Shown: positions 1 through 64,000 of the stretch, one piece after another | Numbering within the stretch: position 1 is the stretch's first letter | Layout: each line of letters starts with the position of its first letter | From: Streptomyces durmitorensis | GTDB taxonomy: Bacteria; Actinomycetota; Actinomycetes; Streptomycetales; Streptomycetaceae | Direction: 5' to 3' | DNA length: 64,000 bases | NCBI RefSeq assembly: GCF_023498005.1 | Contig: NZ_CP097289.1 | Location: 9,176,001-9,240,000 of the forward strand | Made by a program: the position numbers and the translations under genes | Notes under the pieces: generated by a model | Database searches by the model: none | Told to the model about the DNA's origin: nothing | The model's input: the letters and a program-made list of their open reading frames with translations, nothing else

Positions 1-360
1 CGTCGCGGATCGCGCGCCGACAAGGCGGCGGAGGAAGAGGCCGCCGTGGTCGCGAAGATCGCCGAGATGCAGGAATCGGACCGCGTCATGGCCGAACGGA
101 TCCACGCCGTGATCAAGGAAAGCGTGCCGGAGCTCGCGCCGAAGCTCTGGTACGGGATGCCCGCGTACGCCAAGGACGGCAAGGTCGTCTGCTTCTTCCA
201 GAGCGCGCAGAAGTTCAGCGCGAGGTACGCGACGTTCGGCTTCAGCGACAAGGCGAACCTCGACGACGGCTCTATGTGGCCGGCCTCGTACGCCCTGACG
301 GAGCTGACGGCCGAGGGCGCGGCGAAGATCGGGGCGCTCGTGGAGAAGGCGGTGAACTGA
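1..360 (+). CDS. DUF1801 / YdhG-like protein, 5'-truncated by window edge
   Basis: The reading frame is open from base 1, so the true start lies before the window; the GTG at 46 is only the first internal start. The visible 119 residues begin [15 protein letters not shown] and continue through the typical DUF1801 core with [17 protein letters not shown] and the YATFGFSD segment, ending at 360. Such proteins are short, cytosolic and common in Streptomyces. Members have been likened to frataxin-type iron chaperones, but the biochemical role is not established. The next gene runs toward it on the opposite strand. Confidence 0.8.
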
Positions 361-418
361 GCGGGGCGGCAGGGCGGCGGGGCCGCCTCGGTCGGCGAGG
401 CGGGTGGTGCGGCCGGTT

Positions 419-1447
419 TCAGAGGCCGGGTCGGCGTGTCCTTTGCTGGAACGCGGCCCGGCCCTCGCCGCATGTCTCGGCCACGAGCAGCCACAGGCCG
501 CGCAGGCTGTCCACGAGGACTTGAGCCGGCCGGGAGCCGGGGGGATGGACCTGGCGGACGCTGATCCATTCCACGAGCATGCGGCCCGCATGGCGGGCCG
601 TCGAAGCCGACCCGATGGCGTAGTGGCGGCTGCGTCCTTCGGTCGCCATGAACCACATGGCGTCGAGCGATTCGGCCACCTGCTCGCGCAGGCTCCCCAG
701 CTCGTCGTCCGGCACGGAGAGCAGCGTGGCCAGCCGCTCCTCGCCGCAGGTCTCACGGCGTTCCGCCCGCTGTTCGCTGTGGCACAGGGCGGCCAACAGC
801 CAGGCGGCCCGGGAGCGTTCGGGGGCGGCGTCGAACGCCATCGCGCTGCGCAGATCGGCCATGAAGACGGCGTCGTGAGTCGGCAGGGCGGGAGCGTTGA
901 GCCAGATCAGAACGCCGCGGACACGTGCGTCGAGTTCCGCGCGGGAGGCCGTGGCGAGGTCGCGGCGCCGCTTCAGATTGGCCCTCATCTGCCGTACGGC
1001 GTCCCGGTGGTGGGCCATGTCCAACTCGGCTGCCGCCTCGGCCCAGTTGTACTCGGGCGGATCGGCGTCACGGTGCTCCGCCGGCACGCTGTCCAAGGCC
1101 GCCCGCTCGTCGTCCCGTCGCTGCACGTAGGTCCCGAAGAAGGCCTTGGCGAGGGCGATCCGTACCGGCTGGGTCGGCACGGGAACGCCGTTGAAGAACG
1201 CGAGGAGCACCAGGTCGTCGACCGCGCGGCAGTGCCTGGCGCACTCCAGGAGGCCCAGCACGAGGGCTGCGGTCTCCACGGGATGGACCCGGGAGCCGCC
1301 GACCTGGATCAAGGTGTCCGGTCCGGGGCGTGGGATGAGCCCAGCCGCTCGCCAGCGCTCCAGGCGGGCCGCGCTCAACTCCAGCCCGGAGGCCGCTGCG
1401 ATACGGATCAAGTGACGGTCGGCCGCGTTGGGTGTGTTCCTCACCAT
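419..1447 (-). CDS. Hypothetical protein with MerR-like N-terminal helix-turn-helix
   Basis: A 342-residue protein if the ATG at 1447 is used (MVRNTPNAADRHLIRIAA). The frame stays open upstream to 1639, but that stretch is arginine- and proline-rich without domain character. Residues 10-35 (LIRIAAASGLELSAARLERW then RAAGLIPRP) look like the start of a MerR-type winged helix. The rest is helical and not a family I can name. It lies upstream of and convergent to the DUF1801 gene and downstream of the MFS gene on the same strand. A regulatory function is inference from the HTH-like segment only. Confidence 0.55.
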   Translation of the reverse strand: MVRNTPNAADRHLIRIAAASGLELSAARLERWRAAGLIPRPGPDTLIQVGGSRVHPVETAALVLGLLECARHCRAVDDLVLLAFFNGVPVPTQPVRIALAKAFFGTYVQRRDDERAALDSVPAEHRDADPPEYNWAEAAAELDMAHHRDAVRQMRANLKRRRDLATASRAELDARVRGVLIWLNAPALPTHDAVFMADLRSAMAFDAAPERSRAAWLLAALCHSEQRAERRETCGEERLATLLSVPDDELGSLREQVAESLDAMWFMATEGRSRHYAIGSASTARHAGRMLVEWISVRQVHPPGSRPAQVLVDSLRGLWLLVAETCGEGRAAFQQRTRRPGL

Positions 1448-1540
1448 GGCCGTCACGCTACGGAGGTCGGCTTCGCGTTCTCGGCGGGTGAGCGCGGGGA
1501 GCCTCCTCGGCGGACGGCGGCACGCCCCGAGCGGAAGTGA

Positions 1541-1580
1541 CCACCGGGCTAAGGGGCAGGCCGCCGGGCTAAGGGGCAGG
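1541..1580. repeat. Two-copy 20-nt tandem repeat
   Basis: Two adjacent 20-base units (1541-1560 and 1561-1580) differ at a single position; each contains CCGGGCTAAGGGGCAGG. They lie in the 148-nt gap between the hypothetical gene starting at 1447 and the MFS gene ending at 1596. Just downstream is an inverted repeat ACTTCA-TGG-TGAAGT (1593-1607). The repeat could sit in the promoter of the 1447 gene. Confidence 0.6.
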
Positions 1581-1595
1581 CAGGCTTGACGTACT

Positions 1596-2834
1596 TCATG
1601 GTGAAGTGCGACGTGAGTGGCCGACGGTGCAGGCGGCACGTCCCCGTGCCCACACGGCGACGGCTCCGGCGGCCAGCGTCGCGCCCAGTGCGCAGACCCC
1701 GGACCAGCCGGCCGTCGCCCAGACGACGGAGGCGAGCGCGGAGCCCAGGGCGCCGCCGAGGAAGAGGCTCGTCGCGAACGCCGAGTTGATGCGGTTGCGG
1801 GCCTGGGCGTCGAGCGCGAACAGGATGGTCTGGCTGCTGTTGAGGACCGCCTGCTGGCCGATGGTCAGGGCTACGACACCGACCGCGAGCCAGGCCAGGG
1901 AGTGTTCTCCCGCCAGCAGGATCAGCCAGCCCGTGAGCAGCAGGGCGGTGGCGACGCCGGTCACCCGCTGGGCGTGGCCGCGGTCGCCGAGGCGCGCCGC
2001 GAACGTCATCGCCAGGACACCCACGGCACCGAACAGGCCGAACAGGCCGATCGCGGGCGCGGACCAGTGGAAGGGCGCACCGGCCAACAGGAAGGTGAGC
2101 GCGGTGAGTTGGACGCTGTACGAGGCGAAGGACAACGCGCCGAGCAGGGCGCGGCTGCGCAGCACCGGCTCCTTCCGCAGCAGGGACAGGGTGGAGCGCA
2201 GCAGGGCCGGGTAGCGCAGGTCGGCGGTGACCGGCAGGTGCGGCAGGCGGCGGTGGAGCGTGAGGGCCGCGCCCGTCATCAGGACGGCGAGGACCCAGTA
2301 CGCGGTGCGCCAGCCGCCCAGTTCGGACAGACCGCCCGCGGCGGTCCGGGCCAGCAGGCCGCCGAGCAGAACGCCCGACATGACGGTGGCGACGGCACGA
2401 CCCCGGGTCTCGGCGGTGGCCAGGGCGGCGGCGTGCGCGACGACGACCTGGGCGCCGACCGAGGTGAGGGCCGCAAGGACGGTGCCCGCGAGGAGGAGAG
2501 GGCCGCCGGGGGCGAGGGCGCAGACGCTGAGGAAGAGGGCGGTGGCCAGGAACAGGGTCACCGCCAGGCGGCGCCGGTCGATGACGTCGCCGAGCGGGAC
2601 GAGCAGCAGCAGCCCGAGCGCGTACCCCGCCTGCGATGCGGTGACCACGAGACCCGCCAGGACGCTGCCCAGGTGGAGGTCCTGGGAGATGAGGTCGAGC
2701 AGGGGCTGGGCGATGTAGTTGCCCGCGGCGGACAGGCCGGTGGCGACGGCCATGAGGAGCAGCAGGCCGCGGCGCGGGGCGCCGTGCTCCTCCGGATCCG
2801 TGACGCGGTGGCGGTGAAGTCCCGTCTGTGTCAT
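1596..2834 (-). CDS. MFS transporter (Bcr/YnfM-like drug or sugar efflux family)
   Basis: A 412-residue integral membrane protein with about 12 hydrophobic segments. The loop after TM2 carries the MFS signature in the form PLGDVIDRRRLAV (about residues 80-92). The N-terminal half begins GLLLLMAVATGLSAAGNYIAQPLL, typical of the arabinose-efflux/YnfM-type permeases. The second half has the expected symmetry (TFAARLGDRGHAQRV). It is divergent from a LysR regulator 81 nt away, the classical arrangement of an exporter controlled by its neighbour. The substrate cannot be read from sequence. Confidence 0.85.
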   Translation of the reverse strand: MTQTGLHRHRVTDPEEHGAPRRGLLLLMAVATGLSAAGNYIAQPLLDLISQDLHLGSVLAGLVVTASQAGYALGLLLLVPLGDVIDRRRLAVTLFLATALFLSVCALAPGGPLLLAGTVLAALTSVGAQVVVAHAAALATAETRGRAVATVMSGVLLGGLLARTAAGGLSELGGWRTAYWVLAVLMTGAALTLHRRLPHLPVTADLRYPALLRSTLSLLRKEPVLRSRALLGALSFASYSVQLTALTFLLAGAPFHWSAPAIGLFGLFGAVGVLAMTFAARLGDRGHAQRVTGVATALLLTGWLILLAGEHSLAWLAVGVVALTIGQQAVLNSSQTILFALDAQARNRINSAFATSLFLGGALGSALASVVWATAGWSGVCALGATLAAGAVAVWARGRAACTVGHSRRTSP

Positions 2835-2855
2835 GGCAGTCAGCCTGGGGCCGTC

Positions 2856-2887
2856 CTCATTGATGAGTCCAACACATCCTTGTCATC
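2856..2887. promoter_or_regulatory. Possible LysR-type operator in MFS/LysR divergent promoter
   Basis: The 81-nt gap between the divergent genes holds an inverted repeat CTCAT-TG-ATGAG (2856-2867). A second half-site, TCATC at 2883-2887, forms a wider dyad with GATGA at 2862-2866. LysR regulators usually bind such dyads in the gap they share with their target. The assignment rests on position and symmetry only. Confidence 0.35.
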
Positions 2888-2915
2888 CCAACGATCGCGC
2901 AGCACGATGCATCGC

Positions 2916-3797
2916 ATGGAGCTGCAGCAGTTGCGCTATGTCGTCGCCGTCGCCGAGACGGGTGGGTTCACGCGTGCCGCCGAGCGGTGCCTGGTGGTGC
3001 AGTCCGCGCTCAGCCATCAGATCGGCAAGCTGGAGAAGGAGCTAGGGGCGCGGCTGTTCGAGCGGACCAGCAGGAGGGTGGCGCTCACACCGGCGGGCGA
3101 GGCGTTCCTGCCCGCCGCGCGGCAGGCCCTTGAGGCAGCGGAGCGTGCGCGGGCCGAGGTGGCGGCTGCGACGGGGGAGATCCGGGGTCGCCTTGCCGTC
3201 GGGGCGATCTCGACGGTGACGGCGGTCGACGTGCCGGAGTTGATGCGCGCGTATCACGCCACGTATCCGCAGGTCACGATGCGCCTGATCGACGGCATGA
3301 GCGAGGCTCTGGTGCGCGGGGTGCGGGAAGGGGCCCTCGACCTGGCGTTCCTGGGCGTGCCGCCTTCGTTCCGTACGGACGATCCCGTCCTGGGCACGCG
3401 GACGCTCGTGGTCGACCGCCATGTGGTGGTCGTGGCCCCCGACCACCCGCTGGCGGGCGAGGCGTCGGGCGCCCCGGTGTCGCTGGCGCGGTTGGCCGAC
3501 GAGGTGTTCGTGGACTTTCCCGCGGGGATCGCCGCTCGGGCGCAGACCGATGAGGCGTTCCAGGCCGCGGGGCTGCGGCGCGAGGTGGCGTTCGAGGCCA
3601 AGGGCCTGGAGTTCTTCGCCGACCTGGTGCGCGGCGGGCTGGGCATCGCGCTGCTGCCGTCGCGCCTGGTGCCGAGGCTTCCCCGGCTGACGGTGGTGCC
3701 GGTGAAGGACGGGCCGGTCCGCGAGGAGCGGCTGGTGTGGAGCCGGACGCGGAACTCACCGGCGGCGGCCGCGTTCCTGGAGTCGATGCCGGGTTGA
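2916..3797 (+). CDS. LysR-family transcriptional regulator
   Basis: 293 residues. The start is taken as the ATG giving MELQQLRYVVAVAETGGF, which matches the family N-terminus; an ATG three codons earlier (2907) is also possible. The winged HTH covers residues 1-60 (FTRAAERCLVVQSALSHQIG, then LEKELGARLFER). The substrate-binding domain runs from about 90 to the end (RLAVGAISTVTAVDVPELM; GLGIALLPSRLV). It probably controls the divergent MFS exporter. The inducer is unknown. Confidence 0.9.
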   Translation: MELQQLRYVVAVAETGGFTRAAERCLVVQSALSHQIGKLEKELGARLFERTSRRVALTPAGEAFLPAARQALEAAERARAEVAAATGEIRGRLAVGAISTVTAVDVPELMRAYHATYPQVTMRLIDGMSEALVRGVREGALDLAFLGVPPSFRTDDPVLGTRTLVVDRHVVVVAPDHPLAGEASGAPVSLARLADEVFVDFPAGIAARAQTDEAFQAAGLRREVAFEAKGLEFFADLVRGGLGIALLPSRLVPRLPRLTVVPVKDGPVREERLVWSRTRNSPAAAAFLESMPG

Positions 3798-3905
3798 CCG
3801 GCGGTGGCCGGGGCGGGGCAGCGGCGGGGGAGCGAGAGCAATCAGCACCCGGAGGGCACCCGATCACCCGGGTGAGCCGTGTCTCACCAGGGCGGCCCCA
3901 CTTGT

Positions 3906-3925
3906 CTATGCAACGAGTTGCATAG
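3906..3925. promoter_or_regulatory. Near-perfect palindromic operator upstream of PadR gene
   Basis: CTATGCAAC-GA-GTTGCATAG has perfect 9-bp arms around a 2-nt centre, ending 12 nt before the padR-like start. PadR regulators of this subfamily recognise ATGCAAC/GTTGCAT-type palindromes. The spot suggests autoregulation, with co-control of the acyl-CoA dehydrogenase that follows. Confidence 0.75.
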
Positions 3926-3937
3926 CAGGATCGGGGC

Positions 3938-4495
3938 ATGGCGCTAGAGCACGCGATCCTCGTCTCGCTCCTTGAGAAGCCGGGCTCAGGCTATGAGCTG
4001 GCCCGGCGGTTCGAGCGGTCCATCGGGTACTTCTGGACCGCCACCCACCAGCAGATCTACCGCGTCCTCAAGCGCATGGAGAGCGACGGCTGGATCGACG
4101 TCCGCGAGGTGCCGCAGCAGGCGCGGCCGGACAAGAAGGAGTACTCCGTCGCCGCCCTCGGGCGGTCCGTGCTCTCCCAGTGGCTGCACGAGCCCATCGA
4201 ACCCGAGAGCGTGCGGCACGAGCTCGCCGTGAAGATCCGCGGCGCGGCCTTCGACGACCCGGCCGCCCTGATCCGTGAGGTCGAGCGGCACCGCCAGGCG
4301 CACACCGAGCGGCTCGCGCGCTATCTCGCGGGGGAGCGGCGTGACTTCACCGGACCCGAAGCGCCCGCCTCGCCCGACGCCGGGCAGGAGCTCCAGCATG
4401 TCGTGCTGCGCGGCGGCATCGCGTACGAACGCATGACGCTCGCCTGGCTCGACGACGTGCTCGACACCCTGCACCGGCTCGGTCCCGAGGACTGA
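3938..4495 (+). CDS. PadR-family transcriptional regulator
   Basis: 185 residues. The N-terminal PadR winged helix (about 1-85) shows MALEHAILVSLLEKPGSGYE, then FWTATHQQIYRVLKRMESDG, with the wing at PDKKEYSVAALG. The C-terminal helical dimerisation domain (Vir_act_alpha_C type) runs from about residue 90 to 180. It is transcribed toward the acyl-CoA dehydrogenase 80 nt downstream and has a strong palindrome just before its start. The most economical model is a repressor of itself and that enzyme, released by an unknown, perhaps acyl or aromatic, ligand. Confidence 0.92.
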   Translation: MALEHAILVSLLEKPGSGYELARRFERSIGYFWTATHQQIYRVLKRMESDGWIDVREVPQQARPDKKEYSVAALGRSVLSQWLHEPIEPESVRHELAVKIRGAAFDDPAALIREVERHRQAHTERLARYLAGERRDFTGPEAPASPDAGQELQHVVLRGGIAYERMTLAWLDDVLDTLHRLGPED

Positions 4496-4575
4496 ACCGG
4501 CACGGCGCTCCACACCGCCAGCACACCCCACCGCACCATCACCCCTCACCTCCCGAGCCGGAAAGGCGAACAACC

Positions 4576-6303
4576 ATGGCCGACCCGCTGCTGTTCAACC
4601 CGCGCACCTACGACCCGAAGCACTTCGACCCCGAGACCCGCAGGCTCCTGCGCGCGACCGTCGACTGGTTCGAGGCCCGTGGCAAGCGCCGGCTGATCGA
4701 GGACTACCGCACCCGTGCCTGGCTCGCGGATTTCATCGAGTTCTCCGCCAAGGAGGGTCTCTTCGCGACCTTCCTCACCCCGGCCTCCGCGGCCGAGGGG
4801 AAGCAGGACGCGCGCTGGGACACCGCCCGGATCGCCGCCCTCAACGAGATCTTCGGCTTCTACGGGCTCGACTACTGGTACGCGTGGCAGGTCACCATCC
4901 TCGGCCTCGGCCCGGTCTGGCAGAGCGAGAACACGGCCGCCCGCACCCGCGCGGCGGAGCTCCTCTCCCAGGGTGAGGTGTTCGCGTTCGGCCTGTCCGA
5001 GAAGACCCACGGCGCCGACATCTACTCCACCGACATGCTGCTCGAGCCGGACAGTGACGGTGCCGGCGGCTTCCGGGCCAGCGGCTCCAAGTACTACATC
5101 GGCAACGGCAACGAGGCCGGCCTTGTCTCCGTCTTCGGCCGCCGCACCGACGTCGAGGGCCCCGACGGCTACGTCTTCTTCGCCGCCGACAGCCGTCACG
5201 AGGCGTACCACCTCGTCAAGAACGTCGTCGACTCCTCCAAGTACGTCAGCGAATTCCGCCTGGAGAACTACCCGGTCGGCCCCGACGACGTGCTGCACAC
5301 CGGCCGCGCCGCCTTCGACGCCGCACTCAACACCGTCAACGTCGGCAAGTTCAACCTCTGCACCGCCTCGATCGGCATCTGCGAGCACGCGATGTACGAG
5401 GCCGTCACCCACGCCACCGGCCGCATCCTCTACGGCCGCCCCGTCACCGCCTTCCCGCACGTGCGCCGCGAGTTGACCGACGCGTACGTCCGCCTCGTCG
5501 GGATGAAGCTGTTCAGCGACCGCGCCGTCGACTACTTCCGCTCCGCGGGCCCCGACGACCGCCGCTACCTCCTCTTCAACCCCATGACGAAGATGAAGGT
5601 GACCACGGAGGGCGAGAAGGTCATCGACCTGATGTGGGACGTCATCGCCGCCAAGGGCTTCGAGAAGGACACCTACTTCGCCCAGGCCGCCGTCGAGATC
5701 CGCGGTCTGCCGAAGCTGGAGGGCACGGTCCACGTCAACCTCGCCCTGATCCTCAAGTTCATGGGCAACCACCTGCTGAACCCGGCCGAGTACGAGCCCG
5801 TGCCGACCCGTCTGGACGCGGCCGACGACGACTTCCTCTTCCGGCAGGGGCCGGCCCGCGGCCTGGGTGCCATCCGCTTCCACGACTGGCGCACCGCCTA
5901 CGACGCGTACGCCGATGTGCCCAACGTCGCCCGCTTCCGCGAACAGGCCGACGCCCTCTGCGAGTTCGTCACCACGGCCGCCCCCGACAAGGAGCAGAGC
6001 CGCGACCTCGACCTCCTCCTCGCCGTCGGCCAGCTGTTCGCCCTCGTCGTGCACGGCCAGCTGATCCTGGAGCAGGCGCGCCTGACCGGCCTCGACCAGG
6101 ACGTGCTCGACGAACTCTTCTCGGTTCTCGTGCGTGACTTCTCCGCGCACGCCGTCGAACTGCACGGCAAGGACTCCGCCACCGCACAGCAGCAGAGCTG
6201 GGCGCTGGGCGCGGTGCGCCGCCCGGTCGTCGACGAGGCCCGCTCGGCGCGGGTGTGGGAGCGGGTCGAGGCACTGGCCGGGGAGTACGAGATGGCTCCG
6301 TAG
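4576..6303 (+). CDS. Acyl-CoA dehydrogenase family flavoprotein
   Basis: 575 residues, longer than the usual 380-400 because of N- and C-terminal extensions. The acyl-CoA dehydrogenase core is recognisable: the FAFGLSEKTHGADIYSTDM segment (about 135-155) is the family's flavin/substrate motif, followed by the middle beta domain (ASGSKYYIGNGNEAGLVSVF) and a helical C-terminal domain with LYGRPVTAFPHVRREL. It would oxidise an acyl-CoA with FAD in the cytosol. The adjacent PadR gene and operator imply inducible expression. A strong terminator follows. Chain specificity is not determinable. Confidence 0.88.
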   Translation: MADPLLFNPRTYDPKHFDPETRRLLRATVDWFEARGKRRLIEDYRTRAWLADFIEFSAKEGLFATFLTPASAAEGKQDARWDTARIAALNEIFGFYGLDYWYAWQVTILGLGPVWQSENTAARTRAAELLSQGEVFAFGLSEKTHGADIYSTDMLLEPDSDGAGGFRASGSKYYIGNGNEAGLVSVFGRRTDVEGPDGYVFFAADSRHEAYHLVKNVVDSSKYVSEFRLENYPVGPDDVLHTGRAAFDAALNTVNVGKFNLCTASIGICEHAMYEAVTHATGRILYGRPVTAFPHVRRELTDAYVRLVGMKLFSDRAVDYFRSAGPDDRRYLLFNPMTKMKVTTEGEKVIDLMWDVIAAKGFEKDTYFAQAAVEIRGLPKLEGTVHVNLALILKFMGNHLLNPAEYEPVPTRLDAADDDFLFRQGPARGLGAIRFHDWRTAYDAYADVPNVARFREQADALCEFVTTAAPDKEQSRDLDLLLAVGQLFALVVHGQLILEQARLTGLDQDVLDELFSVLVRDFSAHAVELHGKDSATAQQQSWALGAVRRPVVDEARSARVWERVEALAGEYEMAP

Positions 6304-6313
6304 CCCTCCCTGT

Positions 6314-6371
6314 TCAGAAGCCCCCGGTGTTCAGAAGCCCCCGGTCCGGATGTCGGGCCGGGGGCTTCTGA
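6314..6371 (+). terminator. Rho-independent-type terminator with a duplicated 5' arm
   Basis: TCAGAAGCCCCCGG at 6331-6344 pairs perfectly (14 bp) with CCGGGGGCTTCTGA at 6358-6371. The same 5' arm also occurs 17 nt earlier (TTCAGAAGCCCCCGG from 6314), so two left arms compete for one right arm. It lies between the convergent acyl-CoA dehydrogenase and Fur-family genes and can serve both strands. Confidence 0.85.
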
Positions 6372-6380
6372 CGTGCCGGC

Positions 6381-6797
6381 TCACCCCCGAGCGACGCAGT
6401 CCGGGCACAGCCCTCGATAGGTCACCTCGGCCTCGGAGACCGTGAAGCCGAAGCGTTCGGAGGGCGGTAGCTCGGCCAGCGGGTCGCCCGCGGGGTGGAC
6501 ATCCCGGATCGCGCCGCAGCCCGAGCAGACCAGGTGCTGGTGGGGGTGGTGGGCGTTCGGGTCGTACCGCTTCGCGCGGCCTGTCGACACCTCGATCACC
6601 TCGCCGAGGGTGACCAGTTCACCGAGGGTGTTGTAGACCGTGGCGCGGGAGATCTCCGGCAGTCGGGCGGTGGCGCGCGCGAGCACCTCGTCCGCGGTGA
6701 GGTGGACGTGTTCGCCGTCGAGCACCTCGGCGACCACCCGGCGCTGAGCGGTCATCCTCCAGCCTCGTCCGCGGAGCCGTTCCAGGAGATCGCTCAT
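6381..6797 (-). CDS. Fur-family metalloregulator (PerR/CatR/FurS-like)
   Basis: 138 residues. The winged helix covers about 1-80 (RMTAQRRVVAEVLDGE; ISRATVYNTLGELV). The metal-binding part carries HHPHQHLVCSGCG and a second CPDC near the C-terminus, so the structural zinc site CxxC...CxxC is complete. The gene is divergent from katG, as in the known Streptomyces furS-cpeB/katG and catR-catA pairs, which points to peroxide- or redox-sensitive repression of katG. Whether it senses H2O2 (PerR-like) or thiol redox (FurS-like) is not settled by sequence. Confidence 0.9.
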   Translation of the reverse strand: MSDLLERLRGRGWRMTAQRRVVAEVLDGEHVHLTADEVLARATARLPEISRATVYNTLGELVTLGEVIEVSTGRAKRYDPNAHHPHQHLVCSGCGAIRDVHPAGDPLAELPPSERFGFTVSEAEVTYRGLCPDCVARG

Positions 6798-9487
<2,690 letters not shown>

Positions 9488-9506
9488 GTCCGACACCTCT
9501 GGACGC

Positions 9507-9543
9507 GGCGTCCGGGCCGCCCACGCGGGCCGGCCCGGACGCC
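9507..9543. terminator. Bidirectional terminator hairpin
   Basis: GGCGTCCGGGCC (9507-9518) pairs perfectly with GGCCCGGACGCC (9532-9543) around a 13-nt loop. It sits between the convergent katG and oxidoreductase genes, 4 nt from the latter's stop. Confidence 0.85.
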
Positions 9544-9546
9544 GTT

Positions 9547-10902
9547 TCAGCTGTCGCCTTTGCTGTCCATGAGGCGCCGGGCGTCGACCGGAAGCCCCGT
9601 GACGAAGGAACGGTTCGCGGCGAGGCCCGTGGCGAGCGAGCGGGCTCCGTCGCCCGCGTCCGCCGCCCGGCCCAGGGAGTCCGCGTCACCGGGCGCCCGC
9701 TCGCCGAAGAGATCGGCCAGCATGCGCACGTCCCCGCCGCCGTGCCCGCCCTCTCCCGTGGGCACCTTCACCTCCCGGGGCTCCTCCCAGGAGCGGCGCA
9801 CCAGGAGCTGGGTGCGCCCTGCCTCGTCCCCGACCGCCGCGCCGTGCAGGACGGCGCTCGCCCCGTCGGTCCGCACATCGGGCCGGGTCCAGGTGGACTC
9901 CTCCACGAGGAGTTCGACGCGCCCCTCGCTGCCGTTGAAGGCGATCCGATAGCCCTCCCAGGGCGCGTACGCGGTGAGGTGGTACGTGAGGGTCGCGCCG
10001 GAGGAGTAGCGCACGAGGACCGCCATGTCGTCCTCGATGCTCACCCCGGGCCCGAACACGTTCTGGTCGCGGTGGTAGCCGTCCTCCGCCTCCGCGTCCA
10101 GGTACAGGGCGCTGAGCACGGACGAGTCGGCGAGACGGATGGCGAAGGGGTCGCCATCGGCGGCGGTGGAGCCATGGGCGCGGGTGTAGTCGCGGGCCAG
10201 GCCACGCCGGTCGCCCGCCTCGTCGCCGTAGAAGAAGAGCCCGCCCTGCGCGTAGACGGTCTCCGGCTGCGCGCCCAGCCACCAGTTGACCAGGTCGAAG
10301 TGGTGCGTGGCCTTGTGCACCATCAGGCCGCCGGAGTTCGCCTTGTCGCGGTGCCAGCGGCGGAAGTAGTCGGCGCCGTGGCGCAGATCGAGCAGCCACT
10401 CGAAGTGCACCGAGCCGACCTCGCCGATCTCACCGTCCGCCAGGAGCTCGCGCACGGCCGAATGCACCGGGTTGTAGCGGTAGTTGAAGGCGACGCGGAC
10501 CTCGCGGCCCGTGCGGCGCTGGGCGTCGAGGATGCGCCGGGCGCGCTCGGCGGTCGTGGTCATCGGCTTCTCGGTGACCACGTCGCAGCCCGCTTCGAGC
10601 GCCCGCACGATGTAGTGGTCGTGCAGGTGGTCGACCGTGCACACCACGACGAGATCGACGCGCTCGCGGCGCAGCATCTCCTCGAAGTCGTCCGCGGAGT
10701 ACGTGGGTATGGGCGGGCGGCCGGGGTGGGCGGACGCAATCCAGCCGTTGTGGACGGCCATGCGGTGCGCGTTGACATCGCAGAAACCGGCCAGCTCGAT
10801 CCGGTCCGCGTAGGGACCGGCGAGCGCCTCGGTGAAGAGCTGGGCGCGGGCGCCGAGTCCCACCACGGCACAGCGGCGACGGCGCGGGGCGGCGAAGGGC
10901 AT
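9547..10902 (-). CDS. Gfo/Idh/MocA-family oxidoreductase (1)
   Basis: 451 residues from the ATG giving MPFAAPRRRRCAVVGLGARA. The N-terminal Rossmann fold has GLGARAQLF, and the dinucleotide domain carries the family EKP motif (DVVTEKPMTTT, about residue 115). The C-terminal beta-sheet domain includes MVHKATHHFDLVNWWLG. Family members reduce or oxidise sugars, inositols or amino-sugars with NAD(P). It is divergent from a second family member that heads a carbohydrate ABC operon, so both probably act on the same imported sugar. It is longer than average because of an insert near residues 240-290. Confidence 0.9.
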   Translation of the reverse strand: MPFAAPRRRRCAVVGLGARAQLFTEALAGPYADRIELAGFCDVNAHRMAVHNGWIASAHPGRPPIPTYSADDFEEMLRRERVDLVVVCTVDHLHDHYIVRALEAGCDVVTEKPMTTTAERARRILDAQRRTGREVRVAFNYRYNPVHSAVRELLADGEIGEVGSVHFEWLLDLRHGADYFRRWHRDKANSGGLMVHKATHHFDLVNWWLGAQPETVYAQGGLFFYGDEAGDRRGLARDYTRAHGSTAADGDPFAIRLADSSVLSALYLDAEAEDGYHRDQNVFGPGVSIEDDMAVLVRYSSGATLTYHLTAYAPWEGYRIAFNGSEGRVELLVEESTWTRPDVRTDGASAVLHGAAVGDEAGRTQLLVRRSWEEPREVKVPTGEGGHGGGDVRMLADLFGERAPGDADSLGRAADAGDGARSLATGLAANRSFVTGLPVDARRLMDSKGDS

Positions 10903-11160
10903 GCGGGATTCCGTTCGGGGAGGTGGAGGGTGCGGGATGTCCGGATGCGGGGCGGCACGGGGGAGGCGGTGATCGCGCGGCAACCGTTGCAGGTGCGACC
11001 GCGCCGGGCAAGAGGGCCCGAACGAACGGGATGCGCCGCCGACTTGAGGGATCTCCACCGGCGCGGATGAAGATCCTGGTCGGCGCGGGGGTGGTGGGCG
11101 GCGTTCGGGCAACGTTCGCTGTCCACATATTGAGTCGATTCAGTTTTCGGCTCCGAGGTC

Positions 11161-11190
11161 TTGTCCTGACATTCCCGCGGTGCCTAGGGT
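11161..11190 (+). promoter_or_regulatory. Promoter of the sugar ABC operon
   Basis: -35 TTGTCC (11161-11166) and -10 TAGGGT (11185-11190) have an 18-nt spacer. The predicted start point would fall at about 11197, immediately before the LacI-like palindrome, a layout typical of repression by a LacI-family protein. Confidence 0.5.
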
Positions 11191-11199
11191 CGGCCCCAG

Positions 11200-11215
11200 T
11201 GCAAGCGCTTTCTAA
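11200..11215. promoter_or_regulatory. LacI-family-type operator
   Basis: TGCAAGCGCTTTCTAA centres on the palindrome AAGCGCTT (11203-11210), the hallmark core of LacI/GalR operators. It overlaps the expected transcription start of the 11235 operon. No LacI gene is visible in the window, so the repressor would be encoded elsewhere, or the site is read by a global LacI-type regulator. Confidence 0.6.
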
Positions 11216-11234
11216 GCTCGTTCGAGGAGACCGT

Positions 11235-12356
11235 ATGTCCTCCACCCCCACCCGTCTACGTGCCGCGGTCGTCGGCACCGGCGGCATCGTGACCGGCAGT
11301 CATCTGCCCGCCCTGCGGGCCCACTCCGACCGGATCGAGCTGAGAGCCGCCGTCGACGTCGACCCGGCCAGGCTCACCGCCTTCCGCGCGGAGGCCGAGG
11401 AGACGGGCATGGAAGACGTCGAGGGCTACGCGGACTTCGACGCGATGCTCGACGCGGTCCGCCCCGACCTGGTCCTGATCGGCACACCGCCCTCGCTGCA
11501 CCGGGAGCAGACCGTGGCCGCCCTGAAGGCGGGCGCGTGGGTGCTGTGCGAGAAGCCGCTGTGTCTCTCGCTCGCCGAGTACGACGAGATCGCCGCCGCC
11601 GAGCAGGCATCGGGAACGTACGCCTCCGTGGTCTTCCAGCACCGCTACGGCTCGGGCGCCGTCCACGCCCGCGAACTGATCGCGGGCGGCGAGCTGGGCG
11701 CACCCCGGGTCGCGCACTGCCAGACCACCTGGCACCGGGACAGCGCCTACTACGCGGTGCCGTGGCGCGGCCGGTGGGAGAGCGAGGGCGGCGGCCCCAC
11801 CATGGGGCACGGCATCCACCAGTTCGACCTGCTCCTGCACCTGCTCGGCGACTGGACCGAGATCCGCGCCATGGCGGCCCGCCTCGTCCACGACACCGAG
11901 AGCGAGGACGTCTCGACCGCCCTGGTGCGGTTCGAGAACGGCGCGCTCGCCACCGTCGTCAACAGCGTCCTGTCCCCGGACGAGGTCAGCCGCATCCGCG
12001 TCGACTGCGCCGACGCGACCGTCGAACTCACCCACCTGTACGGGCACTCCAACGACGACTGGGTCTACACCCCGGCCCCGCACGTCGACGCCGAGCGCGC
12101 CGACGCCTGGCGCACGCCCGCCGCCGACGTACCCAGCTCGCACGCCGCCCAGCTCGGTGCCCTCCTCGACGCGTACGAGCAGGGCGTACGGCCGCCGGGC
12201 AGCGGCTCCGACGCCCGCCGCACCCTCGAATTCGCCGCCGCGCTCTACAAGTCGGCGTTCACCGGACAGCCGGTGCTCGCGGGCGAGATCGCCGCCGGTG
12301 ACCCCTACTACCCGGCCATGCACGGCGGCCACCCCGACTGGAGCCCCAAGCGATGA
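11235..12356 (+). CDS. Gfo/Idh/MocA-family oxidoreductase (2)
   Basis: 373 residues starting MSSTPTRLRAAVVGTGGIV, with ribosome site GAGGAG six nt upstream. The Rossmann motif is VVGTGGIVTGSH. The catalytic EKP motif occurs as CEKPLCLSLAEYD (about residue 105), and the C-terminal domain contains GHGIHQFDLLLHLLGDW. The NAD(P)-dependent dehydrogenase is the first gene of the operon and overlaps the next by ATGA. It probably oxidises the sugar or a 3-keto-sugar derivative delivered by the downstream ABC importer. Confidence 0.92.
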   Translation: MSSTPTRLRAAVVGTGGIVTGSHLPALRAHSDRIELRAAVDVDPARLTAFRAEAEETGMEDVEGYADFDAMLDAVRPDLVLIGTPPSLHREQTVAALKAGAWVLCEKPLCLSLAEYDEIAAAEQASGTYASVVFQHRYGSGAVHARELIAGGELGAPRVAHCQTTWHRDSAYYAVPWRGRWESEGGGPTMGHGIHQFDLLLHLLGDWTEIRAMAARLVHDTESEDVSTALVRFENGALATVVNSVLSPDEVSRIRVDCADATVELTHLYGHSNDDWVYTPAPHVDAERADAWRTPAADVPSSHAAQLGALLDAYEQGVRPPGSGSDARRTLEFAAALYKSAFTGQPVLAGEIAAGDPYYPAMHGGHPDWSPKR

Positions 12357-13276
12357 CGATTCAGGTCACCCACACCCACGGCGAGCGGATCACGGTCAAG
12401 GCCGGTGGCGTCGAGCTGCTCAGCTACGTCTACGCGCCGGACCCGGACCCCTTCGAGGCCCGCAAGCCCTACATCCACCCGCTGCGCACCCTGGCCGGAC
12501 ACCAGGTCTCCGGATACCGCCCGAACGACCACCGCTGGCACAAGGGCCTCCAGATGACCGCCAGTCATCTGTCGGGGCAGAACTTCTGGGGCGGCAACTG
12601 CTATGTCCACGGCGAGGGTTATCTGCGCCTGCCGGAGCGGGTCGGTTCCATGCGCCACGACGGCTTCTCCGCCCTGGACGTCGAGGACGACCGACTCAGC
12701 CTCGTCGAAGAGCTCACCTGGATCGAGAACGGCGGCCGGGAATGGGCCAGGGAAGAGCGCGGCATCACCGTCCACTCCGTCGACGAGCAGGCCGGATCAT
12801 GGGCCCTGGATTGGTCGATCCGTCTGACCAACGTCCGTGACGAACCCCTGCGCTTCGGCTCGCCGACCACAGCGGGACGCGACATGGCCGGATACACGGG
12901 CCTGCAGTGGCGCGGGCCGCGCGACTTCACCGGCGGTGACGCCTTCGGCCCCGACGACGAGAAGGACGCGGCGCAGCTGATGGGCACCCAGGGGCCCTGG
13001 CTCGCCTTCACCGCCGAGCACGACGACGTCGACGCACACTCCACCCTCGTCTTCGCGCACGCCCCCGAGAACCTCGACGCGTCGAGCGCGATCCACGACT
13101 CGCACTGGTTCGTGCGCTCCGAACCCATCCCGACCGTCGCCTTCTCCTGGGCGTTCTTCGACGAGTTCGCGCTGCCGCCCGGCGCCTCCTTCACCTACCG
13201 CTACCGCGTCGTGGTCGCCGACGGCGCCTGGGACCGCGACCGCGTCGCCACCCACCTGAAGGGCCTGTCATGGTGA
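12353..13276 (+). CDS. DUF6807 (PmoA-like) family protein
   Basis: 307 residues. The stretch YIHPLRTLAGHQVSGYRPND followed by HRWHKGLQ (about 40-65) and the later DSHWFVRSEPIPTVAFSW are typical of the DUF6807/PF14100 'PmoA' family, beta-rich and with conserved histidines. The historical name links it to methane oxygenase, but family members lie mostly in sugar-use clusters and their reaction is not established to my knowledge. The start overlaps the preceding stop (ATGA), so translation is coupled. In this operon a glycoside-processing role is inference. Confidence 0.82.
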   Translation: MTIQVTHTHGERITVKAGGVELLSYVYAPDPDPFEARKPYIHPLRTLAGHQVSGYRPNDHRWHKGLQMTASHLSGQNFWGGNCYVHGEGYLRLPERVGSMRHDGFSALDVEDDRLSLVEELTWIENGGREWAREERGITVHSVDEQAGSWALDWSIRLTNVRDEPLRFGSPTTAGRDMAGYTGLQWRGPRDFTGGDAFGPDDEKDAAQLMGTQGPWLAFTAEHDDVDAHSTLVFAHAPENLDASSAIHDSHWFVRSEPIPTVAFSWAFFDEFALPPGASFTYRYRVVVADGAWDRDRVATHLKGLSW

Positions 13277-14016
13277 GCCTTCCGCACCCCCTGCCCGGAG
13301 CCGTCGGCCTCTCGCACCTGAGCGCCTATGACTGGGAGGCCGCCGACGGCGTGTGCGGCGGCAGCCCGCATCTGCACCTCGTGTGCACCGAGGCCTACGT
13401 CGTCACCGGTGGCCGCGGCGCCGTCCAGACGCTCAGCCCCGACGGCTACCGCGAGGTCCCCCTGGAAGCGGGTTCGGTCGCGTGGTTCACCCCCGGCACC
13501 GTGCACCGCATGGTCCAGGGCGGTGACCTGCGGATCACGGTCCTGATGCAGAACAGCGGCCTGCCCGAGGCCGGGGACGCCGTCTTCACCTTCCCGCCCG
13601 ACGTGCTCGCCGACCCCGAGCGGTACGCCGCCACGGCGAAGCTCCCCGCGAAGGAAGGGCCGGAGGCGGAAGCCGCCGCACGCAAGCGCCGCGACCTGGC
13701 CGTCGAGGGCTATCTGCCGCTGCGAGAGGCGCTCGAAGCCGGGGACAACGGCCCCTACCTGGAGTTCCAGCAGGCCGCGGCCCGGCTCGTGCGGGACAAG
13801 GTCCCCACCTGGCGCGAACTGTGGCGGGCCGGCGCCCTCGCCACCGCCGAGCGCACCGGCGCGCAGCTCGACGCGCTGGAGGCCGGCAGCCCCGACCACC
13901 TCGCGGGATCGGGCTCGTACGACAGCCGCCCCTCCCGCATCGGCGGCTACGGCATGTGCGGGCGCCGCGACGAATACGAACTGCCGGGCACCACGCTCCC
14001 GTACCACGGCGCATAG
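13270..14016 (+). CDS. Cupin-domain protein
   Basis: 248 residues, with a start that overlaps the previous stop by 7 nt. The N-terminal cupin (about 30-110) has HLHLVCTEAYVVTGGRGAVQ, then VAWFTPGTVHRMVQGGDLRI, giving the two cupin motifs with histidine and glutamate ligands. The remaining half is helical (ARKRRDLAVEGYLPLREALE) and ends in SRIGGYGMCGRRDEYELPGT. It is likely a small sugar-binding or isomerising enzyme in the same pathway. No precise reaction can be assigned. Confidence 0.8.
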   Translation: MVSLPHPLPGAVGLSHLSAYDWEAADGVCGGSPHLHLVCTEAYVVTGGRGAVQTLSPDGYREVPLEAGSVAWFTPGTVHRMVQGGDLRITVLMQNSGLPEAGDAVFTFPPDVLADPERYAATAKLPAKEGPEAEAAARKRRDLAVEGYLPLREALEAGDNGPYLEFQQAAARLVRDKVPTWRELWRAGALATAERTGAQLDALEAGSPDHLAGSGSYDSRPSRIGGYGMCGRRDEYELPGTTLPYHGA

Positions 14017-14073
14017 CTGCAGCCTTCACCAGACAAGCCCGTCAAGGAACCAGAGAGGAGAGGTGTCTTCGGC

Positions 14074-15357
14074 ATGCCCGGAAACAGGACGAAGTGGTCC
14101 TGCGCGACGGTCGCGGTGCTCACGCTCAGCGTGCTGCTCACCGGCTGCGGCGGCTCGGACGAATCGAGCGGCGGCGGCAGGACCGTTCTGCGCTACACCT
14201 GGTGGGGCAACCCCGACCGGGCGGCCCGTACTCAGGAAGCCGTCGCGCTGTTCGAGAAGGAGCACCCCGGGGTCACGGTGCAGACCTCGTTCGCCGGCTA
14301 CGAGGCGTACAAGCAGAAGCTCGCCACCCAGGCCGCGGGCGGCGACGCGCCCGACGTGATGCAGCTCGACTACCGGCAGATCGACCAGTACGCGTCCGGC
14401 GGCATCCTGCTCGACCTGGGGAAGCAGAAGAAGGCCCTGCGCACGGACGCGATCGACTCCGGCCTCCTCGCCACCGGCGTCGTGGACGGCACCCAGTACG
14501 CGATCCCGCAGGGGCGCGGCACCGAGGCCGTCGTGTACGACGCCGAGCAGTGGAAGGCGGCAGGGGTGGCGCTCCCGCGCAAGGGCTGGACCTGGGACGA
14601 ATGGGCCGACGCCATGCGGGAGTTGGCGAAGAAGGCAGGCAAGCCCGGCTCCATCGACCCCGGACAGAGCGAGGACTGCTTCGAGGTGTGGCTGCGCGGC
14701 CAGGGCAAGTCGCTGTACACGAAGGACCGCGACCTCGGCTTCACGGCCGACGACCTCACCCGCTGGTGGACCTTCACCGACAAGCTGCGGCGCGCGGGCG
14801 CGGTGTCGTCCGCCGAGCAGACCACGCAGCTCGACGGGTCGGTGGAGAACCAGCCGCTGGCCCGCGGCAAGGCGGTCGCCGACTTCAACTGGGACGCGCC
14901 CTCCAGCGGATTCACGGCGATCGTGGGCGAAGGCCTGACCCTCGCCCCGATGCCCTCGGGCTCGGACGGGACGCCCGGCCAGTACTTCAAGCCCTCGATG
15001 TTCATGGGCGCGGCGGCCACCACCGAACACCCTGAGGAATCCGCCGAGTTCATCGACTTCATGATCAATGACGAGAAGGCGGCGGCGATCCTCGGCGCCT
15101 CCCGCGGCATCCCCGTCAACGAGCCGATCCGAGACGACATCGGCCCCCAGCTCAAGGACTTCGACAAGGTCGTCGCCGACTACCAGGACTCCGTCGACGG
15201 CAGCCTCAGGACACCGCCGAAGGCCCCGCCCAGCGGCGACACCTCCCTGCAGACCACCTTCCAGCGCGACTACGACCAGGTGTCGTTCGAGCAGATGACA
15301 CCCCGCGAGGCCGCGGAGGACTTCATCACCGAGGCGAAGGCGGAGCTGAGGTCATGA
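14074..15357 (+). CDS. Carbohydrate ABC transporter substrate-binding lipoprotein
   Basis: 427 residues. The signal peptide ends in the lipobox LLTGCG (Cys about residue 26), followed by a serine/glycine linker, so the protein is anchored outside the membrane. The family-1 extracellular binding domain begins LRYTWWGNPDRAARTQEAVA and includes FNWDAPSSGF and SAEFIDFMINDEKAAAILG. It delivers a sugar or oligosaccharide to the two permeases that follow. The stop overlaps the next start. Confidence 0.93.
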   Translation: MPGNRTKWSCATVAVLTLSVLLTGCGGSDESSGGGRTVLRYTWWGNPDRAARTQEAVALFEKEHPGVTVQTSFAGYEAYKQKLATQAAGGDAPDVMQLDYRQIDQYASGGILLDLGKQKKALRTDAIDSGLLATGVVDGTQYAIPQGRGTEAVVYDAEQWKAAGVALPRKGWTWDEWADAMRELAKKAGKPGSIDPGQSEDCFEVWLRGQGKSLYTKDRDLGFTADDLTRWWTFTDKLRRAGAVSSAEQTTQLDGSVENQPLARGKAVADFNWDAPSSGFTAIVGEGLTLAPMPSGSDGTPGQYFKPSMFMGAAATTEHPEESAEFIDFMINDEKAAAILGASRGIPVNEPIRDDIGPQLKDFDKVVADYQDSVDGSLRTPPKAPPSGDTSLQTTFQRDYDQVSFEQMTPREAAEDFITEAKAELRS

Positions 15358-16313
15358 CCACCACCGACATCCCCGCGAAGCCCGCGCGCGCCAAGAGCCC
15401 CGCGCCACCGCGGCAGCAGCGCGGCAGGATCCGACGCGAGGGCGCAGCCTGGGTGTTCCTCTCGCCCTGGGTGCTCGGAGCCGTCGTCCTGACGCTGCTC
15501 CCGATGGCCGTCTCGCTGTATCTCTCCTTCACCGACTACGACCTGTTCAACGCCCCGCGCTGGGTGGGCCTTCGCAACTACGTCCAGATGTTCACCGAGG
15601 ACCCGCGCTACTGGCGCTCGGTCGGCGCGACCCTGATGTACGTCGTGATCGCCGTGCCCCTGCAACTGGCGCTCGCCCTCGCCGTCGCGCTCGCCCTGAA
15701 GTCCATGAAGCGCGGCAAGTCCTTCTACCGGTCGGCCTTCTACGCCCCTTCGCTGCTCGGCGCCTCCATGTCGATCGCCCTGGTGTGGCGGGCGGTCTTC
15801 AACGACGGCGGCACCGTCGACAACCTCCTGTCCGACATCGGCATCCACACCGGCGGCTGGGTCAACAAGCCCGGCTGGGCACTGCTGGCCGTGGCCCTGC
15901 TGACGGTCTGGCAGTTCGGAGCCCCCATGGTGATCTTCCTTGCGGGTCTCCAGCAGATCCCCGTCGAGCTCTACGAAGCGGCGTCGGTGGACGGGGCGAG
16001 CCGCAAGCGGCAGTTCATCTCCATCACGCTGCCGATGCTGTCACCAGTGCTCTTCTTCAACCTGGTGCTCCAGACCATCCAGGCCTTCCAGGTCTTCACC
16101 CCCGCCTTCGCGGTCAGCGGCGGCAAGGGCGGCCCCGCCGACTCCACCCTCTTCTACACGCTCTACCTCTACGACCGTGGCTTCGTCGCCTCCCACATGG
16201 GCTACGCCTCCGCCATGGCCTGGGTCCTGCTGCTCGCCATCGGAGCCGTGACCGCGGTGCTCTTCCGCACCTCGCGCTCCTGGGTCTTCTACGCGAACGA
16301 GGGGGAGCGATGA
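15354..16313 (+). CDS. Sugar ABC transporter permease (MalF-type)
   Basis: 319 residues with six membrane spans after a charged, alanine/proline-rich N-terminus. The cytosolic EAA loop that docks the ATPase is present as ELYEAASVDGASRKRQF (about 205-220). It pairs with the downstream permease. No ATPase gene is in the operon; in Streptomyces such importers usually share the ATPase MsiK. Both ends overlap neighbours (ATGA). Confidence 0.94.
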   Translation: MTTTDIPAKPARAKSPAPPRQQRGRIRREGAAWVFLSPWVLGAVVLTLLPMAVSLYLSFTDYDLFNAPRWVGLRNYVQMFTEDPRYWRSVGATLMYVVIAVPLQLALALAVALALKSMKRGKSFYRSAFYAPSLLGASMSIALVWRAVFNDGGTVDNLLSDIGIHTGGWVNKPGWALLAVALLTVWQFGAPMVIFLAGLQQIPVELYEAASVDGASRKRQFISITLPMLSPVLFFNLVLQTIQAFQVFTPAFAVSGGKGGPADSTLFYTLYLYDRGFVASHMGYASAMAWVLLLAIGAVTAVLFRTSRSWVFYANEGER

Positions 16314-17176
16314 CCACCACCGCAACCACCGTGGGCCGTCGGTCCTTTCCCTGGCGCCGGGTGGCGCTGCACGCCGGATGCCTGGCCGCGCTCCTGGTGA
16401 TGCTGTACCCGCTGGCCTGGCTCGTCGCCACCTCGCTCAAGCCCGCCGACGAGGTGATCGCGAGCCTGAACCTGCTGCCGAGCAAGCTGGAGTGGTCGAA
16501 CTACTCGACCGCCCTCGACGGCGTGGACGACGTGTCCGTCGGACGACTGCTCTCCAACTCCCTGCTGATCGCGGGCGGCGCGGTCATCGGCAACGTACTG
16601 AGCTGCTCGCTCGCGGCCTACGCCTTCGCCCGGCTGCGGTTCCGCTTCCGCGGCCCGCTGTTCGCCTTCATGATCGCGACGATCATGCTGCCGCACCACG
16701 CGGTCCTGATCCCGCAGTACATCATCTTCAACCAGCTCGGCATGGTGAACACCTACTGGCCGCTGATCCTGCCGAAGTTCCTCGCCACCGAGGCCTTCTT
16801 CGTCTTCCTCATCGTGCAGTTCATGCGCGGTCTGCCGCGTGAGCTGGAGGAAGCCGCCAGGATCGACGGCTGCGGCCCGTTCCGGAGCTTCTTCCTGGTC
16901 GTCCTGCCGCTCACCAGGCCCGCGCTGATCACCACCGCGATCTTCACCTTCATCTGGACCTGGAACGACTTCTTCACCCAGCTGATCTATCTCTTCTCGC
17001 CGGAGAAGTTCACCCTGACACTGGCGCTGCGGTCGTTCGTGGATGCCTCCAGCCAGTCGGCGTTCGGCCCGATGTTCGCCATGTCGGTGATCGCGCTCCT
17101 GCCGATCGTGCTGTTCTTCCTCGCCTTCCAGCGCTTCCTGGTCGAGGGCATGGCCAACTCCGGGGTCAAGGGATGA
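16310..17176 (+). CDS. Sugar ABC transporter permease (MalG-type)
   Basis: 288 residues starting MTTTATTVGRRSFPWRRVAL, overlapping the upstream stop by 4 nt. It has six predicted spans, and the EAA loop reads ELEEAARIDGCGPFRSF (about 185-200). It completes the membrane channel of the importer and couples translationally to the YesL-like gene after it. Confidence 0.94.
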   Translation: MTTTATTVGRRSFPWRRVALHAGCLAALLVMLYPLAWLVATSLKPADEVIASLNLLPSKLEWSNYSTALDGVDDVSVGRLLSNSLLIAGGAVIGNVLSCSLAAYAFARLRFRFRGPLFAFMIATIMLPHHAVLIPQYIIFNQLGMVNTYWPLILPKFLATEAFFVFLIVQFMRGLPRELEEAARIDGCGPFRSFFLVVLPLTRPALITTAIFTFIWTWNDFFTQLIYLFSPEKFTLTLALRSFVDASSQSAFGPMFAMSVIALLPIVLFFLAFQRFLVEGMANSGVKG

Positions 17177-17781
17177 GCGCGCGGACCCGCGAGCCGGGCG
17201 TGATCTTCGGGCCGCGGATGACCTTGTTCGCGGATGTGCTGGCCCTGGGCGTGGTCACGGCGCTCGCCTGTCTGCCCCTGATCACCGCTCCGGCGGCGCT
17301 CTCCACCGCCTGCGCGGTCGTGCGCGGCACGGGGGATGGTCAACCCACCACGGCCAGGCGGTACTTGGTGCTGCTGCGGCAGAGGTTCCGTGCCGGTGAC
17401 CTCGCCGCGGGGGCGGTCGTGCTCGCCGGGGTGCTGCTGTTCGCCGCCGATCTGGCCCTGGCCGGGGTGGGGTTGCCGGGGGCCCGCGTCTTCGCCGTGA
17501 CGGCCGCGGCGATCGGAGCGTGCGCCGTGGTCGTGGGGCTGCGCGCCTGTGCCCGCCCCGAAGCGCTCGGCGACTGGCGTGCCGCGGTGCGCGGCGCCGC
17601 CGGTGACGCGGCGCGGGACGTGGGCGGCAGCCTCCTGGTCCTGCTCGCCCTGGCGGCGGCCGTGCTGTGCGCCTGGATGATGCTGCCGCTCGCGTTCCTC
17701 GTGCCCGGGCCGCTGGCCCTGGCGCTCACCGCCATCGACGTACGCCACCACGTACGCATGCCCCATGGGGAGACAGCGTGA
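17173..17781 (+). CDS. YesL-like (DUF624) integral membrane protein
   Basis: 202 residues with about five hydrophobic segments (MTLFADVLALGVVTALACLP; LLVLLALAAAVLCAWMMLPL). Short DUF624/YesL proteins of this kind often accompany sugar ABC importers of the oligosaccharide class, and this one overlaps the permease stop by 4 nt. Its mechanistic role is unknown. Recognition is by size, hydropathy and position rather than by a strong motif. Confidence 0.6.
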   Translation: MSARTREPGVIFGPRMTLFADVLALGVVTALACLPLITAPAALSTACAVVRGTGDGQPTTARRYLVLLRQRFRAGDLAAGAVVLAGVLLFAADLALAGVGLPGARVFAVTAAAIGACAVVVGLRACARPEALGDWRAAVRGAAGDAARDVGGSLLVLLALAAAVLCAWMMLPLAFLVPGPLALALTAIDVRHHVRMPHGETA

Positions 17782-18489
17782 TCGCTCGCAGGACCTTCCT
17801 CGCCACCTCCGCCACGGCCACGGCCGCGGGGATCTCCGGCCGCACGGCGGCTGCGGCGGACGGTGGCCGACCCGAACAGCCCCCGCAGGATCCTCGACTC
17901 GCTGCGTCTTGCCCCGCAGTTCTTCTCGCTCGGGCCCTTCCGGTCCGAGGGGCTTGAGCGGCGGGGCGACGCGTGGCGGCTGCACGCGGAGGTCCGCGCG
18001 GCGTTCCACCAGCCGCTGCCGCGCCGCCACCGGCGCAAGGACGGGCTCTACCCGCTCACCGACGACGGGCGCTTCTGGTCGGCGATGGACTTCCCGCACC
18101 GGCCGGGGGAGTACCGGACCCTGCGCACCGAGATCCTGGTGCGCGAGACGGACGGCGGCGGCTGGGAGCTGTCCTTCGACGTGTCCGAGGCCGCTGTGCC
18201 GCTGGCCCTTGAGCTGTGCTTCCGGCGGGGCGGGGAGCTGTCGGGCGACGGCCTGGAGCCGGTCGCCGGATCCGACGACACCTACCAGCTCGTCAGCGGC
18301 GAGGCCACCTACACCGTCGGCGACGACCGGATCACCTTCGGCCCCGGCAACGGAAAGGGCGGCAAGCAGCCGCCCGTGGTCGAGCCGGGGGAGCGCTACA
18401 CCTGGATGAACGGCTCCCTCACCCCGGACGGCATCCGGGTCCTGATCACCGGACGTTCGCCGCTGACGTATCGGATGACGCTGCGCTGA
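17778..18489 (+). pseudogene. Frame-broken Tat-exported protein of the sugar operon
   Basis: A GTG at 17778, coupled to the preceding stop, begins VIARRTFLATSATATAAGIS, a textbook twin-arginine signal. That frame then runs into nonsense and stops by 17957. A different frame from 17863 to 18489 (208 residues) encodes a well-behaved beta-rich protein (LDSLRLAPQFFSLGPFRSEG; WSAMDFPHRPGEYRTL) with no signal of its own. The two frames differ by +1, so the gene looks interrupted by an indel or an internal deletion. The body resembles the C-terminal beta-sandwich of polysaccharide-acting proteins, but I cannot name it. Its end overlaps the convergent methyltransferase by 44 nt. Confidence 0.6.
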
Positions 18490-19231
18490 CCTCGTCCTCG
18501 TGGACCTCCGGGCGACGGGCGAAGAAGACGAGCTCCCTGCCCGGCCGGTCCGGGGCGTCGCGAACCTCGTCCACCACGTAGCCGTGCGCGGTCAAGGAGG
18601 CGGTCACTTCGTCGCGTTCGCGGAAGCGCAGGGTCGAGTCGGAGGTGAGGGTCTCGCCCGTCTCGGTCAAGACGACCGTGCTGCGGAAGGTCACCAGCGG
18701 CCAGGTGACGTCGGTGACGTCCAGCCAGGTCTCGACGTCGCCGACGCCTTCGACGGCGACCGTGCGGTGGGTCGCGGCGCGATTCCACTCCTCCCACGCC
18801 CGCCTGGCCGGGTCGCGGGTCTCGAAGACGAGGTGGCCGCCGGGCCGCAGCGCGGCGTGGATTCCGCGCAGGGTGCCCTCCCATGTCTCCGGGTCCGCGA
18901 TCGCCTGGGCCACGTTGGCGGTCATGGTGGCCAGGTCCACCCGCATCGCGGGGAGCACGGTCGCGTCGCCGTGGATCCACCGCACGCGTTCGCTGCCGGG
19001 CTTGGACCGCGCGACGTCGAGCGATGCGGCGGCCGGTTCGACGCCGGTCACCCGCAGTCCGCGGTCGGACAGGAGCAGCGCGAACGTGCCCGTGCCGCAC
19101 CCCACGTCAAGTACATGATACGCCGTCAGTTCCGCTGCCACGGCGGCGTATACGTCCAGATCGCCGCGGTCCGCGTCGAGCGGATCGTAGAGCGCCGCAA
19201 GCCTCGGGTTCTCGTACGCCTCGTCTGCCAC
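18446..19231 (-). CDS. SAM-dependent methyltransferase (1)
   Basis: 261 residues from the GTG at 19231 (VADEAYENPRLAALYDPLDA). The frame is open to 19285, but that part would run through the terminator hairpin of the upstream gene, so the internal start is preferred. Motif I is HVLDVGCGTGTFALLLSDRG (about residues 38-57), then GVEPAAASLDVAR and LRPGGHLVFETRD. It is a class I methyltransferase of the Methyltransf_25/11 type. The substrate is unknown. Confidence 0.85.
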   Translation of the reverse strand: MADEAYENPRLAALYDPLDADRGDLDVYAAVAAELTAYHVLDVGCGTGTFALLLSDRGLRVTGVEPAAASLDVARSKPGSERVRWIHGDATVLPAMRVDLATMTANVAQAIADPETWEGTLRGIHAALRPGGHLVFETRDPARRAWEEWNRAATHRTVAVEGVGDVETWLDVTDVTWPLVTFRSTVVLTETGETLTSDSTLRFRERDEVTASLTAHGYVVDEVRDAPDRPGRELVFFARRPEVHEDEVSAASSDTSAANVR

Positions 19232-19249
19232 GCCTGGGAGGCTAACAAC

Positions 19250-19295
19250 GGAAGCGGCGGTGGCGGCACTCCTTTGTGCCTCCACCGCCGCTTCC
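19250..19295 (-). terminator. Terminator hairpin after GH65 gene
   Basis: GGAAGCGGCGGTGG (19250-19263) pairs perfectly with CCACCGCCGCTTCC (19282-19295), with a smaller inner stem GGCAC/GTGCC in the loop. It lies 9 nt past the stop of the glycosidase on the minus strand and insulates it from the methyltransferase. Confidence 0.85.
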
Positions 19296-19303
19296 GCCGT
19301 GAT

Positions 19304-22012
19304 CTATCGGCCGACGGTCAACTCCTGGATGCCCGCGGGCTTCTTCGCGTCCTTCGAGGTGAACGTCACCCGGATGTAGCGGGCCGTGCCCGCGTCCGGT
19401 GCGGCGGTCTCCCAGTGCTTCCAGTGCTTTCCGTCGAGCGAGGTCTGCACGGTGTGCTTCGTCGGCTTCACGTCCGTCCAGTGCGGGGTGATCTTCGAGA
19501 TCCGGGAGGCCTTGCCGAGGTCCGCGGTGAGTCCCGCGCGGGCGGTGTCGGGAACCCAGGCGGTGGCGGTGTTGCCGTCGAGTGCGGCCTTCGCGTACTG
19601 GCCGGGCTGCTCCGAAGTCGCCTTCGCCGTACGGCACCTGGCGAGGTTGTCGGTGGGCTCGAGGTCCGGGCGGCGGGTCTTGATGTGCGCGGGCGCGCCC
19701 TGGCTGACGACCTGCTTGCCCTGCGGCGTCTCGATCTCGAAAGGCTCTCCGTGGGTGAGGCGCACGGTGGTCTCGTGGGCCCCGATGGCGATGTCGTACG
19801 TACGGCCCTGCCAGTGCAGGCCGTCGAGCTTCACGCCCTGGGACAGCTGCGGCGGCAGCATCGGGTCGAGGCGCACGCTGTTCTCACGCATCCGCTGCCC
19901 GGTCAGGCCGTTGGTGAAGACCTGGAGGAAGCCGCCCTGGCCGGTCGTGAAGTTCTGTGCCGGGGATCCCGACAGGGGGTCCGAGGCCCCCGCCTTGTCG
20001 CCGCGCGCCTCGGAGAACAGGTCGAACGGGCCGCGTACGAAGGGCCGGATGGAACGCTCCAGGTAGGTGTACGCGGAGCAGCCGGGTTCACCGATGGCGG
20101 CAGCGTCGATGGCGTGCACCGAGTCGGTCATCGCGGGGCCGTCGGGGTCGGTGCGGGCCGCGTAGTAGTCGAGGGTGTTGATGGCGGCCTGCTTCGACAT
20201 CGGCCACTCCAGCGGGTACATGAGCAGCACGGTGTCCGCCTGCTTGATCACAGAGCCCTTGTAGCCGTCGTACTGCTGGAAGACCTGCTTCTTCTTGTCG
20301 TAGGGGATGCGCAGCTTGTCGGCGACGGTGTGCCAGCTCGCGGGGGCGTCCTCGCCGAGGATCTTCGCGGTGCGGGCGGCGGTGCGCAGGGTGGTGGCGG
20401 CGCCCGCGTTGGTGAAGACGCCGTCGTCGACGCCGTTGCTGTACTCGTCGGGCCCTGCGACGTCCTTGATGGAGTAGCTGCCGTCGGCGTTGCGGGTTGC
20501 GCGGTCGGCCCAGAACTCGGCGATTCCCTTGATCACCGGCCAGCCGCGGGTGCGCAGCCAGTGGGTGTCCTTGGTCGCGAGGTAGTACTGCCAGGCCGCC
20601 AGGGCGACGTCGCTCTGCAGGTGGTTCTGGGTGCGGCAGTGCGGCGGATCCACGCTGTGGCACTCGGACTTGAGGTCGCCCTTGCTCGCGCTGGTCCAGG
20701 GGTAGAAGAGACCGGGGTGGCCGAGCTTCTCGGCGTTGGCACGGGCGCCGGCCCGGGTGCGGTAGCGGTAGTCCACGACGGACTTGGCGAGATCGGGGTG
20801 GGCGGCGAGCAGCGCCGGGTACATCCAGGTCTCCGCGTCCCAGAAGACGAGGCCGGCGTAGTTGTCGCTGCTCAGGCCGGTGGGGGAGATGCTGTTGGTC
20901 GCGCCCGTGCGGGTACTGGAAAGCAGTCCGTACTGGGCGGACCGCACCCACGACTGGAACTCGCCCCGTCCCCGCACCTCGATGTCGCTGCGCCACAGCT
21001 TGCGCCAGGCGGCGGTGTGGCCGCTGAACAACGCGTCCCAGCCACGCCCTGCCGCATCCTGCGAGGCCGCGACGGCGTCGCGCTCGGGGGCGCGGGAGGT
21101 CAGTGCGGTGTCGACGCCCACGTACTTGGTGACCTCGTAGGTCCGGCCGGAGCGGACTGGGACACCGACGGACTGATGGGCGCTCAACTTGCGGGCGCCG
21201 GCTGAGGTTTGTTCATTTCCTGTACGCACGCCCTGCCCCGCGCGCAGCGTCGACGCGACCGCGCCTTCGGTCTTCGTGCCGTCCGTGCGGAACCCCACGG
21301 CCATGGTCTGCCCTCCGGAGCGGGCGCCGCCGCCGGTGGGTGTCATGCGCCGGGCGCCGCGGCCGTCGATGCGGTCGGTGACCTTCGCGCTGCCGTTCCA
21401 GTGCGGGGTCATGCGAAGGCGTACGGCGCCGACGTGGGGGTTGTCGCGGTCCGCGAGGACGTCGTAGGCGAGGTCGGTGGCCCGCCCGTCGGCGGCCGTC
21501 CAGGTGAGCTCGGTCCGCACCAGGCCGCGGCGCAGGTCGAGGCTCTGCCGGTAGTGCGAGATCCGGGAGGCGGGCGTCGCGGAGGTGAACGTCTCGGACG
21601 CGGGTCCGCCGGTGGACACCGTGAGGGGGGTCCACGTGGGGATGGCCGCGGCGACCTGGCGGTTCTCGGTGGTGTCCTTGTTGTGGCCGTAGAGCCCGGA
21701 GACGAAGGAACCGTCGTAGCGCGGGGTGAACAGCGGCCATCCGGTCTTGGCGTCGGACGCTGCGTAGCCGGTTCCGTTGGGCGGGACGCGCTGGCCGAGA
21801 TAGCCGTTGCCGACGAAGGCGTGGTAGGTGTCCTTCGCGTCGATGCGGGTCGACGTCAGCGTCCAGTCGTCATGGGGTGAAGGCGCGGGCGTCGTCGGCT
21901 CTTCGGTTCTCGGGGTCGCGATGTCGGCCGCCGCGGTGGGGGGAACGGCCGCGGCGAGCACACCCACGAGGAAGGGTGCGATGAACCGGGCCGTGCGGGG
22001 GAGGGACCTCAT
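19304..22012 (-). CDS. Secreted GH65-family glycosidase with C-terminal discoidin-like domain
   Basis: 902 residues. A Sec signal (residues 1-28, ending AAVPPTAAADIA) is followed by a linker, then the GH65 N-terminal beta domain (AFVGNGYLGQRVPPNGTGYA). The (alpha/alpha)6 catalytic barrel carries VFWDAETWMYPALL and DVAGPDEYSNGVDDGVF; the Glu of GPDEY (about 523) is the expected acid. The last ~130 residues (NLARCRTAKATSEQPGQYAK then AALDGNTATAWVPD) form a coagulation-factor 5/8-type C carbohydrate-binding domain. Closest functions are trehalase-like or glucosyl-hydroxylysine glucosidase-like inverting hydrolases rather than phosphorylases; the exact substrate is open. Confidence 0.88.
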   Translation of the reverse strand: MRSLPRTARFIAPFLVGVLAAAVPPTAAADIATPRTEEPTTPAPSPHDDWTLTSTRIDAKDTYHAFVGNGYLGQRVPPNGTGYAASDAKTGWPLFTPRYDGSFVSGLYGHNKDTTENRQVAAAIPTWTPLTVSTGGPASETFTSATPASRISHYRQSLDLRRGLVRTELTWTAADGRATDLAYDVLADRDNPHVGAVRLRMTPHWNGSAKVTDRIDGRGARRMTPTGGGARSGGQTMAVGFRTDGTKTEGAVASTLRAGQGVRTGNEQTSAGARKLSAHQSVGVPVRSGRTYEVTKYVGVDTALTSRAPERDAVAASQDAAGRGWDALFSGHTAAWRKLWRSDIEVRGRGEFQSWVRSAQYGLLSSTRTGATNSISPTGLSSDNYAGLVFWDAETWMYPALLAAHPDLAKSVVDYRYRTRAGARANAEKLGHPGLFYPWTSASKGDLKSECHSVDPPHCRTQNHLQSDVALAAWQYYLATKDTHWLRTRGWPVIKGIAEFWADRATRNADGSYSIKDVAGPDEYSNGVDDGVFTNAGAATTLRTAARTAKILGEDAPASWHTVADKLRIPYDKKKQVFQQYDGYKGSVIKQADTVLLMYPLEWPMSKQAAINTLDYYAARTDPDGPAMTDSVHAIDAAAIGEPGCSAYTYLERSIRPFVRGPFDLFSEARGDKAGASDPLSGSPAQNFTTGQGGFLQVFTNGLTGQRMRENSVRLDPMLPPQLSQGVKLDGLHWQGRTYDIAIGAHETTVRLTHGEPFEIETPQGKQVVSQGAPAHIKTRRPDLEPTDNLARCRTAKATSEQPGQYAKAALDGNTATAWVPDTARAGLTADLGKASRISKITPHWTDVKPTKHTVQTSLDGKHWKHWETAAPDAGTARYIRVTFTSKDAKKPAGIQELTVGR

Positions 22013-22049
22013 TGTGCTCCGTTGCGGGGTCGCCGGGGAAGGTCAGGCG

Positions 22050-22078
22050 ACCATAAAGATGTGAACAGTCCGCGTCAA
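22050..22078 (-). promoter_or_regulatory. Promoter of the GH65 gene
   Basis: On the minus strand, -35 TTGACG (22073-22078) and -10 TATGGT (22050-22055) have a 17-nt spacer. Just downstream, GTCGCC and GGCGAC (about 22030-22052) form a dyad that could be an operator for the adjacent GntR regulator or a leader hairpin. Confidence 0.6.
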
Positions 22079-22132
22079 CGAATCGCGCAATGTGTTGAAG
22101 AATCAAACGAACCCGCGAGTAGGTCCACCCGT

Positions 22133-22804
22133 CTACTCCTTGGCGCCGTGCGCCCACAATGAGCGCACATGCCCGAGATGGCGGGTCATGCACTGCTCCG
22201 CGCCCTCGGCGTCGCCCGCCACCATCAGGTCCAAGAGCTCGATGTGCTCCTGGGCCGACGGGATCAGCCGGCCGCGCTCGTCGAGCGCCGTCAGTCCGTA
22301 AAGGCGGGAGCGCTTGCGCAGGTCGCCGACGGTCTCGACGAGCCGGTCGTTGCCGCCGAGTGCGAGCAGGGAGAGGTGGAACCGCCGGTCGGCCTCGAGG
22401 TAGCCGATGAGGTCGTGGTCGCGGGCCGCGCGCACGATCTCATCGGCCACGGGGCGCAGCCGCTCCAGGTCCGCGCGGGTCGCGGAGCGGGTGATGCGGC
22501 CGACCATGGGGACCTCGATGAGCGTGCGGATCTCGGTGTACTGGTCGAGATCGCGTTCATTGACCTCGGTGACCCGGAAGCCCTTGTTGCGGACCGGCTC
22601 CACCAGGCCCTCGCGGGCCAGGTCGAGCATCGCCTCGCGCACGGGCGTCGCGGAGATCCCGAAGTCCTCGGCGAGAACGGGCGCCGAGTAGACCTCGCCG
22701 GGCCTGAGTTCGCCGGATATCAGCGCGGCCCGCAGATGGTGGGCGACCTGATCGCGCAGCCGCTCCCGGGGAGTGACGAGGGTGCGCTGTGGGAGGTGGC
22801 CCAT
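22133..22804 (-). CDS. GntR-family regulator (FadR/FCD subfamily)
   Basis: 223 residues. The GntR winged helix (about 10-75) reads RLRDQVAHHLRAALISGELR and ISATPVREAMLDLAREGLVE. The FCD effector domain (about 90-215) contains the metal-binding pattern EADRRFHLSLLALGGNDRL, with its aspartate and histidines. It precedes the GH65 gene on the same strand, which has its own promoter in the 120-nt gap, and probably regulates it. The ligand is likely a small carboxylate or sugar acid. Confidence 0.9.
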   Translation of the reverse strand: MGHLPQRTLVTPRERLRDQVAHHLRAALISGELRPGEVYSAPVLAEDFGISATPVREAMLDLAREGLVEPVRNKGFRVTEVNERDLDQYTEIRTLIEVPMVGRITRSATRADLERLRPVADEIVRAARDHDLIGYLEADRRFHLSLLALGGNDRLVETVGDLRKRSRLYGLTALDERGRLIPSAQEHIELLDLMVAGDAEGAEQCMTRHLGHVRSLWAHGAKE

Positions 22805-23149
22805 GGTGGTGATCCCTTCGTGGCCCCGCAGGTCGTGGCCCGCGCGCCCGCCCCGAGTGGTTCACCAGCGTACAAGGTCACGTTGTTCCATCCCCGGCGT
22901 CCGGTGTGCCTGAGTGGAGCGCACGAGCTGGGTGAACGGGCGGGTGCCGCAGGGGACTTGGGACGCATCCCGGTGCCTGAGGGGTTGTCAGTACCATTTC
23001 ACATTACTACGTTACGCATCACATGGCGCAGGCCCTCCCTCCTCAAGTGCCGCTGAACGCATGGCAGTTGATGTCGGAGGTCCCGGAAGTGCCTTCGCGC
23101 CATCACGCACGCACTGCTTGCCTCACCTCCCACACACCAGGAGCCTGTC
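22805..23149. other. 345-nt divergent intergenic region with collagenase promoter
   Basis: A clear forward promoter is present: -35 TTGTCA (22985-22990), 17-nt spacer, -10 TACGTT (23008-23013), in a locally AT-rich patch. The remaining 130-nt leader to the GTG at 23150 ends with an AGGAG ribosome site. The part near the GntR start holds no recognisable gene. Confidence 0.55.
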
Positions 23150-25492
23150 GTGCACCAACCCAGAACCCTGCGCAGATCCGTGGTCGCCGCGGCGATATCC
23201 GTGACGCTGTGCGCCACTGCCGCGCCGATCGCCGGCGCGGACGCCGCCACTCCCGACCCGCGCCCGGCCGCCGCCTCACCCGCCGCGTCGGGACCCGAGG
23301 CGCCGAGCCCGTCCGACCGGGTCGACCGCCGAGGCAGCGCGCCGAAGTCCGCCACCTGGAAGCTTCCGGCCCCGGGCGCGCTCACCGACGGCCGTGTGCC
23401 CGGCCCGCGTACGAAGAAGGCGAAGGCCACGGCCGACGTGCCCCGCGCCACCGTCGGCAAGAAGTCGGTGCCGTGCACCCTCGACGGCGTCACCGGCCTG
23501 TCGCCCGCGCAGTTCGTCGACTTCCTCGCCGACCCGGCCGTGACCGCCGACGGCTGTCTGCGCGGACTCGTCTGGACCTGGGACCAGCGCCTCGCCCCGG
23601 TCATGTCGCGCGCACACATCCAGGCCGTCTCCCGGCGCGCCACCCAGCTCGCCGCATCCCATGACGGCACCAACGGCAGTCACCTGCTGGAGATGTTCAC
23701 GTACCTGCACGCGGTCTCCTACCAGGCCTTCTCGCACGACGAGGTCGACATCGGCGACCCGGCGACCCTGGCCGCCATGCGCGGGGCCGTGGACGCCTTC
23801 GGGACGGCCGCCCGCGCCTTCGACGTCACGCGCTCCAACGCCGAGACACTCCGTGAGGCACTGACTGCGGCCAGCGCGACAGGGCTGCGCCAGCATCAAC
23901 TTCCGCTCGTCAAGCGGGTCCTGGCGACGATGGACGCCGCCCACCCCGACACCGCCCAGGACGCTTCCTGGGGCGGCGCCGCCCTCTCGGCACTCAGCCT
24001 GAACTACCTCGGCGTCTACCCCGGCAACCAGGACGCCGCCTTCCGTGCCGCGGTGGCGGCCGACGCTTCCTATCGCGCCGCCTTCAAGGTGTTCGGCGGG
24101 TACGTCCACCTCAAGGGCAGGACCAACGCCTGGGTGGTGCGCGACGCGGTGAGCGAGTACGGCCGGTTCGGCCAGATCGACGCCCTGCGTGCCGAGATCG
24201 TCGCCGGGCTCGGCCCGCTCCTCGACACCACCGCCCGTAACTTCGGTGACGGCAGCGCGCCGTGGGCGAAGGTCGTCACCTGGCTCATCGAGTTCGACGC
24301 CTGCAAGCCGTACAAGGTGTGCAGGGACGACATCGAGCGCCGCCTCTTCCCGCAGACCTACGCGTACGACGAGGGAGGAATGAAGGTCCGCACCGCCCTC
24401 GACCGCGACACCGTCGACCAGCTCTACTACGCGAGCAAGCAGGTCAAGGCCCAGTTCCACCGCGTCGTCGGCACCCAGGAGCCGCTCGGCGGCGACCCCA
24501 ACACCACCCTGAACACCGTCCTGTACGCCTCGCGCGCCGACTACGAGAACTTCCACCCGCTCCTGACCGGCATGGGCACCGACAACGGCGGGGTCTACAT
24601 CGAGAGGGGAGCGACCTTCTACACCTACCAGCGGCGCGTGCCCCAGGACTCCTCGCTGACGCTCGAGGAGCTGTTCCGTCACGAGTACACGCACTACCTC
24701 AACGGCCGCTGGGCGGTGCCCGGATTCTTCGGTGAGGGGCCGTGGTACGAGGGCGACCGGACGACCGCGATGGACGAGGGCACCGCGGAGTTCTTCGACG
24801 GCGCCACGCGCGACGACGGCATCAAGGTCCGCAAGTCGCTGATCCAGGGCATCATCGACGACACCGCGAACGGCGGCCCGCGCATGAGCGTGGACCAGCT
24901 GCTGCACGCCACCTACGACGGGGACGGCTTCCGCTTCTACGACTACGCGGGCGCGTTCTTCGAGTTCCTGTGGACCGAACGACCCGCGCTGATCAAGGAG
25001 ATGTACCGCCACCTGCGCTCAGACGACCCGGGAGCCTTCGACGCCTGGCGCGACCGCCTCGGCCGTGACACCGGGCTCCAGAGCGCCTACGACGCCTTCC
25101 TCGACAAGCAGATCGCGCACGTCGACGACCTGTTCGTCCCCGACACCCAGTACGTCCCCGTCGGGCAGCTGCGCGACAGCACGGCCGACCAGGTCCGCAC
25201 CTCGTTCACCGCGACGACCGGCATCACGCCCGACTGCCGCTCCACCAGTGCCCCCGCGCGCCCGCGGTTCGTGTGCACCGGACGGATCACCGCGAACCTC
25301 GGCGACGCGGCCGACCCGGACCTCGTCTTCAAGGACATGTCCGAGACCGTCGACGCCTTCATCCTCGACCGGGCGGCGGGCGGCGACAACAACCTCACCG
25401 ACATGAACTGCGCCTTCGGAGAGGTGGACATCTGGACCGACGGGCGCGCCGGTACAGCGGACTACTCCTGCGAGGGTCCCCTGCGCGGCTGA
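23150..25492 (+). CDS. Secreted M9-type bacterial collagenase
   Basis: 780 residues from GTG, with an AGGAG ribosome site. The Sec signal is MHQPRTLRRSVVAAAISVTL..., ending near the AGADAA cleavage region. An N-terminal M9 activator-like region (about 100-330) includes CTLDGVTGLSPAQFVDFLAD. The catalytic zinc motif is LFRHEYTHYLNGRW (HEYTH at 511-515), and the third ligand is probably Glu543 in MDEGTAEFF. The ending (about 660-780) is cysteine-containing and unlike PKD or collagen-binding domains, so this is a short-form enzyme. It acts outside the cell on collagen or gelatin peptides and lies next to another secreted hydrolase. Confidence 0.9.
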   Translation: MHQPRTLRRSVVAAAISVTLCATAAPIAGADAATPDPRPAAASPAASGPEAPSPSDRVDRRGSAPKSATWKLPAPGALTDGRVPGPRTKKAKATADVPRATVGKKSVPCTLDGVTGLSPAQFVDFLADPAVTADGCLRGLVWTWDQRLAPVMSRAHIQAVSRRATQLAASHDGTNGSHLLEMFTYLHAVSYQAFSHDEVDIGDPATLAAMRGAVDAFGTAARAFDVTRSNAETLREALTAASATGLRQHQLPLVKRVLATMDAAHPDTAQDASWGGAALSALSLNYLGVYPGNQDAAFRAAVAADASYRAAFKVFGGYVHLKGRTNAWVVRDAVSEYGRFGQIDALRAEIVAGLGPLLDTTARNFGDGSAPWAKVVTWLIEFDACKPYKVCRDDIERRLFPQTYAYDEGGMKVRTALDRDTVDQLYYASKQVKAQFHRVVGTQEPLGGDPNTTLNTVLYASRADYENFHPLLTGMGTDNGGVYIERGATFYTYQRRVPQDSSLTLEELFRHEYTHYLNGRWAVPGFFGEGPWYEGDRTTAMDEGTAEFFDGATRDDGIKVRKSLIQGIIDDTANGGPRMSVDQLLHATYDGDGFRFYDYAGAFFEFLWTERPALIKEMYRHLRSDDPGAFDAWRDRLGRDTGLQSAYDAFLDKQIAHVDDLFVPDTQYVPVGQLRDSTADQVRTSFTATTGITPDCRSTSAPARPRFVCTGRITANLGDAADPDLVFKDMSETVDAFILDRAAGGDNNLTDMNCAFGEVDIWTDGRAGTADYSCEGPLRG

Positions 25493-25574
25493 GGGTCCCC
25501 TGAGCGGCTGACGCGGCCCACGTTCCCGCGACACCGGTGATTTCGCCGATGTCGACACCCTGTCAGTACCGCCA

Positions 25575-25611
25575 CGGTGGGGACCGCCAACGAATACGGC
25601 GGTCTCCACCG
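25575..25611 (+). promoter_or_regulatory. Hairpin between collagenase and cutinase genes
   Basis: CGGTGGGGACCGCC (25575-25588) and GGCGGTCTCCACCG (25598-25611) pair with one mismatch around a 9-nt loop. It lies 83 nt after the collagenase stop and 53 nt before the cutinase start, so it may be a terminator for the first or a leader structure for the second. Confidence 0.5.
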
Positions 25612-25663
25612 GGGCGTATCTCCTTCCTCCCGCGTGGTCCGCCACGATCGAGAGGACCCCTCC

Positions 25664-26560
25664 GTGCGCCTGCACGTCTTCTCCCGCCCCGTGGTGCGGG
25701 CCGCTCTGGCCGCCGCGGTCGCCACCGCAGGACTCCTGGGCACCGGCCTCGCGCCCGGCGCCCAGGCCGCCGCCGACAATCCCTACGAACGCGGCCCCGA
25801 ACCGTCCGTCTCCAGCATCGAGGCCTCGCGCGGCTCCTACGCCGTCTCGCAGACCAACGTCTCGTCGCTGAGCGTGTCCGGCTTCGGCGGCGGCACCGTC
25901 TACTACCCGACGTCCACCGCCGACGGCACCTTCGGCGCGGTCGTCATCTCCCCGGGCTTCACCGCCTACCAGTCGAGCATCGCCTGGCTGGGCCCGCGGC
26001 TCGCCTCGCAGGGCTTCGTGGTCTTCACCATCGACACCCTCACCACGCTCGACCAGCCCTCCAGCCGGGGGCGCCAACTCCTCTCCGCCCTTGACTACTT
26101 GACCAAGACGAGCTCGGTGCGGAGCCGGATCGACGCCTCCCGGCTCGGCGTGATGGGGCACTCCATGGGCGGCGGAGGAACCCTGGAAGCCGCCAAGAGC
26201 CGTACCTCGCTGAAGGCGGCGATCCCGCTGACCGGCTGGAACACCGACACGACCTGGCCCGAGCTGCGGACCCCGACGCTCGTCGTCGGCGCCGACGGCG
26301 ACACCGTAGCCCCTGTCGCGAGCCACTCCGAGCCGTTCTACCGGTCGCTGCCCAGCTCCCTGGACAAGGCGTACCTGGAGCTCAACGGCGCCACCCACTT
26401 CACACCGAACTCGTCCAACACGACGATCGCGAAGTACAGCATTTCCTGGCTGAAGCGGTTCATCGACAACGACACCCGCTACGAGCAGTTCCTCTGCCCG
26501 CTGCCGCAGCCGAGCCTGACGATCGAGGAGTACCGGGGCAACTGCCCACACACCTCCTGA
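25664..26560 (+). CDS. Secreted cutinase / polyesterase of the PET-hydrolase family
   Basis: 298 residues from GTG with GAGAGGA upstream. The Sec signal ends around [15 protein letters not shown]. The alpha/beta-hydrolase has nucleophile elbow [13 protein letters not shown] (Ser167), acid in [11 protein letters not shown] (Asp213) and His245 in GATHFTPN. The 46/32-residue spacing matches Thermobifida cutinases. The oxyanion loop [10 protein letters not shown], the aromatic LTGWN and the C-terminal pair FLCP...GNCPHTS (Cys278, Cys294, expected disulfide) are all present. The family hydrolyses cutin, triglycerides and aromatic or aliphatic polyesters. Residues strongly resemble the Streptomyces exfoliatus lipase type. 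Activity on PET itself is inference. Confidence 0.93.
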
Positions 26561-26584
26561 TCCTGACGACCCGTCATGGGGGCC

Positions 26585-26620
26585 CGTCGTCCGTCGCCGG
26601 TCAGCCGGCGGCGGACGACG
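26585..26620 (+). terminator. Terminator hairpin after cutinase gene
   Basis: CGTCGTCCGTCGCCGG (26585-26600) and CCGGCGGCGGACGACG (26605-26620) pair over 16 bp with one mismatch and a 4-nt TCAG loop, 25 nt past the stop. Confidence 0.8.
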
Positions 26621-26743
26621 TGTGTCGTCCCGGGGCCCCGGCATTGTGCCCGCGCACACCCGGAAGCGGCGACCGTTGGGGGCGTGCCCAGCCGTGCGGA
26701 CGCGGGGCTTCCGGGCCGTGTTACGCGAAAGTAACGTGCGGGC

Positions 26744-29353
26744 GTGACCCCTTCGACGACCGTACCCGGCACGCTCAGGCCCCCCGAGCTCCACGGCCGC
26801 CGCGAGGAAATCGCCGCCGTGGACGCCCTGGTGGGGCGATTACGGACCGGGCGGGGCGGCGTGCTCGTCCTGACCGCGCCGCCGGGCCTCGGCCGCACCG
26901 CGCTCGTGGAGCACGCGCGGGACACCTGCGCGCCAGGCATCCCGTCGGTCCAGCTGACCGTGCCGACGGCGCTGCCGCGGCAGGGCCCGCTGCTCGTCTG
27001 CGTCGACGACGCGCACACCTGGCCCTCGGCAGCCAGGTCCGCCCTCTTGGCGGACCTGCGCCTCCTGCCCGCCGAGAGACCCGTGGCCGTACTGCTCACC
27101 CTCGCCGAACACCGTGCAGGGTCAGGTGAGTTGAGCGGACTGGCCACTCTGCACCTGGGGCCACTCGACGACAGCGCGGCCGCCGCGCTGCTCGACCGGC
27201 TCACCTGCGGCTCGGCGGACCCGGTCGTCGCCGCCTGGCTGATCCGCGAGGCCGCGGGCAATCCGCGCCTGCTCCGCGCGCTCGTCGCGGCCCTCACCCC
27301 CGGCCAACTGGCCGGACGTACCCCGCTGCCCGACCCCCTGCCCGGCGGAGAAGATCTCCTCGACGACTACGCCGCCCGCATCGCCGTACTGCCCGCCGAC
27401 GCCCGCGCCCTGCTGCTGCTCGCCGCCGCGGCCGGTGAGCACGAACCCGACGGTGCGGGCGCGGACCTCGCCCTGCTGGTGCGGGCCGGCGCCGCCCCCT
27501 CGGGACTCGCACCCGCCGAAGCCGCAGGCGTGGTCGTCGGAGCGGGCGGGCGCGTCCACTTCACCCACCCGCTCCTGCGCCGAGCCGTGCTGCGCCGTGC
27601 CCCGCTCGCCCGCCGCAGAGCCGCCCACGCCCGCCTCGCCGCCGTCTGCCGCGACCCCCTCTCCTGCCTGGTCCAACTGGCCTGCGCGGCAGGGGATCAC
27701 GACGCCCCGCTCGCCGGAGCCCTCGCCGCGGCGGCGACCGAACCGCGCCCGCACGCCGAGCGTTCCGCCGCCCTGGCCCGCGCCGCCGCGCTCACCGCCG
27801 ACACGACGCTGCGCACCGACCGGCTCGCCGCCGCGGCGGAAGCGTCCCGGCTCGCAGGCGACCCCGTGCGGGCCCGCGCCCTGCTGGCCCGCACCGCAGG
27901 CGCCCCCGCCCACGGAGGCGTCCACCGGGTGCGCGGACTGCTGTCCCTCGCCGACGGTCCCGCCGCCGACGCCCGGGAGGAGCTGCTGACCGCCGCCCTG
28001 CTGCTCCCGCCCGAACCGGCCCGCCACGCACTGATCGGCGCGGCGGAGGCGGCCTGGGCGATGGGCGACGCGGCGGCCTACCGTGAGGCCATGGCGCGCG
28101 TCCCCGCCTGCGCGGACGACCCGCCCCTGGAGGCGTACCGCGCCGGGATGTGCGCGGTCCTCGCGGGCCGCACCGCCGAGGGCCACGCCCAGCTGCGCCG
28201 CTGCCTGGAGGACCTGCCCGCCACGAGCGACCCGGCCGGGCTGCTGCGGGCCGGAGCCGCGGCCCTGGTCGTCGGCGAGGTCGAGACCGCCTGCGGGGCG
28301 GGCGCCCGAGCGCTCGCTGCCGTACGCGCCTATGGCCCCGAGGTCCTGCTGCCGCGTGCCCTGGAGCACCTGGCCTACGGAGAGCTGCGCGCGGGCCGCC
28401 ACACCAGGGCGCGGGCGCACGCCCTCGAAGGACTCAGGGCCGCGCACCGCATCGGGCAGCCCAACGTCGCGGTCTCGCTGCACGCCGTCCTCGCCCTCGC
28501 GGCGTCCGTGGAGGGCGACGCGGACGCCTGCGCGGCGCACGCGGCAGCCGCGGCGGCGGGCGCGGGACCGCACGGTCTCACCCAGGCCGCCACGCTCGCC
28601 GTCTGGGCGGTCGCCCGGGCGGACCTCGCCGCGGGGCGCCCGGGGGACGCGGCGGCCCGGCTCGCCCCACTGGTCGCCCCGGGGCCGCGGCGCGGGCACT
28701 TCGCCGTGCGGATGCTGGCCGTCCCCTGCTTCGTGGAAGCGGCCGTCCAGGCGGGGCGCACGGCAGAGGCCCGCAGCGCCACGGCGGAGTTCGCCCGCTG
28801 GGCCGATGTCACTGTCGACGGCCTGGCCCCGGCCCAACTGGCACGCTGCCGCGCCCTGTTGGCTCCACCGCAGCAGACGGCCGCGGCGTACGAGAGCGCA
28901 CTGGCGCTCCACGACCGTTCGCCGGGCGAGTTCGAACGGGCCCGTACGCAGCTCCTGTTCGGCCAGTGGCTGCGCCGCAGGCGCCGTACCCGCGAGGCGC
29001 GCGATCCGCTGCGGGACGCCCTCGTCGGCTTCGAGCGGTGCGGCGCGCGCGCCTGGGCGGACCGCAGCCGCGGTGAACTGCGCGCCGCGGGCGAGGCGGT
29101 GGCGGGGGAGCCGGGGCCGGGGCCCCTCGCGGTACTGACCCCGCAGCAGCAGCGCATCGCCCGGCACGTGGCGGAGGGGGCCACCAACCGGGAGGTGGCG
29201 GTGCGGCTCTCGGTGAGCCACCGCACCGTCGACCACCACCTGCGCAATGTCTTCGCCGCGCTGGGCGTACGCTCCCGCGTCGAGCTCTCGCGGCTGCTCG
29301 CGGGTGACGGCGGGTTGCCGGACCGTGATGAGGAGATTGCCGCACACCTCTAG
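26744..29353 (+). CDS. LuxR-family regulator with N-terminal AAA/NTPase domain (LAL-like)
   Basis: 869 residues from GTG. The Walker A region reads LTAPPGLGRTALVEHA (about 44-59), with Arg in place of the catalytic Lys of GKT/S, so nucleotide use may be altered or lost. Walker B is LLVCVDDAHTW (about 84-94). A long alanine-rich helical region (TPR/MalT-like, about 330-780) follows. The C-terminal LuxR HTH is LTPQQQRIARHVAEGATNRE through SHRTVDHHLRNVF. Streptomyces LAL proteins are pathway or carbon regulators. The PucR regulator 74 nt downstream may be co-transcribed. The target is unknown. Confidence 0.88.
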   Translation: MTPSTTVPGTLRPPELHGRREEIAAVDALVGRLRTGRGGVLVLTAPPGLGRTALVEHARDTCAPGIPSVQLTVPTALPRQGPLLVCVDDAHTWPSAARSALLADLRLLPAERPVAVLLTLAEHRAGSGELSGLATLHLGPLDDSAAAALLDRLTCGSADPVVAAWLIREAAGNPRLLRALVAALTPGQLAGRTPLPDPLPGGEDLLDDYAARIAVLPADARALLLLAAAAGEHEPDGAGADLALLVRAGAAPSGLAPAEAAGVVVGAGGRVHFTHPLLRRAVLRRAPLARRRAAHARLAAVCRDPLSCLVQLACAAGDHDAPLAGALAAAATEPRPHAERSAALARAAALTADTTLRTDRLAAAAEASRLAGDPVRARALLARTAGAPAHGGVHRVRGLLSLADGPAADAREELLTAALLLPPEPARHALIGAAEAAWAMGDAAAYREAMARVPACADDPPLEAYRAGMCAVLAGRTAEGHAQLRRCLEDLPATSDPAGLLRAGAAALVVGEVETACGAGARALAAVRAYGPEVLLPRALEHLAYGELRAGRHTRARAHALEGLRAAHRIGQPNVAVSLHAVLALAASVEGDADACAAHAAAAAAGAGPHGLTQAATLAVWAVARADLAAGRPGDAAARLAPLVAPGPRRGHFAVRMLAVPCFVEAAVQAGRTAEARSATAEFARWADVTVDGLAPAQLARCRALLAPPQQTAAAYESALALHDRSPGEFERARTQLLFGQWLRRRRRTREARDPLRDALVGFERCGARAWADRSRGELRAAGEAVAGEPGPGPLAVLTPQQQRIARHVAEGATNREVAVRLSVSHRTVDHHLRNVFAALGVRSRVELSRLLAGDGGLPDRDEEIAAHL

Positions 29354-29427
29354 GTACCGACTGGGCGGTATGCCATTCTTCGGGCGTCGGAAGATCCGGC
29401 AGTGCGCACACTCCCCGTGGAGGCCCC

Positions 29428-30690
29428 ATGCCACACGTCCTGCGGTCACGGGTCGGGACCCTGCACGAAGTGCCCGCCATCACGCCCCTCGCACCCGGAG
29501 CGCGCTCCCTCCTCGACGCCGATGCCGTCGCCGTGCTGCACCGGGCCGCCCGCGCCCTGCTGCGAGACCTGGCCGCGATGACCGACCGGCTCGTCGCCGA
29601 GCTGGGCGAGCAGGAGCCCGTCTACCGGGCGGACATCGAGACCCGCCCCACCGAGGTGTGGCAGGAGGTGCACCGCTCGCTGCGGCACAGCGTCACCTCG
29701 CTCCTCCAGCCGGGGGAGACCAGGGAGGCCGCCCACCGCACCTCCATGCAGATCGCCGGGGCGCGCGCCGAACGGGGCCTGCCGCTCGACGCGCTGCTGC
29801 ACGCCTTCCGGCTCGGCGGGGCGATGGTGTGGCAGGGCCTGGTCGACGAGGTCTCGCGCGGCAACCCCGACGACATGGGGCTGCTCATCCATGTCGCCAC
29901 GGACGTATGGAACTTCGTCGACGAGCACTGCGGTGTCGTCGCCGACGCCTACCGCCGCACCGAGCGCCGCATGGCCTGGCAGCACGAGAACCGGCTGCGG
30001 CTGCTCACCGCGGGCCTCCTCGACGGAAGCGCCCGCCTCACCGACCTGCCCACCGCCGCCGACGTCCTGGGGCTGCCCGAGGACGGGTGGTACGCCGTGC
30101 TCGCCGTGGCGGGCGAGGACACCCGCGTCACCCTGCCGACAGCAACACGGACGCTGCGCCACTGTGCTCCCGGAGTCCAGTACGCCCTGGTCCTGCTCGG
30201 CGACGCCGAAGGCGACCCGGCGGCCGAGGTGTCCGCGCTCGGCGCCGGTCTCTCCCTGCCGCCCGGAGCCCGTGCGGGGATCGGCTCACCCGTGGAGGGC
30301 CTTGCCGCCGTCCCCTACGCCCGCCGCCTCGCCGACACGGCACTGCGCGCCTGCCCCCGCAGCGGCGGCACGGTGCTCCTGGACGAACGTCTGCCCGACG
30401 CCCTCGTCGTCTCGTCGCCCGAGCTGGCCGAGGCGCTCGCCGAGCGGGTCCTTGGCCCGCTGCGCTCCCTCGACCCCGCCGACCGGGACCTGCTGCTCGA
30501 CACGCTCGTCGTCTGGCTGGAGAGCGACGGCTCCGCGCAGCGCGCCGGCGCCCGCCTCTACTGCCACCGCAACACGGTCCTCAACCGGCTGCGCCGCGTC
30601 GAGCAGCTGACCGGGCGCAGCCTCACCCGGGTCGGCGACCTCGTGGAGTTCTCGCTCGCCCTGGGGGCCCGCAGGCTGCTCGGCGACTGA
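29428..30690 (+). CDS. PucR-family regulator with RsbRD-like N-terminus
   Basis: 420 residues with a GGAGG ribosome site. The N-terminal helical sensor (about 30-190; VWQEVHRSLRHSVTSLLQPG, FRLGGAMVWQGLVDEV) is the RsbRD/PucR type. A GGDEF-like central part follows, and the C-terminal HTH_30 is LLDTLVVWLESDGSAQRAG then LYCHRNTVLNRLRRVEQL. PucR proteins often act on neighbouring catabolic genes, but here the next gene is convergent and separated by a terminator. Pairing with the LuxR gene upstream suggests a regulatory pair. The ligand is unknown. Confidence 0.88.
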   Translation: MPHVLRSRVGTLHEVPAITPLAPGARSLLDADAVAVLHRAARALLRDLAAMTDRLVAELGEQEPVYRADIETRPTEVWQEVHRSLRHSVTSLLQPGETREAAHRTSMQIAGARAERGLPLDALLHAFRLGGAMVWQGLVDEVSRGNPDDMGLLIHVATDVWNFVDEHCGVVADAYRRTERRMAWQHENRLRLLTAGLLDGSARLTDLPTAADVLGLPEDGWYAVLAVAGEDTRVTLPTATRTLRHCAPGVQYALVLLGDAEGDPAAEVSALGAGLSLPPGARAGIGSPVEGLAAVPYARRLADTALRACPRSGGTVLLDERLPDALVVSSPELAEALAERVLGPLRSLDPADRDLLLDTLVVWLESDGSAQRAGARLYCHRNTVLNRLRRVEQLTGRSLTRVGDLVEFSLALGARRLLGD

Positions 30691-30701
30691 CCTGCAACGT
30701 C

Positions 30702-30736
30702 GGTGGGGCGGCAAGGGAATCCCTTGCCGCCCCACC
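30702..30736. terminator. Perfect bidirectional terminator
   Basis: GGTGGGGCGGCAAGGG (30702-30717) pairs perfectly over 16 bp with CCCTTGCCGCCCCACC (30721-30736) around an AAT loop, between the convergent PucR and GAPDH genes. Confidence 0.9.
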
Positions 30737-30755
30737 GCGGGGTCGTGCCGCCGTA

Positions 30756-32210
30756 TCAGGCCACCGGCACCGGGTACGTCGGGTACTCCACCCCGGAGAC
30801 GTGCTGGACGACGCGGATCACCTGGCACGAGTAGCCGAACTCGTTGTCGTACCAGAGGTAGAGGATCGCGTTGTCGCCGTCGACCTTGGTCGCGCCCGCG
30901 TCGACGATCGACGCGTGACGGGAGCCGACGAAGTCCATGGAGACGGCGTCGGGGGCGGTCGTGAAGTCGATCTGTCGCTTCAGCGGCGAGTGCAGCGAGA
31001 TGTCGCGGAGGTGGTCGAGAACCTCCTCGCGGGTCGTCTCGCGGCCCAGGCGCAGGCTCAGGATGGCGATCGAGACGTCCGGGACGGGGACGCGGATCGA
31101 GCTGCCGGTGATCGGCGCCTTCAGGTCGGGCAGCGCCTTGGCGACGGCCGAGGCCGCACCGGTCTCGGTGATCACCATGTTGAGCGGCGCGGAGCGGCCG
31201 CGGCGGTCGGCCTTGTGGAAGTTGTCCAGGAGGTTCTGGTCGTTCGTGAACGAGTGGACGGTCTCCACGTGGCCGCGCAGCACGCCGTACTCGTCGTCCA
31301 TGGCCTTCAGGGGCGGGGCGATCGCGTTCGTGGTGCAGGAGGCGCAGGACAGGATCTGCTCGTCCGGCTTGATCGTGTCGTGGTTGACGCCGTGCACGAT
31401 GTTCGGGACGTCGCCCTTGCCCGGCGCGGTCAGGACGACCTTGTCGACACCGGGGCGCAGGTGCTTGGAGAGCCCCTCGCGGTCGCGCCACTTGCCGGTG
31501 TTGTCGATGAGGATGGCGTCCTTGATGCCGTACGCCGTGTAGTCGACCTCGGAGGGGTCGTTGGCGTAGATCACCTTGATCGCGTTGCCGTTGGCGATGA
31601 TCGTGCTGGTCGCCTCGTCCACGGTGATCGTGCCCTGGAACTGGCCGTGGATGGAGTCGCGGCGCAGCAGCGAGGCGCGCTTGACCAAGTCCTCGACGTC
31701 CCGCCCGCCGCTCTGGCGGACGACGACGGCGCGCAGGCGCAGTCCGTTGCCCGAACCGGCCTTCTCGATGAGCAGGCGGGCGACGAGGCGGCCGATGCGG
31801 CCGAAGCCGTAGAGGACGACGTCGCGTCCCTCGCGGCTCTCGATCTTGTTCTCGCCCGTGGCGCCGGCGACGGCCTCGGCGGTGAACTCCGCGACCGACA
31901 GGCCGCGGTCGTCGGCCCTGTACGTCTCGGCGAGCAGGCCCACGTCGATCTGCGAAGGGCCGAGATCGAGCGTGGTGAGGGCCTGCAGGATCGGCAGCGT
32001 GTCGGTGACGGAGAGTTCCTCACCGGCTATCTGCCGGGCGAATCGGTGGGTCTTCAGGAGGCTGACCACCGACTTGTTCACCAAGGAGCGGCTGTGGAGC
32101 AGGACGGTGACGTCCCGCTCCCGGTGCAGCTTCCCGATGATCGGGATCATCGACTCCGCGATCTCCTCGCGGTTCTTCCAGTTGGTGAACGAGTCGTCAT
32201 TGACAGTCAC
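30756..32210 (-). CDS. gap: Glyceraldehyde-3-phosphate dehydrogenase, long form
   Basis: 484 residues, about 130 longer than classical GAPDH owing to an N-terminal helical extension (residues 1-125). The NAD-binding Rossmann start is VVLYGFGRIGRLVARLL. The catalytic cysteine is Cys292 in SCASCTTNAIAP, and the C-terminus has LYLWYDNEFGYSCQVIR. It catalyses glycolytic or gluconeogenic interconversion of glyceraldehyde-3-phosphate and 1,3-bisphosphoglycerate. This long form is a second GAPDH type in Streptomyces, beside the short one in the glycolytic operon. It stands alone with a terminator behind it. Confidence 0.93.
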   Translation of the reverse strand: MTVNDDSFTNWKNREEIAESMIPIIGKLHRERDVTVLLHSRSLVNKSVVSLLKTHRFARQIAGEELSVTDTLPILQALTTLDLGPSQIDVGLLAETYRADDRGLSVAEFTAEAVAGATGENKIESREGRDVVLYGFGRIGRLVARLLIEKAGSGNGLRLRAVVVRQSGGRDVEDLVKRASLLRRDSIHGQFQGTITVDEATSTIIANGNAIKVIYANDPSEVDYTAYGIKDAILIDNTGKWRDREGLSKHLRPGVDKVVLTAPGKGDVPNIVHGVNHDTIKPDEQILSCASCTTNAIAPPLKAMDDEYGVLRGHVETVHSFTNDQNLLDNFHKADRRGRSAPLNMVITETGAASAVAKALPDLKAPITGSSIRVPVPDVSIAILSLRLGRETTREEVLDHLRDISLHSPLKRQIDFTTAPDAVSMDFVGSRHASIVDAGATKVDGDNAILYLWYDNEFGYSCQVIRVVQHVSGVEYPTYPVPVA

Positions 32211-32324
32211 AGGTTTATCTTTCGAGCTAGGCGGCGCTCATATGCTAACCCGATGCCACTTTTGATCTTGCAATGGGTGCCGCCTGCCCGCGCTCCAGAG
32301 CGGATTCATCGCCCGAGAAGGGAT

Positions 32325-33293
32325 TCAGAGGGAAACGGCGACGGCGTTGAAGGTCGTGCCGGGCTCCTGCGGGCTGGTGAAGCGGGCGTTGACGAGGTAG
32401 AGGCGATCGCCCCAGCGGGCCGCCGTGGTGGGGATGTCGAAGCGGGGGTCGGTGATCGTGCGGCGCAGGGTGGCGGTGCGGGCCCCGGCGTCGAGTTCGA
32501 ACACGCTGATCAGGTTCAGGCGGTTCTGTACGACGTAGAGGGTGCGGCCGATGCGCAGGAGGCCGTCGCCGTTGACCACGCTGTCCGCTCCGGCCAGGGT
32601 GATCTCGCTGGCGTGCCCGGTCTTGAGGTGTACGCGGTAGAGCTTGCCCGGTGAGCTGCTGACGACGATCAGTCCCCGGCGGTCGGGGGTGTCCACGATG
32701 CCGTTGGCGTTGATGACGTCCGGTGTCTGCACCCAGTCGCCGCCGAGCGGCAGCGCGCGCACCGTGCCCTTGCGGCCGCGGGGCACTCCGTAGAGGACGC
32801 CGTCGCGCGAGTCGGTGAACCAGGCACGGTCGCCGAGCAGGGTGACGTCGTTGATGAAGTGGCCTGCCGCCTCCGTCAGTTGATACGTGGCCACCAGCCT
32901 GCCGCTGCGGGTGTCCAGGACCCGCGCGACTCCGGTGTTCCCGGCGACGTAGAGCAGGCCGTCGTCGTCCAGCTTCAGGCCGACGGCCACCGTGCCGGTG
33001 GCTCCCTCGAAGAAGACCTCGCCCCGGCCGGTGCGCAGGTCGGTGCGGTGGATGGCGCCGTTGGCGCGCGAGCCCATGTACGCGTACGGCTTTGTGCCGA
33101 TGGCGATTCCCTCGGGGAGGAAGCCGTCCGGGAGCGGGAACTCGGTGGGCCATCTGGAGCCCTGCGCTGCGGTGGCGGCGCCTGCCGTTCCGGCGCCGGT
33201 CGCCACCGCGAGAGCCGCGACGGTGGCGCCGCCGAGGACGGTGCGACGGGACGGCTGGGGCTGATTGCGGTGATCATGGTGATCGCGGGTCAT
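32325..33293 (-). CDS. Tat-exported SMP-30/gluconolactonase-like beta-propeller protein
   Basis: 322 residues from the ATG giving MTRDHHDHRNQPQPSRRTVL. The twin-arginine signal (SRRTVLGGATVAALAVATGA) predicts folded export. The mature part has repeating blades (GTVAVGLKLDDDGLLYVAGN; GLIVVSSSPGKLYRVHL; DSVVNGDGLLRIGRTLYVV) like SMP-30/NHL-type six-bladed propellers. It may be a lactonase or a binding protein. No catalytic assignment is secure. The frame extends upstream to 33557, but that part lacks coding character. Confidence 0.8.
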   Translation of the reverse strand: MTRDHHDHRNQPQPSRRTVLGGATVAALAVATGAGTAGAATAAQGSRWPTEFPLPDGFLPEGIAIGTKPYAYMGSRANGAIHRTDLRTGRGEVFFEGATGTVAVGLKLDDDGLLYVAGNTGVARVLDTRSGRLVATYQLTEAAGHFINDVTLLGDRAWFTDSRDGVLYGVPRGRKGTVRALPLGGDWVQTPDVINANGIVDTPDRRGLIVVSSSPGKLYRVHLKTGHASEITLAGADSVVNGDGLLRIGRTLYVVQNRLNLISVFELDAGARTATLRRTITDPRFDIPTTAARWGDRLYLVNARFTSPQEPGTTFNAVAVSL

Positions 33294-33576
33294 GGTTCCG
33301 GGCCTCCGTGAAGAGCGGGGATGGGAGTCTGCGAACGGGGCGACGCGACAACTCGACACAACGCGACAACGCGACGGACTTGGTGCACTGAGTGCGCTCT
33401 GCTCGAAGCGCTGAGCGAGCTCTGCTCGAACTCGGTTGCGAACTCGGTGAGTTGACAACGCGGCGTCGCCTGCGGGAGTTCCCTCACGCCCCGCTCGTAT
33501 CTCCACGCGCCCCGAAGGGCGGTGACCCCTCGCAGGGCCGCGCGCCCTGCCGGGCACAAGTCAAACCTTGCCTACG

Positions 33577-33605
33577 TGACCCCATAAGCTGGCCTTATGA
33601 GGTCA
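33577..33605. promoter_or_regulatory. Long symmetrical operator-like dyad
   Basis: Arms TGACCcCATAAG (33577-33588) and CTTATGaGGTCA (33594-33605) mirror each other with one non-pairing base inside each arm and a 5-nt centre. The form is that of a dimeric or tetrameric repressor site rather than a terminator. It lies 88 nt before the ferredoxin reductase start and may also act on the divergent gene. Confidence 0.6.
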
Positions 33606-33627
33606 TAGACCCGGCCCGCGTACTAAC

Positions 33628-33646
33628 TTAGGATTGCCTTAGTTTA
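33628..33646. promoter_or_regulatory. Possible DtxR/DmdR iron box
   Basis: TTAGGATTGCCTTAGTTTA agrees with the actinobacterial iron-box consensus (TTAGGTTAGGCTAACCTAA) at 12 of 19 positions by my hand count, strongest in the left half. It is 47 nt before the ferredoxin reductase start, and a metal-chelate uptake operon follows downstream. The match is too weak to be firm. Confidence 0.35.
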
Positions 33647-33692
33647 GGCTTCCCCACGAGCCCCATGTCTTCGCTCGAAGGGAAACCTGATC

Positions 33693-35057
33693 ATGTCTCG
33701 CCCTCTGCGGGTAGCCGTTGTCGGAGCCGGTCCGGCCGGCATCTACGCCGCCGACGCGCTGCTGAAATCCGCAGTGGCGGTCGAGCCCGGTGTGTCGATC
33801 GACCTCTTTGAGCGGATGCCCGCGCCCTTCGGCCTCATCCGCTACGGCGTCGCCCCCGACCACCCCCGGATCAAGGGCATCGTCACGGCCCTGCATCAGG
33901 TCCTCGACAAGCCTCAGATCCGCTTCTTCGGCAATGTCGACTACCCGAACGACATCGACCTCGACGACCTGCGCAGCTTCTACGACGCGGTGATCTTCTC
34001 CACCGGCGCCACGGCCGACCGGGCCCTCGACATCCCCGGTATCGAGCTCGACGGCTCGTTCGGCGCCGCGGACTTCGTCTCCTGGTACGACGGGCACCCG
34101 GACGTGCCGCGCACCTGGCCGCTCGACGCGGAGAAGGTCGCGGTCCTCGGCGTCGGCAACGTGGCGCTCGACGTGGCTCGCATCCTGGCCAAGACCGCGG
34201 AAGAGCTCCTGTCGACCGAGATCCCGCCGAACGTCCACGAGGGCCTCAAGGCCAACAAGGCGCGCGAGGTCCACGTCTTCGGCCGTCGCGGCCCCGCGCA
34301 GGCCAAGTTCAGCCCCATGGAGCTGCGGGAGCTCGACCACTCCCCGAACATCGAGGTCATCGTCGACCCCGAGGACATCGACTACGACGACGGCTCGATC
34401 GCCACCCGGCGCGGCAACAAGCAGGCCGACATGGTCGCCAAGACCCTCGAGAACTGGGCGATCCGCGACGCGGGCGACCGCCCGCACAAGCTGTTCCTGC
34501 ACTTCTTCGAGTCGCCGACCGAGATCCTCGGCGAGGACGGCCGGGTCGTCGGCCTGCGCACCGAGCGCACCGCCCTCGACGGCACCGGCAACGTCAAGGG
34601 AACCGGCGAGTTCAAGGACTGGGACCTCGGCGCCGTCTACCGCGCCGTGGGCTACCTCTCCGACGAGCTGCCCAAGCTGCCCTGGGACGTCGCGTCGGGC
34701 ACGGTGCCCGACAAGGGCGGCCGGGTCATCGAGGAGACCGGGGAGCACCTGCAGTCGACGTACGTCACCGGCTGGATCCGCCGCGGCCCCGTCGGCCTGA
34801 TCGGTCACACCAAGGGCGACGCGAACGAGACGGTGGCCAGCCTCCTGGACGACCACGCGAACGCCCGCCTGCACACGCCCACGGCCCCCGACCCGTCGGC
34901 GGTGGAAGCCTTCCTCGGCGAGCGGAACGTCCGCTTCACCACGTGGGAGGGCTGGTACCGCCTCGACGCCGCGGAGAAGGCCCTCGGCGAGGCGGAGGAC
35001 CGTGAGCGCGTGAAGATCGTCGAGCGCGAGGACATGCTCAAGGCGAGCGGCGCCTAG
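33693..35057 (+). CDS. fprA: Ferredoxin/adrenodoxin-type NADP+ reductase (FprA-like)
   Basis: 454 residues. The FAD-binding motif is VAVVGAGPAGIYAADALL (residues 7-24), followed by the family's APFGLIRYGVAPDHPRIK. The NADP site is VAVLGVGNVALDVARIL (about 150-166) and the C-terminus has TGWIRRGPVGLIGHTKGDAN. It passes electrons from NADPH to ferredoxins, for P450s or other oxidative enzymes, and FprA-type enzymes are linked to iron-limited metabolism. A perfect hairpin follows the stop. Confidence 0.93.
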   Translation: MSRPLRVAVVGAGPAGIYAADALLKSAVAVEPGVSIDLFERMPAPFGLIRYGVAPDHPRIKGIVTALHQVLDKPQIRFFGNVDYPNDIDLDDLRSFYDAVIFSTGATADRALDIPGIELDGSFGAADFVSWYDGHPDVPRTWPLDAEKVAVLGVGNVALDVARILAKTAEELLSTEIPPNVHEGLKANKAREVHVFGRRGPAQAKFSPMELRELDHSPNIEVIVDPEDIDYDDGSIATRRGNKQADMVAKTLENWAIRDAGDRPHKLFLHFFESPTEILGEDGRVVGLRTERTALDGTGNVKGTGEFKDWDLGAVYRAVGYLSDELPKLPWDVASGTVPDKGGRVIEETGEHLQSTYVTGWIRRGPVGLIGHTKGDANETVASLLDDHANARLHTPTAPDPSAVEAFLGERNVRFTTWEGWYRLDAAEKALGEAEDRERVKIVEREDMLKASGA

Positions 35058-35162
35058 GCCGCTTGAACACCGAGGACTGAGAAAGCTCCCCCAGAAGTCA
35101 CACAGCCCGGCTCCCCGCCCGGGAACCAGAAGCCACCCGCAGCCGACCACTGGTGCGCAAGT

Positions 35163-35201
35163 CCCGTACGCACGCGGCACATCCAGCCGCGTGCGTACGG
35201 G
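35163..35201 (+). terminator. Perfect terminator hairpin after fprA-like gene
   Basis: CCCGTACGCACGCGGC (35163-35178) and GCCGCGTGCGTACGGG (35186-35201) form a 16-bp perfect stem with a 7-nt loop, ending 34 nt before the next start. It could be a terminator or a read-through control point ahead of the uptake/biosynthesis operon. Confidence 0.85.
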
Positions 35202-35235
35202 CCGGAACAGCCCACTGGAGCGAGGTCGCGGCAGC

Positions 35236-35979
35236 ATGCACTGGTACGAGGACGACGGATTCTGGTCCGACTTCTCCGAGACGATGTTCTCCGAGCAGCG
35301 GCGTGCGGAGACAGCCGAGATCGTCGCGCACTCGCCGCTGCTCGGGTTCCCGGCGGGCAGCCGCGTACTTGACCTGTGCTGCGGGCCCGGCCTGTACCTG
35401 GTGCCGCTGGCCCGCCGCGGCTACACGGTCACGGGCGTGGACCTCAGCGCGGAGCTCCTGGAGCGAGCCCGCGTCGTGTGCGAGGACGCCGCGGCCGATG
35501 TCCGCCTGCTCCGGGCGGACATGCTCACGCACGTCGAGCCGCAGTCGTACGACGCCGTGCTCAACGTCTTCACCTCCTTCGGCTACTTCGACGACGCGCA
35601 GGACAACTTCCAGGTGCTGCGCAACGCCCACGACTCGCTGGTGCCGGGCGGGCAGCTGCTGATCGACGTGATGGGCAAAGAAGTGCTCGCCGGCTGGATC
35701 GGCCGCCCCCAGATCGTCGAACTCGACGGCGCCTACGTGGTGCAGCGCGATACCGTCCTGGACAGCTGGACCCGGCTGCGGACCGACTGGACGCTCGTAC
35801 GCGACGGGGTCGCGCGCGAAGCCTCGATCACCTCCTTCCTCTACAGCGCGGCCGAGCTGCGTGCCCTCTTCGAAGACGCCGGCTTCACCGACGTGGAGTG
35901 CTTCGGCGGCTTCGACGGCGCGCCCTACGACCACCACTCGCGGCGTCTGATCGTGCGAGGAACCAAGCCCGTGCAGTGA
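35236..35979 (+). CDS. SAM-dependent methyltransferase (2), head of metal-chelate locus
   Basis: 247 residues from the ATG giving MHWYEDDGFWSDFSETMF; an upstream in-frame ATG at 35191 would start inside the terminator stem. Motif I is RVLDLCCGPGLYLVPLARRG (about 44-63), then TGVDLSAELLERAR and PGGQLLIDVMGKE. It is a class I methyltransferase whose N-terminus (WYEDDGFW) recurs in small-molecule methyltransferases. It lies 119 nt upstream of the ABC/PLP/ATP-grasp operon on the same strand, so a role in tailoring that operon's product is plausible. Confidence 0.85.
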   Translation: MHWYEDDGFWSDFSETMFSEQRRAETAEIVAHSPLLGFPAGSRVLDLCCGPGLYLVPLARRGYTVTGVDLSAELLERARVVCEDAAADVRLLRADMLTHVEPQSYDAVLNVFTSFGYFDDAQDNFQVLRNAHDSLVPGGQLLIDVMGKEVLAGWIGRPQIVELDGAYVVQRDTVLDSWTRLRTDWTLVRDGVAREASITSFLYSAAELRALFEDAGFTDVECFGGFDGAPYDHHSRRLIVRGTKPVQ

Positions 35980-36098
35980 CCGGGCAGTTCGTGAATCTCC
36001 GGGAACCCGGCGGCGACGCCCGCCGACTACTGGATCGTGCCGCACCCGCGCCGGGGCGGCCGCATCGCTGCGAACTGTCCGATGGGTGAAGGGACTTC

Positions 36099-37202
36099 AT
36101 GACCGAGGCCACAACAGGGACCGCCTCCCCGGAGGCAGCCCCCTACGAGCCGACGGCGGGCAAGGCGGGCCGCGGACGGCTCGTGACCACCTTGACGGTG
36201 CTCTCCGTGACACTGGTGCTCTCCGTGCTCGCCGGAATCGCCCTCGGCCCGACCGTCGTGCCGCTCGGGGACGTCGTGCGTTTCCTGACTGCCGCTCTCA
36301 CCGGCGGCAGCATCGGGGCGGACGAGGTGAGCGGCTACTCCATCGTCTGGCACGTGCGCACCCCACGGGTACTGCTCGCCGCCGTGGTCGGGGCGGGGCT
36401 CGCGGTCGTCGGCGTCGCCATCCAGGCGCTGGTGCGCAACGCCCTCGCCGACCCGTTCGTCCTCGGCATCTCGTCCGGCGCGTCGGTCGGAGCCACCGCG
36501 GTCGTGGTGTTCGGGGTCTTCGCGAGCCTGGGTGTCTTCGCCCTGTCCGCCGCCGCGTTCCTCGGGGCGCTCGGCGCCACCGTTCTGGTGTACCTGGCGG
36601 CGCGCGGACCGCTCGGCCTGACGCCGCTGCGTCTCGTCCTCACCGGTGTCGCGCTGGCATACGGGTTCCAGGCGCTGATGAGCGTCCTCGTCTTCCTCTC
36701 CCCGAACGGCCAGGCCGCCCGCACGGTCTTGTTCTGGCTCCTCGGCAGTCTCGGCTCGGCGTCCTGGGAGTCGCTGCCCCTCGCGGCAGGCGCCGTCCTG
36801 GTGACGGTCGTGGTGCTGCTGCGCCAGAGCCGGTCCCTGGACGTGCTGTCCCTTGGGGACGAGACCGCGGCCAGCCTGGGCGTGGACGCGGAGGCACTGC
36901 GGCGCCGCCTCTTCCTCCTCACGGCGGCGGCCACCGGTCTCATCGTCGCGGTCAGCGGCGCGATCGGCTTCGTCGGGCTCGTCCTGCCGCACGTCGTGCG
37001 CATCCTGGTGGGCTCGACACACCGCAGGGTCCTTGCCGTCGCGCCGCTCGCCGGTGCCTGCTTCCTGGTCTGGGTCGACCTCGTGGCCCGCACCGCGTTC
37101 GCCCCCGAGGAGCTGCCGCTCGGGGTCATCACCGCGCTCATCGGCGTACCGGTGTTCATCGTGCTGATGCGCCGCCGCGGCTATCTGTTCGGAGGGCGCT
37201 AG
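36099..37202 (+). CDS. FecCD-family ABC permease (metal-chelate or cobalamin type)
   Basis: 367 residues with about ten membrane spans. The FecCD signatures are present: HVRTPRVLLAAVVGAGLAVV, ALVRNALADPFVLGISSGAS, and the ATPase-contact region GAIGFVGLVLPHVVRILVG. It forms the membrane channel (as a homodimer, since only one permease gene is present) for import of an iron-siderophore, haem or corrinoid-like ligand. The ATPase gene begins right after its stop. Confidence 0.92.
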   Translation: MTEATTGTASPEAAPYEPTAGKAGRGRLVTTLTVLSVTLVLSVLAGIALGPTVVPLGDVVRFLTAALTGGSIGADEVSGYSIVWHVRTPRVLLAAVVGAGLAVVGVAIQALVRNALADPFVLGISSGASVGATAVVVFGVFASLGVFALSAAAFLGALGATVLVYLAARGPLGLTPLRLVLTGVALAYGFQALMSVLVFLSPNGQAARTVLFWLLGSLGSASWESLPLAAGAVLVTVVVLLRQSRSLDVLSLGDETAASLGVDAEALRRRLFLLTAAATGLIVAVSGAIGFVGLVLPHVVRILVGSTHRRVLAVAPLAGACFLVWVDLVARTAFAPEELPLGVITALIGVPVFIVLMRRRGYLFGGR

Positions 37203-38018
37203 ATGACCCTCGTACTGCGGGAGCTCTCGGTCGAGGCCGCGGGGCGCGCCCTGGTCGACCGGCTGAACATCGAGGTGGAGGCAGGGCGGATCGTCGGGGT
37301 CGTCGGCCCGAACGGCAGCGGCAAGTCCACCGCACTGCGCTGCGTCTACCGCGCGCTCAAGCCAACTTCGGGAGCCGTGCTCCTGGACGGCACCGACCTG
37401 GCGTCGCTCACACTGCGCGACAGCGCCCGGTCGATCGCCGCTCTCACCCAGGAGAGCCACACCGAACTCGACTTCACGGTCGACGAAGTCGTGGCCCTCG
37501 GCCGCGCCCCGCACGCGAGCGGCAACCATCCCCTCACCGCACGCGAACGCGCCCTGTGCCGCGAGGCGATGGACCGCCTCGACGTCACCCACCTCGCGGA
37601 CCGCAGCGTGCTCACCCTCTCCGGCGGCGAGCGGCAGCGCGTACTCGTGGCACGCGCCCTCGTCCAGGAACCCCGCGTCCTGGTCCTGGACGAGCCCACC
37701 AACCACCTCGACATCCGCCACCAGGTGGAACTCCTCTCCTTCCTGCGCGGATCGGGCCTCACCGTGCTCACGGCCCTGCACGACCTCAATCTGGCGGCCG
37801 CGGCCTGCGACAGCATCGCCGTCCTGAGCTCCGGCTCCCTGGTCACCACGGGCAGCCCGGCACAGGTCCTGAACCCCGAGCTGATCCGCAAGGTGTTCGG
37901 CGTCGACGCCACCGTCGTGCACCACCCGCGCACCGGGACGCCCCAACTCGTCTACGACCTCGCCCCCACCGGCACCCCGGCACCCGCCGACGCCCTGGCA
38001 GAAGGACCGCACTCATGA
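37203..38018 (+). CDS. FecE-type ABC transporter ATPase
   Basis: 271 residues. Walker A is VVGPNGSGKSTALRC (about 33-47), the signature is TLSGGERQRVLVARAL (about 138-153), and Walker B is RVLVLDEPTNHLDIRHQVEL, with the switch His in ALHDLNLAA. The length and TNHLDIRHQ segment are typical of iron-chelate/cobalamin importers. The start immediately follows the permease stop, and its end overlaps the binding protein (ATGA). Confidence 0.94.
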   Translation: MTLVLRELSVEAAGRALVDRLNIEVEAGRIVGVVGPNGSGKSTALRCVYRALKPTSGAVLLDGTDLASLTLRDSARSIAALTQESHTELDFTVDEVVALGRAPHASGNHPLTARERALCREAMDRLDVTHLADRSVLTLSGGERQRVLVARALVQEPRVLVLDEPTNHLDIRHQVELLSFLRGSGLTVLTALHDLNLAAAACDSIAVLSSGSLVTTGSPAQVLNPELIRKVFGVDATVVHHPRTGTPQLVYDLAPTGTPAPADALAEGPHS

Positions 38019-39022
38019 ACCGACCACCGCTGCCCCGCACCCTGGCAGCCGCCGTGCTGCTCACGACCGGGCTCCTGACCACCGGCTGCGGCGCCGAGGT
38101 CGAGCCGACGGCGAAGAACAAGGCGGAGACGGTCACCGTCAACAACTGCGGCAAGGACGTCACGTACACCCGTCCCGAGCGTCCGGTGGCCTACGACGTC
38201 AGTGGCGCCGAGAAGATGTTCTCCCTCGGTCTCGCCGACCGGATGCGCGGCTACGTCATGAACAAGCTCGGCGACCCCTCCATCAAGGGCTCGCCCTGGC
38301 GCACGGACTACGCCGACGTGGAGCGCCTGGGCACCGAGCGCATCACCCGGGAGATCGTGGTCGACGCCAAGGCCGACTTCGTCCTCGCCGGGTGGAACTC
38401 CGGCTTCAGCGAGGAGCGCGGCATCACGCCCGCCCTCCTGGACAAGGTCGGGTCCGCCAGCTATCTGCACACCGAGACATGCTGGGACTACGGCGACAAG
38501 AGCGTCGACGTCACGCCCCTTGAGGCGCTCTACACCGACCTGGACAACCTGGGCCGGATCTTCGGCGTGGAGAAGCGGGCCGAGAAGGTCGTCACCGACC
38601 TCAAGGGGCGCGTCACCGCCCTGAAGAAGACCTGGCCCGAGAAGGGCGACCCGGCCAAGGTCTTCGTCTACGACTCGGGGACCGACCAGCCCTTCACCGC
38701 AGGGCGCCATGCCGCACCGAACGACATCATCAAGGCAGCGGGCGCGACGAACGTCTTCGACGGCCTCGACAAGGGCTGGACGACGGTGGGCTGGGAACCG
38801 GTCATCAAGGCGAAGCCCGAGGTCATCGTCATCATCGACTACGCGGACCAGCCCGCCAAGGAGAAGATCGCCTACCTGAAGTCGCTCCCCGGCCTGAAGT
38901 CGGTCCCGGCCGTGAAGGAGGGCCGCTTCTTCGTCATGTCCTACGGCGACGCCGTCAGCGGCCCGCGCAACGTCAAGGGCGCCGAGGACCTGGGCGGCTA
39001 CCTCCGGTCGGTCGGGCGGTGA
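38015..39022 (+). CDS. Metal-chelate-type ABC substrate-binding lipoprotein
   Basis: 335 residues. The signal peptide ends with lipobox LLTTGCG (Cys about 25). The mature part is a FecB/BtuF-type two-lobe protein with the rigid helix, beginning NCGKDVTYTRPERPVAYDVS and including GWEPVIKAKPEVIVIIDYAD near the C-terminus. Such proteins bind ferric siderophores, haem, corrinoids or related chelates. It couples to the ATPase and to the PLP enzyme by 4-nt overlaps, so import and biosynthesis are one transcript. Confidence 0.92.
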   Translation: MNRPPLPRTLAAAVLLTTGLLTTGCGAEVEPTAKNKAETVTVNNCGKDVTYTRPERPVAYDVSGAEKMFSLGLADRMRGYVMNKLGDPSIKGSPWRTDYADVERLGTERITREIVVDAKADFVLAGWNSGFSEERGITPALLDKVGSASYLHTETCWDYGDKSVDVTPLEALYTDLDNLGRIFGVEKRAEKVVTDLKGRVTALKKTWPEKGDPAKVFVYDSGTDQPFTAGRHAAPNDIIKAAGATNVFDGLDKGWTTVGWEPVIKAKPEVIVIIDYADQPAKEKIAYLKSLPGLKSVPAVKEGRFFVMSYGDAVSGPRNVKGAEDLGGYLRSVGR

Positions 39023-40116
39023 CCCCCTTGCGCATGGCAGCGGCCCCCGCGGCCACCGTCCACGGGCACATCACCGACGCGATGAAAGCCCCCGACCTGC
39101 TGCGGCTCTCCGACAACGTCGTCCTGGCACGCTTCGAGACGATGAAGGTGTACGCGGCGCTCGGCGCGGTCCGCACCCTCCTCGAACGCGGCACCGTACG
39201 GCCCGGCCAGACCCTCGTGGACAGCTCAAGCGGCATTTACGCCCTTGCCCTCGCCATGGCCTGTCACCGCTACGGCCTCGGCTGCCACATCGTCGCCTCC
39301 ACCACCGTCGACGCCGCGATGCGCGCCCAGTTGGAGATCCTCGGCGCGACCGTGGACCAGATGCCGCCCTCGGACAGCCTGCGGCTCGACCAGGAGCGGC
39401 GGGTGCGGCGGGTGCGGCAACTGCTCGTCGAACGCGGCGACCTGCACTGGATGCGGCAGTACCACGACGGCGTCCACTACGCCGGCTACGAGGAGTTCGC
39501 GGACCTGGTCGACGCCGCCCTGCCCGACGCCCCGCTGACCGTGGTCGGAGCCGTCGGCACCGGTGCCTCCACCGGCGGACTCGTCCAACCGCTGCGCGAA
39601 CGCGGCCGTGAGGTACGGCTGTTGGGGCTTCAGCCCTTCGGCAGCGTCACCTTCGGCAGCGAGGACTTCAGCGACCCCGAGGCGATCATCGCCGGGATCG
39701 GCAGCTCGATCCCCTTCGACAACGTCCGCCACGACCTGTACGACACCCTCCACTGGGTCGACTTCCGGCACGCCATGGCGGGAGCCGTCGATCTGCTGCG
39801 CGCCCACGCGGTGTTCGCGGGCCTCTCCACCGGGGCGGCCCACCTAGTCACGGCCTGGGAGGCGGCCCGCAACCCGGACCGTATGCATCTGGTGATCGGC
39901 GCCGACACGGGACACCGCTACACCGAGCGGGTCTTCTCCCGTCACCAGGAGGCCCTCGACCCGCGCACCCTCAAGCCGCACCAGATCACCGACCTGGCCG
40001 ACCTCGCCCTGCCGTGGTCGGCGATGGAGTGGAACCGGCGCAGCTACGACGTACGCACGAAGAAGCACGAGGACGTACGCACCAAGAAGCACGAGAAGGA
40101 GGGGAAGGCATCGTGA
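39019..40116 (+). CDS. PLP-dependent enzyme of the cysteine synthase / SbnA fold
   Basis: 365 residues. The fold-II PLP elements are divergent but recognisable: candidate Schiff-base lysine in ARFETMKVYAALGA (about residue 43), an asparagine-poor loop VDSSSGIYALALAMA in place of the usual SSGNTG, and the phosphate-binding glycine stretch VVGAVGTGASTGGLV. Relatives make 2,3-diaminopropionate, cysteine or cystathionine-type amino acids by beta-replacement. The missing NPxGSxKxR consensus means the reaction is uncertain. The C-terminus has two copies of DVRTKKHE. It overlaps both neighbours by 4 nt. Confidence 0.78.
   Translation: MTPLRMAAAPAATVHGHITDAMKAPDLLRLSDNVVLARFETMKVYAALGAVRTLLERGTVRPGQTLVDSSSGIYALALAMACHRYGLGCHIVASTTVDAAMRAQLEILGATVDQMPPSDSLRLDQERRVRRVRQLLVERGDLHWMRQYHDGVHYAGYEEFADLVDAALPDAPLTVVGAVGTGASTGGLVQPLRERGREVRLLGLQPFGSVTFGSEDFSDPEAIIAGIGSSIPFDNVRHDLYDTLHWVDFRHAMAGAVDLLRAHAVFAGLSTGAAHLVTAWEAARNPDRMHLVIGADTGHRYTERVFSRHQEALDPRTLKPHQITDLADLALPWSAMEWNRRSYDVRTKKHEDVRTKKHEKEGKAS
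40048..40095 (+). repeat. 24-nt in-frame tandem duplication in PLP enzyme gene
   Basis: Two 24-base units (40048-40071 and 40072-40095) differ by one base and encode DVRTKKHE twice at the enzyme's C-terminus, directly before the overlap with the ATP-grasp start. It looks like a recent in-frame duplication. Confidence 0.85.
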
Positions 40117-41339
40117 CGATCGCCGCCCTGGAAGCACTCACCTTCGGCCTCGGACGTCTGGTGGAGGCGGCCGGTGCCGCCGGGCACCGGCTGTGTCTGC
40201 TCACGGGCGACCGAGCCGTCTACCGGCATGAACTGGACCGCCTGGAACCGGGAGCACTCGACATCGTCGACGTCGACACCCGTGACACGGCCGCGTCCGC
40301 CGCGGCCCTGGCCGCGGTGCCCGGCCTGAAGGGGCTCATCAACTCGACCGACACCTGGAGCGTGCCGGGCGCCGACCTCGCCGCCGAACTCGGCCTGCCG
40401 GGGCCCGACCCGGCCGCGGTCCGCCTCCTGCGGGACAAATCCCGGGTGCGCAACCTCCTCCACGAGCAGGACCTGAGCCGCGGCCCCGGCCTCACGATCC
40501 CGGCCGACCCCTCGGCGGCCGACGAGGTGCTCCAGCGGATCGGCCTGCCGGTGGTCCTCAAGGACTCGGCGGGCACCTCGTCGCGCAACGTCTGGCTGGT
40601 CCGCGACGAGCGGCAGCTGCACACCGCTCTCCGCGAGGCCGCCCAACGCCCCTTCGCCGGGGGGCTGTTCGCGGAACCCTTCTTCGCCGGGCCCGTCTAC
40701 AGCGCGGAGACGCTCAGCTGGGCGGGCGAGACGAAGCTCCTGGGCGTGCTCAGCCGGCAGATGTCCTCCGAGCCCTCCGTCCGGGAGGAGGCCGCGGCCT
40801 TCCCCGTCGCCCTGCCGGAACCGGAGTTCGCCCTCATCGAGGACTGGGTGGGGCGCGTCTTGAGGACGGCGGACCACGACGCGGACTTCGCACACGTCGA
40901 GTTCGTCCTCACCACCGACGGTCCTCAGCTCGTGGAGATCAACCGTCGCATCGGCGGCGCACTCGTCGGAGAGGCACTGTGCCGCGCCCTGCGCACGAAT
41001 GTGTACGACGCGACGATCGCCGTGGCACTGGGCCTGCGCCCCGCCCTGCTCGACGCACCGGCGGCCACGGGCCCCGCCACGGGATTCGTCCTCGTCTACC
41101 CCGACCGGCCGGGCACCCTCACCGGATGGACCGGCCTCGACGGCCTCGCCGCCTTCCCCGGCTCGCCCGAGTGGTATCCCACCGCGGCCCCCGGCGACCG
41201 CCTGGAGCACGTGAACGACCAGCGCGGCTGCACCGGGATCGTCCTCGCCGAGGGCGTGACCGCGGAACTGGCCCTGCACCGTGCGCTCAGCGCGGCCGGG
41301 AGCATACGGCCGCTCGTCGCCGCCCACGCCCCGGAGTGA
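40113..41339 (+). CDS. ATP-grasp ligase (amino-acid/peptide ligase type)
   Basis: 408 residues from the GTG that overlaps the PLP stop (GTGA), with GGAGGGG ribosome site. The ATP-grasp fold appears as LPVVLKDSAGTSSRNVWLV (ATP-binding lysine, about 150-168), AHVEFVLTTDG and the metal-binding LVEINRRIGGALVG (about 275-288). That Glu-x-Asn-x-Arg...GG pattern is shared with L-amino-acid and dipeptide ligases. It would join an amino acid, perhaps made by the PLP enzyme, to a carboxylate with ATP. It couples to the MFS gene by GTGA. Confidence 0.88.
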   Translation: MTIAALEALTFGLGRLVEAAGAAGHRLCLLTGDRAVYRHELDRLEPGALDIVDVDTRDTAASAAALAAVPGLKGLINSTDTWSVPGADLAAELGLPGPDPAAVRLLRDKSRVRNLLHEQDLSRGPGLTIPADPSAADEVLQRIGLPVVLKDSAGTSSRNVWLVRDERQLHTALREAAQRPFAGGLFAEPFFAGPVYSAETLSWAGETKLLGVLSRQMSSEPSVREEAAAFPVALPEPEFALIEDWVGRVLRTADHDADFAHVEFVLTTDGPQLVEINRRIGGALVGEALCRALRTNVYDATIAVALGLRPALLDAPAATGPATGFVLVYPDRPGTLTGWTGLDGLAAFPGSPEWYPTAAPGDRLEHVNDQRGCTGIVLAEGVTAELALHRALSAAGSIRPLVAAHAPE

Positions 41340-42571
41340 CGCTCCTCGGGAAGCCGCGCGGACGCCTGCGATCCGGCTTCGCGCGGCTGACCGGGCCGCA
41401 ACGGTTCCTGCTCGCCGGGTCGTTCCTGATCCCGCTCGGCAGCTTCGCCGTTCTGCCCTTCATGTCGGTGCTGCTCCACGAGCGGCTCGGCATGGGGCTC
41501 GGCACGGTCGGCGTCGTACTCGCCGTCGCCTCGCTGGTGCAGTTCTCGGGCGGTGCGGTGGGCGGCGCGGTCGCCGAGCGCATCGGGCTGCGGCGCACGA
41601 TGCTGCTCGCCCTGGTGATCCGCACGGCGGGGTTCGGCTGCTTCCTGCCCGGCCTGCGCCACCCGGCCGCCGCCGTCCTCGCCCTCTTCCTGGTGTCCGT
41701 CGGCGCCGCGCTCTATCTGCCCGCCAACAAGGCGTACTTGATACACGAGGTCGACGAGGAGCGGCGCCCCCTGCTGCTGTCCGCGAGCGGCTCGGCGCTG
41801 AACGCGGGCATCGCCCTGGGGCCGCTGGCGGCGGCACCCTTCGTCCTGAGCGCATCGGCAGGACTCTTCGCCGCGGTGACCGTGCTGTTCGCGGTGATCA
41901 CGGCGGGCCATGCGCTGCTGCCCGCGGAGGGCCCCGAGCGCGGCCGGAGCGACAGGGCCGGACAGGAACAACCCGCGCACCGGGAAAGCGCGTTCGCCGG
42001 TCTCGCGGTGCTGCCCTTCGCGACCACCGTCCTGAGCCTGTACGTCTTCATGTTCTTCCAGCACTACCTCGCGCTGTACGCGGTGCCCCGCACCTCGACG
42101 ACGTACTACGGCCTTGTCCTCGCGCTCTACGCGTTCCTGCTCGTCGTCGCGCAGCTCCTCCTCGCGGACCGGATCGCGCGCCTGCCCTACGCCCGCGCCC
42201 TGTGGATCGGCTTCGGCGCGATGGCCGCAGGCATGGCCATGCTCGCCGTCGGCAGCCACGCCGCGATCCTCGCCGGAGCCCTGCTCGTCTGCGTCGGCGA
42301 GATCGTCCTGTTCTTCAAGAACGACCTCGAAGCCCTGGCCCGGTCGCGCCGCGCACCCGCCGTCGTCTTCGGTCACCAGCGCCTCGCGGCCGGGATCGGC
42401 GCCTTCGTCAGCGGAGTCGCCGGAGGCGAGGGCTACCAGCTGGCCGAACGCACAGGCGGTGCGGGCCAGTTCTGGGTCGCCGTCGCCGCGCAGTGCGTGC
42501 TGCTGCCCCTGCTCCTGAGGCGCTGGTCCCGCGGGTCCGGCCGGTCGGCCGTCACAGGCCGAGGTCGCTGA
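41336..42571 (+). CDS. MFS transporter, likely product exporter
   Basis: 411 residues from a GTG overlapping the ATP-grasp stop. About 12 hydrophobic segments are seen, with the cytosolic loop [20 protein letters not shown] in the expected MFS position. It is the last gene of the operon. Since importer, ligase and MFS exporter share a transcript, export of the assembled molecule is the simplest role, as CntE-type MFS proteins do for metallophores; this is inference. The 3' end overlaps the convergent DUF1348 gene by 20 nt. Confidence 0.88.
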
Positions 42572-43019
42572 GCCCGGGGTGGTCGTCGGGGCGGCGGCCG
42601 AGCGGCCAGTGGTACGTGCGGTCGGACTCCTGGATGGGCAGGTCGTTGATGCAGGCGTGCCGGACGCGCATCAGGCCGTCGTCGTCGAATTCCCAGTTCT
42701 CGTTGCCGTACGAGCGGTACCAGTGGCCGGAGTCGTCGTGCCATTCGTAGGCGAAGCGCACCGCGATGCGGTGGCCGTCGTGCGCCCACAGCTCCTTGAT
42801 GAGGCGGTAGTCGAGCTCCCGGTCCCACTTGCGGGACAGGAAGGCGACGATCGCCTCGCGCCCCGTGACGAACTCCGCGCGGTTCCGCCAGCGGGAGTCC
42901 TTGCTGTAGGCGAGGGAGACCTTCTCGGGATCGCGGGAGTTCCAGCCGTCCTCGGCGAGGCGAACCTTCTCGGCCGCGGTCTCCCGGGTGAAGGGCGGGA
43001 CGGGGGGTCGTGTGGTCAT
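42552..43019 (-). CDS. DUF1348 / NTF2-like (SnoaL-fold) protein
   Basis: 155 residues. The sequence [40 protein letters not shown] and [20 protein letters not shown] is typical of DUF1348, a cone-shaped NTF2-like fold. Members are small cytosolic proteins, often annotated as hydrolase or isomerase-like, without a settled function. The gene is divergent from a TetR regulator across a region with three identical-core operators, so it is a likely target of that repressor. Confidence 0.88.
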
Positions 43020-43047
43020 GGCTCTCTCCTACACGTCGCACAGTCGC

Positions 43048-43063
43048 GAGAACGGTCGTTCTC
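43048..43063. promoter_or_regulatory. TetR operator copy 1
   Basis: GAGAACGGTCGTTCTC is symmetrical except for its two central bases. It is the copy nearest the DUF1348 start, 29 nt upstream, probably over or next to that promoter's start point. Confidence 0.8.
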
Positions 43064-43084
43064 CGGCGAGGGAGTCCACGGTAG

Positions 43085-43100
43085 GAGAACGGTCGTTCTC
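43085..43100. promoter_or_regulatory. TetR operator copy 2
   Basis: This is the same 16-mer, GAGAACGGTCGTTCTC, in the same orientation as copy 1 and 37 nt away from it. It is central in the divergent region and could influence both promoters. Confidence 0.8.
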
Positions 43101-43140
43101 GCGCAATGATGCGGGCGCGCCCAGGGCCGTAGTAGGGTCG

Positions 43141-43156
43141 GAGAACGACCGTTCTC
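43141..43156. promoter_or_regulatory. TetR operator copy 3
   Basis: GAGAACGACCGTTCTC is the exact reverse complement of copies 1 and 2, starting 56 nt after copy 2 and lying 48 nt before the TetR start, so autoregulation is likely. Confidence 0.8.
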
Positions 43157-43203
43157 GCCCCCAGTTCCCGCCCCGGTCCCCGTCCTCGTCCCTTGGAGCT
43201 CGC

Positions 43204-43788
43204 ATGGATCGCGCCGAAGCGGAAGTCAGACTCCTTGACGCCGCCGAGGAGCTCTTCTACGAGCGCGGGATCCAGGCCGTGGGCATGGACCAGGTGCGTG
43301 CGGCCTCGGGCGTCTCGCTCAAGCGGCTGTATCAGGTCTACCCCTCGAAATCGGAGCTCGTCCTCGCCTGCCTGGAGCGCCGCGACCGCCGCTGGCGGAG
43401 CCGGCTCGCCGAGTACGCGGAGAGCGTGCCGGGCGGGGTGGTGGAGCGCGTCCTCGCGGTCTACGACTGGCTCTACGAGTGGTTCTGCGAGCCGGACTTC
43501 CGGGGCTGCGCGTTCATCAACTCGTTCGGCGAACTCAGGGCCGCCGACCCGGCGGTGGCCGACGCCGTCCGGGCCCACAAGAGCGCCTTCCACGCCTACA
43601 TGGCGGGACTTGTGGCCGCGGCGGGCGAATCGGGGCAGACTGTCGGCCCGTTGGTCCTGCTCGCGGAGGGGGCCATCACCACGGCCGCGATCACGGGTTC
43701 ACCCGAACCGGCGCGCCAAGCCCGCCTTGGCGCGGCCCAGTTGCTGGCCGCGTGGCAACCGCCGGTCACTCGACAGGAAGAAGGCTGA
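43204..43788 (+). CDS. TetR-family regulator
   Basis: 194 residues from the ATG giving MDRAEAEVRLLDAAEELFYE. The TetR HTH (about 8-52) is GIQAVGMDQVRAASGVSLKR followed by LYQVYPSKSELV. The ligand domain carries DWLYEWFCEPDFRGCAFINS, common in a broad AcrR-like subgroup. Three palindromes with GAGAACG/CGTTCTC arms lie between it and the divergent DUF1348 gene. It also overlaps the downstream F420-type gene (TGATG), so that gene is probably in the regulon. Confidence 0.92.
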   Translation: MDRAEAEVRLLDAAEELFYERGIQAVGMDQVRAASGVSLKRLYQVYPSKSELVLACLERRDRRWRSRLAEYAESVPGGVVERVLAVYDWLYEWFCEPDFRGCAFINSFGELRAADPAVADAVRAHKSAFHAYMAGLVAAAGESGQTVGPLVLLAEGAITTAAITGSPEPARQARLGAAQLLAAWQPPVTRQEEG

Positions 43789-44216
43789 TGGCCAAGACGT
43801 ATCGCATCGGTTTCGGCACGCGCCTGATCAACGGCGTGTTCCGGACGATGACCCGGTTCGGGATGGGCAAGGGCTACCGCTACATCCTGACCGTGCGCGG
43901 CAGGAAGTCGGGCCGTCCGTTCTCCACCCCGGTCGACGTGATGTCAGCCGGGGGCGAGCGCTGGCTCGTCGGCGCCTACGGCGTGAGCAACTGGGTGCGC
44001 AACGCCCGCGTGGCCGGTCAGGTCGACCTCAGCAGGGGCGGCAGGTCCGAGACCGTGCGCGTGGTCGAGCTGGGCCCCGAGGAGAGCGTCCCCGTCCTTC
44101 GCCAGTACTGGCGCGAAGTACCCGTCACCCGCCCCTACTTCGACGTGACGGGCGACTCGACGGACGAGGAGTTCGCCGCCGAGTCGGTACGTCATCCGGT
44201 GTTCCGCCTGGTCTAG
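43788..44216 (+). CDS. Deazaflavin (F420)-dependent nitroreductase-family protein
   Basis: 142 residues, with the ATG overlapping the TetR stop. The split-barrel DDN-type fold is indicated by YRYILTVRGRKSGRPFSTPV, VDVMSAGGERWLVGAYG and VSNWVRNARVAGQVDLSRGG. Actinobacterial members use F420H2 to reduce quinones or similar acceptors. Coupling to the TetR gene suggests induction by the same signal, possibly a redox-active compound. It ends one base before the convergent amylase stop. Confidence 0.87.
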   Translation: MAKTYRIGFGTRLINGVFRTMTRFGMGKGYRYILTVRGRKSGRPFSTPVDVMSAGGERWLVGAYGVSNWVRNARVAGQVDLSRGGRSETVRVVELGPEESVPVLRQYWREVPVTRPYFDVTGDSTDEEFAAESVRHPVFRLV

Positions 44217-44217
44217 A

Positions 44218-45597
44218 TCAGCCGGTCTTGGCGCCGGTGTGCAGTGCCAGGGCGCTGCGGGCGGGCAAGGTGGTCTCGATCTTCCCGTCGTCCCCGACGG
44301 TGACGGTGCTGCCGTCGCAGCTGTCCGGGGACGCCTTGGCGACATTGCAGTACGTGCCGCCGGGCAGGGACGTCGTGAACGTCTGGGTCAGCTCGCCGTC
44401 GCCGTTGTTGAGGGCGACGAACCCCTTGTCCCCGCGGCCGAACGCGAGGGCGCTGCCGCCGTTGTCCCACCAGTCGGTCAGCTCCGCGGCGCCCACCTCG
44501 TTGCGGAACCCGACCAGGCCGGTGACCGCCTGCTGGGTGTGCGTGTTCGTCCAGCCGCTTGCGCCGCTGGGCGGGCCCGCGTCCTTGTCGGACCACTCGT
44601 AGCCGGAGTACACGTTCGGTGAGCCGTAGGGGGACGCGAGCATGAAGACGTTGGCCAGGGCGTAGGTCGCGCCGTCCTTGTAGGTGAGCGTCGAGCCACC
44701 CCGCTCGGTGTCCCAGTTGTCGACGAACGTACGGGCCGAGCCGCTGCCCAGTTTGCCGTCGGCGACCGACTTCAGCTGCGCGATGTTCCCGCCCTGGAAG
44801 GCACTCTTGAGGTGCCCGCCGTAGCGGAACTCGTCGACGTCCCCGATGCCGGTGTACTCGTCGGGCTGGACGGCCTCGCCGCCTCCGTGGATGACCTCCG
44901 AGACCCAGAACCCGGGGTCGCTCATCTTGCCCTTGATGGCGGCGACGTCGTCGGCGGCCATGTGCTTGGCGGCATCGATGCGGAAGCCGTCCACACCCAG
45001 GGACCGCAGATCGTCGAGGTACGCGGCGATGGTGGTGCGCACCGCGTCGCTGCCCGTGTCGAGGTCGGCAAGGCCCACCAGTTCGCAGTTCTGGACGTTG
45101 TCGCGGTTGGTGTAGTCGTTGATGCTCGTGCGGCAGGTGTGGAAGTCCGCGTCCTGGAAGTAGCCGGGATACTCGTACTTGCCGTACTGCGTGCCGCCGG
45201 TGCCCGTTCCCGCGCCGGCCGCCATGTGGTTGATGACGGCGTCCGCGATGACCTTGACCCCTGCCTGGTGGCAGGCGTCGACCATGCTCTTGAAGGAGGC
45301 GCGGTCGCCCAGGCGGCCCGCGAGCTGGTAACTGACGGGCTGGTACGAGGTCCACCACTGGTCGCCCTGTATGTGCTCGGTGGCGGGCGACACCTGGACG
45401 TAGCCGTAGCCCGCGGGGCCGAGCTCGCCGGCGCATGCCTTGCCCACATCCGCGTACGGCCGCTCGAACATGGTGGCGGTGACGGTCTTGTCGCCCGGCG
45501 GTGTCGCCTGCGACTGCGAGGGCGCGAACGTCGCCAGGCCGGCCGCGGCCAGGACCCCGGCCGATGTGGCTCCCAGCAGGCGGGAACGGTGCTGCAT
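44218..45597 (-). CDS. Secreted alpha-amylase (GH13)
   Basis: 459 residues. The Sec signal is [20 protein letters not shown]... with cleavage near SQSQATPPG. The GH13 barrel is clear: [11 protein letters not shown] (region I), [13 protein letters not shown] with the nucleophile Asp (region II), [11 protein letters not shown] with the acid Glu (region III) and [11 protein letters not shown] (region IV, Trp where many amylases have His). A C-terminal beta domain follows, but there is no CBM20 starch-binding domain. It hydrolyses starch outside the cell. An imperfect MalR/LacI-like sequence lies upstream. Confidence 0.95.
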
Positions 45598-46008
45598 GGT
45601 GCGGCTCCTTCGAGACCGGGCACAGCAGTGCCCAAAGAAGGGCAGCTGCTCGTGGGGGAGGCTGCCGTGGGGGGATTCCGAAGGGGAGCCTGCCGTCCAC
45701 GCATGTACGCGTCAATGCTTTCTGCAAGATATTTCAACTACCGGTGCTCAGGGCGGCTTTGGTGTCCGGTGTGACGGGTGAGTGATGGGGAATCGCTGCC
45801 CGAATGGGGTCTCCAGGAGGCCTGACCTGCGCAGGGTTGTTGCCGCAAGAACTTGCGTAGATTCAGTTCTTACTCGGGGGTAGGCTGCCCGACCCGCTTG
45901 TTATACGGTCTGTCTAACAAGCGGGCCGCCGCGCGTCGCGGGACGACGCCCCGGTCCGTTGCCTGAGCGAACAAGAGAACGTACGCATCAGAGTCAAGGA
46001 GCCGCAGC
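45598..46008. other. 411-nt divergent region between amylase and diiron oxygenase
   Basis: Near the amylase side, CTTTCTGCAAG (about 45717-45727), read on the minus strand as CTTGCAGAAAG, resembles carbon-regulator sites of Streptomyces amylases. A perfect short palindrome CGCAAG-AA-CTTGCG occupies 45845-45858. A long inverted repeat at 45893-45925 is listed separately. There is no credible gene. Confidence 0.45.
45893..45925. promoter_or_regulatory. Perfect 11-bp inverted repeat upstream of AurF-like gene
   Basis: CCCGCTTGTTA (45893-45903) and TAACAAGCGGG (45915-45925) are perfect arms around 11 nt. The inner part has the look of a TetR-type operator (TTATACGGTC...TAACA). It lies 84 nt before the oxygenase start. 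A terminator is less likely because no gene ends here. Confidence 0.65.
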
Positions 46009-46923
46009 ATGGCAAGCAGCACTGTTCGGCCGACATCGCAGGACCGTCCCGAAGAGGACGACGTGGCCCGGCGACTGCTCGATTCGGCCGCCGTGTTGGC
46101 CTACGACCCGGCCACCGAGGTGGACTGGGAGACCCCTCTCGACCGCGACTTCCACGGCGCGAGTCCGGAATGGTGCTCCCTGTACGGCACGCCGTACTGG
46201 CAGGAGCTCACCGACGCGCAGCGCAAGGAGCTGACGCGCCAGGAAGCCGCATCGGTGGCCAGCACGGGCATCTGGTTCGAGATGATCCTCCAGCAAATGG
46301 TGCTGCGCGACGTCTACATGAAGAACCCGGCCAGCGACGAAGTGCAGTGGGCCCTCACCGAGATCGCCGAGGAGTGCCGGCACTCGATCATGTTCGCCCG
46401 CGGCGCCGAGAAGCTGGGCGCGCCCGCCTACCGGCCCAAGCGGTTCGCGATGGAACTCGGCCGGGTGTTCAAGACGGTGGCCTTCGGGGAGGCGGCCTAC
46501 GCCGCGATCCTCGTGGCCGAGGAAGTGCTCGACGTCATGCAGCGCGACTGGATGCGGGACGAGCGCGTCGTGCCGTTCGTGCGCACGATCAACAACATCC
46601 ACGTCGTCGAGGAATCGCGGCACATGAAGTTCGCCCGCGACCAGACGAGCAAGCGGCTTTCCGGTGCGGGCCGACTGCGCCGCCAGATCAATGCGCTCGT
46701 CGTCGCGATCGCCTCGTACTACATCGTCACCAGCATGGTGAACCCCAAGGTGTACGCGAACGCCGGGCTCGACGAGAAGCGCGCCCTCGCCGAGGCGAAG
46801 GCCAACGAACACCACAAGTCCATGATGCGGTCCAGCTGTTCGGGACTGATGGAGTTCCTGGCCTCCTCCCGGCTGCTCACCAAGCCGGCGCTTGCCTTCT
46901 ACAAGCGCGCCCACCTCATCTGA
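46009..46923 (+). CDS. AurF-like diiron oxygenase
   Basis: 304 residues. The four-helix diiron ligands are visible: RQEAASVASTGIWFEMILQQ (Glu), TEIAEECRHSIMFARGAEKL (ExxRH), AILVAEEVLDVMQRDW (Glu) and NIHVVEESRHMKFARDQ (His, Glu, His). This is the PF11583 p-aminobenzoate N-oxygenase (AurF) family, which oxidises amines to hydroxylamino or nitro groups or performs related oxygenations. The adjacent ferredoxin-reductase fusion is a natural electron donor. The substrate is unknown, and no obvious biosynthetic genes flank it. Confidence 0.9.
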   Translation: MASSTVRPTSQDRPEEDDVARRLLDSAAVLAYDPATEVDWETPLDRDFHGASPEWCSLYGTPYWQELTDAQRKELTRQEAASVASTGIWFEMILQQMVLRDVYMKNPASDEVQWALTEIAEECRHSIMFARGAEKLGAPAYRPKRFAMELGRVFKTVAFGEAAYAAILVAEEVLDVMQRDWMRDERVVPFVRTINNIHVVEESRHMKFARDQTSKRLSGAGRLRRQINALVVAIASYYIVTSMVNPKVYANAGLDEKRALAEAKANEHHKSMMRSSCSGLMEFLASSRLLTKPALAFYKRAHLI

Positions 46924-46930
46924 GCGATCC

Positions 46931-46971
46931 GATCCGAGCCGAGCGATCCGAGCCGAGCGAGTCGAGCCGAC
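46931..46971 (+). repeat. Short tandem repeat between oxygenase and reductase genes
   Basis: GATCCGAGCCGAGC occurs twice in tandem (46931-46944, 46945-46958), followed by a degenerate 13-nt unit. It fills the 51-nt gap before the fusion protein's ATG and may set the spacing or strength of its translation. Confidence 0.7.
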
Positions 46972-46974
46972 GAC

Positions 46975-48516
46975 ATGACCTACGCCATCACCCAGACCTG
47001 CTGCAGCGATGCCACGTGCGTCGCCGTGTGCCCGGTCAACTGCATCCACCCGACGCCCCAGGAGCGGGCGTTCGGCAGCACGGAGATGCTGCACATCGAT
47101 CCGAAGACCTGCATCGACTGCGGCGCCTGCGCCGACGCCTGCCCGGTCGACGCGATCTTCCCGGTGGACAGCCTGCCCGTCGCGCAGCAGGAGTACGCGA
47201 CGATCAACGCTGCGTACTACGCGGACCGCGAGCCCGAACCGGCCCCGGACGGACCGAACTTCCACGCCTGGGACGAGCCGTCCTTCCCGCGCGTCCTGCC
47301 GTCGGACTTCGCGCCGCTCAAGGTCGCCGTCGTCGGCACAGGACCGGCCGGGATGTACGCGGTCCAGGACCTGCTCCTGCACACCAGCGCCGAAGTCACG
47401 TTGATCGACCGGCTGCCCGAGACCGGCGGCCTGGTCCGCTTCGGCGTGGCACCGGACCACCCCGCGACCAGGAAGGTCGGCGACACCTTCGCGCGGTTCC
47501 ACACGCATCCGAGGGTGCGGATGCACCTCGGCCTCGACGTGGGTGCCGACGTCACCGCGCAGGAACTGGCCGCACACCATGACGCGGTCATCTACGCCGT
47601 GGGCGCGTCGGCCGACCGCACCCTGGCCGTCCCGGGCGAGGAGCTGTCCGGCAGCATCTCCGCGAGGGCGTTCGTCGCCTGGTACAACGGCCACCCGGAC
47701 GCGGCGCCGGACGCGATCGACCTGTCCGCCGAGCGCGTGGTCGTCGTCGGCAACGGCAACGTCGCGCTGGACGTCGCCCGGATCCTGCTCGCCGACCCCG
47801 ACGGCCTCGCCCGCACCGACATCGCCGACCACGCGCTGGCGGCGCTGCGCGCGGGCAAGGTGCGCGAAGTGGTCCTGCTCGGGAGGCGGGGCCCCGAGGA
47901 CGCCGCGTACACCAGGTCCGAACTGCTCGCCCTCCAGCACGTTCCGGGCCTCGATCTGGTCGTCGACGACCACGACCCTCGGACCGGGGCCGCCATCGAC
48001 GAAGCCGGTTCGGGGACCGGTGCGCAGGGCAAGGCGGCCCTCCTGCGCGACGTCACGCGCGACCGCGTCGACTGGGCGCAGCCGCCCGCCCCGGGGCGCC
48101 GCATCGTGCTCCGCTTCCATTCCGCTCCGGTGGAGATGCTCGGCGAGGAAGCCGTCCGGGGCGTGCGCGTCGTGCAGTCGTCGGGGGAGCGGACGATACG
48201 TACGGACATGGTGCTGCGCGCGATCGGCTACCGCGGGGTGCCGGTCGCCGGACTGCCCTTCGACGAGACCACCGGCACCGTGCCGCACGAGGGCGGCCGG
48301 GTGGCCGGACAGCCGGGGACCTACGTGGTGGGCTGGATCAAGCGGGGTCCCAGCGGCGGCATCGGCGCCAACCGCACCTGTGCCGCCGAGACGGTCACCA
48401 CGCTCCTCGCCGACGCGGTCGCGGGGGCCCTGCCCGCACCGCGGTCCGCGCCCAAGGCCTTCCACCGGCTCGCGCGGCGCCGCACCCGCGGGGGAAGCGC
48501 CGCTCTGAGCCGGTAG
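46975..48516 (+). CDS. fprB: Ferredoxin-FprB fusion: 7Fe ferredoxin plus NADP+ reductase
   Basis: 513 residues. Residues 1-75 form a bacterial ferredoxin with CCSDATCVAVCPVNCIH and CIDCGACADACPVDAIFP, giving [3Fe-4S]/[4Fe-4S]-type cysteine sets. After a linker, the reductase starts VAVVGTGPAGMYAVQDLL (FAD) and continues with GLVRFGVAPDHP, the NADP site VVVVGNGNVALDVARILL and GWIKRGPSGGIGANR. The protein moves electrons from NADPH to a redox partner, here most likely the diiron oxygenase 51 nt upstream. It is a paralogue of the FprA-like gene near 34 kb. Confidence 0.93.
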   Translation: MTYAITQTCCSDATCVAVCPVNCIHPTPQERAFGSTEMLHIDPKTCIDCGACADACPVDAIFPVDSLPVAQQEYATINAAYYADREPEPAPDGPNFHAWDEPSFPRVLPSDFAPLKVAVVGTGPAGMYAVQDLLLHTSAEVTLIDRLPETGGLVRFGVAPDHPATRKVGDTFARFHTHPRVRMHLGLDVGADVTAQELAAHHDAVIYAVGASADRTLAVPGEELSGSISARAFVAWYNGHPDAAPDAIDLSAERVVVVGNGNVALDVARILLADPDGLARTDIADHALAALRAGKVREVVLLGRRGPEDAAYTRSELLALQHVPGLDLVVDDHDPRTGAAIDEAGSGTGAQGKAALLRDVTRDRVDWAQPPAPGRRIVLRFHSAPVEMLGEEAVRGVRVVQSSGERTIRTDMVLRAIGYRGVPVAGLPFDETTGTVPHEGGRVAGQPGTYVVGWIKRGPSGGIGANRTCAAETVTTLLADAVAGALPAPRSAPKAFHRLARRRTRGGSAALSR

Positions 48517-48532
48517 GGGCGGCAGCGGCGGC

Positions 48533-48745
48533 TCACGTGGTGCGGTTCTCGGCCAGGGTGTGCGCGACCAGGGCGTTGGCGTGTCCGTGCCCCAGACCGT
48601 GCTCGGTCTTGAGCCAGCCGACGAGTTCCATGTGCTTGGTCAGCGGAGAGGAACGGATGAGGTCCTTCCACTCCGCGATCGGGCGGCCGTACTTCTTCTC
48701 GATCGAGGGGAAGTAGGCGGCAGGGCCCTTGGTGGCTTCGGTCAT
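48533..48745 (-). CDS. DUF4287 small protein
   Basis: 70 residues from the internal ATG giving MTEATKGPAAYFPSIEKKYG. The sequence RPIAEWKDLIRSSPLTKHME and HGLGHGHANALVAHTLAEN is the DUF4287 pattern. The frame is open to 48805, but the extra part is not conserved-looking. Function is unknown; it is cytosolic and common in actinobacteria. It lies alone between the reductase fusion and the drug exporter. Confidence 0.85.
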   Translation of the reverse strand: MTEATKGPAAYFPSIEKKYGRPIAEWKDLIRSSPLTKHMELVGWLKTEHGLGHGHANALVAHTLAENRTT

Positions 48746-48947
48746 GGTGATGCCGTCCCGTCCTTCGCAGTGTTGTTGCCAGTAGGACGGGTGGGGCTCG
48801 ATCAAGTCATCGGGCGGCCGGGGTGTCGTGGGTCACATCGCGCCCCGGCCGCTTCGGTCCGCGACGGCTTTCACCCCGACCGCGAAGAGCCCGAGCCGTG
48901 CCCCGTGAACGAATGGCGGGGCCGGGCGGACAGGCTTAGCCTGGGAC

Positions 48948-48969
48948 CAGTGAACGCCTCCGTTCACTG
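48948..48969. promoter_or_regulatory. Palindromic operator before DHA2 exporter
   Basis: CAGTGAACG-CCTC-CGTTCACTG has perfect 9-bp arms and a 4-nt centre, ending 24 nt before the exporter's ATG. The form is typical of a TetR-type operator, but no TetR gene is adjacent; the regulator may be elsewhere. Confidence 0.7.
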
Positions 48970-48993
48970 CTCGCTGGACACACCGGCACTCCC

Positions 48994-50631
48994 ATGACGG
49001 GCTCTCGGACGACACCCTCAGAGCCTGCCGCCTCCCCGAAGCGGGGCAGCGGCAGCGGTATCGCACTCCTCGTCATCGCCTCGTGCCAGCTGATGGTGGT
49101 CCTCGACATCACCATCGTGAACATCGCCCTTCCGCACATCCAGACCTCGCTCGGCTTCTCCACCGAGACCCTGTCCTGGGTGATCAACGCCTACACGCTG
49201 ACCTTCGGCGGTCTGCTCCTCCTGGGCGGGCGCCTCGGCGACATTCTCGGGCGTCGCAGAGTCTTCATGTTCGGCGTCCTGCTCTTCGTGTTCGCCTCGC
49301 TGCTCGGCGGACTCTCCCAGGAATCATGGCAGTTGCTCGCCGCACGCTCGCTGCAGGGCGTCGGCGGCGCCATCGCGTCGCCCACCGCCCTCTCGCTGAT
49401 CACCACGACCTTCCGCGAAGGACCCGAGCGGAACAGGGCGTTCGGCGTGTTCGCGGCCGTGTCGGCCGGCGGCAGCGCGATCGGACTCCTCGCGGGCGGG
49501 CTGCTCGTGGAGTGGCTCGACTGGCGCTGGGTCCTCTTCGTGAACATCCCCATCGGCCTGCTCATCGCCGTGGCGACACCCCGCTACATCCGGGAGTCCG
49601 AGCGCCACCCGGGACACTTCGACCTCCTCGGCGCACTCACCTCCACCGTGGGCATGGTGCTGCTCGTCTACGGCTTCATCCGCGCATCCGAGGACGGCTG
49701 GAGCGACAGCCTGACCATCGCGTCCTTCGCGGCGGCCGTCGTGCTCCTCGGCCTGTTCCTCGCCGTCGAGCGCCGCTCGAAGCAGCCCATCACCCCGCTG
49801 TGGATGTTCCGCGACCGCAACCGCGCCGGTGTCTACGGGATCATGCTGTGCCTGGCCGCGGCCATGTTCGGGATGTTCTTCTTCCTGACGCTCTTCGTGC
49901 AGAACATCCTGAACTTCAGCCCGCTGCGGGCCGGTCTCGCCTTCCTGCCGGTGAGCGCGATCATCGCCGTGGGCGCGGGACTCGCCTCCCAACTGCTGCC
50001 CAAGTGGGGGCCCAAGCCCTTCATGGTGGTGGGCGCGGTGCTGGCCGCCGTGGGACTCGGCTGGCTGACGCTGACCGATGTCGACAGCACGTACACGGGA
50101 AGCCTGCTCGGCCCCGTGCTCGTCTTCGGCTTCGGCATGGGCATGCAGTTCGTGTCGCTGACCCTCATGGCGGTCTCGGGCGTGGAGTCGCAGGATGCCG
50201 GAGCGGCTTCCGGCATCCTCAACGCCACCCAGCAGGTGGGCGGTTCGCTCGGCCTGTCCGTCCTCGTCACCGTCTTCGGCACGGCCAGCCGCAACGAAGC
50301 CACCGACCAGGTCCCCCGCTTCATGGCGGAGGCGACCCGGGCCGAGCAGCTGGAGTTCCGCAGGACGGGTGAGCTGCCGGGGCGCTGGGGCGACCAGGTC
50401 CTCGCCTCGGGCATCTCGAGTTCCTTCATCGCCGCTGCCGTCTTCGCCGTCGTCGCCGCCCTGATCGCCCTGATCGTCATCCAGGTGCGGCCCGCCGACC
50501 TGGAACGCCTCCAAGGCGGCGGCGCCGTGCCGCTCGCGCCGACCACGGACGACCCGGTGTCGAGTGCGGACGCGCAGGCCCCGGGCGCGGCCGAGGCTCC
50601 GCCTCCCCGCGACGACCCTCCTCTCAGCTGA
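48994..50631 (+). CDS. DHA2-family MFS drug exporter (14-TM, EmrB/QacA type)
   Basis: 545 residues with about 14 membrane spans. The motif CQLMVVLDITIVNIALPHIQ in TM1 and LLGGRLGDILGRRRVFMFG after TM2 define the DHA2 drug:H+ antiporter family; AGGSAIGLLAGGLLVEWLDW is motif C. A soluble proline-rich tail closes the protein. It exports toxic or self-made compounds at the membrane. The palindrome near the start suggests repressor control. A SARP/AfsR-like regulator follows 167 nt downstream. Confidence 0.94.
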   Translation: MTGSRTTPSEPAASPKRGSGSGIALLVIASCQLMVVLDITIVNIALPHIQTSLGFSTETLSWVINAYTLTFGGLLLLGGRLGDILGRRRVFMFGVLLFVFASLLGGLSQESWQLLAARSLQGVGGAIASPTALSLITTTFREGPERNRAFGVFAAVSAGGSAIGLLAGGLLVEWLDWRWVLFVNIPIGLLIAVATPRYIRESERHPGHFDLLGALTSTVGMVLLVYGFIRASEDGWSDSLTIASFAAAVVLLGLFLAVERRSKQPITPLWMFRDRNRAGVYGIMLCLAAAMFGMFFFLTLFVQNILNFSPLRAGLAFLPVSAIIAVGAGLASQLLPKWGPKPFMVVGAVLAAVGLGWLTLTDVDSTYTGSLLGPVLVFGFGMGMQFVSLTLMAVSGVESQDAGAASGILNATQQVGGSLGLSVLVTVFGTASRNEATDQVPRFMAEATRAEQLEFRRTGELPGRWGDQVLASGISSSFIAAAVFAVVAALIALIVIQVRPADLERLQGGGAVPLAPTTDDPVSSADAQAPGAAEAPPPRDDPPLS

Positions 50632-50798
50632 AATCCGCCCTCATCTGGAGCCACCGTCCGGAGCTGCTCCGCGCCCGGCTGACGGATGGCCTGATTCCCT
50701 TGGTGTGCACGCGAGTTGAGAACGGGCAGACGTACTATGACCAGCCGATCGGGGCTCGGGGGCTCGGAGGCGGTGGGGGCGGCGCGGGGCAAGGACCC

Positions 50799-53700
50799 AT
50801 GGAGACGGGCGTGAACACGGACACCGACTACCGCTTGCTGGGCCCGGTCGAAGCATGGCGCGCGGGCCGTCGGCTCGCCCTGGGCGGGCCCAAGCCCCGA
50901 GCGCTCCTTGCTGCGCTGCTCCTGGAGCCGGGGCGCGTGGTGTCCGTCGACGCGCTGATCGACGCCATCTGGGGCGAGAGGCCGCCGGACACGGCACGTT
51001 CGCTGATCCAGTCGTACGTCTCCGCGCTGCGCCGCGCGCTGTCCGCCGACGCCATCGAGACCCGGCCGCCGGGCTACCTGATCCACGCGAACGCCACCCT
51101 CGTCGACCGTGTCGAGTTCGAGCGCCTGGCCGTACAGGGCAGGCAGGCCGCGGCGGAGGGCGATCACGCTGCGGCCGCCCGGCTGTTGGGGGACGCCCTG
51201 GCCCTGTGGCGCGGTCCCGCGCTCGGCGGGATCGGCGAGACGCTGCGGGCCATGGCCGACCAGCTGGAAGAGGCGCGGCAGGCGGCCCTGGAGGAGCGCA
51301 TCGCCGCGGACCTCGCGCAGACCGGCCGCGAGAGGGAACTGGTGGCCGAGCTCACCGCGTTGGTCGCCACGCACCCCACCCGCGAGCGACTGCGCGGCCA
51401 ACTGATGCTCGCCCTCTACCGGTTGGGACGCCAGGCCGACGCGCTCGCCGTGTACGTGGACGGGCGCGACGTACTGGCCGAGGAGCTCGGCATCGATCCG
51501 GGCCCCGACCTCAGACGGATGCACGAGGCGATCCTGCGGGCGGACGAAGCGCTCCTGCCGGTGGCCCCGGACGCCCCCGACCCCGCGGTGCCCAGGGACG
51601 CCGTCGCCGTCCCGGTGGCGGCCCTCCTGCCGCCCACCATCGGTGACTTCACCGGGCGCGACACGCAACTCGCCGATGTACGGGCCGCGCTGTCGGGGAC
51701 GCGCGAGGCCATGCCGGTCGTCGTGCTGTCCGGGCCCGGCGGCGTCGGCAAGTCCACCCTGGGGGTCCGGGCGGCGCACCAGGTGGCCGACGCTTACCCG
51801 GACGGGCAGTTGTACGCCGAGCTGCGGGGAGCGACCGACCCCGTGGCACCCGGCGAGGTGCTCGGGCGGCTCCTGTACGCGTTGGGAGCGGACCCGCCCG
51901 ACGGGGACGCCGAGCGGCGCGACCTCTTCCGCAGCCTGGTCGCGGGGCGCCGCGTCCTGCTCGTGCTCGACGACGCGGCCAGCGAGTCCCAGGTGCGCCC
52001 GCTGCTCCCGGGAAGCGCCACCTGCGGGGTCCTGATCACCGCACGGGCCCGCCTGGGCGCCCTGCCCTGCACCCACCGCGCCGACCTCGACGTGCTCGAC
52101 ACGGAGCCCGGGACCGAACTCCTCGGCCGCGTCGCGGGGGAGCGGCGCGTCACGGACGAACCGGACGCCGCCCGGCGCATCGTCGAGCTGTGCGGCGGGC
52201 TCCCGCTCGCCATCCGCATCGCCGGCGCCCGCCTCGCCACCCGCACACACTGGACCGCGCGCATGTTCGCCGACCGGCTCGCGGACGAACACCACCGCCT
52301 GGACGAACTCGCCGTCGGCGACCTGGAGGTACGGGCCGGCCTCGGCATGAGCTACCGGGCCCTGGATGCTCCCGCCCGCACCGCCCTGCGCCGCCTGGGC
52401 CTGCTCGCCGCGCCCGATGTGGCCGCGTGGGTGGTGACCGCGCTGCTCGACGTGCCGGAGGCCGAGGCCGACCGCGTCGTGGAACAACTCATCGACGCCC
52501 AGCTCCTGCACTGCACCGGCGTCGACCGCGCGGGCCAGCCCCGCTACCGGCCCCACGACCTGGTGCGCGTGTACGCCGCTGAACGCGCCGACGCCGAGGA
52601 CCCACCTGCCGAACGCGCCGCCGCCGTCGGCCGCGCGCTGGGCGCCTGGCTCTGGCTGACCGGCCGCGCCGCGTCCGCGACGCCGTCCGGCGCCGTCGAA
52701 CTGCACCGCGGCCTCCTGGACGCGGGCGGCCCGGGCGGAGCCGCCGGCGAAGCCCTGCGCAAGCTCGTCTGCCCCGTGGGGCCGGAGGCCACCCAGCGGG
52801 CGCTCGCCGACCCGGCCGCCTGGTTCGAGGCCGAGGCCGACGCGATCGCCGCCGCCGTCGAGCGCGCCGCGGCCCTCGACCTGCACACCCTCTCCTGCGA
52901 GGCGGCGGCCGCCCTGTGCTCCTCCGCGTACACCGTCGGCAACCGCTTCGAAGCCTGGTGGCGCACCCACGACGCGGCCCTGGCCGCCGCCCGCCGCGCC
53001 GAGGACCGCGCGGGCGAGGCCCTGTTGCTCATCGGCCTCGGCCAACTCCGCTACGAACAGGACCGGTTCCCCGAATCGCAGGGCTACTTCAAGCAGGCGG
53101 CCGGGCTCTGCGACGAACTCGGTGACATACGCGGCCGGGCCGCCGCCTTCGCCGGGCTCGGCAGCGCGCTGCGGGAAGCGGGGCGGCTGCGCGCGGCGCA
53201 GGAGACCCTCGTCCGCGCCGTCGACGGCTTCCGCCGGCTCAGCGACGACCCGGGCATCGGCCTCTCCTGCCGGTACGCCGGATCCGTCCAGCTCGAACTC
53301 GGCGACTTCGAGGCCTCGCGCGCCTTCCTCGACGAGTCGCTGCGGGCCTACCGAAGGCTCGGCAGCCGCCGCGGCGAGTCCCTCACGCTGCGCTCGCTGG
53401 GCTTGGTGCACCGCGCGCTCGGCGAGTACGGGGCCGCGGAGGACCTCTCCGGCCGTGCGGTGGACCTCCTGCGCACGCTGGGTGACCCGCTCATGCTCGC
53501 GTACGCGATGCAGGCCAGGGCCAAGTCCCGTATCAGGCTGGGCCGTTCGGCCGAAGCGGCGGCAGAGATCCGCACGGTACTCGACGTCTGCCGAGGGCAG
53601 CGCGACCGCTTCGGCGAGGCACTGGGCCTGCGCACCCTCGGCGAGTGCGAGCTCGCCGCGGGCCGCCTCGACACCGCGGAACAGCACCTGACCGCGGCCG

Positions 53701-53873
53701 CCGCCCTCTGGAACGACCTGGGGCTGCCGCTGCCCCGCGCCCGCACCCTGCGCGATCTCGCCGCGGCGCGGGAGGCCGCGGGCGACCGGGTGGCGGCAGG
53801 TGCGCTGCGCGCCGAGGCGCGGGAGGTCTTCACGGCGTACGAGGCGCGCGAACGGAACGAGCCGGGACTCTGA
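50799..53873 (+). CDS. SARP/AfsR-type regulator (BTAD, NB-ARC, TPR)
   Basis: 1024 residues from the ATG at 50799; the GTG at 50811 has a better spaced GGAG and is equally possible. An OmpR-type DNA-binding domain (about 10-95; VEAWRAGRRLALGGPKPRAL, IQSYVSALRRAL) is followed by BTAD (about 100-245), then an NB-ARC ATPase with intact Walker A VLSGPGGVGKSTLGVRAA (about 310) and Walker B RRVLLVLDDAASES. TPR repeats fill the last 350 residues (GDIRGRAAAFAGLGSALREA and so on). AfsR-type proteins activate secondary metabolism by binding heptameric direct repeats; such a repeat lies just downstream. Confidence 0.93.
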   Translation: METGVNTDTDYRLLGPVEAWRAGRRLALGGPKPRALLAALLLEPGRVVSVDALIDAIWGERPPDTARSLIQSYVSALRRALSADAIETRPPGYLIHANATLVDRVEFERLAVQGRQAAAEGDHAAAARLLGDALALWRGPALGGIGETLRAMADQLEEARQAALEERIAADLAQTGRERELVAELTALVATHPTRERLRGQLMLALYRLGRQADALAVYVDGRDVLAEELGIDPGPDLRRMHEAILRADEALLPVAPDAPDPAVPRDAVAVPVAALLPPTIGDFTGRDTQLADVRAALSGTREAMPVVVLSGPGGVGKSTLGVRAAHQVADAYPDGQLYAELRGATDPVAPGEVLGRLLYALGADPPDGDAERRDLFRSLVAGRRVLLVLDDAASESQVRPLLPGSATCGVLITARARLGALPCTHRADLDVLDTEPGTELLGRVAGERRVTDEPDAARRIVELCGGLPLAIRIAGARLATRTHWTARMFADRLADEHHRLDELAVGDLEVRAGLGMSYRALDAPARTALRRLGLLAAPDVAAWVVTALLDVPEAEADRVVEQLIDAQLLHCTGVDRAGQPRYRPHDLVRVYAAERADAEDPPAERAAAVGRALGAWLWLTGRAASATPSGAVELHRGLLDAGGPGGAAGEALRKLVCPVGPEATQRALADPAAWFEAEADAIAAAVERAAALDLHTLSCEAAAALCSSAYTVGNRFEAWWRTHDAALAAARRAEDRAGEALLLIGLGQLRYEQDRFPESQGYFKQAAGLCDELGDIRGRAAAFAGLGSALREAGRLRAAQETLVRAVDGFRRLSDDPGIGLSCRYAGSVQLELGDFEASRAFLDESLRAYRRLGSRRGESLTLRSLGLVHRALGEYGAAEDLSGRAVDLLRTLGDPLMLAYAMQARAKSRIRLGRSAEAAAEIRTVLDVCRGQRDRFGEALGLRTLGECELAAGRLDTAEQHLTAAAALWNDLGLPLPRARTLRDLAAAREAAGDRVAAGALRAEAREVFTAYEARERNEPGL

Positions 53874-54202
53874 CCCGGTCCCGGCGTGCGGTGCCCTGAA
53901 GTCCGCTTACCGCGCACTTGCAGAGAACTTGCAGCGGGCTGCGTCACGCTGTGGATGTCGGCGGGTGTACGTGCCCACGGCAACGGGGGATCGCAGTAAA
54001 CAACGGGGGACTCAGCGGAATTCATCGGGGGAAGCACGGGGGAAGGCCACTGATGCCTCGTACGGCCCACACCACCGACACCGTCGGTCGTGTGGGCCGC
54101 TCGTCGCGTAGAGCCCCTGCCAGGGCACGGAGGGGACTCCGGGGGCGGGCGGCAGCCCGTCCCCGGAGCTGTGCCCGCCACCGTCGCCACGAAGGGGCAA
54201 GC
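53874..54202 (+). other. 329-nt leader region of VanX-like gene
   Basis: The gap holds a pair of direct repeats (53916-53934) and two hairpins. Hairpin 1 (54063-54099) has 17-nt arms with one mismatch. Hairpin 2 (54123-54176) is a compound stem with GGGCAC/GTGCCC outside and CTCCGGGG/CCCCGGAG inside. A GAAGGGG ribosome site precedes the ATG at 54203. Several GGGGGA-like purine runs fall between. No credible gene is present. Confidence 0.55.
53916..53934 (+). promoter_or_regulatory. SARP-style direct repeats
   Basis: ACTTGCAG occurs at 53916-53923 and 53927-53934, an 11-nt start-to-start period. That is the helical phasing reported for SARP/AfsR heptamer sites. It lies 43 nt after the SARP gene's stop and points toward the VanX-like gene, so direct activation is plausible. 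Confidence 0.5.
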
Positions 54203-54895
54203 ATGTCGCCGATCATCCTCATGAACGACCCCAGAGTCGTCGGCATACAGGTCGAGGAATGCGGCGAAGCCCTCGTCGACCTGCGCCAACTGCCCTTCCT
54301 GGACGTCGACGACCGCCTCGCCGACCCGGCCGGGTCCTACGCCCAGCTGCGCGAGGGCGTCGCCTGGCGCCTGGCCCGCGCCGCCCGGCTGCTGCCCGAG
54401 GGCCTGCGCTTCCTGGTCACCGAGGGATACCGCCCGCTCGCCCTGCAGATCCAGTACTTCGACGACTACGCGGCCGAGCTCAGGAAGGCCAACCCCGACT
54501 GGTCGGACGCCTACCTCCACCGGCAGACGAGCCGCTCCCTCTCGCCGCCCGAAGTGGGCCCGCACGTCGCGGGCGCCGCGGTCGACCTGACCCTGTGCAC
54601 CACGTCCGGCACCGAACTCGATCTCGGCACCCCGGTCAACGCGAGCCCCGAGGAGAGCGAGGGCGCCTGCTACATGGACTGCGACCTCATCACCCCGACC
54701 GCCCGCCGCAACCGCCGCACCCTCACCGCCGCTCTCGCCACGGCGGGCCTGGTCAACTACCCCACGGAGTGGTGGCACTGGTCCTACGGCGACCGCTACT
54801 GGGCCCTGACGACCGAGGCACCCACCGCGCGGTACGGACCGATGACGCTCGAGCCCCCGGCCGAGAATCCGAACGGTCCGAACATGCGGCGATGA
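54203..54895 (+). CDS. VanX-like D-alanyl-D-alanine dipeptidase
   Basis: 230 residues. Peptidase M15D elements are present: VTEGYRPLALQIQYFDDYA (about 72-90), the zinc motif as VGPHVAGAAVDLTLC (the usual first Ser is Gly, but His and Asp ligands are kept) and the catalytic/ligand EWWHWSYGD (about 193-201). No signal peptide is seen, as for cytosolic VanX. It would hydrolyse D-Ala-D-Ala or similar dipeptides. No vanH, vanA or vanRS partners lie nearby, so a role in peptide catabolism or wall turnover is as likely as glycopeptide resistance. Confidence 0.88.
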   Translation: MSPIILMNDPRVVGIQVEECGEALVDLRQLPFLDVDDRLADPAGSYAQLREGVAWRLARAARLLPEGLRFLVTEGYRPLALQIQYFDDYAAELRKANPDWSDAYLHRQTSRSLSPPEVGPHVAGAAVDLTLCTTSGTELDLGTPVNASPEESEGACYMDCDLITPTARRNRRTLTAALATAGLVNYPTEWWHWSYGDRYWALTTEAPTARYGPMTLEPPAENPNGPNMRR

Positions 54896-54980
54896 GTTCG
54901 GGGCGCCCGTCCGGTCTGCCCGATCGGCCGCCAACTGCTCGAACGTGCGCTATCGCCCCGCCGCAGGATGAGTCAGGAGG

Positions 54981-56126
54981 CTACGAGGCGAACGGCACCG
55001 CCGCCGGTGTCTCGTCGAGTGATGCCGCCGCGGGGTGGCGCCAAAGGCCCCGCGTGGCCAGCTGCGGCAGCACGCCCTCGCCGAACCAGTACGCCTCCTC
55101 CACGTGCGGGTAGCCGGAGAGCACGAACTCGTCGATGCCCAGGGCGTGGTACTCCGCGATGCGGTCGGCGATCTCCGTGTGCGAGCCGACCAGGGCCGTG
55201 CCCGCGCCGCCCCGCAGGAGGCCAATGCCTGCCCATAGGTTCGGGTAGATCTCCAGGCGGTCGGTGTTGCCGCCGTGCAGGGCCAGCATGCGCTTCTGGC
55301 CCTCGGAGCCGGAGCGGGCCAGGCCCTGCTGCACCTCGCTGATCACGGACGGGTCGGTGCCCGACAGGAGGCGGTTCGCCTGGGCCCAGGCTTCCTCGGC
55401 CGTGTCACGGGCGATGACATGCAGGCGGATGCCGAAGCGGACCTCGCGGCCCTCGGCCCTGGCCAGTGTGCGGATCCAGGCGATCTTTTCGGCCACTTGG
55501 GCAGGTGGTTCGCCCCAGGTGAGGTACACGTCGCTGTGGCGGGCCGCCACCGGGCCCGCCGCCTTTGACGAGCCGCCGAAGTAGACCGGTGGCACCGGGG
55601 CGGGGAGGCGGGCGAGGCGGGCCTGTTCGACGCGTTCGTGGTCACCTCGGAAGTCGACGGTCTCGCCGCGCCACAGGGAGCGGACGATGTGCAGGAACTC
55701 GTCGCAGCGGGCGTAGCGCTCGTCCTTGCCGAGGAAGTCCCCGTACGCGCGCTGCTCGTGGTCCTCGCCGCCCGTGACGATGTTGAGGAGCAGGCGTCCG
55801 CCGGAGTGCCGCTGATAGGTCGCCGCCATCTGCGCGGCGAGGGTCGGAGTGACGAGACCGGGGCGGAAGGCCACCAGGAACTTCAGGCGCTCGGTCGACT
55901 GCACCAGCATCGCCGTGGTCAGCCAGGCGTCCTCGCACCAGGCGCCGGTGGGGGTGAGTGCTCCCTCGAAGCCCAACTGTTCTGCCGTACGCGCCACTTG
56001 GGTGAGGTAGGCGAGTGTGGCGGGGCGGTCGCCCCCGGCGGCACCGGTGGGCACGCCGTGGCCGCCGCCGACGATGTGGCGGCTGTCGCCGTTGGTGGGC
56101 AGGAACCAATGGAAGGTCAGGGGCAT
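54981..56126 (-). CDS. ssuD: SsuD-like FMNH2-dependent alkanesulfonate monooxygenase
   Basis: 381 residues. The bacterial-luciferase fold shows LTFHWFLPTNGDSRHIVGGG, AFRPGLVTPTLAAQMAATYQ, LLLNIVTGGEDHEQRAYGDF and VLSGYPHVEEAYWFGEGVLP, matching SsuD. It releases sulfite from alkanesulfonates with O2 and FMNH2 supplied by the ssuE-like reductase of the same operon. It is the last gene of the minus-strand operon. Between its AGAGGA ribosome site and its ATG lies a run of nine cytosines. Confidence 0.93.
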   Translation of the reverse strand: MPLTFHWFLPTNGDSRHIVGGGHGVPTGAAGGDRPATLAYLTQVARTAEQLGFEGALTPTGAWCEDAWLTTAMLVQSTERLKFLVAFRPGLVTPTLAAQMAATYQRHSGGRLLLNIVTGGEDHEQRAYGDFLGKDERYARCDEFLHIVRSLWRGETVDFRGDHERVEQARLARLPAPVPPVYFGGSSKAAGPVAARHSDVYLTWGEPPAQVAEKIAWIRTLARAEGREVRFGIRLHVIARDTAEEAWAQANRLLSGTDPSVISEVQQGLARSGSEGQKRMLALHGGNTDRLEIYPNLWAGIGLLRGGAGTALVGSHTEIADRIAEYHALGIDEFVLSGYPHVEEAYWFGEGVLPQLATRGLWRHPAAASLDETPAAVPFAS

Positions 56127-56130
56127 GGGT

Positions 56131-56139
56131 GGGGGGGGG
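56131..56139 (-). repeat. C9 homopolymer between ribosome site and ssuD start
   Basis: Nine consecutive G on the plus strand are nine C in the message, between AGAGGA and the ATG. Each slippage would change the spacing between ribosome site and start (now about 13 nt), so translation of ssuD could vary with tract length. Confidence 0.7.
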
Positions 56140-56213
56140 TCCTCTGTGAGCCATGTGAGTCGTATGAGCGGGGTCGTCGGTGTGGTTGATGTGGACGTGA
56201 AGTCGGGCTGGTC

Positions 56214-57338
56214 TCACACCAGGCCGTTGCGGGGCGGCGGGGTGTCGTTGAGCTCCCAGTCGCCCAGGTGGCGGAGCTTGAGACGGCGTGGGTCGTGCAA
56301 GGTGTGGGTGCGGGCGTTGCGCCAGTGCCGGTGGAGGTTCAGGTCCCGGTCCGCTGCGCGGGTGCCGATGAGCTCGAAGATGCCGCTGGAGACGGCCAGG
56401 GCCACCGCGTCGGACTGCGCGCGGGCCGCGGCCACCGCGGCCGACGCCTCGGCGGCGCTCTGCTCGGTCAGTTCGGCGCGGGCGGCGTCCAGGGCGTCAC
56501 CGGCCTCGCGCAGCAGGGCGCGCGCGGAGCGCACCCGCAGGGCGAGTTCGCCGAAGCCGTCGATGACCGCGCCCTCGTCCGCGGCGCGCTCCACGCTCGC
56601 CTCCAGGCGGGGGCGGGCCAGGGAATGGATGAGCCGCTTGCCCTCGCGCAGGGCGCCGACCGCGATGCCCGTGTCGATGGCCGCGTGCAGATACTGGCCG
56701 AAGGCGCCGAACACCTCGTCCTTCTCGAAGACCGAGTACACGGGCACGATGTGCTCGGCGGGCACCCGCACCTGGTCGAAGCGGACGGTGCCGCTGCCGG
56801 TGGTGCGCTGGCCCATGCCGTTCCAGTCGTCCTCGACGCGCACGCCGGGATGGTCGGCCGGCACCCAGGCGGCATGCGTGCGGCCCTCCTCGTCGTCGGC
56901 GTACACCGGGATCCAGTGCGCGAAGAGCGATCCGGTCGCGTAGAACTTGGTGCCGTTCAGGACGCGGCCGCCGTCGGGGTGCCGTTCGAAGCCGATGGCG
57001 AACTCACGGGCCGTACGGGTGCCTCGTTCGGAGAGCGCGTTGCCGAAGTGCCGCCCCGCGATGACCTCCCGGTAGAAGAAGGCGCGCTGCTCCTCGGTGC
57101 CCGCGTGGGCCAGGACGTTGACGAAGAAGTAGTGGTTCTGCGGGATCTGGCCGACGCTCGCGTCACCGGCCGTCAGCTCCGTGAACGCCTCGCCCAGGCT
57201 GCGCACCGAGCTCGGGCCCGCCATACGAGCGGGGGATCGAGAGCGTGAAGAGACCGGCTTCGGTGAGCTCGCGCAACGCTCGGCCACCTGACGGGCGAGC
57301 GCGATCGCCTCCGCATCGGAGGCGGGGATACGGGGCAT
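56214..57338 (-). CDS. SfnB/DszC-like acyl-CoA-dehydrogenase-type flavin monooxygenase with frame-scrambled patch
   Basis: 374 residues from ATG (MPRIPASDAEAIALARQVAE). The acyl-CoA-dehydrogenase fold is seen in VGQIPQNHYFFVNVLAHAGT, LNGTKFYATGSLFAHWIPVY and the C-terminal ELIGTRAADRDLNLHRHWRN, typical of the SfnB/DszC sulfur-acquisition group, which uses reduced flavin and O2. Residues 22-45 do not look like the family. In another frame the same DNA reads LRELTEAGLFTLSIPRSYGG, exactly the expected segment. Two compensating indels near 57275 and 57206 explain it, real or sequencing errors. The other operon genes are consistent with an organosulfur role. Confidence 0.82.
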   Translation of the reverse strand: MPRIPASDAEAIALARQVAERCASSPKPVSSRSRSPARMAGPSSVRSLGEAFTELTAGDASVGQIPQNHYFFVNVLAHAGTEEQRAFFYREVIAGRHFGNALSERGTRTAREFAIGFERHPDGGRVLNGTKFYATGSLFAHWIPVYADDEEGRTHAAWVPADHPGVRVEDDWNGMGQRTTGSGTVRFDQVRVPAEHIVPVYSVFEKDEVFGAFGQYLHAAIDTGIAVGALREGKRLIHSLARPRLEASVERAADEGAVIDGFGELALRVRSARALLREAGDALDAARAELTEQSAAEASAAVAAARAQSDAVALAVSSGIFELIGTRAADRDLNLHRHWRNARTHTLHDPRRLKLRHLGDWELNDTPPPRNGLV

Positions 57339-57422
57339 GGGCGGGCCTTTCGGGTGCCGGGGAGGGAGGAGGAGGGATGTGGGGTGGCGCTCTCCGTGCG
57401 GAAGGGAAAGCCGATTGCCCCC

Positions 57423-57977
57423 TCACGCGACCGCGAGCCGCGTCGGCTCCGCGAGCACCTCGCGGAAGCGGTCGACGACGGGCGCGAGGCCGGCGTCCGC
57501 GTCGGGCGTGAGGCTGACCGTCCCGTCGTCGGCGGCCGTGATGTGGCGGTCCAGGACGAACCAGCCCTGGGTTACCTCGGCACCGAGCGAGGTGAGGACG
57601 GGCCGCAGCGCGTAGTCGACGGCGAGGACATGGGCGGGGGAGCCGCCGGTGGCCAGCGGCAGGACGGGCTTGCCGCGCAGCGCGTACTGCGGAAGGAGGT
57701 CGAGGAAGGTCTTGAGTACGCCTGAGTACGCCGCCTTGTAGACGGGTGTGCCGACCACGAGCGCGTCGGCGTCCTCGACGAGGGCGACCGCCTCGGCGAC
57801 GGCGGGATGCGAGGTGTCCGCGGACAGGAGCGCTTCGGCGGGCAGCGTGCGTACGTCCAGTGACCGCACCCGGTGCCCCTGCGCGGCGAGGTCGCGGCCC
57901 AGGTGCTTGACGAGACGCGCGGTGCGGGAGGAGCCGGGGGCGGATGCGCTGCCGGTGAGCGTGAGAACGGTGGCCAT
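57423..57977 (-). CDS. ssuE: SsuE-like NAD(P)H-dependent FMN reductase
   Basis: 184 residues. The flavodoxin-like start ATVLTLTGSASAPGSSRTAR is the FMN phosphate loop, and VVGTPVYKAAYSGVLKTFLD with LPQYALRGKPVLPLATGG are the SsuE/MsuE signatures. It makes FMNH2 for the two monooxygenases downstream on the same strand. It follows a 28-residue leader peptide after a 234-nt gap. Confidence 0.93.
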   Translation of the reverse strand: MATVLTLTGSASAPGSSRTARLVKHLGRDLAAQGHRVRSLDVRTLPAEALLSADTSHPAVAEAVALVEDADALVVGTPVYKAAYSGVLKTFLDLLPQYALRGKPVLPLATGGSPAHVLAVDYALRPVLTSLGAEVTQGWFVLDRHITAADDGTVSLTPDADAGLAPVVDRFREVLAEPTRLAVA

Positions 57978-58211
57978 GGCGGAAGTCCTTCGGGTACGCG
58001 GCCACGTGGGCCGGTGGTGCGAGGCAGGGGGAGGCGAGGGAAGGCGGGCAGGCGGCAGGCCTGCGGATGCACGCAGTCGCGAAGGGCGCGGCGCTGCTCG
58101 GCACGTAGGCGGGACCCGTCAGACCCGACAGGGAAGCGCACGGGCCGTCAACAGGCCCGGCAGGTCGCGGAGTTCACGTGCACGAGAGACGGTGGAGTGC
58201 CCGGCGGATGC

Positions 58212-58298
58212 TCAGCGGCCGTGGCGACAGCAGGCGCTGCACACCCGCGCGAGGTCGACGTACCGTCGCCGCGTGAGGGGGGATCGCACTGCATTCAT
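58212..58298 (-). CDS. 28-residue sulfur-type leader peptide
   Basis: The small ORF, too short for most gene finders, starts MNAVRSPLTRRR and ends YVDLARVCSACCRHGR. The [VI]DL-x-RV-x-SA-x-C pattern is characteristic of the putative leader peptides found before sulfur-assimilation genes in actinobacteria, and the three cysteines near the end fit ribosome stalling when cysteine is scarce. It lies ahead of the ssuE/sfnB-like/ssuD operon on the same strand and divergent from a LysR gene. Cis-regulation by cysteine is inference from these features. Confidence 0.85.
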   Translation of the reverse strand: MNAVRSPLTRRRYVDLARVCSACCRHGR

Positions 58299-58348
58299 GT
58301 GCTCGATTCAAGCAGCTGCCCCCACGGGACGTCGAGTCGGTAATCACT

Positions 58349-58365
58349 AAGCCCTGATAGGGTTT
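58349..58365. promoter_or_regulatory. LysR-type dyad in sulfur operon control region
   Basis: AAGCCCT-GAT-AGGGTTT is an inverted repeat with one mismatch, midway between the leader ORF and the divergent LysR gene, 37 nt before the latter's ATG. It is a likely site for that regulator. Confidence 0.55.
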
Positions 58366-58402
58366 CCCTCCCACATCGGGGGTTCGGTGAGAGGCGCGCG
58401 GC

Positions 58403-59311
58403 ATGCGGACGGAGCAGCTCGAGTACATCGAGGCGGTCACCCGGCTCGGCTCACTGCGCCGCGCCGCGGGCGAACTCCACCTCTCCCAGCCCGCGTTGAG
58501 CGAGACCGTGCGGAACCTCGAGCGGGAGCTCGGCGTCTCGCTCCTGGACCGTCACCGCTCCGGCGTGAAGGTCAGCGACGAGGGCCGTGAGCTCCTGCCG
58601 CACATCATCGGCGTACTGGAGTCGGTGGACCGGCTGCGCAGGGCCGCGCACGATCAGCACCAGTCCAGCCGTGTGGTGCGCGTCGGCACGGTGAACGCGG
58701 CGACGGCCCCGCTCCTGGTCCCCGCCGTGCGCGCCTTCCGGGAGACCCACCCGGCGACACAGGTGGAGATGGTCGGCTCGCAGCAGGACGACATCCACCG
58801 CGGCCTGCGCGAGGGGCGCTTCGACCTGGGCCTGGTCAACTACCTGGACGGCGACGACACCCCGCCCGACGTCGACACCACGGAGCTGCTGCGCGGCAGG
58901 CCCGTCGTCTGCCTGCACCCGGACAGCCCGCTGGCCCGTCTCAAGGCGGTCTCGCCCGCAGACCTGGAGACGGAACCGTTCATCGCGATGCGCGCCGGCT
59001 ACGTCATGCACCGCTACGCCCACCGCCTCCTCGGCGGCTCACCGCCGTCCTTCGCGTACTCCACGGACGGCGCGGAACTGGGCAAGCTGATGGTGGCCGA
59101 AGGCCTAGGGGCCGCGCTCCTGCCCGACTTCAGCGTCATCGGCGACCCGCTGGAGCGGGCCGGAATGATCACGCACCGCCCGCTCACGGACGAGACCACC
59201 CGTGTCCTCGTGGTCCTTCAGCGCCGCCGCAGTGATTCCTTTCCGCGGGCCGTGAGGGAGCTGCACGAGGCCTTCGTGACCAGGGCGACGGGGCTCAGGG
59301 AGCGTCCGTGA
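58403..59311 (+). CDS. LysR-family regulator of the sulfur operon
   Basis: 302 residues (MRTEQLEYIEAVTRLGSLRR). The HTH spans residues 1-60 (RRAAGELHLSQPALSETVRN, LERELGVSLLDRHRSG). The effector domain begins VVRVGTVNAATAPLLVPAVR and includes LGAALLPDFSVIGD. Divergent placement and the dyad between the genes make it the probable controller of the organosulfur operon, comparable in role to Cbl/CysB. The ligand is unknown. Confidence 0.92.
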   Translation: MRTEQLEYIEAVTRLGSLRRAAGELHLSQPALSETVRNLERELGVSLLDRHRSGVKVSDEGRELLPHIIGVLESVDRLRRAAHDQHQSSRVVRVGTVNAATAPLLVPAVRAFRETHPATQVEMVGSQQDDIHRGLREGRFDLGLVNYLDGDDTPPDVDTTELLRGRPVVCLHPDSPLARLKAVSPADLETEPFIAMRAGYVMHRYAHRLLGGSPPSFAYSTDGAELGKLMVAEGLGAALLPDFSVIGDPLERAGMITHRPLTDETTRVLVVLQRRRSDSFPRAVRELHEAFVTRATGLRERP

Positions 59312-59333
59312 GCCCCGCCTTGCCGCTCCTGCC

Positions 59334-59885
59334 TCACTGCCCCTGACTGCCGCGCACGGCCCCGCGCGCCACGGCCGACAGAAGCGAGCCGATGGCGACG
59401 CCAATGGCCAGGTAGACGGCCGCCGTGCCGATCTGGGCTTCGAGCGACGCGTAGAAGGTGAAGGGCAGCAGCACCATCACGACGGTGGTCAGGGAGACGA
59501 TCCAGACAAGGAAGCGGCCTGCCTGGGGCGTGCCGAGCATCAGGAGATGCAGCAGGAGCGTCGCCGCAAGGGCGGCCAGCGCGGCACCGCCGGCCAGCAG
59601 CCCGGTCGAGGCATCGCCCATCGCGCCGTCACCTTCGGGCGCGAAGACCGGGATGCCGAGGATGCCCCGTACGAGCAGCAGCCCGACGACGGCGGTGAGG
59701 GCGGCGACCAGCGCGGTGACCAGGCCGCCGATCCACAGCCGCCCGGCGTCGACGCGGGAGCGCGAGGGCGGCGCCTGGTTCCCGTACTCGGAGGGCTGCC
59801 CGTAGCCGGAAGGCCCGCTGTAGCCCTGTGGCGATCCGTTGTCGTACCCCGGTTCGTAGCCGTAGGGCTGACGTGGTGGCTCCAT
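59334..59885 (-). CDS. DUF6069-type membrane protein
   Basis: 183 residues. A glycine/tyrosine/proline-rich cytosolic N-terminus (EPPRQPYGYEPGYDNGSPQG, about 1-40) precedes four hydrophobic segments (LWIGGLVTALVAALTAVVGL; LAGGAALAALAATLLLHLL; FLVWIVSLTTVVMVLLPFTF; AAVYLAIGVAIGSLLSAVA). The layout fits DUF6069, a family of unknown function. It is convergent with the LysR gene. Confidence 0.75.
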   Translation of the reverse strand: MEPPRQPYGYEPGYDNGSPQGYSGPSGYGQPSEYGNQAPPSRSRVDAGRLWIGGLVTALVAALTAVVGLLLVRGILGIPVFAPEGDGAMGDASTGLLAGGAALAALAATLLLHLLMLGTPQAGRFLVWIVSLTTVVMVLLPFTFYASLEAQIGTAAVYLAIGVAIGSLLSAVARGAVRGSQGQ

Positions 59886-60006
59886 GTGGCCTTACCCCTC
59901 CTCGCGGGACCCGTTCCCTCCGATCGTCCCGGCGTGTGGCCACACCACCAGTGGACAGCCGCCACACGAGTGCGGGCCTTCCGGGCGACCGGCGGGCAGG
60001 GAGCGG

Positions 60007-60417
60007 TCAGCCGGCTTCCGCATCGGGCTGGCCCAGGGCGTCCGCGAGGCAGGGAACGGGGTCGAAGACCGGAAGGAGGCCGGTCACCCGCAGGATGTGC
60101 AGGGTCAGCGGGCGGGAGCAGACCAGTTGCAGGCGGCCGCCGTGTTCCAGGATGCGCCGGCGGGCCCGGCACAGCAGGCGCAGGCCCGAGCAGTCGAAGA
60201 AGTCGACAGGGCTGAGGTCGATGATCGCGGTGAGGGCGGGCCGTGCTGTGTGTGCGTCCAGGGCAGGGGCCATGTCGAGGGCGGCGCTGATGTCGATGGC
60301 GCCGCGGAACTCCAGGACCAGATGACCTTGCGTGCGGTAGGTGTGCAGATGCCCGTTGCTGGCGGGCGGGGCGCCGTTGATCATGATGGCATCCTCGGTG
60401 TGGACGAGGCCTGACAT
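60007..60417 (-). CDS. STAS-domain protein (anti-sigma factor antagonist type)
   Basis: 136 residues. The STAS fold is seen in GHLVLEFRGAIDISAALDMA and AIIDLSPVDFFDCSGLRLLC; the Ser in DCSGL is at the position phosphorylated by anti-sigma kinases in SpoIIAA/RsbV-type proteins. The family releases sigma factors in partner-switching networks, or acts in other signalling. No kinase or sigma gene lies next to it here, so the partner is elsewhere. Confidence 0.88.
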   Translation of the reverse strand: MSGLVHTEDAIMINGAPPASNGHLHTYRTQGHLVLEFRGAIDISAALDMAPALDAHTARPALTAIIDLSPVDFFDCSGLRLLCRARRRILEHGGRLQLVCSRPLTLHILRVTGLLPVFDPVPCLADALGQPDAEAG

Positions 60418-60786
60418 GTGCCAAGGGAGGGGAGGGGAACGGGCTCACCGGGGGCCAGGGTGATCGTGAGTGGCGTACCGATGGGCAGGTCGCGGCAAGG
60501 CGTCTTGCCGGGCCGTGGCATCGGTCCGCGTATCCCTCATCTGCCCTGGTGGGACAGGGAGGTGAGAGATTTCCATCATGACCCCATCGGGGCGTGTTTG
60601 GCACATGTCTGGGGCAACTAACTCCGATTGCGGCGAAGTTGGCGTGCTGCTGCCTCGGCGTGTCGTGATGACGGGGCCGACTCGGACGGTCACCTGCGTA
60701 CGTCACCCGGAGCGGGCGACGTGCGGCGAGGCACCGAACCAGAAGGTGTCCGGCAGGAGTTGGTCCTGCTACGAGAGGACACCGTC
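60418..60786. other. 369-nt divergent gap between STAS and YihY genes
   Basis: The one clear structure is a perfect inverted repeat CGGCAAG-GCGT-CTTGCCG at 60493-60510, upstream of the STAS gene. A GAGAGGA ribosome site precedes the YihY start. No other gene or promoter can be supported. Confidence 0.45.
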
Positions 60787-61734
60787 ATGCCGATCGCCGG
60801 TGCGGCCCGGCCGCTGGCGGGACGCGTCGTCCTGCAGCTCGTGCGCGTCACCATCCTTGACATGTCGACGCGCCTGGCGGCGCAGGCGTTCCTGGCCGCG
60901 CTGCCGATGCTCATCGCGGTGGCCTCGTTCAGCCCGCAGGCCGTCCGGAGCGAACTGCTGCGCTCGCTGCGCACCCTCATCGGTTCGGGCGGGCCCGTGG
61001 TGGCGCAGGCCGAGGGCGTGGCCGCGGGCGGTGACACGGCGTTGCACAGCTGGGGTGCGGCGGGCGTGCTGGTCGCGCTGCTGTCCGCCACCGCCTTCAC
61101 CCGCGCCCTGCAACGCATGTGCGAACGCTCGTGGGACCTGCCCCGCTCCGGTGTGCGGCTCGTGGCCTGGCGCTGGGCCGTGTGGCTTCTCGTGTGGATC
61201 GCGATGCTCATCGTGCAGGGCATGCTGCACCGGGCGTTCGGCGCGGGCCCCGTCCTGGGCGTGCCCCTGCAGCTGGGGGCGTCGGTCCTGATGTGGTGGT
61301 GGACCCAGCACCTGCTGCTCGCCGGCCGGGTGCCCTGGCTTCCCCTGCTGCCGGGCGCCCTGCTGACGGGCACGGGAGTGGTCTCGTTCTGTTCTCTGTC
61401 GGGGCTGTGGCTGCCCCGTGCGCTCCGGATGAGCGAAGGTCGCTACGGGGCACTCGGCTCGGTGTTCACCTTGCTGTCCTGGCTGATCCTGTTCTTCACC
61501 GTCGTCGTGTTCGGCGTCGCCGTCGGCCGGTTGCTCTCCGAGGAGGATTTCCTGCGCCGACGGCTGACGCCCGGTGGGCGACCGGTCTCTCACGCCGACG
61601 GATCCGGCGCCGCGGTCACCCGGCCGTCCCGCACCGCGGCGGCCAGCGCCCGGTGGTCACGCTCGTTCTGGTCGGCGTACGACTCCGCGAACCGGGCCAG
61701 GGCGCGGTCGAAGGAATCGGAGCCGCCCAGATAG
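60787..61734 (+). CDS. YihY/BrkB-family membrane protein
   Basis: 315 residues from ATG with GAGAGGA upstream. Six hydrophobic spans include RLAAQAFLAALPMLIAVASF, AWRWAVWLLVWIAMLIVQGM and GALGSVFTLLSWLILFFTVV, as in the YihY/BrkB (UPF0761) family, whose function is not firmly known (once mislabelled RNase BN). The last ~50 residues are hydrophilic and lie antisense to the end of the DUF2252 gene over 145 nt, suggesting that an earlier stop was lost. Confidence 0.85.
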   Translation: MPIAGAARPLAGRVVLQLVRVTILDMSTRLAAQAFLAALPMLIAVASFSPQAVRSELLRSLRTLIGSGGPVVAQAEGVAAGGDTALHSWGAAGVLVALLSATAFTRALQRMCERSWDLPRSGVRLVAWRWAVWLLVWIAMLIVQGMLHRAFGAGPVLGVPLQLGASVLMWWWTQHLLLAGRVPWLPLLPGALLTGTGVVSFCSLSGLWLPRALRMSEGRYGALGSVFTLLSWLILFFTVVVFGVAVGRLLSEEDFLRRRLTPGGRPVSHADGSGAAVTRPSRTAAASARWSRSFWSAYDSANRARARSKESEPPR

Positions 61735-63002
61735 GCGGCGATGGCGATCCGGTCACCGGAGCGGGCATGCGCGCGGGCGATGGTCGCACCGCACATCCGG
61801 CCGAAGAGGCGCATGACGTCGGGGGTCATCAGCTCGGCCTGGGGGATGGCCTTCCAGTCCCGCAACTGCCGTACGTAGAAGTCGCGTTCACGACCGTCGA
61901 GCCCTTCGACCCGCTCCCAGCCCAGGAACATGTCGCTGGTCGCCTGCATCAGACGCTGCCCGGCGACGACCCGTTCGCCCTGGTTGAGGTGGCTGCTCGC
62001 GCCCGCGAACTCCGCGAGCACCGACGCCGGTGCTTCCTTCGCCTGCAGCAGCAGCGGGTCACCGTCGTCCCGGCCGAGCAGCAGGATGATCCAGCAGCGC
62101 GTCCCCACGCTGCCCACCCCGACCACCTTCCGCGCCATGTCGACCACCCGGTACTGGGCCAGCAGGGCCCGGCGGTCGGCGGGAAGCGTCGTCGCGTACC
62201 GGTCGATCAGGTCCCGCAGCTGATGTTCGAGCTCCTTGCGCTCGACCCCCGGCATGAGGTCGTCGAGCGGAGTGATCAGGGGCGGGTCGGGGGCGATCCG
62301 CAGCTGGCCGTCGACCACCCGGGCCAGTTTCTCCAGGGCCTGGAGATGGTCACGGGTGCGGGCCTTGCTGATCGTGCGGGACACCCTCCGCCGCGCTCGC
62401 GAGTCCAGCTTGGCCGACAGCGTGGCGTGCAGATCCTCCACGTCGATGCGGGAGTACCACACGTCGAGCGTCCGCATCCGGGCGAATCCCCGCATCGACT
62501 CCCGGTACGAGCGGACCGTCGATCGCACCACGCGGGCCCGCTGCGAGGGGCTGAAGCCGTTCTCGCGCCCGGCGATGACGAGGCTCACCACGAGGCGTTT
62601 GACGTCCCACTCCCACGGTCCGGGAAGCGTCTCGTCGAAGTCGTTGACGTCGAACATCAGATGCCGCTCCGGCGAGGCGAGCAGCCGGAAGTTCAACATG
62701 TGCGCGTCCCCGCACAGCTGGGCCCGCAGACCGCTGTCCGGGGTGGTGGCCAGGTCGGTGGCCATGATGGCGGCCGCCCCGCGGAAGAAGCGGAACGGCG
62801 ATTCGAGCATGCGGCCGTAGCGGATCGGCACGAGCTCGGGGATCCGGCTCGCCGACTGCCGCTCGATCACGTCGACGGGGTCGGGCCGGTCGGGCGCGGG
62901 CGCGAACTCGGCGTGGCAGGACCGCCGGGCACGGGACCGGCCCGCCCTACCCAGGGCCGCCCGCTGCTGCGGGGTGAGGTGATGGTGCGTGGTCTCGGTC
63001 AT
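61590..63002 (-). CDS. DUF2252 family protein
   Basis: 470 residues from the ATG giving MTETTHHHLTPQQRAALGRA, with GGAGGGAG upstream; the longer frame to 63893 would cross the divergent kinase gene. DUF2252 blocks are clear: RYGRMLESPFRFFRGAAAIM, LCGDAHMLNFRLLASPERHL, FDVNDFDETLPGPWEWDVKR and NQGERVVAGQRLMQATSDMF. The GDAH...N and DFDE features resemble aminoglycoside-phosphotransferase/kinase folds. The biochemical role is unestablished; it is cytosolic. Confidence 0.93.
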   Translation of the reverse strand: MTETTHHHLTPQQRAALGRAGRSRARRSCHAEFAPAPDRPDPVDVIERQSASRIPELVPIRYGRMLESPFRFFRGAAAIMATDLATTPDSGLRAQLCGDAHMLNFRLLASPERHLMFDVNDFDETLPGPWEWDVKRLVVSLVIAGRENGFSPSQRARVVRSTVRSYRESMRGFARMRTLDVWYSRIDVEDLHATLSAKLDSRARRRVSRTISKARTRDHLQALEKLARVVDGQLRIAPDPPLITPLDDLMPGVERKELEHQLRDLIDRYATTLPADRRALLAQYRVVDMARKVVGVGSVGTRCWIILLLGRDDGDPLLLQAKEAPASVLAEFAGASSHLNQGERVVAGQRLMQATSDMFLGWERVEGLDGRERDFYVRQLRDWKAIPQAELMTPDVMRLFGRMCGATIARAHARSGDRIAIAAYLGGSDSFDRALARFAESYADQNERDHRALAAAVRDGRVTAAPDPSA

Positions 63003-63126
63003 GGTGTGCTCCCTCCAGGCGCTGAGGACTCTGGGCGCGGCGCGGCCGCTCGGCGTCACCCCGGTGGTGTGAAGTCGCCTTCCAGGGGTGAGGCCCGGGG
63101 CGCTCCGAGGCCACAGACTGAGAGGC

Positions 63127-64000
63127 ATGGAACCGACGATGCGAGGACAGCGATGGCTGGCCCGTGCGTCCCTGGCATCCGCCGCTGCCGCGGTGCTGGT
63201 GCTCGGAGTGTTCGCGGGATTGAAGACCTTCGCGCTGCTCGGCGTGGGGCTCGCGGGCCTGGCGATCACGGCCGCCGCGGTGTGGTGGATCCTCAGCAGG
63301 CGTGGCCTGCCGCGGATCCTCGCGGCGCTGCTTGCGCTCATCACGCCGATCTGGGTGCTTGTGGAGTTCACCCAGGCCCGGCTCACCTGGGTGGTCCTGG
63401 CCTCCGGCGGTCTGTGGCTCCTGGCGGCGGGCACGGGCCGGGCGGCCCTCGCCCGGCACGCTGCCCCGGACCAGATGCCCGAGCAGCCGGCCTCGACGTT
63501 CGTACACCCGGTCCTGATCATGAATCCGCGTTCCGGCGGCGGCAAGGTGCGGCGGTTCGCCCTGGACGAGCGGGCCGGTGCCCTGGGCGCCGAAGTGGTG
63601 CTCCTCGAAGGGCCCGGCGAGACCGATGTGGCGGCCCTCGCCCGCAAGTGCGCGGCCGAGGGCGCCGATCTGCTCGGCGTCGCCGGCGGTGACGGCACCC
63701 AGGCGCTGGTCGCCGAGGTCGCCGCCGCCCTCGACCTGCCCTTCCTGGTGATCCCGGCGGGCACCCGCAACCACTTCGCCCTCGATCTGGGCCTGGACCG
63801 CGAGGACCCGTCGAAGGCCCTTGACGCGTTGCGCGACGGGGTGGAACTGCGGGTGGATCTCGGCCGGGCCGGCGGGCGGCCCTTCGTCAACAACGTGTCG
63901 TTCGGCGCGTACGCCGAAGTGGTGCAGAGCCCGGCCTACCGGGACGGCAAGACCCGCACCACCCTGGGGCTCCTGCCCGATCTCCTCGTGGGCCACCGGG
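63127..64000 (+). CDS. Diacylglycerol kinase-type lipid kinase, 3'-truncated by window edge
   Basis: The frame starts MEPTMRGQRWLARASLASAA and is open to the last base (291 codons). Roughly the first 115 residues are membrane segments (LVLGVFAGLKTFALLGVGLA; ILAALLALITPIWVLVEFT). The catalytic DAGK domain then begins HPVLIMNPRSGGGKVRRFAL, with the nucleotide motif LLGVAGGDGTQALVAEVAAA and VIPAGTRNHFALDLGL. It phosphorylates diacylglycerol or a related lipid with ATP. The membrane-fused N-terminus is less common than the soluble YegS/DgkB form. Confidence 0.9.
   Translation, partial: MEPTMRGQRWLARASLASAAAAVLVLGVFAGLKTFALLGVGLAGLAITAAAVWWILSRRGLPRILAALLALITPIWVLVEFTQARLTWVVLASGGLWLLAAGTGRAALARHAAPDQMPEQPASTFVHPVLIMNPRSGGGKVRRFALDERAGALGAEVVLLEGPGETDVAALARKCAAEGADLLGVAGGDGTQALVAEVAAALDLPFLVIPAGTRNHFALDLGLDREDPSKALDALRDGVELRVDLGRAGGRPFVNNVSFGAYAEVVQSPAYRDGKTRTTLGLLPDLLVGHR

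What the first reader, a model, noticed from the sequence alone, without database searches (positions are those of the whole stretch)
35236..42571. Coupled import/ligation/export operon: candidate undescribed metallophore or peptide system
Six genes from 36099 to 42571 either abut or overlap by 4 nt: FecCD permease, ATPase, binding lipoprotein, divergent cysteine-synthase-fold PLP enzyme, ATP-grasp ligase, MFS exporter. A methyltransferase precedes them. Known families: FecBCD-type importers take up metal chelates; SbnA-like enzymes make unusual amino acids; ATP-grasp ligases join them; MFS proteins export such products. Inference: a small, NRPS- and NIS-free pathway makes, exports and re-imports a chelator. 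The PLP active-site loops deviate from the SbnA consensus, so the product should be new or unusual.
Basis: partly seen in the sequence, partly recalled or inferred. Interest (0 to 1): 0.78.

Follow-up and report, generated by a model that had tools for sequence, protein, structure and literature searches.

The report
Putative copper-scavenger operon in Streptomyces
A set of seven neighbouring bacterial genes looks like a complete kit for making, releasing and taking back a small metal-grabbing molecule, and its control sequence points to copper shortage as the trigger, which would make it a new kind of copper-scavenging system.

Summary
The gene set is real: FecCD permease, ATPase, lipoprotein, PLP enzyme, ATP-grasp ligase and MFS protein (36099-42571), abutting or overlapping by 4 nt, after a methyltransferase (35236-35979). 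The order methyltransferase-permease-ATPase-lipoprotein-PLP-ligase recurs in 21 of the 80 best named relatives, mainly Amycolatopsis, Streptomyces and Kibdelosporangium. ECF-sigma-type promoters (GGGAAC-N17-CGACYACTGG) precede the methyltransferase and the permease; they are the only two exact matches in the 9.86-Mb genome. The candidate sigma factor is closest to SigC, which in M. tuberculosis drives a copper ATPase gene and an isonitrile (chalkophore) operon. Here the SigC-like gene is unlinked but follows a copper-type P-ATPase; in two other genomes a like promoter precedes isonitrile-synthase genes. Best reading: an NRPS- and NIS-free metallophore operon, most likely for copper. A sister clade with the same enzymes lacks this promoter and carries cobalamin riboswitches (7 of 7 loci), suggesting cobalt there. 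The chemistry is inferred: an SbnA-like PLP enzyme joins activated Ser/Thr to an amino acid such as Asp; the ligase adds another. Against: the importer family often occurs without the enzymes, the MFS is not universal, and product, metal and regulator are untested.

The parts
35121..35153 (+). ECF-sigma-type promoter 1 (GGGAAC-N17-CGACCACTGG) before the methyltransferase
   Evidence: one of two exact matches in the whole genome; a relaxed form lies before the methyltransferase in 72 of 82 clade-A loci
35163..35201 (+). 16-bp perfect inverted repeat (7-nt loop) in the presumed 5' leader; absent from the nearest relative L059
35236..35979 (+). SAM-dependent methyltransferase
   Evidence: Methyltransf_25 64.7 bits; conserved in the locus
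36001..36033 (+). ECF-sigma-type promoter 2 (GGGAAC-N17-CGACTACTGG) before the permease
36099..37202 (+). FecCD-type ABC permease
   Evidence: PF01032 292.7 bits; permease tree
37203..38018 (+). ABC ATPase
   Evidence: PF00005 115.7 bits
38015..39022 (+). substrate-binding lipoprotein
   Evidence: PF01497 73.7 bits; lipobox LTTGC by eye
39019..40116 (+). divergent SbnA-like (cysteine-synthase fold) PLP enzyme
   Evidence: PF00291 100.7 bits; profile match to SbnA chains with the lysine aligned
40113..41339 (+). ATP-grasp, amino-acid-ligase-like enzyme with LAL_C2 domain
   Evidence: PF18603 56.8 bits, PF13535 33.7 bits
41336..42571 (+). MFS transporter, presumed exporter
   Evidence: PF07690 80.8 bits

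Best explanation
This is a metallophore operon that needs neither NRPS nor NIS enzymes, most likely a copper-acquisition (chalkophore-like) system. Shown by sequence: the gene set, its conservation, two ECF-type promoters unique to it in this genome, a SigC-like sigma factor in the genome and its copper-type ATPase neighbour. Inferred: copper shortage activates the SigC-like factor, which transcribes both units. The PLP enzyme replaces the leaving group of an activated Ser or Thr (O-phospho; a GHMP kinase gene often accompanies the PLP gene in sister clades) by the amine of a second amino acid such as Asp, giving an aminopolycarboxylate. The ATP-grasp ligase couples this to another amino acid and the methyltransferase methylates it. 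The MFS protein exports the product, the lipoprotein-FecCD-ATPase importer takes back the metal complex, and a reductase (ferric-reductase-like or FhuF-like genes lie near some relatives, not near the window operon) may release the metal.
For: Gene order conserved across actinobacterial families. Promoter: 2 exact matches in G000, both here, about 0.02 expected from base composition; before the methyltransferase, exact form 31 and relaxed form 72 of 82 clade-A loci, against 0 and 18 of 853 other genes in those loci. SigC is the best solved-chain match of the linked factor of L068 (E 3e-23, next 4.9e-9) and of G000's unlinked factor (E 2.6e-25, next non-SigC 1.2e-15). In M. tuberculosis, induced SigC raises ctpB and the nrp operon, and the authors conclude that it prevents copper starvation (PMC7924339, abstract in part and passages). 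G000's sigma gene follows a P1B-type ATPase gene with GMTCGAC and CPC motifs and a Met/His-rich membrane protein gene. ATPase pieces of this kind lie in 11 of 23 other unlinked sigma loci fetched and, in L122, beside the window-type operon itself. A like promoter stands before MFS, asparagine-synthase, P450 and isonitrile-synthase genes in L226 and L228 (PF05141 255.8 bits in L228), with a window-like ABC (63-64%) next to them. SbnA-like profile with the lysine aligned.
Against: No product, metal, binding or expression data. 31 of the 60 genus genomes with a window-like permease have no PLP relative at 57% or more. Only 5 of the 21 loci with the window's order have a window-like MFS gene after the ligase. 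G000's SigC-like gene is not next to the operon, and 106 of 150 genus genomes have a homologue, many without the PLP operon. 10 of 82 clade-A loci lack even the relaxed promoter. The sister clade R is under cobalamin riboswitches, which speaks for cobalt, and the permease groups with riboswitch-controlled importers. No GHMP kinase gene was found in the window. The SigC promoter sequence itself was not compared.
Confidence: 0.52

Rival explanations
1. The product is a cobalt chelator (cobaltophore) throughout the family, including the window, and the ECF factor answers to cobalt or corrinoid shortage rather than copper.
For: All 7 clade-R loci have a cobalamin riboswitch before kinase-PLP-ligase-MFS-methyltransferase, 4 of 7 have another before a following ABC, and 2 (L079, L196) have one before a FhuF-like gene. 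The window permease clade sits in a wider clade (97/94 support) with importers that follow riboswitches. DUF364, which I recall as tied to B12 contexts, accompanies clade B.
Against: 0 of 29 clade-A and 0 of 8 clade-B loci scanned carry a cobalamin riboswitch; the sigma family and its ATPase neighbour point to copper.
Confidence: 0.2
2. The enzymes make an amino-acid antimetabolite or dipeptide antibiotic induced by metal shortage and exported by the MFS, and the importer serves other compounds.
For: Distant PLP-ligase homologues (30-36%) include loci with an argininosuccinate-lyase-like gene, one beside NRPS genes (L053), reminiscent of diaminobutyrate supply for peptide antibiotics (recalled; PMC4572928 passages only say that npsG is proposed to act in DABA synthesis). 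The importer family occurs without the enzymes.
Against: Importer within the same gene string in 21 of 80 named loci and with its own copy of the promoter in the window.
Confidence: 0.17
3. An iron, zinc or nickel chelator (siderophore, EDDS-like zincophore or nickelophore).
For: FecBCD-type importer; EDDS is a chelator of Amycolatopsis whose structure suggests a route outside NRPS and NIS (PMC4993170 passages); ferric-reductase-like genes beside A2 and R loci; a loose Nur-like palindrome about 330 bp before the methyltransferase in L176.
Against: No Zur or DmdR box in 31 loci scanned (window part 30001-46000); loose Nur-like palindromes in only 5 of the other 30 loci and in the window only at 43741, outside the operon. 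Zur-box-like sites exist in 3 of 4 Amycolatopsis genomes (up to 2 mismatches), but the scan of their PLP loci found none.
Confidence: 0.06

Closest known systems
SigC regulon with the isonitrile lipopeptide (nrp) operon of mycobacteria
   Same: SigC-like ECF factor, ctpB-like copper ATPase and a metal-chelator operon as apparent regulon
   Different: No isonitrile synthase or NRPS genes in the window operon; PLP plus ATP-grasp instead; SigC promoter sequence not compared
Staphyloferrin B precursor enzyme SbnA
   Same: PLP fold and aligned lysine; recalled chemistry is O-phosphoserine plus glutamate
   Different: 134 bits against a cut-off of 350; Asn of the substrate loop is Ile; no SbnB or NIS partner among the proteins scanned
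[S,S]-EDDS zincophore of Amycolatopsis japonicum
   Same: Amino-acid-derived chelator said to be made outside NRPS and NIS routes (passages)
   Different: EDDS is Zur-regulated; no Zur box here; EDDS gene content could not be compared
Aspergillomarasmine A
   Same: Proposed product class: Asp with aminopropionate units, preferring Zn, Co, Ni (PMC11091072, abstract and passages)
   Different: Fungal; copper preference not reported in what I saw
BL00235-type L-amino acid ligases
   Same: ATP-grasp and LAL_C2 domains (the latter recalled for BL00235); BL00235 (3vot) is the best solved match, E 3.4e-13
   Different: Substrates unknown; weak similarity

Membership tests
SbnA family (TIGR03945) | Score above the equivalog cut-off (349.95) | tested here: not met
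   134.3 bits
SbnA family (TIGR03945) | Schiff-base lysine at the aligned position | tested here: met
   Profile MK aligned with chain positions 46-47 of SbnA; lysine invariant in alignments of 9 and 11 rows; its role in SbnA is recalled
SbnA family (TIGR03945) | Asn in the substrate loop (TSGNxG) | tested here: not met
   SSGIY in the window and the clade A, B and R rows shown; SSGVY, SSGTY or (S/T)SGTF in several distant ones; SbnA reads TSGNLG
NRPS or NIS siderophore cluster | NRPS or IucA_IucC domains in the operon | tested here: not met
   None among the 10 proteins scanned
EDDS-type zincophore | Zur box near the genes | tested here: not met
   None in 31 loci scanned at up to 3 mismatches
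Isonitrile chalkophore | Isonitrile synthase gene in the cluster | tested here: not met
   None among the 10 proteins of the window scanned; present in L228 behind a like promoter
SigC-type copper-starvation regulon | Sigma factor closest to SigC | tested here: met
   Best solved-chain match is SigC for G000's unlinked and L068's linked factor
SigC-type copper-starvation regulon | Sigma factor transcribes from these promoters in response to copper | not testable with these tools
   Needs run-off transcription and expression data
F420-0 ABC transporter (TIGR03868/03869/03873) | Scores above the cut-offs | tested here: not met
   155.8/392.4, 295.9/437.35, 283.4/372.4 bits
ATP-grasp L-amino acid ligase | ATP-grasp and LAL_C2 domains above cut-off | tested here: met
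   33.7 against 27 and 56.8 against 29.4 bits
Cobalamin riboswitch-controlled operon | RF00174 aptamer upstream | tested here: not met
   None in the window; met in clade R, 7 of 7

The most novel reading that the evidence does not exclude
One small-molecule pathway (PLP enzyme, ATP-grasp ligase, MFS, methyltransferase, FecBCD-type importer) makes a previously unknown class of metallophore that has been rewired between metals: under a SigC-like copper-starvation sigma factor in the window's clade, and under cobalamin riboswitches in a sister clade, where it would be a genetically defined cobaltophore, in some genomes with its own riboswitch-controlled reductase for releasing cobalt.
Probability: 0.28. 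Interest if true: 0.9.

Novelty: new variant of a known kind. Interest (0 to 1): 0.72.

Why it matters
The bacterial copper-scavenging molecules that I recall (methanobactin, isonitrile lipopeptides, chalkophomycin) come from RiPP or NRPS routes; a short route with its own importer and exporter would be a much simpler kind. It is widespread: 462 matching stretches in the species-genome collection, and the 80 best, the only ones listed, are all actinobacterial. A cobalamin-riboswitch-controlled chelator operon would make it testable whether soil bacteria secrete cobalt scavengers; a review of cobalt and B12 does not use the words metallophore, chelator or siderophore in the text held (PMC7689651, passages). 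I saw no description of such an operon in the listings of my searches (open-access papers only, some listings cut).

Tried and rejected
F420-0 importer reading: NCBIfam matches well below cut-off. Iron and zinc regulation: no DmdR or Zur box. A home-made pattern for cobalamin riboswitches missed true ones and was replaced by Rfam scans. AlphaFold model of the PLP enzyme: mean pLDDT 64.8, residues 193-256 below 50, not used. EDDS genes could not be fetched by name; only Zur-box-like sites were sought. The inverted repeat at 35163 was dropped as a regulator because the closest relative lacks it. A phylum-wide sample gave 3 of 296 genomes with a close PLP relative at E <= 1e-60, G000 and two others of its genus, so the sampling there is thin. 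One search (39 genomes, RF00174) listed only part of its matches, so absence there was not used. Rows dropped: 8 identical upstream regions and 2 loci of low methyltransferase identity set apart; 69 chosen PLP rows out of more; one copy per locus and only uninterrupted stretches in the sigma tree; interrupted or short stretches in the permease tree. The unnamed and the named genome sets overlap in part (for example G123 and L119), so their counts must not be added.
Full report
What is there. The window lies in a 9.86-Mb genome; Streptomyces is inferred from its nearest named relatives. Pfam gives FecCD, ABC_tran, Peripla_BP_2, PALP, ATP-grasp_4 with LAL_C2, and MFS_1; no NRPS or NIS domain among the ten proteins scanned.

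Two promoters. The region before the methyltransferase in relatives holds a conserved GGGAAC-N17-CGACTACTGG element. In the window it occurs at 35121-35153 and again at 36001-36033, before the permease. In 12 genomes chosen because they carry the operon, an exact-pattern search found 2 matches in G000, both here; 2 in G123; 2 in G128, one of them off the locus; and 1 in each of the other nine; the reversed pattern gave 1 match in all 12 together. About 0.02 are expected in G000 from base composition. Within 300 bp before the methyltransferase the exact form lies in 31, and a relaxed form in 72, of 82 clade-A loci, against 0 and 18 of 853 other genes in these loci and 0 of 7 clade-R loci. In Amycolatopsis the element reads GGGAACC-CGACTTGTGG. 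It has the form of an ECF sigma promoter (general knowledge).

Distribution. Of 150 genus genomes, 24 carry a PLP gene at 67% identity or more (three of these, G031, G092 and G132, belong to clade R; G082 is split) and 27 carry a clade-B gene at 57-61%, with two further split copies; G000 has both kinds. The species collection gave 462 matching stretches, of which the best 80 were kept. In 21 of 80 the order methyltransferase-permease-ATPase-lipoprotein-PLP-ligase is that of the window: L119-L122, L128, L132, L134, L138, L153, L161, L170, L172, L174, L176-L178, L180-L183 and L191; a window-like MFS gene follows the ligase in 5 of these (L119-L122, L161). L186, L187 and L190 have methyltransferase, ABC and a GHMP kinase before the PLP gene. 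A ligase homologue is in the locus in 78 of 80. Many Streptomyces loci (form A2) lack the ABC nearby and have instead a sigma gene, a His/Met-rich membrane protein gene and a ferric-reductase-like gene.

Tree. In a tree of 69 chosen PLP rows, clade R (100/99) and clade B (96/84) are single groups, and the A forms with and without adjacent ABC are mixed within one clade (98/95), sister to R; distant members lie outside. The adjacent ABC was therefore lost or gained more than once.

The importer. The nearest G000 relatives of the permease are the clade-B copy (61-66% by stretch) and two ABCs at 47-49% whose permeases lie about 1.1-1.4 kb after a cobalamin riboswitch. In a permease tree the window-type and B-type copies form one clade (100/100) within a wider one (97/94) that also holds riboswitch-controlled importers and leaves out the other G000 FecCD permeases in the tree. 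Against exclusive linkage: 60 of 150 genus genomes have a permease at 58% or more, and 31 of these have no PLP relative at 57% or more. The five at 85-100% are in G000, G123, G128, G069 and G081; in G081 permease and PLP gene lie on different contigs, the latter starting inside the lipoprotein gene.

The sigma factor. Ten A2 loci first showed an ECF sigma gene beside the operon; it was then found in more A2 loci, in A1 loci L121 and L122, and in Saccharopolyspora, Saccharothrix, Sphaerisporangium and Actinokineospora loci. G000's best homologue (53%; next 30%) is unlinked, at 7974104; in the sigma tree it groups with G123's copy and with the linked genes of L131 and L169 (96/85), while linked and unlinked genes are mixed overall. 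106 of 150 genus genomes have a homologue at E <= 1e-25, so it is more widespread than the operon. Both the G000 and the L068 factor match SigC best among solved chains. In M. tuberculosis, artificial induction of SigC raised ctpB and the nrp operon, and the authors conclude that it prevents copper starvation (PMC7924339: part of the abstract and passages). In G000 the order is copper-type P1B ATPase, Met/His-rich membrane protein, sigma factor. Such ATPase pieces lie in 12 of 24 other unlinked sigma loci fetched (11 of 23, since L208 and L228 are one place; many stretches are short) and, in L122, beside the PLP operon. In L226 and L228 a like promoter precedes an ABC and the set MFS, asparagine synthase, P450 and isonitrile synthase, with a window-like ABC (63-64%) next door (Pfam run on the L228 genes); in L227 the layout looks alike but the isonitrile gene was not checked, and L225 has the sigma gene and the ABC without that set in the stretch read. 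An isonitrile product of S. thioluteus is a chalkophore (cited in PMC7924339). This is the main ground for choosing copper.

The cobalamin branch. All 7 clade-R loci (L077, L078, L079, L194-L197) have an RF00174 riboswitch just before kinase-PLP-ligase-MFS-methyltransferase; L079, L194, L195 and L196 have another before the following ABC; L079 and L196 have one before a FhuF-like gene, in L079 with a ferredoxin-like gene by eye. None of the 29 clade-A and 8 clade-B loci scanned has one. So the same enzymes sit under two different control circuits; the clade-B loci looked at show neither.

Chemistry. The family profile aligns the FETMK lysine with position 47 of the SbnA chain; the substrate loop reads SSGIY where SbnA has TSGNLG. 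SbnA makes an aminopolycarboxylate from O-phosphoserine and glutamate (recalled). A GHMP kinase gene accompanies the PLP gene in 7 of 7 clade-R, 16 of 23 clade-B and 7 of 12 distant loci, fitting phosphorylated Ser or Thr as substrate; it was not found in the window or in most clade-A loci. L053 has an argininosuccinate-lyase-like gene (Lyase_1 145 bits), which would release fumarate from an aspartate adduct, and L048 a methylaspartate-mutase gene (PF06368 277 bits); both fit an aspartate-type nucleophile. No such lyase was among the window proteins scanned, so the adduct would be kept; aspergillomarasmine A, an Asp- and aminopropionate-based compound, prefers Zn, Co and Ni (PMC11091072, abstract and passages). 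All of this is inference.

Verdict. Real, conserved and specifically controlled. Metallophore reading about 0.75 overall; copper for the window about 0.5; cobalt for the window about 0.2. A new variant of a known kind: metallophore systems are known, this route is not described in what I could search.

Noticed in passing
L039 6974-14897 (G000:C1:2446973 on): G000 carries a second, clade-B operon: GHMP kinase, PLP enzyme, DUF364 protein, MFS, permease, ATPase, lipoprotein, without ATP-grasp and without either regulatory signal found here.
   Followed up: partly
L226 3940-15933 and L228 4119-15823: Isonitrile-synthase, P450, asparagine-synthase and MFS genes behind a promoter like the window's, with two FecBCD-type importers: possibly a separate copper-chelator cluster.
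   Followed up: partly
L196 2432-14485: Five cobalamin riboswitches within about 12 kb.
   Followed up: no
L048 2770-10850: A PLP-ligase-MFS locus with a methylaspartate mutase E subunit gene.
   Followed up: partly
L049 5105-10519: Kinase-PLP-ligase genes beside NRPS genes and a tetrapyrrole-methylase gene (PF00590).
   Followed up: no
L153: Contig titled Rhodococcus rhodnii groups with Kibdelosporangium in the PLP tree and belongs to a 12.4-Mb genome; the label may be wrong.
   Followed up: no
L184 1-5980 and L198 2150-5837: In Saccharothrix and Actinokineospora a like promoter also lies near a P450 gene and, in L184, before a FhuF-like gene.
   Followed up: partly
window 35163-35201: Perfect 16-bp inverted repeat in the presumed leader of the methyltransferase gene, absent from the nearest relative.
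   Followed up: partly
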